The translations under genes and the position numbers were made by a program. Below the pieces are notes generated by a model that was not told the DNA's origin, made no database searches, and was given only the letters and a program-made list of their open reading frames with translations. 64,000 nt of DNA from Pyropia yezoensis (taxonomy: Eukaryota > Rhodophyta > Bangiophyceae > Bangiales > Bangiaceae): positions 8,882,545 through 8,946,544 of the forward strand of contig CM020620.1 of NCBI GenBank assembly GCA_009829735.1, written 5' to 3'. This document shows positions 1-64,000 of the stretch, one piece after another. Numbering within the stretch: position 1 is the stretch's first letter; every line of letters starts with the position of its first letter.

Positions 1-2462
1 CGGGGTTCAACGCCTGACCCGAGCGCGTGACTACCCCCACGATGGGGATGTCCTCATCGACTGGGTTAGTGTCCAGCCCCTCTGTAGGTACCCGAGAGAG
101 GCCGTCGGCAAGGGCATGTTGCCTGCCAGGTCGGTATTCAATGTCAAAGTTGAAGGGTGCCAGTCGCACCCTCCACCGGTTGAGACGAGTGTTCGTACAG
201 TCCGTCTTAAAGATGAACTGCAACGCGCGGTGGTCACAGCGGATGAGGAACTTCTCACCCTCCAGGTAGTGACGAAGTGACGTCACCGCCCACACCACTG
301 CGAGTCCTTCCAACTCGGTGACTCCGTAGTTCTTCTCGGCCGAGTTTAGCCCCTTACTAAAGTATCCCACCGGCAAGTACTCCTTGTCCCGCTGCTGCTG
401 AAGCAACACACAACCAAGTTGGTCGTAGCTAGCGTCCACATCCAGGATGTAGTGGCCTCCCAACCTGGGAATAGCCAAGATGGGGGGGCTTCAGCAGAAG
501 GTCCCGAAGAGTCTCAAAGGATTCCTGCTCCACCCGACTTGGGGGAGGTAGGTTCTTCGGTAGCGTTGAGCTCACTAACTCATTCAACGGCTTCGCCACC
601 TTGGCGAAGCCCTTGGTGAAACGTCGGTACACGTTACACATCCCGAGGAAGCTCCTCATCTGGGTCTGGGTCCGGGGGTACTGAGCCTTACGAATGGCCC
701 TCAAGTTCTTCTCGTTAACACTGAGACGCCCCGGATGGACAACATGTCCCAAGTACTCCACCTCTTGAGTAAAGAGGTGGCACTTACTCGCCTTCAGTGA
801 CACACCGGCGTCAGCAGGTAGCTTGAACACCTGGCCAAGATGGCCGATGTGTTCCTCCGGACTTCGGGAGAACACAATGATATCGTCTAGGTACACAAGA
901 CAGATCTGCCACCGTACTCCGGCCAGAATCATGTCCATAGCGCGCTGGAAAGTTGCCGGCGCGTTACACAGACCAAACGGTAGACGCTTGCACTGGTAGG
1001 TCTCACATTGACAGGTAAAGGTAGTTGTATGCCTGTCCTCCGGGGCAATGGGAATATGCCAGTACCCCGCGTTACAGTCCAGGGTAGAGAACACGTTTGC
1101 CTCCCCCAGAGAGTCCAGACAGTCATCCATCCTAGGTAGAGGATAACTGTCCTTCACCGTGCTCTCGTTGAGCTTACGGTAGTCGATACAAAACCGGGGG
1201 GTCCCATCAACTTTGGGGACGATAACCACCGGACTCGCCCACTCGGCGTTGCTGGCCTCGATCACATCGAGGGCCTCCATGCGAGCAACTTTCTCCTTAA
1301 CGAGGGCCCTTGAACGAGGTCCTCCCCTATACGGTTGTTGGCGTATAGGGGGTGCACCGGGCTTCAACTCGATCCGGTGTTGGGTGGCTCTCATGAGTCC
1401 CAATTGACCATCCCACAACTTGTGATATTGGTCCAAGAGGCGTTCAACTTGAACCCTCAACCTGGGGGGGACACCCTCCATGTTCACATGGGGTCGAGGA
1501 GAGGCGGCCGACTTGGCTTGATGCTTCTCCTTTCCGGACTTCGGGTCGCTACTTGCGCCCACGTTGAGGGTGACCGCTACTACCGGTCCCTCGTGTTGGT
1601 CGATATAGCCGAACTTGGCTCCCGACTTGAAGTACTTCGGCGTCGGGCTCAGGTTCATCACCTGGATCCTCCACGGGACTCCGGCTTTGGAGTCCATCGT
1701 GCCAAGGGCAACATGCACTTGGTGCTTGCGAGCAAGACGGGGGTGAGGGTGCACCATCCCGTTCCCCGTAAAATCAGTTACAACATCAACGTGCGCCACC
1801 GAGTTGGGGGGCAACGTGACTTTGCGGGCTAGACGCAGGGTAGCAGTAAACCCTTCCCTCACAGAGCAAACAGGCTTCGACTGTGAGACTGTCACAGGAG
1901 CCACAGACTTTCCCTTACCAAGGATGGGGATAGTCTCCCCATTCATCAACTTGACCCAGTACTCAGGGCCACAAATCAAAGGCACTTGTGTAACAACATA
2001 AGGGGTACCCAGAAGCAGGGGTACCGATATATTCTCAACTACGCCATAGGTCACGTCGACCTCATGGGATCCCAACCTAGTTGGTAGGGTCACGGCACCA
2101 ACGATGGGAAGTACCCCACCATTGATGTCAATCATATGGTCAGCTTTGGACCTCCAGCGTTGGAGCTTCACCTCCTTTGGTAATAGCGACTTGCGTATCA
2201 AGGAGGCTCCTGACCCGGTATCGAGTACGATACGGGTACAGCATGCACGGCCGGGGGCAAGTTGCACCCGTCCAGCCACCTGGAAGTTCTCACCCGTCAG
2301 CACCGCGATGACCCGACGTGGGTTTACGTTCTTGGGGAGTCCTACCCGAGGTGGGCGGACTCCCTTAGGTCGCCGCAGTATCCGGCACGGTTGGTTCGTC
2401 CTCCTGGCCCACTTGGCCGAGGCTGCCGTTGTGAGCTTCGGACGACCAGCCCCAACGGTCAT
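1..2462 (-). pseudogene. pol: Pol of element A (protease-RT-RNase H), frameshifted, continues off the window
   Basis: The open frame runs from 2462 to a stop at 429 (677 aa). It holds an aspartic protease motif (DTGSG) near residue 80 and a Ty3-type reverse transcriptase with FCIDYRKLN and the catalytic YLDD. RNase H follows, but a run of seven G on the plus strand (482-488) shifts the frame at its start. Downstream, in another frame, RNase H signatures (DVDAS, the TELEGLAVVWA block, DHRALQ and ALADGLSR) run uninterrupted to position 1. One base too many in the homopolymer explains this. It could be a real inactivating indel or a sequencing error. Integrase is outside the window. Confidence 0.85.
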
Positions 2463-4405
2463 TCGTTTCCCGCCGACTTGGCGTCCGAATCTGAGGGCGG
2501 GGAGGAAGACGACGAGTCCGAGGACGACGTGTCCGCCTCCTCCGCCGACGGTGTGGCGACCGCAACGACCGGTCGAGACCCACCCTCGCGGCGTGAACGT
2601 ACTTCGTTCGTAGCCGACTTCTTACTCGCATTCCTTACAAGTTGTTGGATGCGTTTACTCAACTTGGGGCAATCATATGCCCAGTGACCATCGGAGTTGC
2701 AGTTCCAACACCGATAGTCCGTTCCGGGAGGGGTCTTCCCAACTGGGGAAGACGAAGGGATACCCTGGGAGGTTCCCACGGCAGCTACCACCCTCTCCTT
2801 GCGGATTCGGCGTGCCTCTCTCAACTCTCTGGCCTGGCGCGCCTCCTCCCGTTCCTTGGCCAACTCGGCCTGACGCTCCTGGCGTTGTTCCTCCCGCAAC
2901 TTGCGGTAGGCCTCGCCTCTGCGATAGGCGAACCTGGCCAACTCGGCCAGGGTCGCCCGGGCAGTGTTATGCTCCCGGGTCTCCATCCGGACTGACCAAT
3001 GGAGTCCCTCCACAAACCGACTCTTCACCACAGCTTGTGGATGAAGAAACCCACAAAGATTGTTGAGCTTACGGACTCGCTCCGCAAAGGACAACTCGTC
3101 CTCCGCCTCTTCCTGATGGGCTTGCGTAAACTCCTTGACTTGAGAAGCCAACGCTGCCTCATCAACCATGGCTCTCAACAACCAGTTGACGAGCTCCAAG
3201 TAGGACGTCACCTCCCCAGCGCCTCCACTTGAGGAGCTGGGCATGACGGACATAAGTTCTGTCCGTAGGTCGCCCTTCGTAGACTCCTGTAGCATGTAAA
3301 AAGCCATGCCTTCACTTATGGCATTGTCGTCACAGGCTTTTGTGAAACGACGTAGGAACTCAAAGACACGGAGGGGGGGAGTTCCGTCCCACTCCGCTTT
3401 GTGCCCAAAAGAATGAAGTGCATTCTTCTTGGCACGGCCCATGGCTCGGGCCTGGTCAGGACCATACGCCACCGACTTGTTGTGGAGGGCGTAGGTCTCA
3501 CAGTCAAAGATCCTCTGGTAGACCGGGTTGGCTACCTGGATCTTGGGCGGCACCTGACGTTGAGGGAACAGCTGCTGTGGCACTGGGGTAAGTTCACTCT
3601 CAGTGCCTGTAGTCCGGCGCGGCGCGCTTGGTGCAGCCGCCGGCGTTTCCGGGGGGAACTCCCCCGTGAAGGGCGTACGCCCCACCGAGTATGGTGTGGC
3701 TCCCTCGTTGGGAGTCACAGGTGTCGCCCCCAGTTCGGGGCGGCCAGAGATAGGCGTAAGGGGGGATTCCCCCTGCGCCTGCGGGCTCGAAAGCCCCAAT
3801 CCGGTTTGGACATTAAGGCCATCTGGCAAACTCGCCACAATCTGATTCAGAATAGTATTCGTCATCGTGACCACCAGGTTCGGCAAAGTCTGCCGCAACA
3901 CATTGGTCGCCTCCCGATGGCCAGTCTCCGCGAGGAGTGGATTGACGACTCCAGTTGAGTCTCGGTCCGCCTCCGGGAGTCCACCTGAGGGGTAACCACG
4001 TTCCTCAGGGGTCTCAACCGGGGGCATGGGCGCGAGCCCATCGCCGACCAACGGAGGTCCACCGTCCTCCGAAAGCCTAGTTGGCGACGACTCCAAGCCA
4101 AAGTTGGCTCCAACCCGAGTGGAACCCGCGGGGACAGTCCTCACCCCTTGGGACGTTCCCGTTGAGTATACCACACGGTGGCCAGACTTCGGCCCACCCA
4201 CATCAGAAGTGTCACCCGAGTGAACTCCCGAGTGAGTCGGGGTGGCCTGTTGCCCGCCCGTACTTCCAGTCCTGCTGGCTTGAGGGACCTCTAGTCCCTC
4301 TGCGACCCCAGGTAAACCCACCTGTGTCTCACCAGTACTCAAAGGCACTGAAGTACGTGCGTCACCCGTGTACTCCCCGGACGACGGGGGGTCCGAGCTA
4401 GCCAT
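2459..4405 (-). CDS. gag: Gag polyprotein of element A
   Basis: The protein is about 648 aa starting at the ATG at 4405; the open frame extends eight codons further upstream without another ATG. The N-terminal 300 residues are Pro/Ser/Thr/Gly-rich and disordered-looking. A capsid-like helical stretch follows, then a basic, Arg/Glu-rich segment. A CCHC zinc knuckle (CWNCNSDGHWAYDC, CX2CX4HX4C) near the C-terminus would bind RNA for packaging. The stop TGA overlaps the pol ATG as ATGA. The heptamer GGGAAAC sits at 2465-2471 in phase for -1 frameshifting, two codons before the stop. Sequence similarity to gag of B is weak outside the general architecture. Confidence 0.88.
   Translation of the reverse strand: MASSDPPSSGEYTGDARTSVPLSTGETQVGLPGVAEGLEVPQASRTGSTGGQQATPTHSGVHSGDTSDVGGPKSGHRVVYSTGTSQGVRTVPAGSTRVGANFGLESSPTRLSEDGGPPLVGDGLAPMPPVETPEERGYPSGGLPEADRDSTGVVNPLLAETGHREATNVLRQTLPNLVVTMTNTILNQIVASLPDGLNVQTGLGLSSPQAQGESPLTPISGRPELGATPVTPNEGATPYSVGRTPFTGEFPPETPAAAPSAPRRTTGTESELTPVPQQLFPQRQVPPKIQVANPVYQRIFDCETYALHNKSVAYGPDQARAMGRAKKNALHSFGHKAEWDGTPPLRVFEFLRRFTKACDDNAISEGMAFYMLQESTKGDLRTELMSVMPSSSSGGAGEVTSYLELVNWLLRAMVDEAALASQVKEFTQAHQEEAEDELSFAERVRKLNNLCGFLHPQAVVKSRFVEGLHWSVRMETREHNTARATLAELARFAYRRGEAYRKLREEQRQERQAELAKEREEARQARELREARRIRKERVVAAVGTSQGIPSSSPVGKTPPGTDYRCWNCNSDGHWAYDCPKLSKRIQQLVRNASKKSATNEVRSRREGGSRPVVAVATPSAEEADTSSSDSSSSSPPSDSDAKSAGNE
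2465..2471 (-). promoter_or_regulatory. Candidate -1 frameshift slippery heptamer, element A
   Basis: Minus-strand G GGA AAC lies in the X XXY YYZ phase of the gag frame, with the gag stop two codons later and pol open in the -1 frame. The identical heptamer occupies the same place in element B (27077-27083). GGGAAAC is an established -1 slippery sequence at the gag-pro junction of some retroviruses. That frameshifting happens here is inference. Confidence 0.6.
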
Positions 4406-4503
4406 GTTGGCTGACGATCCGTATGACACGGTCCAAGACCACCGTTCCTCTGAGACAGAGGGCCCCCTACACCCGGGTGCACCCGGAGGTAAAGTTTACC
4501 TCT

Positions 4504-4522
4504 GTCCCCTGCTGCTCCACCA
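4504..4522 (-). promoter_or_regulatory. Primer-binding site of element A
   Basis: Minus-strand TGGTGGAGCAGCAGGGGAC lies 2 nt downstream of the LTR end. TGG at its start would pair with the CCA end of a tRNA. The same 19 bases occur at the same place in element B (24682-24700), although the LTRs differ. It does not match the initiator-Met pattern (TGGTATCAGAGC) common in plant elements. I cannot name the tRNA from sequence alone. Confidence 0.7.
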
Positions 4523-4524
4523 AA

Positions 4525-4995
4525 TGTGGCAAAAACCACTAGCACACACGGCACCCAAGTTGGGGCGGTGTGCTAGGGCTGCCTCCCGTGTCGGGGGAAC
4601 CGGAAGAAGTGCAAGTCGCACACACTCTGTCCCTGTTGTGGGGCAAACCCCCCACGGACAAAAAAGAGGATGGTGTGTGGTCCAACAGTTTCTTGGTCGG
4701 GACGGGGACGCAGGGCCAAGCCCCGCTGTCCCTCCCCTTATCCCCCCAGGGTCCACTCAGAATCTCGCCACTCGGAATCTCCCACCCCAGCACCTGCCCA
4801 CCGGGCCACACGAAAATTCAAGACGATAAATGCAGAAAACCCTCAAATCCAAGTTGGATTTACTACTAAGCTAACTATCCCAAACTTAGGGAATATGGAC
4901 CCAAATGCAGGGGGAGGAACGGATCAGGCTAGTGGCCTGCCGCCCCTTGCATGGCACGTGTTGCCCCCCCTACCTGGGGGGTCAATACTGCCACA
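4525..4995 (-). repeat. 5' LTR of element A (471 bp)
   Basis: On the minus strand it begins TGTGGCA and ends TGCCACA, a 7-bp perfect inverted terminal repeat with the usual TG...CA ends. Its right edge is exactly where similarity to the B-family pol begins (4996). Its left edge abuts the primer-binding site. The 3' LTR copy is outside the window. Confidence 0.85.
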
Positions 4996-6678
4996 CGATG
5001 GAGGCTAAAAATGGCCGAGCACGACTACCGTACCGTGTATAAGGCTGGGTCAACCCACCATCTCGGAGACGCATTGTCTCGACTCGACACCCCGAGCGGG
5101 GATACCCGCCCGGTGGACGAGGACATCCTGGTGGTACCGGTCTGCATGGTGGGTAACGCTACCCAAGGTATGGTTGACCATACCATGGCACACCGAGCAT
5201 GCCCACTGACCCTCGCGGACTTCGGCGAGGCACAAGCCAATGACGACGACTGTAGACGTCATCGCGCTAACCTCCTGGCCGGTACGGCCGGCATCTTCTC
5301 CGAGAACGAAGACGGACTCATATACCGGCGGGCACCCGCCGATGGACGACATCAAGTCGTGGTTCCCGTGTCCTTACGGCAAGCCGTCATGGAACGAGAA
5401 CACGAGAACCCCACAGCCGGACACCCGGGGGGTTCACGTATGTTCGCAGCAATGCGAAGGTTCTTCTACTGGCCAGCAATGGCCGTCGACGTGGTCGACC
5501 ACGTAAGGGGATGCCACCCCTGTGCGCGTAACCGCATGAGTCTACATAGGCAGGCGTCTGCCATGAAGCTATTCCCACCCGATGGGCCCAACGAGCAAGT
5601 CGCTATCGACATACTCGGGCCACTTCCGGTAACGGAAGAAGGGAACAGGTACATCCTGGTCATGTCTGACCGCTTCACTAAGCTGTCACGAGCGGCAGCC
5701 ATCCCGAATGATACGGCATACACCATCATGAACGCAGTGGTTGACCACTGGATCAGTGCATATGGAGTCATGAAGCAACTCCTCTCCGACAACGGAGCAA
5801 ACCTTACGTCAGCATTCTGCACTAAGGTCCAGGGCATGTTCGGCATCGAACCACGTCGGGCATCCGACTACCACCCGCAAACCAACGGGCAGGTGGAGCG
5901 GTTCAACCGCACCATCGTCAAGATGCTACAGTGCTACGTGGCCGAGCACACGAACACTTGGGACAGGCTTCTGTCCGTACTCACCCTGGCATACAATGCC
6001 AGGCCACATCGGAGCACAAACATCGCTCCGCTGGAGTGGGTCATGCCACTAGGCGTCGGTAACCTGAGGCTGCCACCAGGCAGGTGCACTCGGTATGATA
6101 CACCGAAAGGCCGACCGGCCGAACGTATCCACCTAGCTTGGTTGGCCAAGCTATCGTGGATGATTCCTAAGCTGAAGGGTGCCCTTGACAGAACACAACT
6201 TCGATATAAGAAGAACTCCGACGCCCGGTTACGGGTGCGCAACGCAACCCTGATGACAGGTGACTGGGTCTACATCAGACACCAGAAGTTCCGGGGGAAC
6301 AAGCTCATGCAACCGGTCAAGGGACCGTACCAGATCCTCCACAGAGATGACCACTCTGTTATCTTACACTCCGATACGGAGATCCAACGCATCAGTGTGA
6401 ATGATGTCACACCTGCTCCGAAGCCGGAACAGCCTCAGCCGGTACCGGCTGGGTTGCTACATGAAGCTCTTACAACCCACCGGTCGGATGACCCGGTGGG
6501 ACCGGATGGGATTCCATACCAAGTAGAGAGCGTGGTCGGACACACCGACCCGAACCTACCAGGACCCTGGTACGTGAAGGTTACGTGGGTCGGATACGAC
6601 TCACCCACCTGGGAACAGGCGGCGAATATACCCCGCCAACTCCTCATGCCTTACATGAGGCGACGACGCCTACTGTAA
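4996..6678 (+). CDS. pol: Pol C-terminal part of B' (RNase H end, integrase, chromodomain)
   Basis: About 560 residues match the C-terminal part of B pol almost residue for residue. Visible parts are the end of RNase H (HHLGDALSRL), the integrase zinc-binding HHCC module (HENPTAGHPGG ... CHPCARN) and the integrase core with DDE residues (AIDILGPL, LSDNGANL, VERFNR). After these come a GPY-type module (KGPYQIL) and a C-terminal chromodomain (YQVESVV ... YVKVTWVGYDSPTWEQAANI). The open frame extends 5' into the LTR of element A only by chance, so I start the feature at the insertion junction. Loss of the upstream half by the nested insertion makes this copy defective, although the frame is intact to the TAA at 6678. 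Confidence 0.9.
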   Translation, partial: RWRLKMAEHDYRTVYKAGSTHHLGDALSRLDTPSGDTRPVDEDILVVPVCMVGNATQGMVDHTMAHRACPLTLADFGEAQANDDDCRRHRANLLAGTAGIFSENEDGLIYRRAPADGRHQVVVPVSLRQAVMEREHENPTAGHPGGSRMFAAMRRFFYWPAMAVDVVDHVRGCHPCARNRMSLHRQASAMKLFPPDGPNEQVAIDILGPLPVTEEGNRYILVMSDRFTKLSRAAAIPNDTAYTIMNAVVDHWISAYGVMKQLLSDNGANLTSAFCTKVQGMFGIEPRRASDYHPQTNGQVERFNRTIVKMLQCYVAEHTNTWDRLLSVLTLAYNARPHRSTNIAPLEWVMPLGVGNLRLPPGRCTRYDTPKGRPAERIHLAWLAKLSWMIPKLKGALDRTQLRYKKNSDARLRVRNATLMTGDWVYIRHQKFRGNKLMQPVKGPYQILHRDDHSVILHSDTEIQRISVNDVTPAPKPEQPQPVPAGLLHEALTTHRSDDPVGPDGIPYQVESVVGHTDPNLPGPWYVKVTWVGYDSPTWEQAANIPRQLLMPYMRRRRLL

Positions 6679-7156
6679 CAACCCAACCGACACCGACTTC
6701 GGCTGTTGGGGGGTGAGGCTTATACCTACTAAGTAGGGTGTGACATGGTTACGGCAGACTTAGGTTTCTAAGTCAAGTCATTCTTAGGTTTCTAAGTCGA
6801 ACCAAGCTTAGGCAACTAAGTAGAGTCAAGCTTAGGTAACTAAGTAAAACCTGAACCTTAATAAGTTAACTTAAAGGTAAAGGCTACCTTCGATAATATC
6901 GAAGTAACTAGGGGGCTTACACGGGAGGATGACCTCCCCTAGCCAAGACACAAAGTGAGGGAGGATGACCTCCCCAAGCATGAACCAACCGGAAGAAGTT
7001 GGGCGGGAGGCAAGGCACCACTGAGCCAGAAGGGGTACTCCCCAGGGCAGCAAACAGAGGCAAGCAATGCCCCCAAAGGGGATGAGTTTATACTCACTAC
7101 TACCCGGCCACCATAAGGGTCACCGGGGCCCTCTCCCGCACTAACAATAGCGCTCC
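6679..7156. other. Pol-antisense ORF intergenic region of B'
   Basis: This noncoding spacer lies between the convergent pol and antisense ORFs. It contains the 24-bp-period palindrome array (separate entry). It also holds two copies of GGGAGGATGACCTCCC, itself a palindrome, about 40 bp apart near 6921 and 6960. No open frame is supported. It is closely conserved with 31265-31744 of element B. Confidence 0.75.
6757..6844. repeat. Array of four 24-bp-spaced palindromes (B')
   Basis: Four CTTAG-N4-CTAAG units start at 6759, 6783, 6807 and 6831, an exact 24-bp period. The loop sequences are GTTT/GTTT/GCAA/GTAA-like and the first unit extends to GACTTAG...CTAAGTC. The same four-unit, 24-bp array is present in element B (31343-31430). 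It lies between two converging genes, so it could be a terminator, a protein-binding array or an RNA structure. Confidence 0.85.
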
Positions 7157-9526
7157 TCAGTGGGTAGACCCACTGCCCGAGGGAGGCCACTCACGCGTAA
7201 GCGCGTATACCTCCGTGCTCCACCGGTCGGCAATCTCACGACGGTCAATCACCCGAGTTACCTCGGTGCATAGCTGGACGAGGGTGCTGCGGCCAGCCTC
7301 CACGTCCTCCAGAGCTTTCTGGAGGCGGTCCAGCACGCCACCGAAGCAACGCGCTGACCCAACTAGCGCAGCACCTGGGGGGATATCCCCCCAGCTAACA
7401 GAGAGACCCTCCCGCATTGCGCGGGCAACAAGGGCGTCAACGCCCTCATACCAGAGACGGGGACCCCCGTCTTGTATGACAGGGGCGGGAGCGGACACTG
7501 GCGCAGCCAGAGGAGCCAGAGGAGCCGACACGGCTACCACCGGAGCCGGTGGCACCTGATACGAGGCTCGGTAGGACCCTACCGAAGGGGCTCCACCGTA
7601 ACCCCGGCGGGGCTCCGCCCGACGACGGGACACATCACGCTCCCCACCCGCAGAGCCCCACTCTCGGGGCCGACGGCCAACTGCCGCCGGTATCGGGTTA
7701 CCGAACCACGGGGCAAGGACCTGAAGAGGGTCATGGATAACCATGGGAATACCCAGGTCAGGAACGGCCTCGGTGGACGCCCACCCATGGCAACTAGGCT
7801 CACCCGGCTGAGTACGCCGGATACGCAACGAGTGACGAGGCAAGGGGGTAGCCCCAGCCTGCGGGTCCCGGTACGGGGGAAGGGCCAACACCCCAACCCA
7901 GTTCACGGCATCGTGAACAGCCAGCAGGGCTTCGAACTCCCGGGCCAACCCGGTCTTGGCAGCTATCAGGTCCACGCCCAACTGCGCGATGTGCCGACGG
8001 ACACCCGTCGGAAGATGAAACAGGCGCCCCTGCCGGCGGACGGACAGCAAGAAGGAGGACGCCTGCCCGAGGGTAACCTCAAGGGTGAAGGTACCCTGCA
8101 ACGGGTGGACCGGCCGGGAGGCCAACACACTCCCGAAGTATCGGAGACAGGAGCCGGTGTCAAACCGGAAAGCAGGGGCGGGTTCCCTCCCCTCCTGCCA
8201 TAGCGGCGGGCGCACGGGAGTGTATACCGGCGCACGACCGTTGCCGGTCTGCAACGCACACGTTATATCCGTGCGAAACGCATCCGCCATGACACCATGG
8301 CTACGTCGCCAGTTTGACGCCGACTTCAACCCCGCCATAGGCGGGTAGGGAGCCGTCAACGACAGATACGGGGATACCCCCGGGTAGTAATCAAAGTCGG
8401 GATACCGACCGGTACTGCCCACCGTCTCCCCAAACGCAACCGGCTCCGCCGCCGCCGCAATCCCCCGAGCACTAGCCGGGTAGTCAATCTCCCGCGGCAA
8501 AGCGGGAGCAATCAGGTCGCATACCCCGAAGGCGGGGTCGAGGTAGACCTCACCCCGTCCCACCCGAGTACGCCAGAGCTGCGCATGCCGGTCGTCCGGC
8601 TGACTCAGGATCCAATGGTGTTCCACTCGCACCGCGTTCGGCTGGTTGACCAGCCGCACCAACTCCCGCTCCCAACTCGGGTCCACCTTGACGCGCCGGG
8701 AGGACTCTCCAAGGGGATGGGGCAGGTGGAAGTCCACCCGCATCCGCCCATCGGACTCCATTGACTCTTGCACAGTCAGGCCTCGAACCCGAGCCACCAA
8801 GTCGAACATCGACATGGCGGGTTGACCCGCCGCCACGGCGACGCCGCCACCCAACGGGGCAACCCGGGCAGGACCAGGAAGAATAGGGGGCGCCGGGGGA
8901 TGCCCCACCGGAAGAGGGGCCGGCGCCGGAGTCGCACGCGGCCGAGGAGGAACAAGAAGGACGGGCGCCCGCCCGGAGTAACTACCGGAGTCCACAGCCA
9001 TTGGTGTAGACCCACCTTGACCACCAGACGCCCGCGGCACCGCGGGCAGAGCATCGCCGCCACCCGGACCCGACGTGGGTACCACGGGGGCAGCACGGGT
9101 AGACCCGCTACCCGCCGCAGCGGACACACCAACCGGGCGGGCACCCGCGCCGTCTTGACCCGCCGGGCTGGCCGGGGTGCCGCCACCACCATTCGCCACG
9201 CCGGCGACACCGTCTTGAGGTAGAGCCACGCCGGAACCGGCGACAGAAGCCATCCGGGCCGCCGGAGGAGAAGCGGTAGAAGCCACCGCTGCACGCGGTT
9301 GTCCGCCACCCGACGGAGCCGTCGTGCCGCTACACACGGACGACAACCCGCCCGGCGCGCCGTCCGGGGCCACACGAACGGTCACCCGGTCGTCCTCGTC
9401 CTCCGACGAGCTCGCTAGGAAGCACTCGGCGGCGGTGGCGGAGACGGGAACGTCGTCCACCATCACCTCTTCCCCCTCTTCAGGCAGGAGGTCGTCCTCG
9501 CCGCCGGGTACCTGGGGGTCCGACAT
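7157..9526 (-). CDS. Antisense ORF protein of B' (789 aa, unknown family)
   Basis: This is a long open frame on the strand opposite pol, starting at an ATG (9526) shared with the B copy and ending 478 bp from the pol stop. Residues 1-60 are acidic with an SSSEDEDD cluster. Residues 60-220 are a Pro/Gly/Ala/Ser-rich, low-complexity, variable segment. From about 230 to the end the sequence is complex and looks globular (MSMFDLVARVRGLTVQESME ... LWYEGVDALVARAMREGL ... a C-terminal Leu-heptad-like LDRLQKALEDVEAG). I see no signal peptide, membrane segment, zinc finger or catalytic motif. Antisense extra ORFs between pol and the 3' LTR are known in some plant Ty3/gypsy lineages (e.g. Grande), but I see no recognisable similarity. 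The function is unknown. Confidence 0.8.
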   Translation of the reverse strand: MSDPQVPGGEDDLLPEEGEEVMVDDVPVSATAAECFLASSSEDEDDRVTVRVAPDGAPGGLSSVCSGTTAPSGGGQPRAAVASTASPPAARMASVAGSGVALPQDGVAGVANGGGGTPASPAGQDGAGARPVGVSAAAGSGSTRAAPVVPTSGPGGGDALPAVPRASGGQGGSTPMAVDSGSYSGRAPVLLVPPRPRATPAPAPLPVGHPPAPPILPGPARVAPLGGGVAVAAGQPAMSMFDLVARVRGLTVQESMESDGRMRVDFHLPHPLGESSRRVKVDPSWERELVRLVNQPNAVRVEHHWILSQPDDRHAQLWRTRVGRGEVYLDPAFGVCDLIAPALPREIDYPASARGIAAAAEPVAFGETVGSTGRYPDFDYYPGVSPYLSLTAPYPPMAGLKSASNWRRSHGVMADAFRTDITCALQTGNGRAPVYTPVRPPLWQEGREPAPAFRFDTGSCLRYFGSVLASRPVHPLQGTFTLEVTLGQASSFLLSVRRQGRLFHLPTGVRRHIAQLGVDLIAAKTGLAREFEALLAVHDAVNWVGVLALPPYRDPQAGATPLPRHSLRIRRTQPGEPSCHGWASTEAVPDLGIPMVIHDPLQVLAPWFGNPIPAAVGRRPREWGSAGGERDVSRRRAEPRRGYGGAPSVGSYRASYQVPPAPVVAVSAPLAPLAAPVSAPAPVIQDGGPRLWYEGVDALVARAMREGLSVSWGDIPPGAALVGSARCFGGVLDRLQKALEDVEAGRSTLVQLCTEVTRVIDRREIADRWSTEVYALTREWPPSGSGSTH

Positions 9527-10117
9527 GGTGCAACCGGGGTGGCAGGGGCGCCCCTTGCAGAAAAGCCGAGGCCGGCTCGACCCGGTACGAGGAACGCTCG
9601 CGCGGACGAGCCAGGGAAGCGCGGGCGCCCGCGCTTATGACCACAAACGGCCACGAGAAGCGCCTCAGGCGCGCGGGTCAACCCGCGCCCCATGAGGCTA
9701 CGAACGGGCTCCACCCAGGCACCTGGGCGGGCCGGGGCCACACCCCCGTACGGGGCAACCAAGAGGGGTTCACCCCGAAACCGCCCCCGCGAAAAGCGGG
9801 AGCGGCCGCCCCCATTCACTCGGTAACACGAGAGGGGCTCCCCTACCACCAGACACCTGGTGGCGGATCCGCTTGCACCACCCCTCGGAAAGGGGGGTCG
9901 TGAACAGAACCCGCATCGGGAATTTAACCGTCCGGAAAACGGATCGTATGTGTACCACACAAAGGGGGGCACCCCCCTCAGACAACCTCGAAAAGGGGTG
10001 TCTGTCGCGACGGGGCGCAAAGCCCCACCCGACTGGTAAACGGTCACGCGACCCACTTACATTCGGTAACCCGAATGCAACTCGACCCGAGGACGGGCCG
10101 AATCTAAGGGGGGGATA
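9527..10117. other. Hairpin-rich 3' region of B' with polypurine tract
   Basis: This is the presumed leader/promoter side of the antisense gene and the plus-strand priming region. It contains compact GC hairpins, such as CCACCAG-ACA-CCTGGTGG-type at 9846-9863 and GGGGGG-CA-CCCCCC at 9963-9976, that recur in B. The polypurine tract AAGGGGGGGA (about 10106-10115) ends 2-3 nt before the LTR. No gene is supported here. Confidence 0.7.
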
Positions 10118-10480
10118 TGTAGCAATATGGTTGGCCGTATTGTAACCCTAATATTAGGGGGGCTACTTCTAACCCTTAACTTCCAATTTGATAGTTCGTA
10201 CTGGTCACGGTATCTATAAGTTACGTATGACCAGAGGGACTTGCATCTTGGGGTGGAGGGTAGTTAGTAGTGTCTCCGAGGGTTTATAACGTGGGGGCCG
10301 GCGGCGAATCCACCGCCGGCCAAGGTAGAACAACAAACCCCTCCCATTTGGGCTCCCATCTTGGTCCCGTGGCTTGCGCTCCAAGGACAGCAACCTTGGC
10401 CTCCCGGTGACGTTGGTGCCGATCCCCCTTGGTGAGTGTTCCCTGAGAGTGGACGTGCGACGGATCCCTATTGTGCTACA
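10118..10480 (+). repeat. 3' LTR of B' (363 bp)
   Basis: It begins TGTAGC and ends GCTACA (TG...CA, 6-bp inverted ends) and is the same length as both LTRs of element B. A TATA-like TTTATAA lies at 10283. The five bases after it, CATAC, would be the target duplication; the partner lies outside the window. Confidence 0.92.
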
Positions 10481-11009
10481 CATACTTCCAAACAGCGGTT
10501 AGCGACTTGCTCTTCGCGGTCACGTGCTCGTTGACGTTGTCCTCCACATGGTCCGCCGACCTGCTCATGTTGTGCTGCCGGATAGTACTCCTAGCGTTGA
10601 GAAGCGTCGCCGCCTTTGTGATGATGCGGGTCACCGCGGCCTTGTCCATGGGCTTCCCGCCAACGCGCAAGCGACGCACCAACTCATTCGTCGAAACGAG
10701 GTTGGCTGAGATATACGCCACCTGCGGACGCTTAGATACGCCTCGATTCTTGTGTCGTTGGGCGCGCGCATTTACAGTATCATGCCACCAATTCACAATG
10801 CCAACACGAAAAAAAGGGTAATAGCGCGTCGAGGAGCTCTTGGCGACCATAAAGCTCTCCGTCCCACTACGACGCGCCTCTCCACCACCCTCAGACACAT
10901 CCCACGCACTCCGAGCCGCACCACTACCCCCCAGGCCAGCTTCCGTCACGTCTTGGACAGGAGCAGAGTTGGTCGGTAGGCTCCGCCCGGCCAGCGTGCT
11001 AGTCTCCAT
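10481..11009 (-). pseudogene. Unknown gene truncated by insertion of B'
   Basis: An open frame of about 177 residues starts at the ATG at 11009 and runs straight into the B' LTR, where it meets a stop within two codons of the junction. The first 55 residues are Ser/Gly-rich. Residues 60-175 look like ordinary coding sequence, with a basic helical segment (NARAQRHKNRGVSKRP) followed by a Leu/Ala-rich stretch. I do not recognise the family; a transposon-derived DNA-binding protein is possible. The missing C-terminal part should lie on the other side of B', outside the window. Confidence 0.4.
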
Positions 11010-14000
11010 CAAAGCTAATGAGCAACAGACGTGACGAGGCGGGGTGAGGGGTCAGAGAAGATGTGGGGGGTAGGTGTGCTAACCACTGCGTCCGTGCGTG
11101 CGGGAAGGGGCGGGGGGCAAAAAGCGGAGAAGTAGATCTGGGAGGTATGTGTGCCAGCCGCCGCGTGTGTGTTTGCGGGCGGGGGGGAGGGGAGAACGAT
11201 TCGTAGAAGAGCGGGCAGGAAAGGTGAGGTGCCTATCCAAGCGTACGGCACGGAACGGGGCGCTACCGGGGCAGGCCGCAAGCGCGCGCACGCGCCTCAA
11301 AGCTTGTAAGGATTTCCACCCGAACCCCATGGCTAATACCTAAGGGATAATATCTGGGACCTCTCCTTACAGATCCTGCCGAACCAACTCCTGGCAACAT
11401 GGATCAACTCCTTGTACTGTGGGGCATGACGCGGTGTACCTTCCAGACTCAAGATTACTCAGCCGCTATCTCATGGTGTCTGCCGGCCGCACGACAGCGG
11501 CCATCGACAGCCCATCATGGACTGTCGAAAGGCGCCACTGTCAGCACCCATGACGAGCCACGTCTACAGCAGCTGGCAAGTCCGTTAGAATGTCCTCGCT
11601 GCAGCATTGCAGCGATGTGACTGGCTAGCCGGCTGGCCGATTCGGTCGACTCGATCGAACCGTGCTTACACGCCTCTCGGACCTTTGAGTCGACTGGCGT
11701 CTGGGGCCGGCTCGGGCGGCGCACTAGGCGCCGCACGCCAGACCCCTTCGTTTGGGGCAAGCTGGGGCTGCACTCCTTTAGTGCGCACGCCCGCCCATGC
11801 TTTGTTTTGAGAGCCATGCTTTGTTTTCGGGCCGTTTTGTTCCTAACGGCGGCGGGACGGGGAAACGCATGCTTTGGGGCACCTCGGGTGCCCCGACGCG
11901 AGTATATAGTGCGTGTGTGTCGGCGCCACCGGGAGAGACCGGACGGGCAACCACAGACACAGACCAAAGGCGACCTTAACCCTTTGAACCCCCCTCGGTC
12001 CCCACTGACGTCGCGCCGTCCTCTTCCCCAGACCCACCTCCGTCACCACCTCCACCCTCTTCCCCGCACCCTGTCGCCCTATTGGCTGGCACGGGTCGCT
12101 GGCACCATCACGAGTACGTTGTGGGCTGCCCAAGTGGGGGTGGATCTTCACATTGCTCCTCGACGCTCGTGCTGGCGTGGCGGCCAGCCGCCGGTAAGTG
12201 GCACGGTCTCTGTGTGTGGTACGCCGTGCACCTGCGTTGGGGGCCCCTCCGTGCGACCCAAGTCAGAATCTTCTCGCAGCTGCGCGGCCAGTCCTCACGG
12301 AACTTTCGCCACCTGAATTGACTATCTTTTTTCGGGGCGCAGTCTGGTCTAGAATCGCCACCGGTTCCGATGTGTGAGTCAACCTAGTCACGTCAGGTTG
12401 GGGGGCGCAAAGGACGCGCACCGTCGTAGCAGCGCCGACAGCAGTCGCGTGGTGACGATTCACGATTACATTCGTGAACCGCTCTGAACGACCCGAAGGT
12501 GGCACAATCGACACAGAGCAGTGTCATCTTCTGCGCAGCGGATCTAAAACCGTGTATTGCTGCTCGCACAACTCTGTCCTGGTGGCTTGAGACTGAGACA
12601 TAGAGTCAGTTTCTCATAACTACGTGCACCCCATTGGCTGAACAGCGCCATCAGCTGCTTGACAACCCTATCATGTGGTCGTAGGCCGGCTAAGACAGGG
12701 CCGCAACTGTTTCTGACTATTTCTTCTCAGAAGCTGGATGTTTTCGACTGTCAGAAGCAGCTTATTAGGAGATCTCGGTCGAGCCGCTTCTTTCCCCGGA
12801 GATGTGCAGAAAAGCAGACGCGATTCCAGGCTGTCGGGGCACATTGGCCTGAACCTCGGTCCCGGCGGCGTATTTAATTAGCTGGGAGCCACTCTGAGAG
12901 CGTCAGCCTTGGTCCCCGAGGACAAAATTCATAGATCAGCAATTTGTATTCTTTTGTACATCGCGCCCGAACAGGCGTGCACGGGAATGCAGAGGGGCGC
13001 CCGTGGGCCCCGTAAAGCGCGATTTACATGTGCAAGAGCGCGCACGGCGGCGTGACGTCCGTGCTTCGTCGTCGTGTTTCTCTTTCCTCCTTGAAAGCCG
13101 TCATCAGGGTGACAAGGCCCACCTTCTCATGTACAGAACGGTCATATTCTTTCAGGGGCTGCCGAGATCGGCTCTTTGCTGCAGGGTGTTGGAGTGCCGT
13201 TTTAATGAGAATGTACCTGTTTGGAGGGTCGCGCATTTCGGCCTGCAGCACATGATCAGCCCGCTGTCCCGTTCGTTTCAGGAGCTGCTACCTGTCCAGT
13301 ACTCGTTCATTTCGAACCATGGCGCACCCCGCGCTCTCCAATTGTGCTTGCACGTGCAACGGAGCTCTCTTTTTTTTTTCTTCGCACATTTGAGCTCGCG
13401 CTGTGCAGATTTTGTGCTAGTGATGGTGACACTGCAGCCACGAAGTGACGTTGTCGTGACATCTCACGACATGGCTCAGCGACCCTGTCCTGCAGGATTT
13501 CCACCGACATGAAATTTCACGCACACTCCAGACACGGGGCGGCCCGCCACGCCCCTGCAGGCACTCTGAGGGGGTGGGGGGGGGGTTAGCGTGCTGCCTC
13601 TCTCTAGGGGTCCTCGAGCAGTACTGGGGGTCGTGTGGCCAGCTGCATTGCCTCTTTGGCGGCAATCGTGCTAGTTCTTAGTGCAGGGGCTGTCAGGCCA
13701 TGTTAAAACGACGTTTTCCGTGCAGTAGGCATTTCACGGACCACCTAATCTCTTGGTCGGCTGAGCTCGATCAATTTTGAGGAGGGTCGCCGCCATTCTT
13801 GACCCGCATCTGCTCGATGACATGGTGTCAGTGTCTTGCCGCCTTTCGAGCCCAGAGCACGCATGAACCGGTGAAGAATGCACACGTGGAGATGGGCCTC
13901 CCTCGTCGCACCTGTCCGACGCGCGCGAGAACGAAAGGACTGGAAATGCGTTCATGGCAAGAATCCGTCCGTCCGCACGACCTGCCTTAAAGTTGCTTCT

Positions 14001-14774
14001 CGCACCACAAAGTGTCTTCATCCTTTGACGGTGCCAACCCGCGCCCTCCACACCGCAACCCATGGTCACCACTCACGCTCGCCTCCCAGGCCTCCTAGAC
14101 AGTGCTGGACATAAAATGAAAAATAAAAGCTCACTCATCACTACCACCGGGTCGAGCAAGTTCAGCAAGCGATGGGTAGGGGCCTGGGGGCGTTCGTGAG
14201 CGACCCAGGGGCCTGCCGTCCCCGCAGCAAGGCCCCTGACCAACTGCTGATGCTGGCGGGGAAGGGAGTGGGGCCTGGGGCTTGGGCTGAGAGCGATATC
14301 CTGCCCGAGCCCGGCGGCGAGCACCAGGCGGCTCCAACAGGTCGCAGGAGATGCCTGGCGCAACGCATTGGGAAGTGGGTCTATTCATTAGCTCGTGAAG
14401 GGCCAGGTGCGTAACCTTCGTGGGCTTCCCCATCGAGGGAAAGATAGCAGCGCAGGCACAGGCCTTGGGGGCAGAGGGAGCTACCACAGGCAACGAGGAG
14501 TGCCCAACATGAATGAATCTCCTCATGGATGGACAGTGCCTACCGCCTCCCCTCACCAATGCTCTTGTCTATCGTCGAATCGCTCTCTTGCAGCCGTTGC
14601 TTGTTTCGTAGAAAACGCTTCTCGCCTGGCTTGGTCGCCGTTCCCGTCTGCGCACAGCGCTTAGGTTCCAGTCCACAGCTTCTCGGCCCAGCGCCTTCAC
14701 GCACACGAGGGAGCCGCCAATAGAAGTTCAAATGGCGCCGTGTACTGGTTCGAATTCTGCTTGTAGTAGCCGTC
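11010..14774. other. Relic region without identifiable genes
   Basis: Only short, overlapping ORFs of shadow type occur here. An imperfect duplication of about 76 bp lies at 11058-11210 (GATGTGGGGGG... and GATCTGGGAGG... units). Composition is less GC-rich than in the gene-bearing part. I see no RNA gene, conserved domain or terminal repeat. Confidence 0.5.
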
Positions 14775-15170
14775 CTATGCCTCGAGAGCTTGCTTGCCAT
14801 GTAGCCTCAGACTCCAAAACCGCTCCAAACAGTCTGGTGCACGGATATGAAAGATGTGCGGCATATGAGAGATATCGACCCAGCGGAACGCCATCTTCAA
14901 CCCGGCCACCATTTGTTCTGCGTGCGTGCGCAACGCCTTTGTCTCGTCGGCAGCAATCATCTCCGCTCGGTTCAGCGTGCTTCTGGTCTTGTCCCAAAGA
15001 CTTCAGACCACTTCGACCGCCTCGTAGTCCAACGTTGGTATGGCCAGCTTCTGAAGGATGCGTAGGTCAAGCGAAAGCTCACAGCACGGTCACAGCACGA
15101 CGCTTACAGCAAGTGCTTCATAGCTTCCCTGCAATCTCTCCCACTTATTGCCGTCTTGCCCTGACAAAGC
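14775..15170 (-). pseudogene. Degraded coding remnant, unknown (transposase-like flavour)
   Basis: One minus-strand frame reads as plausible protein across about 130 codons with two internal stops. It includes blocks such as LDLRILQKLAIPTLDYEAVEVV and RAPDCLERFWSLRLHGKQAL, separated by stops. The His/Asp/Glu-Arg-Phe-Trp pattern is reminiscent of eukaryotic DNA-transposase C-terminal regions, but I cannot assign a superfamily. It is non-functional as it stands. Confidence 0.3.
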
Positions 15171-17629
15171 CCGCCGCTCACGCAAAAATTGCTGCCTAGC
15201 CGACTACGCTGCGAACACCGCTGTTGGGCTACAGCACGAAGTGTAACCAGATCGGGGGTTGCCAGCAGCGTGTCACGCCCCAACATGCGCCATGATATCT
15301 CCACAGACAACTTCATTCCCGAATCTCGTTCCACGACGAGACCCGCTAAAAGCGCTTGGGCACCGTAATTGAGGCTTACCTATGCAATTAACTAGCTTCC
15401 CTGACTTCGTCCAGGTTGCCTATGCCTGCTTCCAGCTCGAGTGCAACTTTCGACATGGATTTCAAATAGGGCCGATTATTTCGCAGCCTTCTCGGCTGTG
15501 CCAATCAGGTGGCACAAAACGATTGAGGCCCATGCCGCCTGATTCCGGGGCGCGCGTGCCCCCTTGGAGCGACAACCCGCCGCATGTCCCAGTGCTGTCG
15601 CCAGCACCGCGCCCCGCGCCAGCAGATCCACTCCGCTGCCGGCGCATCCGTCCCCAACCCAGCGCATCCACCCCCCGCCCGACGCAGTCACCCCCCGCCC
15701 TGCACATCCACCCCGCCTGGCAAATCCTAGACCGCCCCCCCCCCCCTCCCTGCGACGGATCCATCCCCCTGACACACCCACCCCTCCCCCTTCCGCGCAT
15801 CCTCGCCCGCGACGGGGCGCACGGGGCGCATCCCCACCCGGGCACATCTTCGCCCCACACACCTACAGTGCCCCGATAGCCATTGAGGCGATCAGTCTTG
15901 CTTTGTTGTGCCTTATCTGCCTTCTTCGTGCCTTTTCTGCCGCGCTTTTCTTTTTTGTCTTTCTGGCAATTTTTTTGGACCTTTTCTTCCCCGGTGCCCA
16001 CTTGGCACTTGTCTTTCCGCCCTTGCTTCTGCCACTCTCGCCTACGGTTCTTCTCCTGCCGTTTTTCAATTTTTTTTAACCTGTTTTATGGTTCTGCTCT
16101 TGTCGTTTTCTTTTTTACTCGGAGAGTACCGCGGATCCTGGACAAGGACGGCTCGTGCTGTTCGATGTGATTCTCACAGGCTCGATAAAATCTGCTGGGT
16201 TCTTTTGTGCTCTGCGGTCGGGGGCTGCGCATGCTTGAGGACTTGATGATGTCCTGGGCGCCTATTGCTGCTTTCTGTGTTTTAACGGCCCGCATTAACT
16301 GATCAGTCTCCTGGCGCATCGTCAGCCGATGCGAACCTCATACTGGGGCAGTCTACTGCAAGCGCTGCACAGGGCATGAGAGCGTGAGACAGAGGCAGAG
16401 GAAGAAAAAAAACACGTGTATGATGTCTCACCACCCTAGTCTGAACGATAGCACCCATCCGATAATGACGCAGCCACTAAATGTAGCCACGTTCATCAGC
16501 ATGACACAGGAACCGCACTTCAAGCCCTCACCACAGAGAGCCGTCTAAGAAACAATGGAGAACGAAGCCAACAAGCAGGCGTAAGGCGCGATGACCAAGA
16601 GAACGTGAGAGGCACAGGGAAAGAAGACGTGCGGAAAAATGCCAGAGAGGCAAAAAAACACAAAGAAAGCGCGGCTGGGAAGGCTAGCAGAACGGAGGTA
16701 AGGCCCAGTCGATCCTGCAAAAAATCAAGACAAACAGCGCGAGCCGTCATTGTTCCGTGTAGCGCACTGGAACCCAGGTTCCCGAATCCACAAACCGCAA
16801 ACACATACACAGAGACCACATTCCGGAGCCCAGGAAGAAACAGGTAACAGCCGTTGCTGATCCACTCGCCCGCTACGGTGCTATGCAAAGGTAAGCAGGA
16901 CAAGAGCCCGAGGGAGAAGGAACCCAAAGCACTGCTGATTTTACAAGATGGCCCCGGGGAGGACTCCTGAGCACCCCTCAAGAACCTCCCCCCTGGCCCC
17001 TCCCGGGGCCCAGAACGAGGCCCCCAGTGGGCGCCCCCAGCGGGCCAAGTGCCAGAAAGGCACCGGCCGCTCACCGGGCTAACACTTGAGAAACATGCGA
17101 AGTTCCCCCTCGCACAGATGTCACTCCCCCCAAAAAAAAACCAGTGAAAACAAGGGGAAAGACACAAATTACGCAAGGAAAACAAATGCGACAAATCCAG
17201 CAAATAACCCGAAGGTCAGTTGGCCCCAAGCCGGGCAATGCCACCTCTCCGGGGGACCAATCAGGGCACCGGGCGAGTCGCCACTGCCCTGGGCCACCGA
17301 TGCAGGGATCCGAAGCCAGCGCGTGGATCCACGTAACGCTGCCAGCCGGGTCCCAAGTCAGTCTCCCGGGTCCCAACGGTATCTAAGGGCCCCATTGCCA
17401 CATTCAGGATGTGCCGTACTCTTCGAGTAAAAAAAATAAACGATAAGACAGACTATCCTACCGAGGCCAGCTACGGTACAACCGTCCACTTGGCACAGGC
17501 TGCGAGCAGGCCATCCCAAGCTGAGCATCTATATTGCGATGTTGAGCAATCTTTGGCCTGTGATGGGCTCGCTCTGTTTGATTACCTCTTCAGTTTCCTG
17601 TCTGATGTGCACTGGCCCTCAGTCATGTT
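15171..17629. other. Non-genic region with C-rich and pyrimidine-rich tracts
   Basis: 15600-15850 is C-rich low complexity, giving long Gly- or Pro-rich pseudo-ORFs on both strands. 15880-16090 is a long T/C-rich tract. 16380-17440 shows no coding pattern. No gene, repeat boundary or RNA is supported. Confidence 0.45.
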
Positions 17630-18470
17630 CTAAAGTGACCACAGACCCGGCATTCGTACTTACGTTCGCTGCGAGGTGATGCCCTAGAGTGAGAGGAAAA
17701 GCGGTCGGGATTGCCTCTCGCGACTGTTTCAACATGCCTGTACCCGGATTCACACGAACCCGCGGCCTGTCACAATGTCCCCCGGTGCCTGCCCCCGAAA
17801 GACGACACAGCATCGGCAGCCCATCTGGTCTTCTTCCAGAAAAATTCAAGAACGGCAGTGTAGGCGGCTTGGGCATGGCCATGATGTCAAAGGACACGGA
17901 CCTGCTCGACCGGTCGCCACGGCAGGGAAGTAGCGTGTCCACGGCGGCTTTGTGCCAGCAAACTAGCGACCCAATGGTAGGGAGATTTAGTCGGGATTCT
18001 ACGCTGCGCGTGTAGGTGCTTTGCGGCCAGGGTGCGGCAAGGTACGGCTCACAAAGAGGTCCATCAAGCTAATGTATGCACCTACAGTCAAGACATTGGG
18101 ACGAGCTCGATTGCAGAACGCCGGAGGGCTCCGAAATTTCGTTATCCAAGAGATAGCTCAAAGAAGGCGGCGCTTTCTCGGCAGTATGCGCATTCAATCT
18201 GGACTCTAACTTTCAATTGGCGCTTACTGCCCCAAGGCCACAAGGGTTTTCCTCCGACAGGACCTAGGTGGTACGGATCTCCAGCCGTCATTACGTACAG
18301 TCCTGCAAAAGCGGATTCTTTCTTGTGCCGGAAAATGTTTCCGAGGCGGGCACTAATTGCGTACAGATTCACAGGCGACAGCAAGCCGACTTTATCCATT
18401 TCAGGCACAGTAACGTCGTGCCAGTCTCGCTGAAGGCGTGTCAAGCACGCGTCAGGGACAATACTTTCAA
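17630..18470 (-). pseudogene. Degraded PIF1/Helitron-type helicase fragment
   Basis: Reading down the minus strand, about 18440-18150 encodes a stretch resembling the PIF1/Helitron helicase core. It has a degenerate Walker B region (PEMDKVGLLSPVNLYAISARL) followed by FAGLYVMTAGDPYHLGPVGGKPLW, which matches the motif III pattern GD.YQLPPVGG.PL. Further down, at about 17700-17630, a segment resembles the C-terminal FPLTL block. Frames change between them and key residues are lost (Asp-Glu replaced), so this is a dead remnant. The helicase assignment rests on the motif III block. Confidence 0.4.
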
Positions 18471-18485
18471 TGTTCCTCCCTCTTA

Positions 18486-18845
18486 GCGAAACGGTGGCGG
18501 CCACGGTGGCATAGGCGGCGTCAGCCACTGTGGGGGAGGCGATGGCGGTGGCGGCCACGGTGGGCGAGGCGCTGGCGGTCGCTTCTGCGGTGGGCGAGGC
18601 GGTGGTGGTCACGGTGGCGAAGGCAGCGGCGGCCACGGTTGTGGAAGCGGTGGCGGTCACGCTAGGGGAGGCGGTGGCCGAGGCTGTGATGGCGACGTTG
18701 GTTAAGGCGGTGGGCAGCTGCGGTCGCGGAGGTGGTGGGCAGCGGCGGCCGTGCCCGAGGCGACCACGGTGGCGGAGGCGGTGGGCAGCGGCGACAACTG
18801 GTGTGGGGATAAGCGGGGGCCGGGGGCTTTCGTGGTCGCGGTAGT
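18486..18845. repeat. GGC-rich imperfect minisatellite
   Basis: Imperfect repeats of a GGCGGTGGCGGCCACGGTGG-like unit occupy this stretch and produce Ala/Thr-rich or Arg-rich pseudo-ORFs in different frames. I see no gene in it. Confidence 0.6.
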
Positions 18846-19299
18846 CTGGCGCACATCAGGCAGTCACACTGCGTCTGGGCCCTCTGTCTGGCGCTCGAGA
18901 CACACCGCCACTGTACCTTGACACGGACACCGCATGTGGGTGTGTCGGTGTCGGTGTCTGTGCCAAGGATATCGGTGATCGAGGTGGCCCGCCGCGGTGC
19001 ACTTTTTCTTACTCGCCGGCGTGCGACGTGCTGGCATCTACCTTTTCAAAAAAAAGAAAGAAAGTGCAAAAAAAGCGAACGACAATTCCACATGGACTGG
19101 AAGAGAGCCGGCCAGCATCCGGTTGCTGCCGGATACTTTTAGCGATGCCTTTGCAACTCAATGTATATCTTCTTTGCAGTTCGCACTGCATCGCTTTGTA
19201 TGCACGGCTGCATAATAGTTGTACCGCGTAATAAGGACGGCTCTTTGGTGCAGCTGAAACGCAGACATTGTACTGCATTTGTTGCATTTCAAAAGGGGT

Positions 19300-20331
19300 T
19301 GAAATACGTGAAAAACATGCAGTGTAGTGCACTGGTTCCGGACGCCGACGATAGGTGGCCATTAGCAGGCTTCCGAGAGTGTTCTGCGCCTGGCTTTTAT
19401 GAAGTGCCGAGTGGTACTCGGCACGGATGCACAATTCCGCGTCGCCGTAAGAGCTAGCGAATGGCTCCAGCTCGGACAAGTAGAAGCGCTTGGCGTCGAC
19501 CCTGAGTAGGTTGTGGAGGTACCATATCTTCTGCTTCTTAGACAGCCTAAAGTCACGACCAACAAGGTCGTACTCTGCCACAAGTTCATCCAGGCAATCC
19601 TTGGTCTCCCCCGAGAACCTGGACTGGCTGTTATGAAAGTGCAGTTAGACGCGGCGGGCCAGGTAGCTGTCGGGGGCACTGCCTGCCGCTCTTCGTAGCT
19701 GTGGAGCACGTTGACACCAAAATCCTTGTCCGCACCCGACGGGTAGAGCGTCGCGGCAAGGCGCTTGACGCTACGCCTGTCCGCGTCGCCGCCCATCGCC
19801 ACACCGTTGTCGCGGAGCATGGCGAGGAGGCCCTGGTGCAGCAGCGGTACCCGTATCATTTCCGGATTAAGGAGAATTCCCGGAGGATAAAGGGCGACCA
19901 CGCGTTCGCGTAAGTCCTCGCCCTGGACTAGGTCGTCCTCGACCCCCACGGGCAGGCCACGAATGGCCAACATGAAGCCAAGGAGCACCTCAGTCCCTAC
20001 TGCGTCGGCTTCCACGTAGATTCAGCTAGGAGGAGAACAGCAGCTCGGGCGAAAGCACCACAGCAATGTAACTTGTAACGAAGTGCACCCACGAGCTCAG
20101 CCTCTCCGCCACGCTCATGCTCCAGAGAAGGAGAGACGCAGCGGGACCTATGCGAGCGGTGTCACTACGCACCACAACAACTCGCACATACATGCGAGCA
20201 AAGGGAGACGAGCGGTCACTCAACAGCCCCCGTACAAGCTTGAGTGGCTCCGCCAACTGCGATAACTTGGGGGACCCAAGGATCACGGCCACCCCCACCC
20301 TGTGATCGAAGCACAGGGCCTCCACCTCCAC
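19300..20331 (-). pseudogene. Gag-like retroelement remnant, several frame breaks
   Basis: The minus strand reads through two pieces. The first, 20331 to about 19650, has a stop near 20030 and contains AMLRDNGVAMGGDADRRSVKRLAATLYPSG. The second, about 19620-19320, follows in another frame and has the look of a retroelement gag core: F-S-G-E, then SKKQKIWYLHNLL, DAKRFYL and AEYHSALHKSQAQNTLGSLL. The spacing FSG ... FYL ... AEYNS-like ... L is typical of capsid-region sequences of LTR elements. It is not from element A or B. Stops and frame changes mark it as dead. Confidence 0.4.
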
Positions 20332-22056
20332 AGCACAGTTAAAGTGAGGCGTCGATGCGGGTACGCCTGCCAGATAGGCGTGGCCCAGCAGATTGCGCTG
20401 CAGGGACTTGTCAGGAAACCCGCGCAGCCTCCCGTATTCACAATAAACCTCTCACTGTGTCCACACTTGACTTACGCAGCCTCCCGTACTACTCAAAAAG
20501 CCTTGCCGACGGCGGGCTTGATGGTAGGACTGCCCCTACGCTGTCACCGCGTGTCGTCCTTGAACTGCTTCAACCTTGGGGTGCGTCTTGGCTTGGCGGG
20601 CACCTAACACACACACGAAAAGCGGGGGGCTATCACTACGCATCCGAGTGTCCTTGGGGGTCTCAACCGCAGACCAATCGGCCACACACCCGCTGAGCAC
20701 TAAGACTCGGGATCGGAAGTCGAGGTCACCCCGTGGCGTCATAGCATCAAACCCCCAAGGCCAGGGATATGACCGAGACCCGCCAACCTAGACAGGCGTG
20801 AGCCCCAGGTCGCGTAGCAGGTCAAGGTTAGCTCTGCCAGACAAACAAGCACGCAGGTCAATACACACCCCACCGTTTGCCGCGTGAGAAAGCCATAGCT
20901 AGCGCGTGCGTGGGAGAGCTTCGGGATCAGCACGCTCGCCCGGGGGCTTCGACCTCCCGCGTTACGACACGTACTACCCCGCCACCCCCGCCACGCACAC
21001 GAGCCTCGCGTCGTCCCTTACACCCGCGCCCGCGGTGCCGCGCAGAGGCGCACGTCCGCTGCTCGCGCTCGCCGCGCACGCCTGCACCGCCGTCGTCACC
21101 GCGCGCACACGCTGCTCCTCGTGCGGATCGTCTACACCGCCGCCCGCGCCGGAAATCCACGCCGCCGCCGTCGTGCGCGTCGTCCTCGCCAAAGGATAAG
21201 TCGCGATTGTGAGAGTCGGCGAGATGATAGGAAGAAACGCAGCGTATTCCCACAACCCGTCACCAGGCGCCGAAGCTCCCAACAGGGGAGTGTCGGCGTG
21301 GCTTCAAGTCTGCCCGCGTCGGCCGCCGCCGTCGCACCGGCGCTAGGCCCGCCCTATTATGCGTGCCCACGTCACGCGGGTCCGGGCCAACACTGGCCAA
21401 AACATACCGCCATCAGCACCCTCCACACGGGTGCGGCCGCGCAAATAAGCTACCTACACGCCCAGCCATTCAATCAAATGACAGTACAGATAAACAACAT
21501 GCAATTGGTCCCCAATGTAAAGTGCCTGCGCAGTGCGCGCAAAGTGCGCGCACCCCCCCCAGAGCCATCGTGGCGCCAATGAATGCGTATACTGGCTAAA
21601 ATGGTGCGCGCGGCGCGAATATGGGCTCTCTACTGAATTAGAACACACTGTTAAAAACGCAGTGTGAGGGGTATGCTGCGACCCCGTCGCATCCCGCAAA
21701 CTCTGTACTGTGAGGGATTGAATCTGAAATGAAATGAATCGGGTGCGCTGGTACGGACCGGTCCCTAACACAGCCCAAGTAGAGTGGTACGTTTTTGCGA
21801 CGATCCCGGGGCCGCAATGAGCGTTGGGGCAGGACCAGGCGAGCGCGCAATTTCACTTCTCACGAGATATGGTGTGAACGAACATCAGCGAAGGCAGGTA
21901 TCCGATGGGTTGATCAAAAACAAGTCAGGTTCGGGAGTGCCTCGTGGCACACAGCCCGCCGCCACCACAGCGCCGACAGCAGCCGCCTGTCCACCACGAG
22001 ATGTGGAAACCACAGCATCGCGGATCTCCGACTTCCTTCGCAAGAGCTCGCGAAGG
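20332..22056. other. Non-genic GC-rich region
   Basis: 20930-21250 is CpG- and CGCG-rich and yields Arg/Ala-rich shadow ORFs on both strands. The rest carries no open frame with protein-like sequence and no recognisable repeat end. Confidence 0.45.
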
Positions 22057-22179
22057 TATTGTGCGTCCCGTAAAAAGTGGACGTGCATGGGTCGCGCAGT
22101 GTGGGTTTGATTGGTCCTGTGGCCGATATTTGACATGATCACGACACGAGCACGTCCACTTTTTACGGGACGCACTATA
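22057..22179. mobile_element. Short terminal-inverted-repeat element (Tc1/mariner-like MITE)
   Basis: Arms at 22061-22086 and 22150-22175 are perfect 26-nt inverted copies, extendable to 30 nt with one mismatch, around a 63-bp spacer. The arms contain CCCGTAAAAAGTGGACG; AAAAAGTGGACG-like ends are common in Tc1/mariner TIRs. Both outer ends abut TA dinucleotides, which fits TA target duplication. It has no coding capacity. The superfamily is inferred from the TIR pattern only. Confidence 0.55.
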
Positions 22180-24317
22180 GTGTGAAAGCCTGTAGGTACC
22201 TGGGAACTGGAAGTAGCCCGCTGTGCACGTACCCTGTGAACAAGAGAATAACACTGCCAGGACTGCCTAGTTGCAATACTTAACTTCTAAGGCGTTCGAC
22301 ACGATGCTTTCAGCCCAGAACGTTTCTTCAGAAGTTTCGAAGCGTCTTTCCGCCCGCCTCTCTTCCGCGCGCGGCTGTGTTAGCGACGACAGCGGGGGGG
22401 GGGGAGGTGCGTTCGTGGGGGGAGGCGGGCGCGGGAGCGGGGGCGGGACAGGGAGGGGGGCACGCCGCTGCTGTCCCCGCTGTTGCCGCTGCCGTTGGGT
22501 CGGGGCCACCGCGGCCGCCGACGCGAAGGCGGCGGGCGGCGGGGGCAAGGTGGCGCCATGGGGTGGCGGGGGGTAGGGGGGAGGGGGGGCGGAGGGGGAG
22601 GGCAGGGTTCACCAACAGTTGCACATGGCATGAGCTGTAGGCGCTGCAACAGGCAGAGGCGGACAGAGGGGGCGCGTACCGCAGCTCGACGAGGAGGCGC
22701 CCCAATATTGACGACGTCGTCCGTAGGTACCTACGGAGGCACAGCCATGCCGTGAACCGAATGTGCCCGCTCCACCGCGCGACGGGTGCGTGGTCGCGCC
22801 GGTACTGCCGCTGGGGAGAGCAGACTCCAGGTTAGACGCACAGGACCGCTCCCGCAGAGGGTAGTGGTGAGCTTCGGTGAGCTTCGGTGCGCTTGAGGAA
22901 GACCACACGAAGAGGCCTCAACCGCACAGCTGCGACCCGCTAAAGTGTCAACTCATCGAAGTACGTACTTGTTGATGAGACCGCACTACTTCTGGTCAAA
23001 ATGTTCATTCAAAGATGAAACACCAATGTTCGCTAATGAAACATCACCCCATGTTGTACAGATTGATGCCACTCGATAAGTACACTCCTGAACTATCCAC
23101 TGACCTAGTCAAGTGGGCATGCACTGTAAGGGTTCAATCAACAACTCACACCCTGGGAACTGCCTAGTTCCCAGCCAATGGGAATATTTGGCTGGGATAT
23201 AATCCAGTTCCCATGAGGTGAGTGTGCGGATTCGCGAAGGTACATCAGCCAATGGGATGTGTGCTCAAGATGTGTCTATTGAGTGTGCTTGGAAAAAGAG
23301 ATGTGTCTGTGATTGAGCTCGGGTTCTTCAAGGGGGTTGTCAGGTGTGCTACAACTAGACTACCTAGGTGAGTTGCCACCGCCGTCCCCGCCACCACCAC
23401 GTAGCTGAGTTGCCACCGCCGTCCCCGCCACCACCACCTAGCTGAGTTGCCACCGCCGTCCCCGCCACCTCCCCCCCCCCCCCCCCCGGCGCACTTTATA
23501 CCTGGTTCATTTTTGCGGGCCAATTCCAGTCTCCACAGCACCCCGCAAGCCACCCCCGCGCTGCAGCATGCGCTCCCAGCTTCCCTGCGCTGCATATGCA
23601 CCTCCCCCTTACCCCACATAGCAGCTGCACACTCGCCTCTGTTGTTTCCGGATGAACGCTCCGGGCGGCGCCACGAACGCTGGTCGTGGAAGACTGTAGC
23701 CAGGTGGGCCGAAAAGGACCTCCAAAGAGACCGTAGCCAGACGGCTTGGATGGGCGCTGCCGCGCCGGAACAGTTTAATATTAAATAATCTGTAAGCTGA
23801 TCATCGGCCCCGCCGTAGCCAGGCGGGCCTAAAGGTCCTGGAAGACCGTAGCCAGGGGGAAAGAGGGTGACGGGGGCGGAGCAGATGACGGATGGAGAAG
23901 TTGGGGCAGAGCTGGTGAGGGGGGCCTGGGGGGGGCAGCAGTACGCGAGCATTGGCGACGACCTCACCCTGCCGGCCAGCAGACGCGGGCTGACGCCACG
24001 ATACCAGGAGGTTGTTTCGGATAGCTAGTCTGTTTGCAATATCGACCACTGTCCAAAGTGTTGACCACACCAGGGTCTCTTGGAGGCCCCCAGGAGGCAG
24101 ACTCGTGACCGAAGTATTTTCTTTTCGTTTTGTCTGCTACTTCCAAGTCAAGAACACGAGAAGCACACATGGCCTGGGCATCAGGCCTTCCAAAAATGGA
24201 TACACATAGCCGTTGTTGTTCTTCTTGTCATGCATCAAGACCTGAGCCTCAACTCTATTTTTGCTGTGCTTTTTTCTCTGCTACAGAGTGTATTATTCTC
24301 GGAGACATTCGGCACCC
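22180..24317. other. Non-genic flank of element B with hairpins and G/C homopolymers
   Basis: 22390-22610 is strongly G-rich on the plus strand, a potential G-quadruplex tract. 22930-23220 has lower GC and holds several hairpins. A 37-bp tandem repeat follows (separate entry), then a C-run of about 17 nt near 23470. Shadow ORFs here are low complexity. The last bases, CACCC (24313-24317), are the left target duplication of element B. Confidence 0.5.
23369..23470. repeat. 37-bp tandem repeat (2.75 copies)
   Basis: Copies beginning TGAGTTGCCACCGCCG start at 23369, 23406 and 23443, an exact 37-bp period with one or two mismatches. The array ends in a C homopolymer. Confidence 0.85.
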
Positions 24318-24680
24318 TGTAGCAATATGGTTGTCCGTATTGTGGCCCTAATATTAGGGGGGCTACTTCTAATCCTTAACTTCCAATTTGAGAGTCCGAG
24401 CTGGTCACGGTATCTATAAGTTACGTATGACCAGAGGGACTTGCATCTTGGGGTGGAGGGTAGTTAGTAGTGTCTCCGAGGGTTTATAATGAGGGGGCCG
24501 GTGGCGAATCCACCGCCGGCCAAGGTAGAACAACAAACCCCTCCCATTTGGGCTCCCATCTTGGTCCCGTGGCTTGCGCTCCAAGGACAGCAACCTTGGC
24601 CTCCCGGTGACGTTGGTGCCGATCCCCCTTGGTGAGTGTTCCCTGAGAGTGGACGTGCGACGGATTCCTATTGTGCTACA
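24318..24680 (+). repeat. 5' LTR of element B (363 bp)
   Basis: It starts TGTAGC and ends GCTACA, with flanking CACCC on the left and the PBS 1 nt to the right. TTTATAA at 24483 is a candidate TATA box for the genomic transcript. Confidence 0.96.
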
Positions 24681-24681
24681 T

Positions 24682-24700
24682 TGGTGGAGCAGCAGGGGAC
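24682..24700 (+). promoter_or_regulatory. Primer-binding site of element B
   Basis: TGGTGGAGCAGCAGGGGAC begins 1 nt after the LTR. It is identical over 19 nt to the PBS of the otherwise diverged element A, so both probably use the same tRNA primer, which I cannot identify. Confidence 0.75.
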
Positions 24701-24905
24701 GGGTTTCCGTCACCCTTGTGGTGACGCCGTCTTCGGCCCTGGCACACGGATAGGGATCCGGTCCTTTTCTTGTACTCGTGGTGTTGCGACCTGATCGATT
24801 GTGTTGAGCTTTTACCTGTGACTGTGACCTACTGTTACTCTCCCCAATCTACCCCCTCGCTCTCTTATTCGTGGTGGTCGTTGCGTCGGTTGACTGATTG
24901 TGACT

Positions 24906-27089
24906 ATGTCTACCCAAGAGACGGGGAACGTTCAAGATGACGGATCGGCGTCGACGCCGACTCCGGAGGTGACTACGGGAACCGGGATCGGGAACCCGAT
25001 CGATAACATTGAGACGCCAACGCTTTCCGGTGCCGGATCGACGTTTGGCACGGCTCGGACGGCAGGAGGCGGGGGCCCGCCTCAACTGTCGTCGACCGAC
25101 CTCACTCCGCCGCCTCCTTCACCAGGGGATTCCCTGATGGCATCATTGGCCCGCATCGAGGCCCGGTTTTCCGGGCTCGACGCCCGTCAAGATCGGACGG
25201 AGGACGCAATGGCAGTGTTGATGTCAACACGGCACACGACGGGACCCCGTCGTGTTCCTCCCACACCGGTACGGTTCGAACCGGCCGGACTACTTTCGGA
25301 GTCCACCAGGGCCAATCCCGGGGTTGCTACTCCTGGACAACCCCCGGACACAATGGGGTATGGGTCCGACTCGTCGGCAGAGTTGGAACGGAGTCACACG
25401 GAGCGATACGCTCGGAGCACCCGAAGCGGACTCCGCGGACACGACCCGGCAGATACGTACGCCGGGGGAGAGTCGGTTATGGGGGGAGGGGGTACCCTCT
25501 CGCAGTACCCCCACGACGAAGGAGGCCCGGCAACTCGGGTTCCCGAGGTGCCGACGCCTGAAGTACCATCTTCAGTGGTGGAAGCTATGACCGCGCAGGT
25601 AACTGTGAGCCTACTGAAGCGGATGGAGTCCGATGAGTTCGCTCATCAACTGGCTAAGCGACTGGATATCCAGGACGCTGACACGGAGATCGTCAACGAG
25701 GTCTTCCGGTCGGTTCTTACTCCGGAACGTTATCGTTTGGAGGACCGCTCTACCACCGTATCGGAATCGATGCGTAATACGTCGCATCGGGCGATCCGCT
25801 CTATGCAGACCCTTATGAAGGGAGTCCCTATGTTCGGGGGGCCGAACGGACGCCCGTTGGCAGTCATCGGCTTCTTGACCAGCTTCAAGGCAGCCGCAGA
25901 CAAGGCGCTCGTTAACGAGGGGCTGGCCCTGGAGATCCTCCCGTTCTTTGTTGATGAACGGGTGCGAGGCATTCTTCGCCAGGCATCCCCGATGCCGGGA
26001 ATGAGGGTCGCGGCCACCCCCATGGATTACCGTGGGATATTGAAGGAGCTGCTGAGCAGCTACCTCAGTGAGGACAAGTGCGAGGACCACTATCGGGCCC
26101 TTCGCACTGCCACCGCCCAGTCCTGGGAGGATGAGGAGATGTTTGGACGCCGGATCCAAGAGCTCGACTACGAGCTGGGGAAGCTCCTCGGAGAAGGGGA
26201 GCTACGGGCCATCCTGTTCGCAGGAGTACCCAACTACGTGCGGATATCCGCACGGGGCGCCAACACGGCACGGACGAACTTCAGTCGACTGATGCATATG
26301 TGCAAGTCCCTAGGGGACGCCTACCGGGTTCTACACCCGGAGTGTGCCTTGGCCCCGAAGCCCAAGGGTGAGGGAGGCAAGCCCAGTCTTACCCCGGTAC
26401 CGAGGCAAGAGAAGGTGGAACGTAAGGCCGCACCAGTACTGGTGGCGACCGAACATACCCCTATTGGTGAGGGTGACCCTCTAGTCGACCAACAGGGCCA
26501 CCTGTTGCTACCGGCGACGCCGGTGATTGATGAACATGGTACGGTAGCGTACATCGCCCCGGCTGGAACCCAGTTCCAGGTCAACGAAGGAACGGGACGG
26601 CGCGTCCCGTATGTGCGGACTACGGGGTACTCCCCGGTGACGGGTAACCCTCACCAACCCTTGCCAACATGGGCGGTGCGCACGGAGGCACCTCCGCAGA
26701 TTGCGGGCCGACCCAACCGGTTGGGGGAGTCCATGTTCCGGTTGACCCAAGGACCCAAGGCCTACCAGGGAGCAGGCACTCGGGCGCCCGAGGGAGGCAA
26801 CCGTAGCTACGGGGCTACCCCGATGCGACCTCAAGGGGGGACCGGCACGTCCGGATGTATGTTGTGTGGGGATCCCCAGCACTGGGTGTCTTCCTGCCCA
26901 CTCATCCCCGAGGAGTCTCGGCGGGCAGCGGCGCAACGCAAGGCATCCACCGGGGGGTATCCCCCCCGAGCACCCGGACCCGCACCGGGTAGGCAGCCAG
27001 CTCCAGGTGGAGTACTGGCCGTCGAGGGGGCACCTCCTCAGCCGGATGTCCCGGCGGACAGCACCCTACCAAGGGCGGGAAACGAGTAA
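24906..27089 (+). CDS. gag: Gag polyprotein of element B
   Basis: The protein is about 727 aa from the ATG at 24906, about 200 bp downstream of the PBS. Residues 1-230 are Ser/Thr/Pro/Gly-rich. A capsid-like helical region runs from roughly 230 to 470 and includes PMFGGPNGRPLAVIGFLTSFKA. A CCHC zinc knuckle (CMLCGDPQHWVSSC) starts at residue 651 and should bind RNA. The protein ends RAGNE, as gag A ends SAGNE, because the frameshift heptamer GGGAAAC (27077-27083) encodes these residues. The role is assembly of the virus-like particle in the cytoplasm. Confidence 0.92.
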   Translation: MSTQETGNVQDDGSASTPTPEVTTGTGIGNPIDNIETPTLSGAGSTFGTARTAGGGGPPQLSSTDLTPPPPSPGDSLMASLARIEARFSGLDARQDRTEDAMAVLMSTRHTTGPRRVPPTPVRFEPAGLLSESTRANPGVATPGQPPDTMGYGSDSSAELERSHTERYARSTRSGLRGHDPADTYAGGESVMGGGGTLSQYPHDEGGPATRVPEVPTPEVPSSVVEAMTAQVTVSLLKRMESDEFAHQLAKRLDIQDADTEIVNEVFRSVLTPERYRLEDRSTTVSESMRNTSHRAIRSMQTLMKGVPMFGGPNGRPLAVIGFLTSFKAAADKALVNEGLALEILPFFVDERVRGILRQASPMPGMRVAATPMDYRGILKELLSSYLSEDKCEDHYRALRTATAQSWEDEEMFGRRIQELDYELGKLLGEGELRAILFAGVPNYVRISARGANTARTNFSRLMHMCKSLGDAYRVLHPECALAPKPKGEGGKPSLTPVPRQEKVERKAAPVLVATEHTPIGEGDPLVDQQGHLLLPATPVIDEHGTVAYIAPAGTQFQVNEGTGRRVPYVRTTGYSPVTGNPHQPLPTWAVRTEAPPQIAGRPNRLGESMFRLTQGPKAYQGAGTRAPEGGNRSYGATPMRPQGGTGTSGCMLCGDPQHWVSSCPLIPEESRRAAAQRKASTGGYPPRAPGPAPGRQPAPGGVLAVEGAPPQPDVPADSTLPRAGNE
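27077..27083 (+). promoter_or_regulatory. Candidate -1 frameshift slippery heptamer, element B
   Basis: G GGA AAC is in X XXY YYZ phase with gag, two codons before the gag TAA (27087-27089). pol is in the -1 frame and is open back to the heptamer, so a single slip would produce Gag-Pol. The pol ATG at 27098 is an alternative (reinitiation). The heptamer is conserved with element A. Confidence 0.65.
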
Positions 27090-27097
27090 GAGGAAGG

Positions 27098-30000
27098 ATG
27101 ACCGGGGGGCGCTGGGGTCACCCAAGCAAGCCACCCCGGAGTACCGCGGGGAAAGCCCCACGGAGAGCGCGGTTGAGCCGACGCCGCATCAACCCCCGGG
27201 TACACCTTCCGGCCCCGACGACACGGCGTCAGGGGATTGATGACCAACCTCCGAGGTTGGGAGGAGAGGACGGGAAGCCCCTTCACGTTGAACCAGACAA
27301 GGGCCCTGTTCAGGATGCCCGAGCTACACCGGATATCGGTGTAGGACATGTGTTGTTTACCTTGGAGAACTTCAAGGTATCAGCCACACTGGGGGTTGAC
27401 CCCCAGTCGACACGATCGTACTACCCTGTACTGGACACAGGGGCTGGACCCAACCTTATCCGGAAGGATACCCTCCCGGACAAGTGGCTTCCACGAGTCA
27501 GAGTGACTCGGGGACCCACCATCAAGGACGCGAATGGTCGACTCATTCGTACGACCGCAGCGATGTCGCTGCAGGTTACCATCGGGGATCTCACCACGGA
27601 AGTTGACTTCCTGGTATGTGAAACGCTATCGGTGCCCTGCATACTGGGGTGCACCTTCATCAACGTTCACGTTGATGCAATCCGGCCAGGCCGGAGGACC
27701 GTCGAGCTTCAAGAAGCCGACGGGACGAAGCGAGGACACACGGCTATCGTCAGGGACCTGACGCTACAAGGAAGCCACGTTAACGTGGCTGAGGTGTACG
27801 CAAGCGTCGAGCCGAAGACACTTCGGTTGGCCAAGCGAACTCGCTTTGAGCCGTTGTCAGAGACAGTCCTCCCGGTTAACTGCGACCTCGCAGGCATCTG
27901 CAGAGTCCAGTCCAACCTACGGACGTACAAGCGCCATGGGTTGACCATGGCCTACGGTCTCATAGACCTCCCAGCAGGAGGGTCGTCCCTCCTAGTGATG
28001 GCGAACTACCGCCGTAAGGCAGTCACCCTCCCGAAGGGAACTATCCTCGGGATTGCCGAACTCTACGAAGGAGATATCCTTACCCCTGATAAGGAAGGTC
28101 AAGTGGAACCACTTGAAGTACTGGCGGTCGCCGAGACCACCGAGCGACAGCAACCCGATGACGGGAAGCCTAACCCATCGGCGGCTCCGGCGGACCTGCC
28201 GCCAAAGGACCAAGAGGCCTTGAAGGCACTGGCCGAGGCTGACCTCGACCACCTTCCCCCTTCGGTAGCCGAAGGGGTACGACGGATGCTAAGAAAGCAT
28301 GACGTTATGTGGACAGGCGGGGCCTTGGGGACCATTGGGGCAACCCAACATCGTATAGACCTGGTACCAGGCGCACGACCCGCCCGCTCACAACCGCACC
28401 GAGCGGGACCTATGCAACGAGAGATCGTTGATGGAGAAGTGAAGAGGATGAGTGAAGCTAAGGTGATCCGACCTTCGATGTCGGAATGGGGTGCCCCAGT
28501 CGTTATTGTGCCGAAGAAGGATCAAACCCCTCGGTTTTGCATCGATTATCGACGCCTCAACTTGGTTACCAAGAAGGACTCATACCCTTTACCAAGGATG
28601 GATGAATGCATCGACTCCCTGGGGGAGGCTACGGTGTTTACCACCATCGACTGCAATGCCGGATACTGGCAGATCCCGGTGGCGGACGAGGATATCCCCA
28701 AGACGGCATTCGTCTGTCACAGTGGAGTGTACGAGTTCCTAAGGATGCCCTTCGGATTGTCCAACGCCCCCGCTACATTCCAGCGGGCTATCGACATCAT
28801 ACTGTCTGGGGTGAAGTGGCGTAACTGCCTAGTGTACCTCGATGACGTCATCGTCTTCTCGCGTAACATGGATGACCATGTACAACATGTTGACGAGGTA
28901 CTCACCCTCTTGAGGAACGCCGGGGTAACCCTGCGTCTGAAGAAGTGCGCCTTCTTCCAACAGACGGTCGAATATCTGGGCCACCAGATAACCCCTGGTA
29001 AACTAGGGGTACTCGAAGCCAATACCCGGGCACTCCGGGATGCCCGGTTCCCTAACACCCAGACGCAGCTCAAGAGCTTCCTGGGAATGTGCAATGTATA
29101 CCGACGGTTCGTCAAGGACTTCGCTCGGATAGCTAAACCGTTAACGGTTCTTACGAGCAGTACCTTACCCAAGGTACTCCAACCCCCTTCGCCTAGCGAA
29201 GAGGAGGCATTCGAGTCGCTGAAGCGAGCCCTACTAGCCCCACCCGTCCTTGCGTTACCGCATAGACGGGGTACCTTCGTCATCGATGTCGATGCATGTG
29301 ATACACAAGTGGGATGCACCCTGTTACAGGGAGAGACGTTGATCGGTACCGATAACGTTATCCCGGACCTACGTCCGGTAGGGTACTTCAGCCGGACACT
29401 CAACCCGGCTGAGCGGAACTATAGTGCCACCGAGCGTGAATGCCTCGGAGTTATATGGGCAGTGCAACTGCTCCGTCCATACCTGGAGGGCTCCAGGTTC
29501 ATCGTGAGGTCCGACCACGAACCCCTACGATGGCTCCTCAACCTTGGTGACAAGGATTCCGATAGCCATGGGAGGCTAGCCCGATGGAGGCTGAAGATGG
29601 CCGAGCACGACTACCGCACGGTGTATAAGGCTGGGTCAACCCACCACCTCGGAGACGCGTTGTCTCGACTCGACACCCCGAGCGGGGATACCCGCCCGGT
29701 GGACGAGGACATCCCGGTAGTACCGGTGTGCATGGTGGGTAATGCTACCCAGGGTATGGCTGACCATACCATGGCACACCTTGCGTGCCCATTTACCCTC
29801 GCGGACTTCCGCGAGGCACAGGCCAACGACGATGACTGTAGACGTCATCGTGCTAACCTCCTGGCCGGTACGGCCGGCATCTTCTCCGAGAACGAAGACG
29901 GACTCATATACCGGCGGGCACCCGCCGATGGACGACATCAAGTCGTGGTTCCCGTGTCCTTACGGCAAGCCGTCATGAAACGAGAACATGAGAACCCTAC

Positions 30001-31264
30001 AGCCGGACACCCGGGGGGTTCACGTATGTTCGCAGCAATGCGAAGGTTCTTCTACTGGCCAGCAATGGCTGTCGACGTGGTCGACCACGTACGGGGATGC
30101 CACCCCTGTGCACGTAACCGCATGAGTCTACATAGGCGGGCGTCTGCCATGAAGCTATTCCCACCTGATGGGCCCAACGAGCAAGTCGCTATCGACATAC
30201 TCGGGCCACTTCCGATAACGGAAGAAGGGAACAGGTACATCCTGGTCATGTCTGACCGCTTCACTAAGCTGTCAAGAGCGGCAGCCATCCCGAATGATAC
30301 GGCATACACGATCATGAACGCAGTGGTTGACCACTGGATCAGTGCATACGGAGTCATGAAGCAACTCCTCTCCGATAACGGAGCAAACCTTACATCGGCA
30401 TTCTGCACTAAGGTCCTGGGCATGTTCGGTATCGAACCACGTCGGGCATCCGACTACCACCCGCAGTCCAACGGGCAGGTGGAGCGGTTCAACCGCACCA
30501 TCGTAAAGATGCTACAGTGCTACGTGGCCGAGCACACGAACACTTGGGACAGGCTTCTGTCCGTACTCACCCTGGCATACAATGCCAGGCCACATCGGAG
30601 CACAAACATTGCTCCGCTGGAGTGGGTCATGCCACTAGGCGTCGGTAACCTGACGCTGCCACCCGGCAGGTGCACTCGGTATGATACACCGAAGGGCCGA
30701 CACGCCGAACGCATCCACCTAGCTTGGTTGGCCAAGCTATCGTGGATGATTCCTAAGCTCAAGGGTGCCCTTGACAGAACACAACTTCGGTATAAGAAGA
30801 ACTTCGACGCCCGACTACGGGTGCGCAACGCAACCCTGGTAACAGGTGACTGGGTCTATATCAGACACCAGAAGTTCCGAGGGAACAAGCTTATGCAACC
30901 GGTCAAGGGACCGTACCAGATCCTCCACAGAGATGACCACTCTGTTATCTTACACTCCGATACGGAGATCCAACGCATCAGTATGAATGATGTCACACCT
31001 GCTCCGAAGCCGGAACAGCCTCAGCCGGTACCGGCTGGGTTGCTACATGAAGCTCTTACAACCCACCGGTCGGATGACCCGGTGGGACCGGATGGGATTC
31101 CATACCAAGTAGAGAGCGTGGTCGGACACACCGACCCGGACATACCAGGACCCTGGTACGTCAAGGTTATGTGGGTCGGATACGACTCACCCACCTGGGA
31201 ACAGGCGGCGAATATACCCCGCCAACTCCTCATGCCGTACATGAGGCGACGACGCCTACTGTAA
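27098..31264 (+). CDS. pol: Pol polyprotein of element B (PR-RT-RNaseH-IN-chromodomain)
   Basis: The protein is 1388 aa and uninterrupted. Aspartic protease DTGAG is at residues 113-117. Reverse transcriptase has FCIDYRRLN and catalytic YLDD at 580-583. RNase H follows, with VIDVDACDTQ, the TERECLGV block and DHEPLRWLL. The integrase zinc module has His 964 and His 971 plus CHPC. The integrase DDE residues lie in AIDILGPL, LSDNGANL and VERFNR, followed by a KGPYQIL module. A chromodomain lies at about 1336-1383 (YQVESVV ... YVKVMWVGYDSPTWEQAANI). In chromoviruses this domain directs integration to particular chromatin. It replicates and integrates the element; PR would process the polyprotein. 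All catalytic residues I looked for are present. Pol is probably made by -1 frameshifting from gag. Confidence 0.96.
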   Translation: MTGGRWGHPSKPPRSTAGKAPRRARLSRRRINPRVHLPAPTTRRQGIDDQPPRLGGEDGKPLHVEPDKGPVQDARATPDIGVGHVLFTLENFKVSATLGVDPQSTRSYYPVLDTGAGPNLIRKDTLPDKWLPRVRVTRGPTIKDANGRLIRTTAAMSLQVTIGDLTTEVDFLVCETLSVPCILGCTFINVHVDAIRPGRRTVELQEADGTKRGHTAIVRDLTLQGSHVNVAEVYASVEPKTLRLAKRTRFEPLSETVLPVNCDLAGICRVQSNLRTYKRHGLTMAYGLIDLPAGGSSLLVMANYRRKAVTLPKGTILGIAELYEGDILTPDKEGQVEPLEVLAVAETTERQQPDDGKPNPSAAPADLPPKDQEALKALAEADLDHLPPSVAEGVRRMLRKHDVMWTGGALGTIGATQHRIDLVPGARPARSQPHRAGPMQREIVDGEVKRMSEAKVIRPSMSEWGAPVVIVPKKDQTPRFCIDYRRLNLVTKKDSYPLPRMDECIDSLGEATVFTTIDCNAGYWQIPVADEDIPKTAFVCHSGVYEFLRMPFGLSNAPATFQRAIDIILSGVKWRNCLVYLDDVIVFSRNMDDHVQHVDEVLTLLRNAGVTLRLKKCAFFQQTVEYLGHQITPGKLGVLEANTRALRDARFPNTQTQLKSFLGMCNVYRRFVKDFARIAKPLTVLTSSTLPKVLQPPSPSEEEAFESLKRALLAPPVLALPHRRGTFVIDVDACDTQVGCTLLQGETLIGTDNVIPDLRPVGYFSRTLNPAERNYSATERECLGVIWAVQLLRPYLEGSRFIVRSDHEPLRWLLNLGDKDSDSHGRLARWRLKMAEHDYRTVYKAGSTHHLGDALSRLDTPSGDTRPVDEDIPVVPVCMVGNATQGMADHTMAHLACPFTLADFREAQANDDDCRRHRANLLAGTAGIFSENEDGLIYRRAPADGRHQVVVPVSLRQAVMKREHENPTAGHPGGSRMFAAMRRFFYWPAMAVDVVDHVRGCHPCARNRMSLHRRASAMKLFPPDGPNEQVAIDILGPLPITEEGNRYILVMSDRFTKLSRAAAIPNDTAYTIMNAVVDHWISAYGVMKQLLSDNGANLTSAFCTKVLGMFGIEPRRASDYHPQSNGQVERFNRTIVKMLQCYVAEHTNTWDRLLSVLTLAYNARPHRSTNIAPLEWVMPLGVGNLTLPPGRCTRYDTPKGRHAERIHLAWLAKLSWMIPKLKGALDRTQLRYKKNFDARLRVRNATLVTGDWVYIRHQKFRGNKLMQPVKGPYQILHRDDHSVILHSDTEIQRISMNDVTPAPKPEQPQPVPAGLLHEALTTHRSDDPVGPDGIPYQVESVVGHTDPDIPGPWYVKVMWVGYDSPTWEQAANIPRQLLMPYMRRRRLL

Positions 31265-31744
31265 CAACCCAACCGACACCGACTTCGGCTGTTGGGGGGT
31301 GAGGCTTATACCTACTAAGTAGGGTGTGACATGGTTACGGCAGACTTAGGTTTCTAAGTCAAATCAGACTTAGGTTTCTAAGTCGAACCAAGCTTAGGTA
31401 ACTAAGTAGAGCTAAGCTTAGGTAACTAAGTAAAAACCTGAACCTTAATAAGTTAACTTAAAGGTAAAGGCTAACTCCGATAATATCGAAGTAACTAGGG
31501 AGCTTACACGGGAGGATGACCTCCCCAAGCCAAGACACAAAGTGAGGGAGGATAACCTCCCCAAGCATGAACCAACCGGAAGAAGTTGGGCGGGAGGCAA
31601 GGCACCACTGAGCCAGAAGGGGTACTCCCCAGGGCAGCAAACAGAGGCAAGCAATGCCCCCAGCGGGGGATGAGTTTATACTCACTACTACCCGGCCACC
31701 ATAAGGGTTGCCGGGGCCCTCTCCCTCACTAACAATAGCGCTCC
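31265..31744. other. Pol-antisense ORF intergenic region of element B
   Basis: This noncoding spacer lies between convergent ORFs and closely matches 6679-7156 in B'. It contains the 24-bp palindrome array and two GGGAGGAT(G/A)ACCTCCC palindromes. A short AT-rich stretch (TTAATAAGTTAACTTAAAGG) follows the array and could serve 3'-end formation. Confidence 0.75.
31343..31430. repeat. Array of four 24-bp-spaced palindromes (B)
   Basis: CTTAG-N4-CTAAG units start at 31345, 31369, 31393 and 31417, an exact 24-bp spacing. The first two extend to GACTTAGGTTTCTAAGTC. Copy number and phase are identical to B' although the bases between units have diverged, so the palindromes appear constrained. Confidence 0.88.
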
Positions 31745-34192
31745 TCAGTGGGTAGACCCACTGCCCGAGGGAGGCCACTCACGCGTAAGCGCGTATACCT
31801 CCGTGCTCCACCGGTCGGCAATGTCACGACGGTCGACCACCCGAGTTACCTCGGTGCATAGCTGGACGAGGGTGCTGCGGCCAGCCTCCACGTCCTCCAG
31901 AGCTTTCTGGAGGCGGTCCAGCACGCCACCAAAGCAACGCGCTGACCCAACCAGCGCAGCACCTGGGGGGATATCCCCCCAGCTAACAGAGAGACCCCCA
32001 CGCATTGCGCGGGTAACAAGGGCGTCAACGCCTTCATACCAGAGACGGGGACCCCCGTCATGTAGGACGGGGGCGGGAGGTGACACTGGCGCAGCCAGAG
32101 GAGCCACAGGAGCCGACACGGCTACCACCGGAGCCGGTGGCACCTGATACGAGGCCCGGTAGGACCCTACCGAAGGGGCTCCACCGTAACCACGGCGGTA
32201 CTCCGCCCGACGACGGGACACCTCACGCTCCCCACCCACAGAGCCCCACTCTCGGGGACGACGGCCAACCGCCGCCGGCATCGGGTTACCGAACCACGGA
32301 GCAAGGACCTGAAGAGGGTCATGGATAACCATGGGAATACCCAGGTCAGGAACGGCCTCGGTGGACGCCCACCCATGGCAACTAGGCTCACCCGGCTGAG
32401 TACGCCGGACACGCAACGAGTGACGAGGCAAGGGGGAAGCCCCAGCCTGCGGGTCCCGGTACGGGGGAAGGGCCAACACCCCAGCCCAGTTCACGGCATC
32501 GTGAACAGCCAGCAGGGCTTCGAACTCCCGGGCCAACCCGGTCTTGGCATCTATCAGATCCACGCCCAACTGCGCGATGTGCCGACGGACACCCGTCGGA
32601 AGATGAAACAGACGACCCTGCCGGCGGACGGACAGCAAGAAGGATGAAGCCTGCCCGAGGGTAACCTCAAGGGTGAAGGTACCCTGCAACGGGTGGACCG
32701 GTCGCGAGGCCAACACACTCCCGAAGTAGCGAAGACAGGAGCCGGTGTCAAACCGGAAAGCAGGGGCGGGTTCCCACCCCTCCTGCCATAGCGGCGGGCG
32801 CACGGGAGTGTATACCGGAGCACGACCGTTGCCGGTCTGCAACGCACACGTTATATCCGTGCGGAACGCATCCGCCATGACACCATGGTTACGTCGCCAA
32901 CTCGACGCCGACTTCAACCCCGCCATGGGCGGGTAGGGAGCCGTCAACGACAGATACGGGGGTACCCCCGGGTAGTAGTCAAAGTCGGGATACCGACCGG
33001 TACGGCTCACCGTCTCCCCAAACGCAACCGGCTCCGCCGCCGCCGCAATCCCCCGAGCACTAGCCGGGTAGTCAATCTCCCGCGGCAACGCGGGGGCAAT
33101 CAAGTCGCAGACCCCGAAGTTGGGGTCGAGGTAGACCTCACCCCGTCCCACCCGGGTGCGCCAGAGCTGCGCATGCCGGTCGTCCGGCTGACTCAGGATC
33201 CAATGGTGTTCCACCCGGACCGCGTTCGGCTGGTTGACCAGCCGCACCAACTCCCGCTCCCAGCACGGGTCCACCTTGACGCGCCGGGAGGATTCTCCAC
33301 GGGGATGCACCAGGTGGAAGTCCACCCGCATACGCCCATCGGACTCCATCGACTCTTGCACCGTGAGGCCCCGAACCCGAGCCACCAAGTCGGACACCGA
33401 CATGGCGGGTTGACCCGCCGCCACGGCGACGCCGCCACCCAACGGGGCAACCCGGGCAGGACCAGGAAGAATCGGGGGCGCCGGGGGACGCACCACCGGC
33501 AGAGGGGCCGACGTCGGAGATGGACGAGGCCGAGGAGGAAGAAGAAGGGCGGGCGCCCGCCCGGAGTAACTCCCGGTGTCAACCGCCATGGGAGAAGGAG
33601 CGTCTTGACCGCTCGACGCCCGCGGCACCGCAGGTACGGCACCGGCGCCGGCACCACCCGTCGGCGTAGCCCCCGCCTCGGAAGGGGAAGGCACTTGGAC
33701 AGCCTCCGGAGCCGGAGCCCCGGCCGTGCGGACACCCGCACCGTCTTGACCCGCCGCACCGGGTGTCGCACCGCCACCACCACCCGCGTCAACGTCGGGA
33801 CCGCCTCGAGGAGTCACCGCCCGGACACCCGGACCACCTTGACCAGCCGGAGTCGGCTGCGGGTCGCGACCTCCGCCGCAGGGCGGACCATCTTGAGGTA
33901 CCTGCGGTGAGCCGGCACCGGCACCAGGCCCCATCCGGGCAGCCGGCAGAGAGGGGGTAGAAGCCGCCACGCGCGGTTGACCGCCGGGTTGACCTCCGGC
34001 CGACGGCACCGTCGTGCCGCTGCACACGGACGACAGTCCTCCGGCCGACAGACGGACGTACACCGCAGGCCCGTCGTCGTCAGACGAGCTCACCCCGTAA
34101 CGCGCGGCGTCGGGACCGACAGGCGCGTCGTCCTCCATCTCCTCCCCGATCAGGAGGTCTTCCTCCTCTTCAAGCACCTGGGGATAGGACAT
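31745..34192 (-). CDS. Antisense ORF protein of element B (about 815 aa, unknown family)
   Basis: The frame is open from 34474, but I take the ATG at 34192 because its product aligns with the start of the B' protein (MSYPQV against MSDPQV). The N-terminus is acidic, with a GVSSSDDD cluster, and is followed by a long Pro/Gly/Ala/Thr-rich segment that differs from B' by several indels. From about residue 255 to the end (about 560 aa) the two copies differ at only about 30 residues, with no gaps or frame breaks. There is no signal peptide, membrane helix or known motif. The opposite strand in this interval has no comparable frame. It is not Env-like in orientation or features. A regulatory or nucleic-acid-binding role is speculation. 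Confidence 0.82.
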   Translation of the reverse strand: MSYPQVLEEEEDLLIGEEMEDDAPVGPDAARYGVSSSDDDGPAVYVRLSAGGLSSVCSGTTVPSAGGQPGGQPRVAASTPSLPAARMGPGAGAGSPQVPQDGPPCGGGRDPQPTPAGQGGPGVRAVTPRGGPDVDAGGGGGATPGAAGQDGAGVRTAGAPAPEAVQVPSPSEAGATPTGGAGAGAVPAVPRASSGQDAPSPMAVDTGSYSGRAPALLLPPRPRPSPTSAPLPVVRPPAPPILPGPARVAPLGGGVAVAAGQPAMSVSDLVARVRGLTVQESMESDGRMRVDFHLVHPRGESSRRVKVDPCWERELVRLVNQPNAVRVEHHWILSQPDDRHAQLWRTRVGRGEVYLDPNFGVCDLIAPALPREIDYPASARGIAAAAEPVAFGETVSRTGRYPDFDYYPGVPPYLSLTAPYPPMAGLKSASSWRRNHGVMADAFRTDITCALQTGNGRAPVYTPVRPPLWQEGWEPAPAFRFDTGSCLRYFGSVLASRPVHPLQGTFTLEVTLGQASSFLLSVRRQGRLFHLPTGVRRHIAQLGVDLIDAKTGLAREFEALLAVHDAVNWAGVLALPPYRDPQAGASPLPRHSLRVRRTQPGEPSCHGWASTEAVPDLGIPMVIHDPLQVLAPWFGNPMPAAVGRRPREWGSVGGEREVSRRRAEYRRGYGGAPSVGSYRASYQVPPAPVVAVSAPVAPLAAPVSPPAPVLHDGGPRLWYEGVDALVTRAMRGGLSVSWGDIPPGAALVGSARCFGGVLDRLQKALEDVEAGRSTLVQLCTEVTRVVDRRDIADRWSTEVYALTREWPPSGSGSTH

Positions 34193-34778
34193 GATAACGG
34201 GTGCGGAGTCCCCCGCGCCCACAAGCCGTCGACGGCTACAACCCGGTACGGTGGGATAACCGGGACGAGCCAGGGAAGCGCGGACACCCGCGCTTATGAC
34301 CACAAACGGCCACGAGAAGCGCCGCAGGCGCGCGGGTCGACCCGCGCCCCACGGGGCTACGACCGCGCTCCACCCAGGCACCTGGGCGGGACGGGGCCAC
34401 ACCCACACACGGGGTAAGTAAGGGGGGTCACCCCCAACCGCCCCCACGCAACGCGGGCAGCCCCCGCCCCCCACTCAATCGTCCACACGAGAGGGGCCCC
34501 CCTACCACCAGGCACCTGGTGGCGGATCCGCTTGCACCACCCCTCGGAAAGGGGGGGCGCGAACAGCAACCCGCATCGGGAATTTAACGGTCCGGAAAAC
34601 GGATCGTGTGTGTGTACCACGCAAAGGGGGGCACCCCCCTCGGCGACCTCGAAAAGGGGTGTCTGTCGCGACGGGGCGCAAAGCCCCACCCGACGGGTAA
34701 ACAGTCACGCGACCCACTTACATTCGGTAACCCGAATGCAACTCGACCCGAGGACGGGCCGAATCTAAGGGGGGGATA
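34193..34778. other. Hairpin-rich 3' region of element B with polypurine tract
   Basis: It includes perfect hairpins CCACCAGG-C-ACCTGGTGG-type near 34505-34523 and GGGGGG-CA-CCCCCC at 34626-34639, as in B'. The polypurine tract TAAGGGGGGGATA lies directly before the LTR start at 34779. It probably contains the promoter/leader of the antisense gene; no TATA box is evident. Confidence 0.7.
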
Positions 34779-35141
34779 TGTAGCAATATGGTTGTCCGTA
34801 TTGTGACCCTAATATTAGGGGGGCTACTTCTAATCCTTAACTTCCAATTTGAGAGTCCGAGCTGGTCACGGTATCTATAAGTTACGTATGACCAGAGGGA
34901 CTTGCATCTTGGGGTGGAGGGTAGTTAGTAGTGTCTCCGAGGGTTTATAATGAGGGGGCCGGTGGTGAATCCACCGCCGGCCAAGGTAGAACAACAAACC
35001 CCTCCCATTTGGGCTCCCATCTTGGTCCCGTGGCTTGCGCTCCAAGGACAGCAACCTTGGCCTCCCGGTGACGTTGGTGCCGATCCCCCTTGGTGAGTGT
35101 TCCCTGAGAGTGGACGTGCGACGGATTCCTATTGTGCTACA
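34779..35141 (+). repeat. 3' LTR of element B (363 bp)
   Basis: TGTAGC...GCTACA, followed by the target duplication CACCC at 35142. By eye it differs from the 5' LTR at two sites, about 27 and about 199 nt from the LTR start. Confidence 0.96.
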
Positions 35142-35146
35142 CACCC

Positions 35147-36462
35147 TTGTGGCACCAAAGGGGTGGTCGGGCCACACTCAGCAAGAATGATTCACTTGCA
35201 GCGCACCGCAGCCCGCGCCGGTGAGCAGATCGGGTGCCCCCATTGGCCCCAAGACGTGGTCGACATTAGTGAGCAGATAACTGACACTACTTTTGCCTTC
35301 ACTCCTCATAGCTCAGAGAGAACAAGAGCACTCAGAAAATAAAAAAATACCATCTGGCTCCCCTCAGTCTCCTCTACAAAGTGGTATGTCGTGCATCTCA
35401 TGCAGTACACAGAGACGAAGGATCTCATCGAGAACGGTCGACATTAGGTCCAGACTGGCTAGGGGCGGGGACGGAGTCCAGAGGCCTATTCACGATTCCA
35501 GTTACTTATGTGCACTAAACCCACCTCAAGACCTCAACAGGGCACATCCGACACAGACTGCTGTCTGTTTCTGAGAGAGCGAGGGGAGGTCTTCCAGGAT
35601 CTGGGTCGTCGACGACAAGCGACTGCGGAACGGGACTGAATAGGGATGTATTCGCTATCAAATACGGAACGGATCCCAACCGGGTGGGTCCGCTGCCACT
35701 TGCGCCGACCGATGGGTAGGTTTGCACGGTGTCACACGACCGGCCGCGTCGTGTGGCGCGGTTTCCACGACGCACACCGGCGCCGCTTGCCGGCAGCGGC
35801 CGCGCGTTTTCTGTTGCCTACGACGCACGGTGCCTGACCCCCCCCCCGCCCCCCCGCCCCTCCCCCCCCTACCCTACCACGCGCGCCGTGCTCCGGGTTA
35901 CCGTCCCATCGATCGTGTACGTATTGTGTCACGTTTGAGCACTGTGCCGAGCGCCGGGAGTTGTCCGACGGCCGCCCGGATCCGTGTACACCCCTATCAT
36001 CGCATGCTTGTTGAGCGCGTGCTGGATGCTCGTACCTTACCGGGCATGCTGCGGATCGCACGCGTCAACCACGCACTTGGTGCTGACAAGTACCATGCTC
36101 TGGTCCTTTTTCCCTCTGGCTCCCTCCTCCCCATGTATGTACTCGGTTGCCTCGGCTCTTGATGCACGTTGCGCTTGTCTTTCCCACCTTGTCTGGTGTC
36201 CTGCCCTCTCTCTCTGCTTCGTGTCATGCTTTTCCTCATGTACGTCCCGCTCACCCTCTGCGTCAACTGTCGGCGGCCGTTTGACTTCCCCCCCTGTGCC
36301 GTCTCGCTGTGCATTTGACGCCTCTCTTCGTTTGGCCACTGGGCGCGTGCACTTTCCTTCTCCTCCTTTGCCTGTGCCTTACCCATTCGACTGCCCTTTC
36401 CTCTTGCTTTTCTGCAGTGGATGGTTGGTTTCTGATATTTTTTGGTGGTTCATATCTTTCAG
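35147..36462. other. Region between element B and the Harbinger transposase
   Basis: 35147-35700 shows nothing recognisable. From about 35700 the sequence probably belongs to the Harbinger element's 5' part. It has two GTACGT hexamers (35917 and 36240) that could be donors for a 5'-UTR intron, with a pyrimidine-rich acceptor ending ATCTTTCAG at 36462. I could not find terminal inverted repeats by eye. Confidence 0.45.
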
Positions 36463-36485
36463 GTGCGCGTACACCACAGAAACAT

Positions 36486-38410
36486 ATGGCTCACCTCACA
36501 CGAGAAGTCCTTCAGTCCCTGCGTATCGCTGGGAGCGCGGAGCCGGCCCTGGGGGCCGTCGCGTCCGCGCTCGCGACAGTGGAAGCTGTGGACAGCTTTT
36601 TGCGGCCCGTGGACGCAAACGCCGGCGTATTTGGCTGGGTGGATAACGTGCTTTCCCTCCTTTCCGCGTTGGAGCCCGATGCAATGGATAACTGGGCCGT
36701 CGCCAGGCGCGCCCTGTTGTCTATTTCACGCACGAGGACTGGGGTGGACACGCGTTGGGTACCGGCCGAGGTGCTGGAGCTGGCTGAGCTCGCCGATTTG
36801 GTTGACATCTGTGGCCAGGCCAACCGCGCCGCGCATTATGCTCGCGACCTGGTACGCCGCTTTTTTCGAAAGAGCGTGCAGCAGGGGCGTTTTTTTGGAG
36901 ATGTGCGGATGACCCCCCACCACTTTGACGATTTGGTCGCAGTTGTTGCGCCGCACCTACCAGCACCCGCGCGGGGGCCGAACCCCATCGACCCGCCTTT
37001 GCGTATATTTTCTGTTTTGTTTTGGCTGGCGCAGGGGGGACGGCAGCGGGTGGTAGCACGTGCGGTTGACGTGGCTGAGTCGACTTTCTCCAAGCACTGT
37101 GCTCCTGTTATTGTCGCCCTTATCGCCGGCCTCCCCAAGCCTGACTGGCCAAGCGCCGCAGAGCGGCGCCAGATTGGTCATGACTTTGCGCGGCTGACTG
37201 GAGGGAATGCCACTGGGTGGTCAGGCCTGTACGTTCTCGGCCCTTGTCAGGGTGTCGGTCGACGCGGTAGCAGTGGAGAGGGGGGAAGCGAGGGGGAACT
37301 GCACCTGCATATGTGCTGTGCCGGCGCGGCCATTCGTTGTTGAGGGCGCTCTTTCACTTGGCGGTGGTCCCCTGGAGATTTTGCTCCACCTCGACTGGCT
37401 TTAATGCTCACCATCTCTTACCGGCTCTCTTGTTTTCTGTGCAAGTTTGTGAATGCTCATTTGGTTACTGGTGCAGATGCGGAGCTGTGGATGGTTGCTT
37501 GACTCCGGTTCTCATCCCTCTTGGAGACCACAAAGAGGATTACAATGACCGCAAGTTGAGGTGCTCCATGCTGATGATTGCCATCACAGACACTCGCCGA
37601 ATCCGCTTCTTCGTGGGGGGTTTCCCGGGGTCGCGGGGGGACTCTCTCGCCTTTCGAGCACGGTCCTGGAGCTCCTCGATGGAGAACTCGGATGCACCAA
37701 TGCGCCCCATGGCTGACGGAGAGTTTATCCTCGGCGACTCCGGCTTTGGTCTGACCGCTTTTCTGGTACGTGACGGTGACCCGTACCGCGTGCAGCAGCG
37801 CTTCCTATGTGAGCTTTCTTGGATGGTGGGACACTCTATATTCTCGGGGAGCCTCTGCGCTTGTGTACCTGCGTGGTGTACGTTGTGGCATCGCGGGGCG
37901 ACCAAAACTTGAAACCGTGCTCGGTGCTCGGGCGCTGGGACATTCATTGTTGACGGTCTGATATCGTAACATTGTGCGTGTCCCCAAATTGCCTGCCCAC
38001 CTGTTTGTTCTTTATCTTCTTCTTTCTCTCTGTTCCAGATAACTCCTTTCCGCGAGGCAGACATGTACGGGCCAAACGCGGTATCCATGCGTCGGTTTAA
38101 CCACCTGCACGCCAAGATGCGAGTGGTAGTGGAGAATGCTTTTGGGCGCCTGAAGGGACGCTGGAACGTTCTCCGTATGATATGCGCACACCCCGGTCTC
38201 GCCTCCTCCATCCAAGAAGCGGCCGTCGCGCTGCACGAATTCCTCGAGGCCCGCGATGGCGCGTATGACGAGACCGTTGAGGAGGAGGCGGACCGCGAGG
38301 AGGTCGCGCTGGAGACACCGGAGGGTGACGAGTGCCCCCTCTCTCTGGGCGCTCAGCGGCGGGTCGGGATATTGAAGGCGCTGGGGTTGCCTTGGGTGGA
38401 TGAGGAGTAA
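36486..38410 (+). CDS. PIF/Harbinger DDE transposase (HARBI1-like), three exons
   Basis: I infer exons 36486-37228, 37477-37765 and 38039-38410, giving about 467 aa. Both introns (248 and 273 bp) start GTACGT and end CAG, and splicing keeps the frame. The start ATG follows a likely acceptor at 36462. The N-terminal half is helical and carries the HTH-like pattern LRIFSVLFWLAQGGRQRVVARAV. The catalytic DDE triad is complete: Asp in GAVDG at the start of exon 2, Asp in PGSRGDS, and Glu in VVENAFGRLKGRW in exon 3. The FLITPF block typical of DDE_Tnp_4 is restored only across the second splice. It would cut and integrate the element with its Myb-like partner, encoded convergently downstream. Confidence 0.85.
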
Positions 38411-39264
38411 TGACTATGTTTTTGATAAACGCTCTTGACGATGTTGACTCGATTGCCCTGTGTGGGGGACCTGGGTGTGTGAGTGTTCATGGTGGTAGAA
38501 AGGGGGCGGGCGGGGTGGGGGCTGTTGGATGGAGGGGGCGGTGACTCCTTAACATAGAGAGGGTACCGCGGTGGGCTCGTCAGTTACCCGTCCGCCGGCA
38601 CGCCCCGCCAGGGCGCCCAGCCGCCCCACAGTGGCGGCGGCGCGCCCACCGCCGTTACCAGTAATGACCCCACGGCGGCGGCGGTGACGCGGGTGTGGTG
38701 GACCCGGCGGCTGCCGGCGGTGCCGCCGCCACGGAAAGCGCACCACCAGCGCCGCCGCGTGGGGGGACCCGAAAGGGGGCTCACGGGGGGGCACCACCGC
38801 CGCCACCGCAGCCGCCGCCGCCGTCGGCCGGGAGGGGCGGGGAGGGGGGGGGGTTTGGGCGGGGGGGTTGGGGAGGGGGATGGAGGGCGATTGCGACCCC
38901 GCCGCCGCCCGCGGGTGCCGGGCCGTTTTCGTGGCCGCCGCCGTCGGCAACAGTGGATGCCGGGGGTGGTTCCTCCCGCTGGGGCGGCCGGCGCCGCCAG
39001 TGGCGCTGTCTGCGGCGGAGGAAGAGGAGAATGCCAGGCTCGAAGAAGGCGGCCGTGACGAGCGGCGGGAGAGCAGAGATGGGGTTGCATGTAGACGTCT
39101 GGCGCGACTGTTGGGGTGGTTTTTTGTGGCTGTGCGCGGGGGAGGGCCCCGAGCGCACCAATTGTCTCGGAGTGCCTTCATCCTCACAGAAAAAAGTGTG
39201 CTATTCTCGTGCGGTCATCTATCACCGAGGAGGTGCACAGTGTAAAACACAAAGCAAAGCCCTC
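38411..39264. other. GC-rich spacer between Harbinger genes
   Basis: 38570-39060 is extremely GC-rich with CCG/GGC runs and yields Pro-rich (minus) and Gly/Arg-rich (plus) pseudo-ORFs of up to about 210 codons. I regard these as composition artefacts. No repeat end was recognised. Confidence 0.5.
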
Positions 39265-40281
39265 TTAGTCACGGCGCGCCTTCTCCGTGTACGCCGTGAT
39301 CATGTCCAAAACGGCTCGGCGAATGGCGTCATCGGATACGCCATTCCCATCGGCCCGGTCCCTGGAGGGGCCGCTGCAGTTGGTTGACTCAGCCGCAGCG
39401 TTCTCTCGATCAATCTTGCTCTTAATGTAGTCGCGCAGGACCCCTGCAGTGGTCGCCTTCTTGGGCTTCTTGTCTGGGGACTTGCCCTCCGCGGCGACCA
39501 GCACATTCACCGCCGAGGTGGTGGCCGCCTCGACGTCGTCACTCGCGTCGCTCCCGCTTTCCGCGCTCGCCTCAGTCCCGTCGCTCTCGGCGACATCGGG
39601 CCCCACAGCAGCTGCACCTGTGGTGCCTGTGGCAGCCCCACCCGCGTTGACAGCGGCAGCGGCGCCCGTGGCGCCCCCAGCAGCTCCGGTAGTCGGCGCG
39701 GGCGGGGTGCCCAGGACGACCGGCTCGCGCACCGTCATCTCGTTCGAAACGGAAGACTTCCGGAAGACCCAGCGGGCTAGCTCGTACAGCACGGAGCCAC
39801 CAAAAGCAAGGAGGGCGTCCTCGCGCTGGGCGGTGCTCAAGCCGGTCTGAACCAGCACCTTTCGCGTGGCCATGTACTTTGTGCGGAGGCTCTTGATCTT
39901 GCGGAGTGCTTGATTAATATCGCGCGCTCGGGCTGATGCACGATCCTTAGCAGGCGTCGCCTCAACAAAAGCCTGGAGCAGAGCCGCGGTCGCTTGGGTC
40001 TTGCCCAGGGCGGTCCGGCGAGAGCGACGGGAGGCCCAGTGCGTCGCTGCCGCTGTGAGAAGACCCACACACTCCCCAGCAAGCCAGTTGCGAGTACCGG
40101 GACCCCCCGCCGCCTTCCTCTTGGTCTTGCCGTTCTTTCTGGCCGGCGCATTGACAGGCAGGTCGGGGGTACGCGCGGGGGGGGGTGCCGCCGACCCCGG
40201 CGACTCGTCGGGGACTCCCTGTCGCGGTACCGCGGCGGGGACGGTGGGAGGGGTCTTGGCAGAGGGGGCGGGAGTCACCAT
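39265..40281 (-). CDS. Myb/SANT-like DNA-binding protein of Harbinger element
   Basis: The protein is 338 aa in a single exon. The N-terminal 55 residues are Pro/Ala-rich with a basic patch (KNGKTKRK), a likely nuclear signal. Residues 60-145 form a Myb/SANT/trihelix-like unit: W65-type NWLAGECVGLLTAA, then a helix LLQAFVEA and a basic recognition region INQALRKIKSLRTKYMATRK. Residues 190-270 are Ala/Gly/Thr-rich. The C-terminus has a Lys-rich patch (KKPKKA) and a helical tail (DAIRRAVLDMITAYTEK). In PIF/Harbinger elements the Myb-like partner binds the element and imports the transposase. Assignment rests on the pattern plus its position beside the transposase. Confidence 0.65.
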   Translation of the reverse strand: MVTPAPSAKTPPTVPAAVPRQGVPDESPGSAAPPPARTPDLPVNAPARKNGKTKRKAAGGPGTRNWLAGECVGLLTAAATHWASRRSRRTALGKTQATAALLQAFVEATPAKDRASARARDINQALRKIKSLRTKYMATRKVLVQTGLSTAQREDALLAFGGSVLYELARWVFRKSSVSNEMTVREPVVLGTPPAPTTGAAGGATGAAAAVNAGGAATGTTGAAAVGPDVAESDGTEASAESGSDASDDVEAATTSAVNVLVAAEGKSPDKKPKKATTAGVLRDYIKSKIDRENAAAESTNCSGPSRDRADGNGVSDDAIRRAVLDMITAYTEKARRD

Positions 40282-40739
40282 GTTGACTCGACGACAGTGG
40301 GGAGAGAGAGGAGGCAGTGAGGGGGGTGGGTGCGGCAGTGGGAGGGGGCGACGATGGGCGGAGGTGGCCGCATGACCATGTCAAAGATCGTCAGACAATG
40401 GCCGCTTTTATTGCGCCTGGTGCTTGAAAAAAGGCGGGCTCGCCCCAGGTCTCATGAGGTGAACGACCGCGGTCGTGGCGCCAAGCAACGGTTGGCGCGT
40501 CTCCTCGAGCGGGAAGTGGCCAAGTGGCGACCTCCCGGACAACCCAACGGAGATCAATAGAGTCCACGGATAAGATAGAAATTTGTTGGTATCCTAAAGC
40601 ATTGGGGATGTACTGTTGTGGTACTGTTTGGTCATGTGCCCTCAGTGCCTTTTATCGAGGGTGCCTTTTTGGCACAGATCTGGTGAAACCGTGAATAGGC
40701 CTCAGGCGCTGGGCTGCCCGTTCGCGGCATCAAGTATAT
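40282..40739. other. Intergenic region before the sugar transporter
   Basis: No gene seen. A TATATAT motif (about 40733-40739) overlaps the first ATG of the transporter frame and may be its TATA box. Confidence 0.4.
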
Positions 40740-42707
40740 ATGTACTGGGCGGAGAAAACCATACATAAGTTCAGATCCACACAATTTGCCTTCGGCCTCG
40801 CGAGGCACCACGGCCATGCCGCCAGCGTCTGTGCCTCTGTTCTGTTGGCGCGACGGGTCGTCTCGGTGGCACCCGCGCCCGGCGTTGTGGCCTCTGCAGT
40901 TGACAGGGGGGCAACGGCTGCCTCGCCGTCTTGGTGCATGACAGCCTCGGCCGGGGTGGCCGCCGCCGGGACGGCGGCCGCCGCGACCGACATCGGCAGT
41001 GACGTAGGCGTGAATAGCGCTGTCACTGCCGCTGCGACCACGGGGGCGCCTGGCAACGTCGACGATTGCGGCGACTCTTCCACCGCCGTCGGCGGTGCCC
41101 CCTACCCCCCCCCGTCACCCTCCTCCAGCGCAAACGCGGACGGCGCTGACGGGGGCTCTCCAATGGGGCGGCGGCGGCCGTCCGCGGCGGCGGCCGCCAC
41201 CGCCCGGGTGTCGACCCCCCGGCTGGCGCTGATGGTGTCGGCGGACCTGGGCCTCTCCTTTTGTTGGGTGCTCAAGTACGCGCTCGCCACCCCCCACCTG
41301 GCGCACACGCTCGGTGCGTCGGCGGCAGTGTCGCACGCCCTCTGGGCGTTGGGGCCCCTGACGGGCCTGCTGGCGCCGCTGATTGGCACCCTCTCGGACA
41401 GGCACGCCAGCCGCCACGGCCGGCGTCGCCCGTTTGTTGCTGCTGGCGCGGTGGCGTCCGTGGTGGGCATGACGGTCTTTGCGTGGGCGGGGTCGGCGCT
41501 CCCCGCCGGCCGGAGCGTCGCGACGGCGGTGGCGTTTGCAGGGTTTGGCCTGTGGGATGTCGGCCTGCAGGCGATGCTCTTCCCTAGCCGCGCCCTCCTT
41601 GCCGACGTCCTCCCGGCGGACCGCCAGCACGACGTGCAGGCGGTGGCGGCGGTGCTGGCGGGGGTGGCCGAGGTCGCCGCGGGGGGGCTGGTGTGGAGCA
41701 TGGCCGAGCCCGTCGCCTCCATCCGGTCGTTGCTCGCCGGGGGGGCCGTCGTCCTCCTCGTCACCACCGCCGTGTCGCTGGTGCTATGCGTCGAGGCACC
41801 CACGGACGGGAGCGCTAGGGGAGAGGACGTGGAGCTCGCCACCGTTGGCGGCGGGGACGCCTGGTGGGAGGGCAACAACGGCGGGCCGCGGGGGGTGGGC
41901 GCCTCGTCGGTGGCCACTCCGTTTTTGGGGGTCCCGCCTCCAAACGGGGACCATGCCAGCTGTGGCGCGGGCGGGGACGCCCAGGAGGGACCCCGGGCGG
42001 GGGGCGCTCCTCGGAGCGGGGACATTGGTCCGCCCCCGCCGCCCTCTGCTTCCCGGTCCACCCTGGCCGCGACGGTGGCGTCCATGGCGGCGCTCCCCCC
42101 TACCGTCGCGCGCGTTGTCGTTGTCTATGCTCTGGCCTGGTTTAGCTTCTTCTGCACCCTCCCCTACTTTTCCGCGTGGCTCGGCACCTCTGTCCTTAGG
42201 GGCTCCCCCTCTGCTGCGCGCGGCACCCCCGCCGCAGACGCCTACCAGGCGGGTGTCACCATCTTTTCCGCGGCGTCGGTGGTCAAGGCGGTAGCGGGCC
42301 TGGCATTTGGGGGCTGCTACCCCACGTTCCTCCGTGGCCTCGGCGGCGGTGGTGAACGGACGCTCCTGAGCTGGCCGCTCGGCGCGTACGCGGTTGTGCT
42401 GTGGGCCGTGGCGGACACCCGGTCGGGGTGGGTGGCGGGCGCCGCAGTCGCCGCCGCGGCAGTGCCTTTTGTCGTCACACAGACCATTCCGGTGGCCATG
42501 GTGGTGACGCCCCCGGGGGGGGATGCCGCCGGCGCGGGGGGGCGCGGTGTCAACCTTGGGGTGCTCAATTTGGCGTGTGTGCTGCCGCAGCTCCTCGACA
42601 CAGCCTACACTGGGTGGGTGGCGGGGCGCTGGGGGGAGGCTGCCGTGCTGCGCATTGGGGGGGGGTGGGCGGCCGCGGCGGCTGTGGCGGCGTTTGTGTT
42701 ACTGTGA
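40740..42707 (+). CDS. MFS sugar transporter, GPH/SLC45 (sucrose transporter-like)
   Basis: The longest frame is 655 aa, but the first ATG lies in a TATATATG sequence. Starts at 40938 or 41163 are more likely, because the first 140 residues are Ala/Gly/Ser-rich and transporter similarity begins at about residue 160. TM1 (LMVSADLGLSFCWVLKYALATPHL) and the following AVSHALWALGPLTGLLAPLIGTLSDRHASRHGRRRPFVAAGA match the sucrose/H+ symporter signature, with the conserved SDR...GRRRPF loop. About twelve hydrophobic segments are visible. The central loop between TM6 and TM7 is long and Gly/Pro-rich (residues 350-440). The C-terminal NLGVLNLACVLPQLL ... GWVAGRWG block is also SUT-like. It probably imports a disaccharide or glycoside with protons at a membrane; the substrate is not readable. 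Confidence 0.82.
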   Translation: MYWAEKTIHKFRSTQFAFGLARHHGHAASVCASVLLARRVVSVAPAPGVVASAVDRGATAASPSWCMTASAGVAAAGTAAAATDIGSDVGVNSAVTAAATTGAPGNVDDCGDSSTAVGGAPYPPPSPSSSANADGADGGSPMGRRRPSAAAAATARVSTPRLALMVSADLGLSFCWVLKYALATPHLAHTLGASAAVSHALWALGPLTGLLAPLIGTLSDRHASRHGRRRPFVAAGAVASVVGMTVFAWAGSALPAGRSVATAVAFAGFGLWDVGLQAMLFPSRALLADVLPADRQHDVQAVAAVLAGVAEVAAGGLVWSMAEPVASIRSLLAGGAVVLLVTTAVSLVLCVEAPTDGSARGEDVELATVGGGDAWWEGNNGGPRGVGASSVATPFLGVPPPNGDHASCGAGGDAQEGPRAGGAPRSGDIGPPPPPSASRSTLAATVASMAALPPTVARVVVVYALAWFSFFCTLPYFSAWLGTSVLRGSPSAARGTPAADAYQAGVTIFSAASVVKAVAGLAFGGCYPTFLRGLGGGGERTLLSWPLGAYAVVLWAVADTRSGWVAGAAVAAAAVPFVVTQTIPVAMVVTPPGGDAAGAGGRGVNLGVLNLACVLPQLLDTAYTGWVAGRWGEAAVLRIGGGWAAAAAVAAFVLL

Positions 42708-43605
42708 GACCCAGGGAGGGCCGACGAAGGGGGGGGGGGGGATGTGGAGAAGGTTGGAGGGGCGCGACCGGGAAGGCCTCAGCTGTGGTTGCTGCCACGC
42801 CCGCTTGCTGGCCCCCCCTCCGCACCATGCCAGCCGCGTGTTGAACGTCTCGACGGGGTTGGTGCGGCTCGCTTCCCACGTGTCTGCCGCGGCTCGTTGC
42901 GAGCGTGTCTACCGCGGCCGAGCCGCCCGCAAACCGCGTGCGCTGCGCCGGTGCGTCCTTGGTTCCGTCGACCGGTGGCATGTGCGGGCAGCCGGTGACC
43001 CTCCGCGGAACGTGCGAGAGACGAGACAGTCAGCTGGGAAGGCGCGGCCGTCGTCCCGGTGCAGCCTCCCTCGCGCAATTCGGTGTCGGCAGGGCAGTCC
43101 CAATTCCGTGCGCTGAGTGGCAGACGTGGCGGCGTGGGGGTGCACAACCCCCGCCGACGGGGGTCCCACCCGTGGGGAAGGCTCCCCCGCGAGGGCTCCC
43201 CGTCGGAGGTAGGCGGACTCTGGACAGCCTTTTCCGCTGTGTGCCTCGGGCGGTGGGTCGGGACGATGAGAGTACCGGTCATCGCTTCTATAGCGTCTGG
43301 GTGTGGTGCCGCAGCGCGGCGGCTGGAAGGGCTGGCGCTGGCTTCTATAGCGTCTGGGTGTGGTGCCACGGCGCGGCAGCTGGAGAGGCTGGCGCTGTGT
43401 CGAGCCTGCTGCGCCCGCTCAGCGGGTGACGTACTTGGCGGGCGCACGCTGGGGCCTGCGGTCACCGCCGGGCGGCAGCCTTCCCCCGCCTCCCCACCTT
43501 GACCTAAAGCCCCCAGCTGCATCCCGTCTCGTAGACGCTGGGTGGCTGTGAGCTGCCACCACGGCGCCGCCTTCCCCGTCGCCGCTCGCCTCCCTCTTTT
43601 GGCAG
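42708..43605. other. Spacer between transporter and glucanase
   Basis: It holds a 57-bp tandem duplication (43284-43397) and GC-rich sequence with ambiguous ORFs on both strands. It probably contains the 5' exon(s) of the downstream GH5 gene, because CCTCTTTTGGCAG at 43593-43605 looks like a 3' splice site, but I could not identify them. Confidence 0.4.
43284..43397. repeat. 57-bp tandem duplication
   Basis: Two copies beginning GCTTCTATAGCGTCTGGGTG start at 43284 and 43341, differing at a few positions. The period is a multiple of three, so it stays in frame (19 codons) in any overlapping ORF. Confidence 0.85.
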
Positions 43606-44869
43606 ACAGGCACCGCGCGGGACCCGTGGTGGGAGCGGCGGCCCAGGCTGCTGGGTGGCAACGTGGGCGGCTGGCTCGTCCTCGAGCCGTGGATTAACAC
43701 GGCCCTCTTTCGGGCCCACCCACCGGCGGTGGCGGCAGCGGGCTGCGACGGCGGCGGGCTACCGGCGGGGGACGCGGCCGACTCGGAGGACGCGCTGTGC
43801 AGGCGCCTCGGCGCCACCGCGGCGGCGGCAGTGCTTGGCACTCACCGGCGCGACTGGCTGGGCGCCGCGGACTTTCACGCCATGGCCGCGGCGGGGCTCA
43901 ACGCGGTGCGTGTGCCCGTTGGCTACAGGGGCGTCCTGCCGCCCGCCACGACCGACCCATACATTGGGCCCGTGTGGACACACCTGGACGATGCCCGTGG
44001 CTGGGCGGCGTCCGCCCGTTTGGGCGTCCTTGTCGACCTCCACGCCCACCCGGGCGGGCGGAGCGGGGAGGCGCACATGGGTCGCGCCCGCGGCGACCGG
44101 TGGAGCGCGGAAAACTGGGATGTGGAGACAGCGCCGGACGCGGTGGCGGCGGTGGCCGGCCGCTATGGCGCCGCCGCCGCCGCTGTCGACGGATCGCCGT
44201 CGGGCACGCCGCCTGCCTTGCTTTAGGTCTGTCGGTTGTCAATGAGCCCGACGAGCACATACCCCCAGACGTGCTGCTCGCGTTTTACCGCCGCGCCTAC
44301 GCGGCGGCGCGCGCGGGAGGGCTCCGCGCCGAGACGGTGGCGTTTGTGGTGGACGGCAACCCGTTTCGGCCCGACCGGCTGGCGCCGGGCGGGTACGTGG
44401 CTCGCGCGACGCGCCTACGTGGGGACAACCTGGTGCTCGACGTGCACGCTTACCAGGGCTTTGGGGGAGGGCGGGCGGCCGCGTCGGTCGCTGCAATCCT
44501 CCGCACGTGGGAGCCCGCTGATGGCGGCGGCGGCGGGGAGGCACGGGAGCGTGTGGCCCAGCTGGCCGCTGCGGGCCGCACGCTCGACCGGTGGGTGGTG
44601 GTGGGCGAGTGGAGCCTCCGCCTGCCGTGGACGGGGGCGGCGGCGGCGGCGGAGCTGGCGGCCGCCCCCGCCACGGCCGCCGACACGGCGCGCGTGCGTT
44701 TGGCCGCGCCCAGGTGCTGGGGATGACTGCGGCAGGGGTGGAGGGGAGGTTCTTTTGGACGTGGCAGACCACCGCGAGCGCGGCGGAGCCGTGGTGGGAC
44801 TTTCGCAAGTGCCCTCGACGGGGTTGGCTCGACCCGGCGTGGTGGCGAAGTGACACGGACCAGAGCTAA
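43606..44869 (+). pseudogene. GH5 exo-beta-1,3-glucanase with two frame breaks
   Basis: It is recognisable by NVGGWLVLEPWINTALF, then HRRDWLGAADFHAMAAAGLNAVRVPVGY, DDARGWAASARLGVLVDLHAHPG and an ENW block, the standard order of GH5_9 glucan 1,3-beta-glucosidases. The acid/base Glu (SVVNEPDEH) lies in a different frame after a shift near 44200-44226. The nucleophile Glu (WVVVGEWSL) is in that second frame. The terminal FFWTWQTTASAAEPWWDFRKC lies in a third frame after another shift near 44690-44715. I see no consensus introns at either break. Either the gene is decaying or the assembly has two indels. No ATG starts the first exon, and an intron acceptor at 43605 suggests an upstream exon. The intact enzyme would hydrolyse beta-1,3-glucan. 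Confidence 0.75.
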
Positions 44870-47280
44870 CCCGGCTTGATGGGTCGCGCAGACGCACAGG
44901 GCAAGAGAAACAAGTGAAGGGTGTTCTATCACTTACACAATCCACGGGGGCGTGGTGTGCAACACCTAGCATTGAGAAAGGCGGGCACACTCGGACCTTG
45001 TCCAGCTACAATCACCTGCTGGCTACAAACGGCAAGCGACATGAGGAAAAGCAAAGAGACGGCAGTATGGGCCACCAAGAGAGCAAAGAGGTCAAAGCAC
45101 AACAGGTTGACATGGCAAGACACATTCAACAGTACAGGACGTTAGTCATCCACCAGGACGGCCCACGTGCAGTAGAACAACAGCAAGCTGGCTCAGAAAG
45201 TGAGACAGTCAAGACGAGAGATACAAAGAAATGTCCGTGTGGTTGCGAGCCAGGCACAGTCCTGGGTTGCCAGCGTCCCGCAAGCGGGTCGCGGCGTAAA
45301 CCTCAAGGCGCAGCATAGCGTCCACACGGTGATCAAGGGTCACTCTGGCCCATGAAGGTTGAGAACGTGCCGCCCCTCACGGATGCACCCCGTAGGGCAC
45401 ACCGTGCATTGGACGCCGCTCGACCGTAAATCAGGGCGGAAGGAAGACAAAAGGAAAGGTGCCCGCATTGTCCCCGGGCAATGCCAGAGGCAATGAGGCA
45501 AAGCACGAAATAGAGCTACAACGAAAGCGTCGAAACGCACAGGGAGACTAGTGGACACGGGGTAGATAGAGACAAAACGAGCGGCAACATACCATGTGAG
45601 CCACCGCGAAGAGCATCTACACATGCACAACATCAGACCAATACAATGCAGAAGAACGCCTGAGGATCCACCATCGACCACTCGAACCACCGCCTACACA
45701 CTCTGCCTCCGCTTCGCCGCAACTTGTCCGAGGCGCTCGGACTGCACCACCACCGCTTGGGGTCAAGGCGAGCCGCGTTGCCGATCGGCGGGGATGACCT
45801 CAACCGTCGGGGAGAGGTCGAATAGATCACCAAGTCTTTCTTGATCCGGATCCGTGAAGTCCATTGGACTTTGGCAACTGGCCTCCGTGCGCGACAACCA
45901 TTCGCCACGTTGCGCAGTAGGGCCCCGGTCGCACTGCCGAGACCATCCGCAGCGCTGTTCTCATGCTTGAAGAGTGTCAGTGCCTATCTCTGCCCTCGTG
46001 TTCCACCGACGTGCCCCGCCCCTCACCTCGCTGACGCCGACGTTGAGCAGGGCATGACCGAGCCAGAGCTGAGCGCCCCATCCGTGCCCAAAGGTCTTGC
46101 ACGTGTGGATGGCTGGCTCACAGCTTCGTGTTCCTGGCGTAGGCTGTGCGGGCCAGGGCGTGGCAGTGGGCGACGCCGTGAGCATGGTCCCCGCGCTGGG
46201 CTTCGCGCTGGGTGGTACCTTTGGTGATGCTATTGGCGTCTCTGTGGCTGGTGATGTATGTATACTGGACCCGTTGTGTGCACGCCGGCGACATGTCCTA
46301 TTCCCATTCAATCGACCGACCGGCTGCAGCCTCCATCCACACACTCGGCTAAAGAGTTGCATATGACGGAACCAAGACAGTTACACTTTCGGTTGAGACG
46401 CCACTAGCGCTCCCGGCACACAATGCTGGGCTGCAGTCAATGACGAGGAGGCGCGTAGAGGGAATGAGAGCCATGGCACACGATCAGTAGCTGTCGGAAA
46501 AGATTCACCCAGTGGCCGCCGCGCGTGCCTGCCACCAGCACCACCATCGCAATTGGTAACAGCAGCTGCAGTATAGAGCGTAGGTGTGCTGGCGGCGTTC
46601 TCGGCGGTAGCCCGCTGCCGACGACGACTCGGCCGCCGCCGAGGCGGCCGGCGCGGCCGCCGCCGCCACCGCCGCACTCTTTGGCACGATCCACCGGGGG
46701 TCGTCCCAGCCGGCGGCGGCCTGTGTAGCTGTGGCCGGGCAACGCCCCAGAGGTGACCCGTCTGTATGCGGCGCACCGCCGCCGCGCCGCCGTGCGTAAC
46801 AGACGTAGCGTCAGTCCATGTGGTGGAGATGCACGACGCGCTGGATGCGGCGGCGGGGCGCCGGCGGAGGAGGGGCGGGCGTTTGAGAGCCACGGGCTGT
46901 GGCCTTGAGAGGACCGATGTGGGATAGGAATGGGGTAGGGGGGGGCGAGTTCGTCTAGCCATTGCGCGCGCTTGGCCTGAGCGAAGAGCCCTCAGAAGGC
47001 ACCACAAGACAGCTGAAGTCTTGCCCACATGGTAGTTTCATGGCAGGCCTGTCTGTATTCGATTGCATTCATCCCTTGTGCAGTCCTCTGCGCCTGCTGG
47101 AGGGAGAGGGAAGGCGCAGACAGTAGAGAGGTTAGCCGGGTCTTGGGGTTCAAAAAGGGCGCGGCCGACACATGCAGTTGTTCAACGCACGCGCGCGTGA
47201 ACGAGCCACGATGCGGAGGCCTCGCAGCAAGAACACAAGAAAAGAAATATGTGCACCCCGGCAGGCGCGGGCCTACTCGC
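44870..47280. other. Intergenic region without identifiable genes
   Basis: Short ORFs only; 46560-46700 is GC-rich with CGG/CCG runs. Nothing resembles a conserved protein, RNA gene or repeat end. Confidence 0.45.
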
Positions 47281-48203
47281 CTACATCGTAGCGCCCGACT
47301 TGGGAGCGGCGACCCCCCCCCCCCGCCCGGCCGCCGCCCGCTTCTTCACCCCCTCTGCCTGCCGCACTGCCGCGGCACGGCCCTGCGCCATGGCCGCGCT
47401 GGCGCGCGCCGCGCCCGTCGACCGCGCCGAGGCGGTCGCGTCCATGGCACGCGCGACGGCGCCGTCAATGGCGCCCTCCTGCGCTGCCAGGTGGGGCTCC
47501 ACCACCGCCCACACCCGTGCGTAGCCGCGGATGGTGGGGGAGACGAGCGCCACGACGATGCCCAACTTGAGCAGCCCATACCCAGGCAAGAAGGTACCAA
47601 CGAGGAGGTCCGTCAGCAGAGACAGCACAGCTGCCAGACCAAGCACGCACCAGTACTTGAGCCACTCCCGCTGAGCCAGCACGTCGCCACCCTTGAGCAC
47701 CTTGAAGGTCTTGTAGCCAGGGTAGGCAAAGCCCAGCACACAGCTGCGAAGAATCGAGCATGCGACAGGGAAGGGGTAAAGGAGCAGGGAGGGGGAAGAC
47801 GGGACGGCGTAAGAACGCAGCACAATGGAACGGGGGGTGCCAGAGTGGCCAAGGACCAAGGAGATCACCACACCAGTCAGATGGTGGTAGGCGCGGGAAG
47901 TCAGTACGTGTGTAGCCGATCTAGTGCGCTCTGTCGTTGCACAACCCAAACAGAAAAACGGCCCATCGAGGCGTGGGGAAACCGCCATCGCCAAAGCTAT
48001 GGTCGCCGCTTGAACGCAGCCAGGCAACCTGTGTAGTCCCTGCCATCCCCCAGCCCCAAACGCCCGTCCCCCCTGCAGAGCTGCGCAATGAGCACGCGGC
48101 AACGACGCCCTCCCAAAAAACCCATCCACACAAGCAACCAAACGTACATCCCCGCGCGGGCAAGGCCCGCAGCCAGCGTGGACATCATCGTTGTGGCCGT
48201 CAT
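47281..48203 (-). CDS. TB2/DP1/HVA22 (REEP-like) membrane-shaping protein, two exons
   Basis: I infer exon 1 at 48203-48148 and exon 2 at 47743-47281, with a 404-bp intron beginning GTACGT and ending TTCTTCGCAG. This gives about 172 aa. The splice joins a phase-2 codon and leads directly into CVLGFAYPGYKTFKVL. That block with REWLKYWCVLGLAAVLSLLTDLL, then LPGYGLLKLGIVVALVSPTIRGYARVWAVVEPHL, is the TB2/DP1/HVA22 domain, with paired hydrophobic hairpins. The C-terminal 65 residues are Ala/Arg-rich and basic. Family members shape tubular ER and affect membrane traffic and stress responses. Without the intron the long upstream frame is Pro/Cys-rich nonsense, which supports the spliced model. Confidence 0.82.
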
Positions 48204-49171
48204 CGCAGTGGCAGGCAGGGCGCGGGTGAAGGGACGGGCGAATAGGCAAACGGGCGGGGAGCTGGGCGGAGAGGAGGCGGGCGGGAAAGCGGGCAGCGAA
48301 ACGGACGGGGAAGCAGGCGGGTGGGCGAGGGGGGGGCGGGCGGGACGGGGGGGCGGGGGACCAAGCAGACAGGCGACTGGAGTAGAGCCAGTGAGGAGAG
48401 TGGCCGTCGCAACGGGGGCGGTGGCATGCGGGATGGCAAGCCAGCTGCAAACTGCTTCCCCCTGCCCCGCGCGGTGTGTGCGGAGGCGGGGACGGTCGGG
48501 GCTTCCGAAGGGGCAGAGGGGGACTCCACGCAGCGGGCAGGCGAGCGGTGGACGGAGAGGGGGCCCGAGACGAAGTGGTGTAGCTGACAGCACCTACCAC
48601 CACGCCCCCCAAGTCTGCTGCAGGAGGAATTCGCTGACAGCGGATCTTCGGACAGACCACGCCGCAGGGCAGGCGCCGCTTGCACAATCAATCGTGGACA
48701 GCTGGGAGTGGGTGCTGCCAACGCTCGCTCAATTTCCGAGCAGCGGCGCCCCTCCGCCGACAGCCACCGCCACGCCCAGCCGAAGCGGCGTTCCTTCCCC
48801 CCTCTTGGTACACCAGTGGGTGACCAGGGCAGCCAGGGCAGCCGGGGTCCCCCCTATCTGCTTTGTCGCCTTTACCGAACACCACGGTCCTCCCGCAGTG
48901 CGAGCAGCAAACAATTGGACGCTGCCGTGCTCTGCGCCCGTCGCTTCTCCCCTCACCCGCAATCTGGCCCGATGTCCCCCGTGCGCACACGCGTGTCTGT
49001 CCTTGGGGGGGGCAGGTGGCCAGACGGGGGCAGAGTAGCTCTTGGCGATCCCGCCCACGCGTCGCGAACCACATACAAGCAGAGAAATAGCAACCTCTCG
49101 TCAATGCGTTACCGTACGTACAAAAAGCAAACTACACGAGGGAGAAAGCGGTGCAGTCCTCGCGGCATACG
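48204..49171. other. Intergenic region between HVA22-like gene and monooxygenase
   Basis: GC-rich, with G-rich tracts at 48240-48360. No protein-like ORF was found. It should hold the promoter of the HVA22-like gene and the 3' UTR of the monooxygenase. Confidence 0.45.
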
Positions 49172-50845
49172 CTACGCAGCTTCCCGGCGGTGACGCAGCT
49201 CACCCTCCACTCCCGCGTACCAGTCTGGGTCAAAGGAAGTGAAGTACCCGGCTCTCACGTGCTCCACACCCAGGTCTATGGAAAGCTCATCCAAGTACGG
49301 ATAGAAGCGGTCCATCACCAAGCACGCCGTCTCCCGATTGCAGCTGAGCTGATCCCGCTTGACACACGCCACGCGGTTCATCTCGTCCCGCTGAGCCTGG
49401 CGGGGTGGAAGCCGCAGGCGCCCCGCCCATAGCTCGACCAGCCACAGCGCCTGCATGTGAACCAATGTGCCGAACGCAAACGAGTGGTGTGCCGCGACAA
49501 ACGCCACATGCGGAGCCACGTCGGGGTGCACCAGGTGGCGGTAGAGGCGCAGGCCGTCACCCGCGGCGAAGAGGGCGTCAACGTCCGCGGCGGGGAGGAA
49601 CGCGGCTAGCGACGAACGGTGGCTTGTTCCCCTACACGACAGCAACGCAGTCGCGGGCAAAACTTTCCCAGACGCGAGACGCAGGGACGCCACGCCGGCG
49701 GCCGCCACCACCTCGTCGGGCGCGTGCACGACAATGCGACGGGACAGGAGGCGGCGGCGGAAGCCGGCGGGGATCATGCAAAACGAGTTTCGGAATGTGT
49801 CCCGCCCAAAACTAAAGCCGCCGCCGCACAAGTCCCGGTGCCACCCGACCGATGCACGCACAATGGCGGCCATGAGCATTCCCCAGAGTGCGGCGAGCGG
49901 CCACAGCGGGCCGGCAAGTGCCCGCGCGATGGGGGTGGTGTAGGCCCAGCACGGGGACGCCGCATTTGCGGCCCGCACGTAGAGTAGTGGCTCCGTGGGG
50001 ATGAGGCCAAAGAATGTGAATGGCATCATCCAGTGGCGGCGGGACGCCACCAGATGAGCTGTCACCCCGTCGTCAATGTCGGTGAGGGTCATAGCGAGGT
50101 CCATGGCAGTCTTGCCATTGCCAGCAATGACGACCGACCGAGCAGCTGCATCGGAAGTGGGAGGCATCTCCTCTTCGTCTTGTCGAGACGTAGCTGGCTC
50201 GCCCTTGGATGGCGCCATGGAAGGGACATGCGAAATACCCGTGGCCGCCAGCAGCTCCTCCACATTCATGCCGTACGTGTCACGGTGGTTTAGTACCCGC
50301 CCGCCAAATACGTCTGCATTGTCGATGGCTGGGAGCGCAGTGGGAGGGCCGCTTTCGCGACCTGAGGCCACAACCACCCAGTCCACCCGCAGCACCTCTG
50401 CGGCGTCAGCATTGTCCGTGCCCACCGACACGAGGGTGATGTCCCAGCGTCCGCCCACCGCTCCATTCCCGTTCACCGCGCCACCGACCCCGCCGCTCCC
50501 CCTCCTTTCGTAACCGCCTCCGGCAACCCACGCCATTTTCGTCACAGCCGTGGAAAGACGGAAGTGCTCGCGCCGTAACCCCCCTCGCGCCGCGACGGAG
50601 CGCACATAGTCCGCAATGTCCGTGGCCGCTGGTAACCCCTGCACTGCCGAAGGGAAGGGGTGGCCCGGGAAACGGTAGCGGGAGCCTTCCTCCTGCAGCC
50701 GCGCCTGAGGGTAATGTCCGCCCGGCGCCCACATACCACCCACCGTGGCCTGGCGGTCCACGAGCGTCACGTTGTGGCCGGCACGCGCCGCTACCACGCC
50801 GGTGCCGACGCCGGCCATGCCGGCACCAATGATAAGGATGTGCAT
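49172..50845 (-). CDS. Flavin-containing monooxygenase-like protein
   Basis: The protein is 557 aa in a single exon starting at ATG 50845. It begins at once with the FAD-binding Rossmann motif (ILIIGAGMAGVGTG) and the acidic strand end (VTLVDRQ). A GGMWAPGG loop follows. At about 190-200 is FGGRVLNHRDTY, close to the FMO fingerprint FxGxxxHxxxY but one residue longer. A second nucleotide site, VVIAGNGKTAMDLA, sits at about 240 for NADPH. Around residues 300-330 there is a hydrophobic Trp/Leu/Ala-rich stretch that could associate with membrane. Proteins of this class oxygenate N- or S-containing, or ketone, substrates with NADPH and O2. The substrate is not readable, and a Baeyer-Villiger-type activity cannot be excluded. 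Confidence 0.82.
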   Translation of the reverse strand: MHILIIGAGMAGVGTGVVAARAGHNVTLVDRQATVGGMWAPGGHYPQARLQEEGSRYRFPGHPFPSAVQGLPAATDIADYVRSVAARGGLRREHFRLSTAVTKMAWVAGGGYERRGSGGVGGAVNGNGAVGGRWDITLVSVGTDNADAAEVLRVDWVVVASGRESGPPTALPAIDNADVFGGRVLNHRDTYGMNVEELLAATGISHVPSMAPSKGEPATSRQDEEEMPPTSDAAARSVVIAGNGKTAMDLAMTLTDIDDGVTAHLVASRRHWMMPFTFFGLIPTEPLLYVRAANAASPCWAYTTPIARALAGPLWPLAALWGMLMAAIVRASVGWHRDLCGGGFSFGRDTFRNSFCMIPAGFRRRLLSRRIVVHAPDEVVAAAGVASLRLASGKVLPATALLSCRGTSHRSSLAAFLPAADVDALFAAGDGLRLYRHLVHPDVAPHVAFVAAHHSFAFGTLVHMQALWLVELWAGRLRLPPRQAQRDEMNRVACVKRDQLSCNRETACLVMDRFYPYLDELSIDLGVEHVRAGYFTSFDPDWYAGVEGELRHRREAA

Positions 50846-51945
50846 GTTTGTGTGGAAGCACTGCCACGCACACAGCCGCTCGCCCCCGGTCGCGGCGCGG
50901 ACAACGACTGCGCACCAGCAAGGGTGACGGAGCTGGCCACGGGACCAGTGGAGGTAGCCGCAGCAGCGACGGTGAAGGCCGTGACGGGTTCAGAACACTT
51001 CGATGCCGATAGACGCGGGCTGGAGAGGGAAGAAACGTCAACGGGCGTCTCGTCCACCGCCATGATAACCTCTAGCGGAGAGCCTTCGAGGACGGAAGTG
51101 CTTGCGCTTGTTCGGCGAGAAACCGGATAAACTTGGCCAGCCAGATCACCAACACGTGCCGGGCCAAGCTCAGCCTCTCCGTGCGTCAGCATACCTTTAG
51201 TGTGCTGGGCCAACGCATACGAATGGTGCTGCTGAAGAGCTGATTGGAGGACCAGATCGTCAGTCACAATCGTCCTCATCACACACGTGTATACTGCTCG
51301 GGATTGATCGCACCGCGCCCACGTGGCGGGAGCAGTTCTCAGCAGGAGCCACGCTGGCCTCGGCCGACACCTCCATCACGGACATGATGTCCTCTCGGGC
51401 AGCGCGACGTTGGCCTGCGGTTTGTACGCGAGGCGCGTCGGCGCCGTCGCCAGCTGTTGGCTGCACGATCGCGCTGACAGCCCGCGGTCGGCCAGCGCCC
51501 ACAGAGATGCCGCGGGGTTGGCCAACGCACACGCCGCAGGGTACATATCGAGACTGTACGCCAGCGTGCACGCCGCAGGGTGCGCACCGCATGGGACTGG
51601 GCACGGCTTCCCTGAAGAAATCCGCACAGAAAAGGGAGCCATCAGCAACGAGATTTTCAGAGATGGACGCCTGACCAGCGACTTAATTCGCACACAATCA
51701 GTAACTTGGACCAGAGGGTATGTAATTCTTTGCACAGGACGTTACCTGTCTTCTCCACTTCGGGGTGCGTTGGTATCGACAGCAGCAGAGATGTCGCTGT
51801 GGCGCAGCGCCCCGCCCTCCTCGCCGCGGACGGCAGCGACCATCTCGAAAGCGGCGCCCTGGTCCTTCCTGAGGCGGCCTTGCCTTGGGGCCCCCCGCTT
51901 GAGCCTGGTGGCTCTGTCCACTGGGCGGCGGCGGCCCCTCTGGGC
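50846..51945. other. Divergent intergenic region
   Basis: This lies between the divergent monooxygenase and Cys-rich membrane protein genes and presumably holds both promoters. A minus-strand frame at 51282-50791 (163 codons, starting MMRTIVTDDLVLQSALQQ) looks partly protein-like over its first 80 residues but has no recognisable domain. I do not call it. Confidence 0.4.
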
Positions 51946-53760
51946 ATGGGCAGCCCCGCTGCTGCGTCGCTGCTGCCTGTCACGCAGGGGGGTGCGTCCT
52001 GGGAGGGACCGTTGGCTTCCCCACCAGCTGGGGACGGGCGGCCACGCTCACGGCGACATCCGCCGGCGGGAGGTGGAGGCGCGAGAGGCACTGCCGCGGC
52101 CGCCGCCGCTGTCGCACCCTCTTGGCTACTCCCCGCCTCGCGTGATGGCGGTTCGGGCAGCGGCGGCGGCGGCGGCGGCGGCGGGGGTGGCGGGGTTGGC
52201 CGGGGCGCCTATAGCGGCTGGGCGCTTTACGGCCGCCGCCTGCGGTCGGCCGTGTCGCTGGTTGAAACCGGCCCCCGGTGGCGGGTGGCGGCTGCCGCCG
52301 CCGCCGTGGTTGGCCTGACAGCCCTGGCTGCGGCGGCCACACTCGTGGGCCGCTACCGTGCCGCATGGCGACCCGACGGCGTTGACGATGGCGGCGGCAA
52401 CGGCCGGCGGTACGGCCTGGGCGAGGACGTCACAGACGCCGCGGAAGTCCTGGCCACCGGCCCGCCCGCCTTCTCCACGGCCGACGTGGTGCGACTGGCG
52501 GGGCCGCTGCCGACGCCGCCTCCCACCACGTGGGACAACCCGTGGGCCAACGTTACTGTGGCCGCGGCGGGGGACGACGGCAACCTGCCCCCCGGCGGTG
52601 ACGCGCGCACGGGCGTCGCGGTCGATGGCCGCCCGCGGGTGTGGGCACTAGGTTCTGCAGCGGTCGTCACCCGCCGGCGGTCGGTGCTTGGGTGTGGGGG
52701 CACCTTCCGGGTGGCCGCGGTGGAGGGAAACCTCGCTACTCTTCGCTACCTGGCGCGCGCGGCCGACGGGGTGGACGTGGACGGCTCCACCACCGCGGCG
52801 GGGGCAGCGGCAGGCGGGGACGTGGCGGCAACCACCACGGCGGGGACGGTCGACGTGTTTGTGCGCGGCGCGGGGGCGGCGGCGACGGCGGCGGCGGCTT
52901 CGGCGGCAGCGGTGGGGGAGGTGGGCCCCCTGTTTGGTGCCAGCCTCCTCGGCGCGTGTGCGGGGGAGGTGCTGACACTGTCGCTGCTACCCCCCCCCGA
53001 GGATGGCGGGGGGGGCGCGCCCTCACCTGCGTCGGCGGGAGGCGGGGGTGGGCGCCCCGCACCGGGCATTGCCAACGGCGGCAGCGACGGCGGTGGCGAC
53101 GGTGGCGAGCGGGGTGGCGGCGGTGGCAGCGACGGTGGGGGCGACGCCGCCATCGCGGTGCCCTCAGTCCATACCGCTGGGGGTGTTGGCGGCCGGGCGT
53201 CGGGTGACCCGTTTGCGCCTGTCCACTTCGCTGTCGCACTCGTTGCGCTCGCGCCCGGCCGGTCCGCGGCCGCCGGGTCGGCGGCCGAGGTGGCGGCGGC
53301 GGCAGCCGACGCGGCGGCCGACGCGCTCGCCTCCCGGCTAGTGGTGGTTGTGGGCGCCAAGGGCGCCGACTGTTCCACCACGTGTGCCGCCCAACCGGAG
53401 CGAGGGGGGGGGGATGGGGCGGACGGGGCCCAGGGGGGCCTGTCGTGCGCAGCGGCAGGCTTTCGGCTGGTCAACAACTGCCCCGCGCTGCGGGCACACT
53501 TTGACTGCCGGTCGTGCGAGCTGGCGGCCGCCGGCACGGCGGGCCGTGACATGCCTTGCTGGGTGGTGCCCACCGCGCCGGTGGGCCACCCGAGGGGGTA
53601 CTGCATGGTGCACCCGCAGGGCGGCAGCGCGTGCGACGCCAAGTACCAGCACACCCGCCGGCTGTGCCCTTGCGTGCGGCAGGGAGGGGAGGAGGCAGCC
53701 GCTGGGGAGGAGCGCAACAGGGCTGCGGGGAAGGGGGACGCTGATACGCGGCTCCTGTGA
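51946..53760 (+). CDS. Cys-rich type II membrane protein, unknown function
   Basis: The open frame begins upstream (51706) without ATG. The first in-frame ATG is 51946, giving 604 aa. A poly-Gly run is followed by one hydrophobic helix (AAAAAAVVGLTALAAAATLVG, nt about 52290-52350) with basic residues before it, a signal anchor. The rest would be lumenal or extracellular: a Gly/Ala/Val-rich middle with low-complexity GGGG/DGG stretches, then a compact C-terminal module of about ten Cys (C-X3-C ... GLSC ... NNCPALRAHFDCRSCE ... PCW ... ACDAKYQHTRRLCPC). The Cys pattern recalls lumenal Cys modules near glycosyltransferase (MGAT5-like) C-termini; this is only a resemblance. The N-terminal start and possible upstream exon are uncertain. 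Confidence 0.6.
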   Translation: MGSPAAASLLPVTQGGASWEGPLASPPAGDGRPRSRRHPPAGGGGARGTAAAAAAVAPSWLLPASRDGGSGSGGGGGGGGGGGVGRGAYSGWALYGRRLRSAVSLVETGPRWRVAAAAAAVVGLTALAAAATLVGRYRAAWRPDGVDDGGGNGRRYGLGEDVTDAAEVLATGPPAFSTADVVRLAGPLPTPPPTTWDNPWANVTVAAAGDDGNLPPGGDARTGVAVDGRPRVWALGSAAVVTRRRSVLGCGGTFRVAAVEGNLATLRYLARAADGVDVDGSTTAAGAAAGGDVAATTTAGTVDVFVRGAGAAATAAAASAAAVGEVGPLFGASLLGACAGEVLTLSLLPPPEDGGGGAPSPASAGGGGGRPAPGIANGGSDGGGDGGERGGGGGSDGGGDAAIAVPSVHTAGGVGGRASGDPFAPVHFAVALVALAPGRSAAAGSAAEVAAAAADAAADALASRLVVVVGAKGADCSTTCAAQPERGGGDGADGAQGGLSCAAAGFRLVNNCPALRAHFDCRSCELAAAGTAGRDMPCWVVPTAPVGHPRGYCMVHPQGGSACDAKYQHTRRLCPCVRQGGEEAAAGEERNRAAGKGDADTRLL

Positions 53761-54082
53761 CTTGATGACAACAACGCTCGTGCGAGCGACTTCAAGGGGC
53801 CTGCAGGCCATGGCCGCATAGAACAGAGAAAAAAAGAAACAGGCCAAGCCGATGTAGCTCTGGCGCAGGTGAACACGCGAGGAGACTACAGAGGGGGCAG
53901 GGGGCAAGGTATCGACAAGAGCGACGCGTCACGCTGTGTGACGAGAGCATACGATAGCCCACATCAAAAAAGGCAACCAATGCTGGGAGAGGATGCAACG
54001 TGAAGAGTACAGAGCACAAAGCCATAAAACGAAACACCAAAATATGAACACAAGTATGCATACGCGGCAGCAGCGATATACC
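53761..54082. other. Convergent 3' intergenic region
   Basis: This 322-bp spacer lies between the converging Cys-rich protein and RPN1 genes. It has A-rich runs (GAGAAAAAAAGAAAC near 53825) and should contain both 3' UTRs. No gene seen. Confidence 0.5.
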
Positions 54083-57000
54083 CTATGCCGCGCTACTCGA
54101 CTCAGCTGGTGGTGCTGCGGCAGTCTCTGCGGACGTCTTAGGCGCCGACGACGACGAAGCGCCAGCCGACACAGCCGCCTTCATCTCGTTCTCCACGTCC
54201 ACCCACTCAGGGTTCTTGGTGAGCACCACCACCCCTTCCAATACCGACGCCGACGCAAGATACTCATCCGTAGCCAGCTCTGCACGCTCACCACACGCCA
54301 ACAAAATGGGAGTCGTGTGCGTTTGGAAGCCAGTGATGCGCTTGGGCCGTCCGGCCTGACCCACCGTGTCCACCGCCTGCCCCACCCGAACGAGCACGGG
54401 CAGCGGCTTCAGGTCCTCATCCACAGTAGTCACCATCCGTGGCGTCATGGCCAAGGACAGGAAGTACAGCAGATAGTGGCTCTTGCCCAGGATAGTGGCC
54501 TTCATGTCCAGGCACGCAAACAGAACGGTCACCAGACCACCCAGCGACACACGGTTGCACAGCGCCTTGGAGTCAGCGGGGTAGGGGCTGAGCGTAATCA
54601 GGCCCTTCCCTGTGTGGAGCAAGCCTTGAGCGAGGCGTACCACAAAGAGAGCGGCAGGGTCCTTGGAGAAGTAGGCGCTCAGCGAGCGGAGCAGGCCTGC
54701 AATACGCGAGTTGTTCGTGCCCGCCCCAATCAGGCCCAGACCAAGGACCGCGGCGTGGTACACCCCAGGGTCCGACTCATGGGTCAACTTGGACAGCGTA
54801 TCCGTGAGGAGTACGTCCGGGTTGGAGATGGACAGCAAGCCCAGTGCAAGCGGCATCGCCCGACGCACGCTCAGATCCCCGTACTGCTGGAGGTGCCCGA
54901 AAGCGCGGATAGTCATAGCCGTGCCCAATTCCTCGCCCATAGCCACCAGCGCAAGGCCCAACACAGCAATGGCCTGCTCCGCTTCGGACGCCGCGACCTC
55001 CTCGTCCCGGGCCTTCTTACGGTCAGCGGCGCTGGGTGTGTCCGCCCCATTCGCAGTCCCCGCCCCCGCCGCTGCGTCCGCGGCAGCAGGGGCACTGCCG
55101 CCTGTCGCAGGCGAGGCCGACGACGCAGCCTCCGCCGCAGCACCGCTCCCGAGACTGCCAGTCAGGGCAGAATTAAGGGCGCTGTCCAGGCCGGCCCCAG
55201 ACCCGCCCGAGCTTTCGGAGTCCGTCCCGTTCACATCTCCCGAAGGGGCAGTCGTGGAGGCAGCCGCAGCAGCGGCCGCAGAACCCGCAGCCGCCTCCGC
55301 CTCTGCGTCCGCGGCCGCAGCCGTCTCCGCGTCGGCCGACGGATGGCGACCACAGATGGTCAAGAAGCGCTGAATCTTCAACACGTTACCAGTACCAGCA
55401 TAAGCGCACGCCTCCAGCGCAATGGCGGCAACGCGAGCTAGCACAGACTTCTCCCCAACAAACGCCTTCAGGGACTCGGCCACAGCGTCCGCTGCCTCTT
55501 GCGTGCGGAGGAACAGGAGGCCCAGACCCAGCGGCATCAGGCGCGTCAACAAAGCCCCATCGCTGCTGTCCCCGGGGGACAAGACAGCGTCAGCACGCTC
55601 CGACAGCGCCTGTACCATGATGCCTGCTAGGTCCTCGTCGGCAGTCCCGGCAAACACAAGGCCCAGGCTGAGTGCCGCCAGGGCCGCTGTGTCCCCAGCG
55701 GCTTCCGCATCCAGCAGGACAGGGACAAGCACATCCTTGACCTGCTCGTTGCTAGTCCCCGCATAAGCGATGCCCAAACCCGAGATGGAGCCGTGGCGGA
55801 TCGGTGCAGAGTCCTCTGTCACTCGTTCCGATAGCAGCGCCAGTGCCGGGTCCACGTCGTGACGGACAGTGGACGACACCACGCCAACGGCAAGCAGCAT
55901 GCCCGCCTTCACATACTCCTCGCTATGGTAGAGGAAGCGATCAATCTCAGGCAACGCCCCATCAACGTCCCACATCATAATCATGCCAAGCGACGCTGCC
56001 GCCGACATCATGCCGTGGTCCTTGTTGCGCCCGTAAATCCAGCTCTTTTCCTCGTCTGCGTTGAGAAGCTTGTCCGTCCGGAAGCCCGCATTAACAAAGG
56101 CGTTGACGAACGTCGCCGCCAGGTTGGTCCGCGCCGAATCCACTGCCGCGGGCAGAACACCGCCGCTACGGTTATCAACGAGGTGGGACTTGTAAATGTC
56201 CTCAGGCTGCTTGGCCTCCATTACCTGCAGATCGGTGGCGAGATGCACAAAGTAGTCGGTCTGCTTCCGGTTGGCAAGCACCTCCAGCAGCGTCTCGTCC
56301 TTCTCAACGTCTTCGTGCAGCACCCAGCTGGAGCGCGCAAGGTCAAAGGCGAGTTGCAGCTTCTCCGCACCAGCGGGGCACCCCGAATAGATGCTCTGTA
56401 CCGCCTCAGCGTCGTTCAGACGCAGCGCGATGCCCATCGCCAGGGACCACTTTGACTCTTGCCGATAGATCTGCAGCGCAGTGGAGAGGACCGCCTGGTC
56501 GTCCGGTTCAGGCACGTAGGCGGCACACGACTTGAGGTAGTTGCACACCCGTTCATAATTGTCGGCATTCGCATGAACGGGAAGCTTGGAAAGGGCATCC
56601 ACTTCCATGAGAAGGTCCACAGCCTCGGGTTCTGCGTTGGACGACACAAGAAAGGGGACGATCTGATCAACCAGACGCGCCAGATCCTCCAAACCAGACT
56701 CCGCAGCAGCACCAGCACCAGCGTCAACCAGAGAAGCATGTTCCGCCCCGATCTCTCCGCACAGGTGCCGCACGTACTCATGACCCCACTGTTCCGGGTT
56801 GTCCCTCGAGCCTTGCAGCTTAAACGTCAGGCACTCACGCTCACCGTCTTCTGCCATGGCCATGGCCAGTACGGACACGACATCCGCCATGTACACCTGC
56901 GAGCAATGAACGCATGCCAAGCAGACAATACCAATGAAGACCGATCAAAAGAACGCATGTGTCAGTATGAAGAGCCCAAGGGTGAGTGCGACACAAAAAT

Positions 57001-57530
57001 CTACCGCTAGACACCATTACGATCCCAAGGAAACTCACGCGGGTCAAGCGTGCATCAGCCACCAGGCCTCACAGACTCAGTGCGAGGTTCACTCCGAGAA
57101 CTTCACTCAAGAGTGCACGCACATCCACTGCAGACCCCGCGCCAAAACGTACCTTGTTGTCTCCCACTGGCATACGAGCAAAAAATTCTTTCAGCGTCCC
57201 ATAGTGAGGGCGCAGGAACTTGAGCGGCTTGGGCACAGACGTCATGGACGAGGTAGCCGACCGAATCTCAGACCGGATGGTGTCCAGCGCCAGCTTCTGC
57301 ACCCCTGCATCAGTGTCCTGCACGCGCTCCACCAGCAACTCCAGCTGCTCCTTTAGCGCCGCATCCTCCTCGGACAGGTCCTCCTCTCCATCTTCCTCCT
57401 TCACTGCCTCAGCGCCAGGCTTGCGATCCTTCTTGGGCCCGCCGGCGGTGTCCTTCTCAGCGTCAGCATTGCCGTTGGAGGAGGTAGGCTTGTCCTCCTC
57501 CATCGGGGAGGTATCCTTCTCAGCCGCCAT
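54083..57530 (-). CDS. RPN1: 26S proteasome regulatory subunit RPN1 (PSMD2), two exons
   Basis: I infer exon 1 at 57530-57153 and exon 2 at 56896-54083, with a 256-bp intron starting GTACGT and ending CTCGCAG. This gives about 1063 aa. The start ATG has a strong GCCATGG context. Exon 1 has an acidic/basic tail, then LVERVQDTDAGVQKLALDTIRSEIR and the hallmark SSMTSVPKPLKFLRPHY. The splice continues into the MADVVSVLAMAMA ... ERECLTFKL ... WGHEYVRHLCGE block. Exon 2 carries the PC/HEAT-like repeats (MLLAVGVVSSTVRHDVDPALALL, GSISGLGIAYAGTSNE, ALSLGLVFAGTADEDLAG, AVLGLALVAMGEELG). Around nt 55340-55010 the usual Lys/Glu-rich loop is replaced by an Ala/Ser/Gly-rich stretch of about 110 residues. 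RPN1 is the base subunit that docks ubiquitin receptors and Ubp6/USP14. Confidence 0.95.
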
Positions 57531-60500
57531 GGCGGGCAGCACCGGCTGGTAATGAACCCCTCAACAGATGCGAATGCAGTGAAGGGAACTCAAGCGGGAT
57601 CAGGACGACGTGACACAGAGCAGCAACACCGCCAAGCCACCAGCAGACTGCGACAGCTGCGGATCACAGACACGCAGTCAGACCCCCTCCTCGGCTACGC
57701 AGAGCTACGAGGCCGGCAGCGGTCGCGGTCCGCGCTGACGCGCTGGCGAGGGGCCTGAAGGGAGACGGCATGGACAGGAGCCGATCGATTGGAAGCTGTC
57801 ACAGTCTCAGTCTCGGGTCGTACAATCACGATTTCCACAACAATTCACCTCAACACTTCAACTGACAGCAGGGCACCACGTTTCGAAGCCCATCAATTGG
57901 AGCCCCCCCCCGGTCACGAGGGGGGGCTGAAAGCGAAGCTGTCCACAAGTCCAGGGAAAACGAATGAGAGACTTTAAGGAGTGGCATTACAATCGCGCCC
58001 GCCTGCACTGGCAGCTGCCGCGCCGCCACATCCGCCGCCGCCCCCGCCACACCAGCTGGTGCTGCAGCACCGCCGCCACCACTGTCGCCGCGGCCGCCGT
58101 CGACCCCGGTGGCGGCGGTGGGGACGTGGATGCCGAGCGCAGCGATCCTCCCTCGGCCAGCCGCGCCTGCGCCTCACAGAGCGGAGGCGGGTGTTTGCTG
58201 TCAGGGGTGAGGCGGCAGCTGGCGGCAGGGGGCGCTCCAGTCCCTCGGAGGGGGGGGGCGGCTGCCGGCCGTACATACCTCGTCGCGCGGCGGGGAGCCC
58301 TGCCGCGCCTCCCTTGTTTTGGTTGTCTCCCAAAGGAAGCGACCGCCACCTGGGGATCACTATCGAAAACAATCTGATTGTGGTTCTGGCCGCTCGAGCG
58401 TCGCCAAACAACGGTGACGCCTCGTCGGTCAGGTCCGACACTGGGGCGGGTGCCTCGTGGGCACGAAGGGCGGTCGCCGCGACGGCGCTGGAGGCGGCAG
58501 CCCGCACAGCGCCACTCCCACCCCCCTGGGAGCCCCCAACATCAGATCCCCGCGCGGCAGTCGGTGCGGCCAGCCGCAACACGAGTCGGCGGCCGCATGC
58601 CACTCGGCAGCTGTTGACCCCCCCCACGACCGCTGCCGCCCCCTTCAGCAGCGGCCTCCCGCCCCCGCCGCCCACAAACATCCCCCCTGGCGGCAACAGA
58701 CCCCCCCCAGACAGCGGCCACCAACCCTCCGCCCCCGACCACCAGCAGCTGCCCGTAGCAGCAGCCACCCCCTCCCCGGCACAACCACAAAAAAAGCCCC
58801 CAGCCGCCCGAAGTCTCCGCCCCGCCCCAGGAAATCACCTGCCCCCCACCCCTAGTCGACAATGGGCGCCCCACTCCCGGCAACGGCCACTATCCCCAGG
58901 GCAGCAGCAGCTTCCCCCCCGGCTGCAGCGGCCCAATCCAGCCAGCGGCGCCTGCCCCCCGCCCGGCCGTGGCCGCCCCCTCCCCGACAGCAGCCGGGCT
59001 CCCAGCTTGGCCAAAACCCCAGCATCCGCCCCCTCCGCGGCCGCAGCCGCCCCCTCCCGGCCGCAGCCGCCCCCCTTCTGGCCGCAGCCACCCGCTCCCC
59101 TGCAGCGGCCGCCTGCTCCCCGCCGCCGCCGCCGCCAGGACAAGACCCCTTTCCGGCAGCGGCCGCCCCCCGTCCGGCCGCATCCACAGCCCCCCTAGCG
59201 GCAGCCGCCCACCTCGCTCGGCAACGGCCGCCGCCCCCCCGACCGCAGCGGCCCCCACGCCCCGGCCACTGCCACCCTTTCCCCGGCAGCGGCCGGCCGC
59301 CCTCGGCCCCCAGCCGGCAACGCCCTCCCCCCTCCCCAGCGGCCGTCCCCTTCCCGGCCGCAGCCTCCGTACCCCCGGCCGCAGCCGCCGCCCTCCCTGC
59401 CGCAGCCGCCCCCACCGCCCAGCGGCGGCCGCCCCACGCCTGGCCGCAGGCGCCGCCTGCCAAGGCAGCAGCCGCCCCCCCCCATGCTGCAGCCGCCCCC
59501 CCCGGGGTCGGACGGGCGCGTCGTCGCCGATGCGGGCGGCGTCGTCTCGGGGGCTGGCGGCATTGCGAAGGAGACGGCCGGCGTCGTCAGGGGGCGGGTA
59601 TTAACTGTAGGCACCACAGGCGGGCGACCCCCCGCGACCGCATTCCTGCCTCCCCACTCCGACGAGTCCGCCCGGCCTCCCCAGGCGGTGAGCACACCAC
59701 GAGGCTGCCCCGACGAGGCGCTGGACACCACCGACGGGTCCCGCATCATACCACCCGAGCCCAACCGATTCAACGTGTAGCCAGAAGCAATTTGACATTG
59801 CAAATACGTGGACCAATCAATTATCGTGAGCGCCACAACAAGCTTGGCTGCTTCACATCGAAGCTTCGCTAATCATGTGATCAAGGAAAGCCCACACAAT
59901 AACTATTCGTATTATATTACAAAAATACATTCCCAAAACAGAAAATCGTGTCCGTCCCAGCGCAGTGCTGCTTGATTGGTGGTTCAGGAATCGGCCCACA
60001 AACAGTGTGCTGCGCTCCACAGTATTTTTCGGACCCCCCCGTACGGTACCGTACGCCCTCCTCCTTTTGCGTATCCCTTGTGGCCTATGCTTCAGGGCGA
60101 CTGCAGTCGTGCTGCTCTAGGTACATGGTCTTGTAGCTCAACCCATAACGCTTCACAGCGTGTAGAGTTCTCTTGTCACTCTGCTTGTAAGACTGTTCGC
60201 CCGCACACACGTCCACCATCCACAGCAGTTGTAGCTTGAGGACCGTGTTTGAGCTCTGCAGGACGCGGAGCACTTGCGAAGACGAATAAGCACAACGAGC
60301 GGCATGTGAGAGAAGCCCAAGACACGGTGCCCTATCTGGGTGCGACATCCTCCCCACTCAGTTAGAGACGCGGAAGGCCCTGTGTTGCTCGGCAGCGTGA
60401 CGGCCCTTTGGACACATATCTAGTCTCACGTAACCTTCAGGGCAACGACTGCACACTGGGCCCGGCTCGAAAGAAACATACACCAGCGACACTGCAGCAA

Positions 60501-60630
60501 GCTTATTCATACAGAAAGCATAGGACGATGTCTGTTCATGGTGAGAAGCACGGCGGAACAACAGGCGATGAACCCCAAGGCAAGGGCAGGGCAGTCCCAC
60601 CACCTCTCCCTCCAACCCTCTCCCCAACTC
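57531..60630. other. Intergenic region with C-rich low-complexity DNA
   Basis: 57531-57960 is the RPN1 promoter side, with no motif I can assign. 57980-59780 is C-rich and low complexity (separate repeat entry for its core). 59780-60630 is less GC-rich and holds no protein-like frame. Long Pro-rich ORFs of up to 405 codons on the plus strand and Gly-rich ones on the minus strand are composition artefacts. Confidence 0.5.
58600..59510. repeat. C-rich degenerate minisatellite
   Basis: It consists of irregular repeats built from CCCCC and GGCAGCGGCCG/GGCCGCAGCCG blocks spaced roughly 15-25 bp. This gives Pro/Ala-rich frames on the plus strand and Gly-rich ones on the minus strand. The G-rich strand could form quadruplexes. 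Confidence 0.6.
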
Positions 60631-62029
60631 TCAAGACCACTCCTCAAACACCATCCGGCGAGCACACACGGGGCAGTACGGGCTGCGCTCCAGCCACTCG
60701 TAGATACACGCCAGGTGAAACTCGTGCCCACACCGCGGCTGCATGCGCGGGTTGGACGCGGAGTAGCCCTCCAGGCAAGTGGGACATACGTCCTCCTCGC
60801 CTTCCCCATCGCCCGTCAGCTTGTACACGGTGCTCGCATCGGGGATGATGGGGGGTGGCGGGGTGGACGACAGGAGACCGCCCCCGCCGCTGCTGCTGCC
60901 GCCGTCTGCCGCCCGGGCACGACCGCTAGGCCTCTCCACCGGTGGCTGCCACGGCTGCGGGATGGGATGCGGGGGGGTGGTGGCCGCCCTTTCAGAGCCG
61001 CGCCCCCCTACACCCCAGTCGGGGCCGCCAGCGCCAGCGACCGGCAAGGGTGCCACCAGCGGCAGACTCTCCCGCTGCCGCCGGGCGGGCTGCGGCCCCG
61101 CGAGGGGCCCCACGGACGGCGGCGGCAGCGGCGGCGGCGGCGGCGTCGTCGTCGCCGTCGTCGATGACGACGGCACAGCCACCACCGCGGGGGCGGCCGC
61201 GGGGGCTGGCCGCTGGCGGAGGCCCGGCGAGGAGCCGGGGGTGGCGATGGAGGTGGACGGGGGCATCCCGGCGGGGCCTCCGCCCGCGGCGCCCCCGCCG
61301 CTACTGCCGCCGCTCCCGCCGTCGGGCCATGGTTGCACCGGCGGTGGCGCGGGCGCCGGTACCGACGCGGCGGCGGCGCCAGAAGAGAGCAGCTGCGGGG
61401 ATGGGGGCTTGGGCGTCAGCAGGCCGGGTCTGGGTAGGTACTCGGTCGGCACACAGGCGGAGCATGTCTGAGGGTGAGACCAAAGTGAAAGGGGAAGACA
61501 CAGAAAAAACCACGGGAAGAGGACAGACATGCAACAGGGTAACAAGTGTGCAGCCAAGCCAAGGGGAAGGCACGTCAGCAGCAGCCGCGGTGGGCGCAAA
61601 AGAAACGCCAGCCGGGCGGGTGGCAAAACACGGGCGGGCCGCAGAACAGCCAACCGTCCCACCCAGCGAGCGCCCCGCCGTGACGTCAAGGGGCACACCC
61701 AGACCAGGCCCGCACACACAACAGATGGGGCTCGGGGCAAAAAAAACAGCCAGCAGCGCCGTCAGCACGCCGGATGTCCCTTTCCACACACAACAACTGA
61801 CACGCGCCCGCGCCAACCGCAAACGGAGCGACCAGGCATACTCTGTCCCGCTCCCCAAACGCCCCACCCCGCTCCCACCCACCCCCACAAGACTGGGGTG
61901 TCCGCCATAAAAAAAAAAGTCAAACGGGTAGGGACGGGGGCCAGACACAACTCCGACCCCTTGCGTCCCCACCACCACCACCACTGCCGCCGACGCCGTC
62001 GTCGCCCCCCCCAAACATACCTGACCCAT
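60631..62029 (-). CDS. RING-H2 E3 ubiquitin ligase, predicted N-myristoylated, two exons
   Basis: The C-terminal RING-H2 finger is complete: CPTCLEGY ... CGHEFHLACIYEWLERSPYCPVC, followed by RRMVFEEWS. The spacing and the IYEWLERSPYCPVC ending resemble the plant At3g02290 RING group. Exon 2 is 61467-60631. I infer a tiny coding exon 1 (62029-62021, Met-Gly-Gln) and a 553-bp intron (GTATGT...CTCAG). The joined N-terminus then starts MGQTC followed by another Cys, a myristoylation/palmitoylation-like signal, which that group also has (MGxxC). The middle 200 residues are Pro/Ala/Ser-rich and disordered. The predicted product is about 281 aa. It would transfer ubiquitin from an E2 at a membrane. 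The RING is certain; exon 1 is less so. Confidence 0.72.
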
Positions 62030-63900
62030 CCCGCCCCAGCGGGCGCAGCCCCCCCCGGGCGTCACCAAAGCCGACCCCACCGCCGCCGCGACAGCACCGC
62101 CGTTCCCCCCCCCTGCCGCTTCCCCCCCCTCCTCCACACGCAACACCGCCAAACCGGCCAACAGCAGGCAGCGTGGGGTGGGGGGGACGCTGGCTGGGCC
62201 ACCGTGACGGTGCGCCCCGCTGGCGCGACCCGGCTCACCGCTCCCCGCCGCCAGGCGCGGCGGCTCGGTGGCCAGCCCAGCCGCAAACGCCGGCCCACCA
62301 CCCCTCCACCCCTCCCGTTCCCTCCCCGACCCTCTTTCCCAGATGCCGTTCCCCCCCTCGCTCCCCCTCCACGCCCCCAACCCCCCCCCCTCCCCGCCTC
62401 CCCCCGCCCACCCCACGCGCACTCCCGCGGCAGCACCGACGCTGCTGCCGGTGGCGGCCGCCGACAGAGGGCGCCGCCCGACCGACCCGGCGGCGGCGCT
62501 GCGGCACGGGGGGGAGGCGGGGGGGGGCGGGGGAGGCGCGGCGGCAGGCGCACCCTCTCTCGCCGCGGCTTGCGGGAGCGCCACACGCACACTACACACA
62601 CGCGCGATGGGGAGGCGGGGCTCAGCGGGGCGGGCGGAGGGGGGGTCCGTGGGAGGGAGGGGGCCCCTGCCACCGAGGCGACATAGAGTGATGCGTGAAA
62701 ATAGTGGGTGACGCATCGTCGCGTGGCGGCCACCACACGCCAATCCTTCTGGACTTTTTATTGAAAACAGAAAAAAGAGAATATGTTTACTCGCGTACTC
62801 TATTCCCTCCGTGCACCGTGGTTGCCGACCACTCCATCGCGGCGGCGTCCCTCCCGCGGGGCACCTCGCGAGTGCCGCTGCCCACCTATAAAGGTACCTA
62901 CAGTGCAGTACATAACCTGTGGCCGCCTTTCAAGAGTGCGGCGCGTTGGTCTCGGTGGGATCGACCGCCGCTGCGGTCCTCTGGTGCCGAGCGGCGCCGC
63001 GCCAGACGCTGTACACCGCACACGGCGGGTGACGATGGCGGCGGTGACCCTATCATTTACTGTCTACACACCTGCTGGCGGGGAGGGGGAGGGGCGAGTG
63101 GGGGGGGGGGAAACATGAGAATGGTCGCGCAAACAACGAGAGCAGAGCCGACGGGAGAAGGGGGTACAAAGGAAGGGTGAGGCGGACGGAGGAGGGAGCC
63201 GTGGCTGCCCCTGCGTGGGCCCCAGAGGGCCGCGGCCGTGTGGCGAGGGGTTGACGCACGGCCGCCGCGTCGGCTGGTGGAGGAGGGCCTAAAGCGGCCC
63301 GGTCGTGACCCTCTCCGCGGTGGGTGGGCGGGCGGGGGGCCGGCGTACCAACACTTGCCCCATTCCCCCCTCCCACCCACCCCCTCGGTAGCAAAGTACA
63401 CCAGCTGGAGGTTTTGCTACCGGGTGCGGGAGGACCTGCAGGTCCTCTCCGCGTACCGGTGGCGCGGGCACGACGAAAGAAAAAAAAAAACAAAGAAAAC
63501 ACGAAGAATAGCCAGCGCTCCCGCGCCGTCACCCCTGCATCCCCACCGCCAGGCGGCCACTGCGGTCACCCCCCCCCCCCCCCGCAGGGCGCGGCAAGCG
63601 GCATCTGCCCACCCAGCTGGGTGCAGCGGGCGCGGGCACCAGGCGCGGCACGCGCCCTCCTCATCCACGCGCACCTTCCCGCCCCCCCCCCCCCACCACT
63701 CCCCCCCCTCCCTCCCCCCTCACGCACTCCCCGTACCCCCCCCCTCACCCGCCTCCCCGCACGCGCTGCCCCCACTCGACAAGGTGGCGGCGGAGGCCGC
63801 CCCCCCGGCGGCCGCCGCCGCTGCCGCCCGCCTCCCAGCGGCCGCCCCCGCCGCCCGACCAGCCGCCGCCCGCGCCGGCGCTGCGTCTCCGCGCGTCCCA
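62030..63900. other. GC-rich terminal region without identifiable genes
   Basis: C-rich on the plus strand at 62100-62560 and 63570-63790, giving Pro- or Gly-rich pseudo-ORFs. A TATAAA motif at about 62887, within CCACCTATAAAGG, is a plausible TATA box. No protein-like frame follows within the window. Confidence 0.4.
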
Positions 63901-63909
63901 GCGGACACC

Positions 63910-63915
63910 CCCCCA

Positions 63916-63967
<52 letters not shown>
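63910..63967. repeat. (GCC)n trinucleotide microsatellite
   Basis: About 17 consecutive GCC units near 63916-63966 encode poly-Ala/poly-Gly in either direction, within C-rich DNA. Confidence 0.9.
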
Positions 63968-63969
<2 letters not shown>

Positions 63970-64000
63970 CACACCCCCACCACCGCCATTGCCACCGCCG

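Follow-up and report, generated by a model that had tools for sequence, protein, structure and literature searches.

The window, a 64,000-nucleotide stretch of contig CM020620.1 of the red alga Pyropia yezoensis, contains two copies of an LTR retrotransposon in which a long open frame runs opposite to pol, and the locus raises the question of whether this frame is a gene and, if so, whose gene it is and what its product does. A first-pass annotation, made from the letters alone, had described such frames in both copies, had held that they correspond to each other and that the plus strand has no comparable frame, and had proposed either a regulator of the element or a captured host gene. The frames are indeed present on the minus strand, starting at 34192 (815 codons) and 9526 (789 codons) and stopping at 31745 and 7157. 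They share an identical terminal peptide and a core that aligns without a gap over 1710 bases, and the longest plus-strand frames overlapping them encode only 372 aa (32792-33910, copy 2) and 278 aa (7367-8203, copy 1). Taken as a whole, our observations are best explained by an accessory coding gene of chromovirus-like Ty3 retrotransposons in Bangiales red algae whose product would be a nuclear regulator of the element, an account in which we place middling confidence.

Copy 2 has the layout of a Ty3/gypsy element. Its LTRs, each of 363 bases on the plus strand, lie at 24318..24680 (5' LTR, TGTAGCA...TGCTACA) and 34779..35141 (3' LTR), are 99.4% identical by self-BLAST, and are flanked by the target-site duplication CACCC at 24313-24317 and 35142-35146, as read from the sequence. 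The gag gene (24906..27089, plus strand, open frame 24894-27089) has only a weak zinc-knuckle match close to its end (Pfam zf-CCHC_2, E 0.072). The pol gene (26993..31264, plus strand) encodes protease, RT, RNase H and integrase in the Ty3/gypsy order, followed by a chromodomain-like end; the Pfam matches were RVT_1 (3.4e-36), RT_RNaseH (3e-29), Integrase_H2C2 (7e-17) and rve (1.1e-8), together with a protease match, gag-asp_proteas at 2.7e-5, whose 25.1 bits fall below the cut-off of 28.2. The element had been called chromodomain-bearing, of which a chromovirus-like LTR element stands, but the domain itself is weakly matched: Pfam Chromo was found in two pol end pieces at E 0.04 and 0.0064 (14.3 and 16.8 bits), below the cut-off of 25.1, and the whole copy 2 pol gave no Chromo match at E 1. 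Between pol and the 3' LTR lies a 3.5-kb stretch containing the antisense gene (31745..34192, minus strand, 815 codons), whose product has an acidic start, a P/G/A/S-rich stretch, a conserved core and a C-terminal part. The region upstream of this gene as far as the 3' LTR (34193..34778, minus strand) is 75-87% identical between copy 1 and copy 2 near the gene and 93-97% near the LTR, and is a candidate site for the start of antisense transcription. The promoter words TTATA and GGGCGG in this region are unweighted matches and were given no weight as evidence.

Copy 1 comprises the 3' part of pol (4996..6678, plus strand, 96.7-96.8% identical to P0004 from residue 864 on), the antisense gene (7157..9526, minus strand, 789 codons) and a 3' LTR (10118..10480, plus strand, 96.7% identical to 24318-24680 by self-BLAST). 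The first-pass annotation had treated the two as copies of one family. Both do have the frame, but copy 1 is interrupted rather than a straightforward copy: a Ty3 element of another lineage, which extends past the left end of the window, is inserted in its pol at about 4996 and splits it.

Several lines of evidence bear on whether the antisense frame encodes a protein. In 31265-34779 the longest run without a stop spans 909 codons, against a median of 229, a 95th percentile of 353 and a maximum of 611 in 1000 dinucleotide shuffles. The cores of copy 1 and copy 2 align over 570 codons without gaps and differ at 74 bases, of which 46 are third positions; dN/dS between these copies is 0.251 for the core, 0.385 for the whole frame and 0.448 for the N-terminal part, which is much less constrained. 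When the six frames of the core were compared, the antisense frame alone was stop-free and the other five carried 6 to 19 stops. A low ratio (0.314) is also seen in plus-strand frame 1, as expected of a frame that shares its third positions with the antisense frame, yet 15-16 stops interrupt it. Further comparison of five copies gave a core dN/dS of 0.22-0.28 in nine of the ten pairs, up to a dS of 1.4, and of 0.36 in the tenth and closest pair, which has only 18 differences. Over the same five copies the ratio for pol was 0.08-0.18, and the antisense core thus evolves faster (about 0.25 against about 0.11). In codon usage, the antisense frames correlate with the host proteasome-subunit gene of the window, the one reference gene used, at 0.88 and 0.86, compared with 0.73 for pol and 0.60 and 0.79 for two other readings of the same DNA. 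On these comparisons of DNA, the antisense frame is almost certainly a real protein-coding gene under selection.

Beyond the window, we searched the 107,475,971-base assembly (11 contigs) and obtained copy lists that overlap and hold the best matches to the antisense ORF, so that they are biased to intact copies and do not represent totals. The search with P0002 scored the best 55 copies out of 31,507 first-look candidates, each of them close to full length, and that with the P. vietnamensis protein P0007 scored 67 copies. Frequent stops in other copies had been named as grounds for doubting the gene; 44 of the 55 and 45 of the 67 scored copies are stop-free, but stops do occur in the other 11 and 22. 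Searches with P0014, P0015 and P0013 gave overlapping lists of 126, 126 and 130 scored loci, in which the majority of rows have open frames of at least 800 codons (90 of the 126 rows for P0014). Within three groups of copies (10, 21 and 10 rows), the uncorrected nonsynonymous/synonymous ratios of the core were 0.40, 0.28 and 0.40, and between groups 0.26, 0.36 and 0.37, where group A has window copy 1 twice (w1 and L001) and the rows of core type C3 align with gaps. Thus, neither the ten pairs (0.22-0.36) nor the within-group ratios (0.28-0.40) come near 1, the value that had been named as counting against a gene. Moreover, the end of pol adjoins the frame on the opposite strand in 41 of 44 loci, and no other arrangement was found; the remaining three (L014, L015 and L016), which gave no match to the pol probe, are identical tandem copies, of which L014 alone entered the group ratios.

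Comparison of individual copies further indicated that the N-terminal and core modules of the gene, judged by their patterns of identity, are swapped between elements with similar pol. The core module (31700..33500, minus strand) has a sliding identity of 67-79% (87% in one 150-base window) between copy 2 and locus L043, whereas outside the core the same two copies are 90-100% identical in pol and 85-94% in the N-terminal half. For the core, dS between them is 0.785, against 0.157 for pol, the one internal stop of L043 pol being skipped in the count. A high mutation rate of the core was rejected as the source of this divergence, since dS between copy 1 and copy 2 is 0.104 in the core and 0.124 in pol. 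The N-terminal module (33632..34231, minus strand) behaves in the opposite way, with an identity of 25-69% between copy 1 and copy 2, whose cores are 93-99% identical, as seen by sliding identity and probe typing. Typing of 46 loci with probes revealed core 1 combined with N-terminal type a or type b, core 3 combined with type b, and a separate type D; L048 was close to none of the probes, and L049 and L050 coincide in place with L040 and L039. Where it was found, the end of pol is 90-99% identical to that of copy 2 in the a/core 1, b/core 1 and b/core 3 loci. In L043, which is of core type 3, the N-terminal part and the core lie in different frames, and in the P0007 search all 10 typed loci of this core type carry stops, accounting for 10 of the 14 typed stop-bearing rows. 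The combination with core type 3 may therefore be decaying.

The element inserted into copy 1 proved to have an antisense gene of its own. Its right part occupies 1..4995 of the window (minus strand), with gag at about 2462-4495, pol from 2621 leftwards and an LTR at about 4525-4995. Its LTRs are 99.6% identical over 472 bases, and CGATG on both flanks is read as the target duplication. This element is distant from copy 2, with pol 38-45% identical and part of gag 25% identical. A 724-aa frame lies beyond the left edge of the window (about -3808 to -1637; L044:2192-4366, on the plus strand of L044), between the element's own pol and own 3' LTR and antisense to that pol. Its product, P0016, matched the first-family protein by BLASTP with 25% identity over 189 residues (E 3e-9 unfiltered, 1.4e-5 with low-complexity filtering). 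Alignment by hhalign to a 13-sequence family profile gave a P of 6.4e-6 with a probability of only 84.9, and comparison with the P0002 and P0007 cores gave 32.7 and 28.9 bits, against at most 23.9 in 300 shuffles and at most 24.6 in shuffles, respectively. The likeness is uneven across nine first-family members: P0011 and P0014 reach no better than E 0.002-0.003, and the match to P0015, at E 2.7, is not meaningful. Both families have a motif in common (RRQGRLFHLP and QRRGMLWHLP) close to R-x-G-x-L-F/W-H-L-P, which is not strict in every member, with G replaced by V in P0017 and H by S in P0015. For the second family, the evidence is this single genomic copy together with the database protein P0017 (96%). 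Since a homologous antisense gene is found in a second, distant lineage, the gene appears to be older than one element family, and on these alignments it was probably present before the two element lineages split. Prior presence is the simplest account, although the gene may instead have moved between the lineages by recombination.

Outside this genome, relatives of the protein were found in another species of the genus. Searches of about 5.8 billion proteins, in each of which 8000 candidates were scored with limited sensitivity, gave among the matches listed 5 relatives in the first search and 10 in the profile search. All relatives with a source name are hypothetical proteins from Pyropia vietnamensis that match part of the query at 43-52% identity (45-49% over 31-74% of the query in the first search); the others are unnamed. 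The first-pass annotation had placed the protein in no known family, and the libraries searched (Pfam, PHROG and PDB) bear this out; they revealed no DNA-binding domain either. Pfam gave no family for the antisense proteins, with DUF6214 at E 0.1 for P0001, nothing for P0002 and nothing in a later search, and PHROGs gave no usable match. PDB sequence matches (2 at E 0.1 and 0.25; 5 at E 0.021-0.23) were to unrelated molecules and were taken as chance. A tblastn search of plasmids yielded no usable relative, and among viral contigs one stretch matched a pattern but none encoded a relative.

As for the function of the product, its composition offers some indications. The first 50 residues of the two window proteins have net charges of -12 and -15, an acidic start also present in P0009 of P. 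vietnamensis, and about 200 residues consist of 58-70% P, G, A and S. The nested protein has an arginine-rich C-terminal tail. The hydropathy scan detected no transmembrane-like stretch in the antisense proteins: the 19-residue maxima reach 1.37 and 1.53 for the window frames, 1.39 for P0007 and 1.23 for P0016, short of the 1.6 customary for membrane spans. An AlphaFold model of the antisense protein (pLDDT 33, pTM 0.21) was too poor for fold comparison.

Antisense genes of this kind have precedents. ORFs that run antisense in the interval from pol to the 3' LTR have been reported for maize Grande (GENE23), rice RIRE2, Silene Retand, bean PvRetro13 and fungal Boty, with functions given as unknown in the text of PMC7264820 to which we refer. 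The Grande ORF has a promoter of its own from which it is transcribed, and its protein is found in the nucleus (PMC7264820), where a role in the transcription or chromatin of the element has been suggested. Outside the elements of this kind, HBZ of HTLV-1 is an antisense gene served from the 3' LTR, whose protein lowers sense expression and contains an activation domain at its N-terminus (PMC10186651). The likeness to HBZ lies in the antisense gene and in an acidic N-terminus where HBZ has its activation domain, and the corresponding function here would be by analogy. In contrast to HBZ, the red-algal protein has no bZIP or other Pfam domain (no bZIP family among its Pfam matches at E 1), and no sequence likeness is claimed.

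Because of the acidic start, the P/G/A/S-rich stretch, the core, the lack of a membrane-like stretch and the arginine-rich tail of the nested protein, taken together with the Grande and HBZ precedents, we tentatively favor a nuclear regulator of the element, the best single guess, at slightly less than even odds. Under such a mechanism, an antisense transcript would start in or beside the 3' LTR and would yield a protein whose acidic N-terminus is followed by a long linker, rich in P, G, A and S and probably disordered, and by a conserved core; within the nucleus, this protein would influence the transcription or chromatin of the element that encodes it. The exchange of the core and the N-terminal part suggests that the core sets a specificity, which may be renewed by recombination between elements. 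Moreover, the occurrence of Na/Nb and C1/C3 combinations on similar pol backgrounds suggests a reading in terms of self-recognition, in which an ancestral antisense third gene common to red-algal chromovirus-like elements would encode a regulator through which each element lineage, by a core of a single type, would control its own copies, and swapping of the core and the N-terminal part by recombination would let lineages escape control by one another. We put this more elaborate version forward as speculative and attach a low probability to it.

Other roles for the protein were considered. It might be required in trans for retrotransposition itself, for example by acting in nuclear entry or in the pre-integration complex or by forming part of the particle, rather than for control of transcription; for ORFs of this kind, PMC7264820 considers nuclear import of the pre-integration complex as one of several roles. 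Purifying selection on the protein and its retention in many intact copies agree with this, but we found nothing tying it to Gag or integrase, and, with a dN/dS of about 0.25 against about 0.11, it evolves faster than pol. In addition, by argument and not by data, an antisense unit is an awkward source of a stoichiometric particle component, and we regard such a trans-acting role as rather unlikely. The faster evolution, together with the module exchange, would fit an arms race with the host, in which the protein counters host silencing of the element, and the abundance of the family (126, 126 and 130 scored loci in overlapping lists) is in keeping with such an anti-silencing factor. However, selection on the core is on average purifying, not positive, and the protein has no sequence likeness to known factors in the libraries searched, which leaves anti-silencing an unlikely role.

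The remaining readings fare worse. The first-pass suggestion of a captured host gene, here taken as captured once by one element and having little role for it, draws on the codon usage of the antisense frames, which is nearer than that of pol to the one host gene compared, but it does not sit well with pol adjoining the frame on the opposite strand in 41 of 44 loci, or with the finding that a second lineage, whose pol is 38-45% identical, has a homologous antisense gene of its own, or with the matches listed, where no named host-gene relative appears and the named relatives are all P. vietnamensis hypothetical proteins. We therefore set this suggestion aside as very unlikely. Antisense RNA is listed beside protein as a possible regulator in PMC7264820, and the RNA itself could act, for example as double-stranded RNA against the element, with the frame as a by-product; selection on codons, with 46 of 74 differences at third positions and a dN/dS of about 0.25 up to a dS of 1.4, makes this highly improbable, and a by-product would hardly stay 45-49% identical across species. 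Least probable of all is an envelope-like or cell-to-cell movement protein, which would share the position of env between pol and the 3' LTR but is at odds with an antisense gene and with hydropathy maxima of 1.23-1.53.

The nuclear regulator thus remains our preferred, if tentative, reading, and its gene can be compared with the described antisense ORFs. Like the plant aORF-3R, which lies antisense to gag-pol between pol and the 3' LTR, is kept in most copies and has no clear database relatives according to the cited text of PMC7264820, the red-algal gene is antisense to gag-pol and located between pol and the 3' LTR. Retand belongs to a non-chromovirus lineage, and its antisense ORFs mostly encode TRP28 (PMC11963269), whereas the red-algal pol has a chromodomain-like stretch at its end. 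TRP28 (PF04195) had no match in the antisense proteins at E 1 and none in the whole genome at E 10, the latter a search without a positive control, as control genomes also gave none over the cut-off. The host here is a red alga, which sets the element apart from the plant elements; Grande, RIRE2 and PvRetro13 were compared by description. Boty, of Botrytis cinerea and Sclerotinia, also carries an antisense ORF between pol and the 3' LTR outside plants (PMC7264820), and was likewise compared by description only. For the host, a 2012 survey of the Porphyra yezoensis data then available found no chromodomains in retrotransposons (PMC3350952), and among the open-access papers listed by our literature search, covered by title and abstract opening, none dealt with an antisense gene in red-algal retrotransposons. 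Antisense accessory ORFs as such are known; new with respect to those described above are a protein family that the searched libraries do not contain, a backbone like that of chromoviruses, a red alga as host and the occurrence in two distant element lineages.

A homologous antisense gene in two distant element lineages of a red alga would broaden this class of accessory genes beyond the examples from flowering plants and Boty that PMC7264820 names. The protein family has diverged enough to allow a search for its function, and the swapped modules predict control that is specific to type. Moreover, the P. yezoensis genome is nearly half repeats, among which LTR elements predominate, as stated in the text drawn on here (PMC7423979), and in such an LTR-rich and repeat-rich genome a regulator of one large LTR family could matter for genome growth in these seaweeds.

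The pol of copy 1, one of the two chromovirus-like Ty3 elements in the window, is interrupted by a second, distant Ty3 element, which occupies window positions 1-4995 and continues in locus L044 to the left of the window. This nested element carries an antisense gene of its own, which is homologous to that of the family formed by copy 1 and copy 2. In copy 2, short repeats based on ACTTAG...CTAAGT occur in the spacer that separates pol from the antisense gene (window 31265-31745). The window also harbors a host gene encoding the proteasome subunit RPN1 (54083-56944, minus strand; Pfam, 4.9e-77), which was used as the codon-usage reference.

On another contig of the same assembly, G000:C2, four copies of the family's antisense gene (L014, L015, L016 and L030) are arranged in a tandem array (9880067-9892399) with a spacing of 3489 bases. 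Typing of the loci with probes did not detect the pol end at L014-L016. Two elements carrying type D, a separate type of antisense gene, are paired head to head (L041, G000:C2:9531500-9541400, and L040), forming an inverted repeat of 2.4 kb of pol with 99.6% identity.
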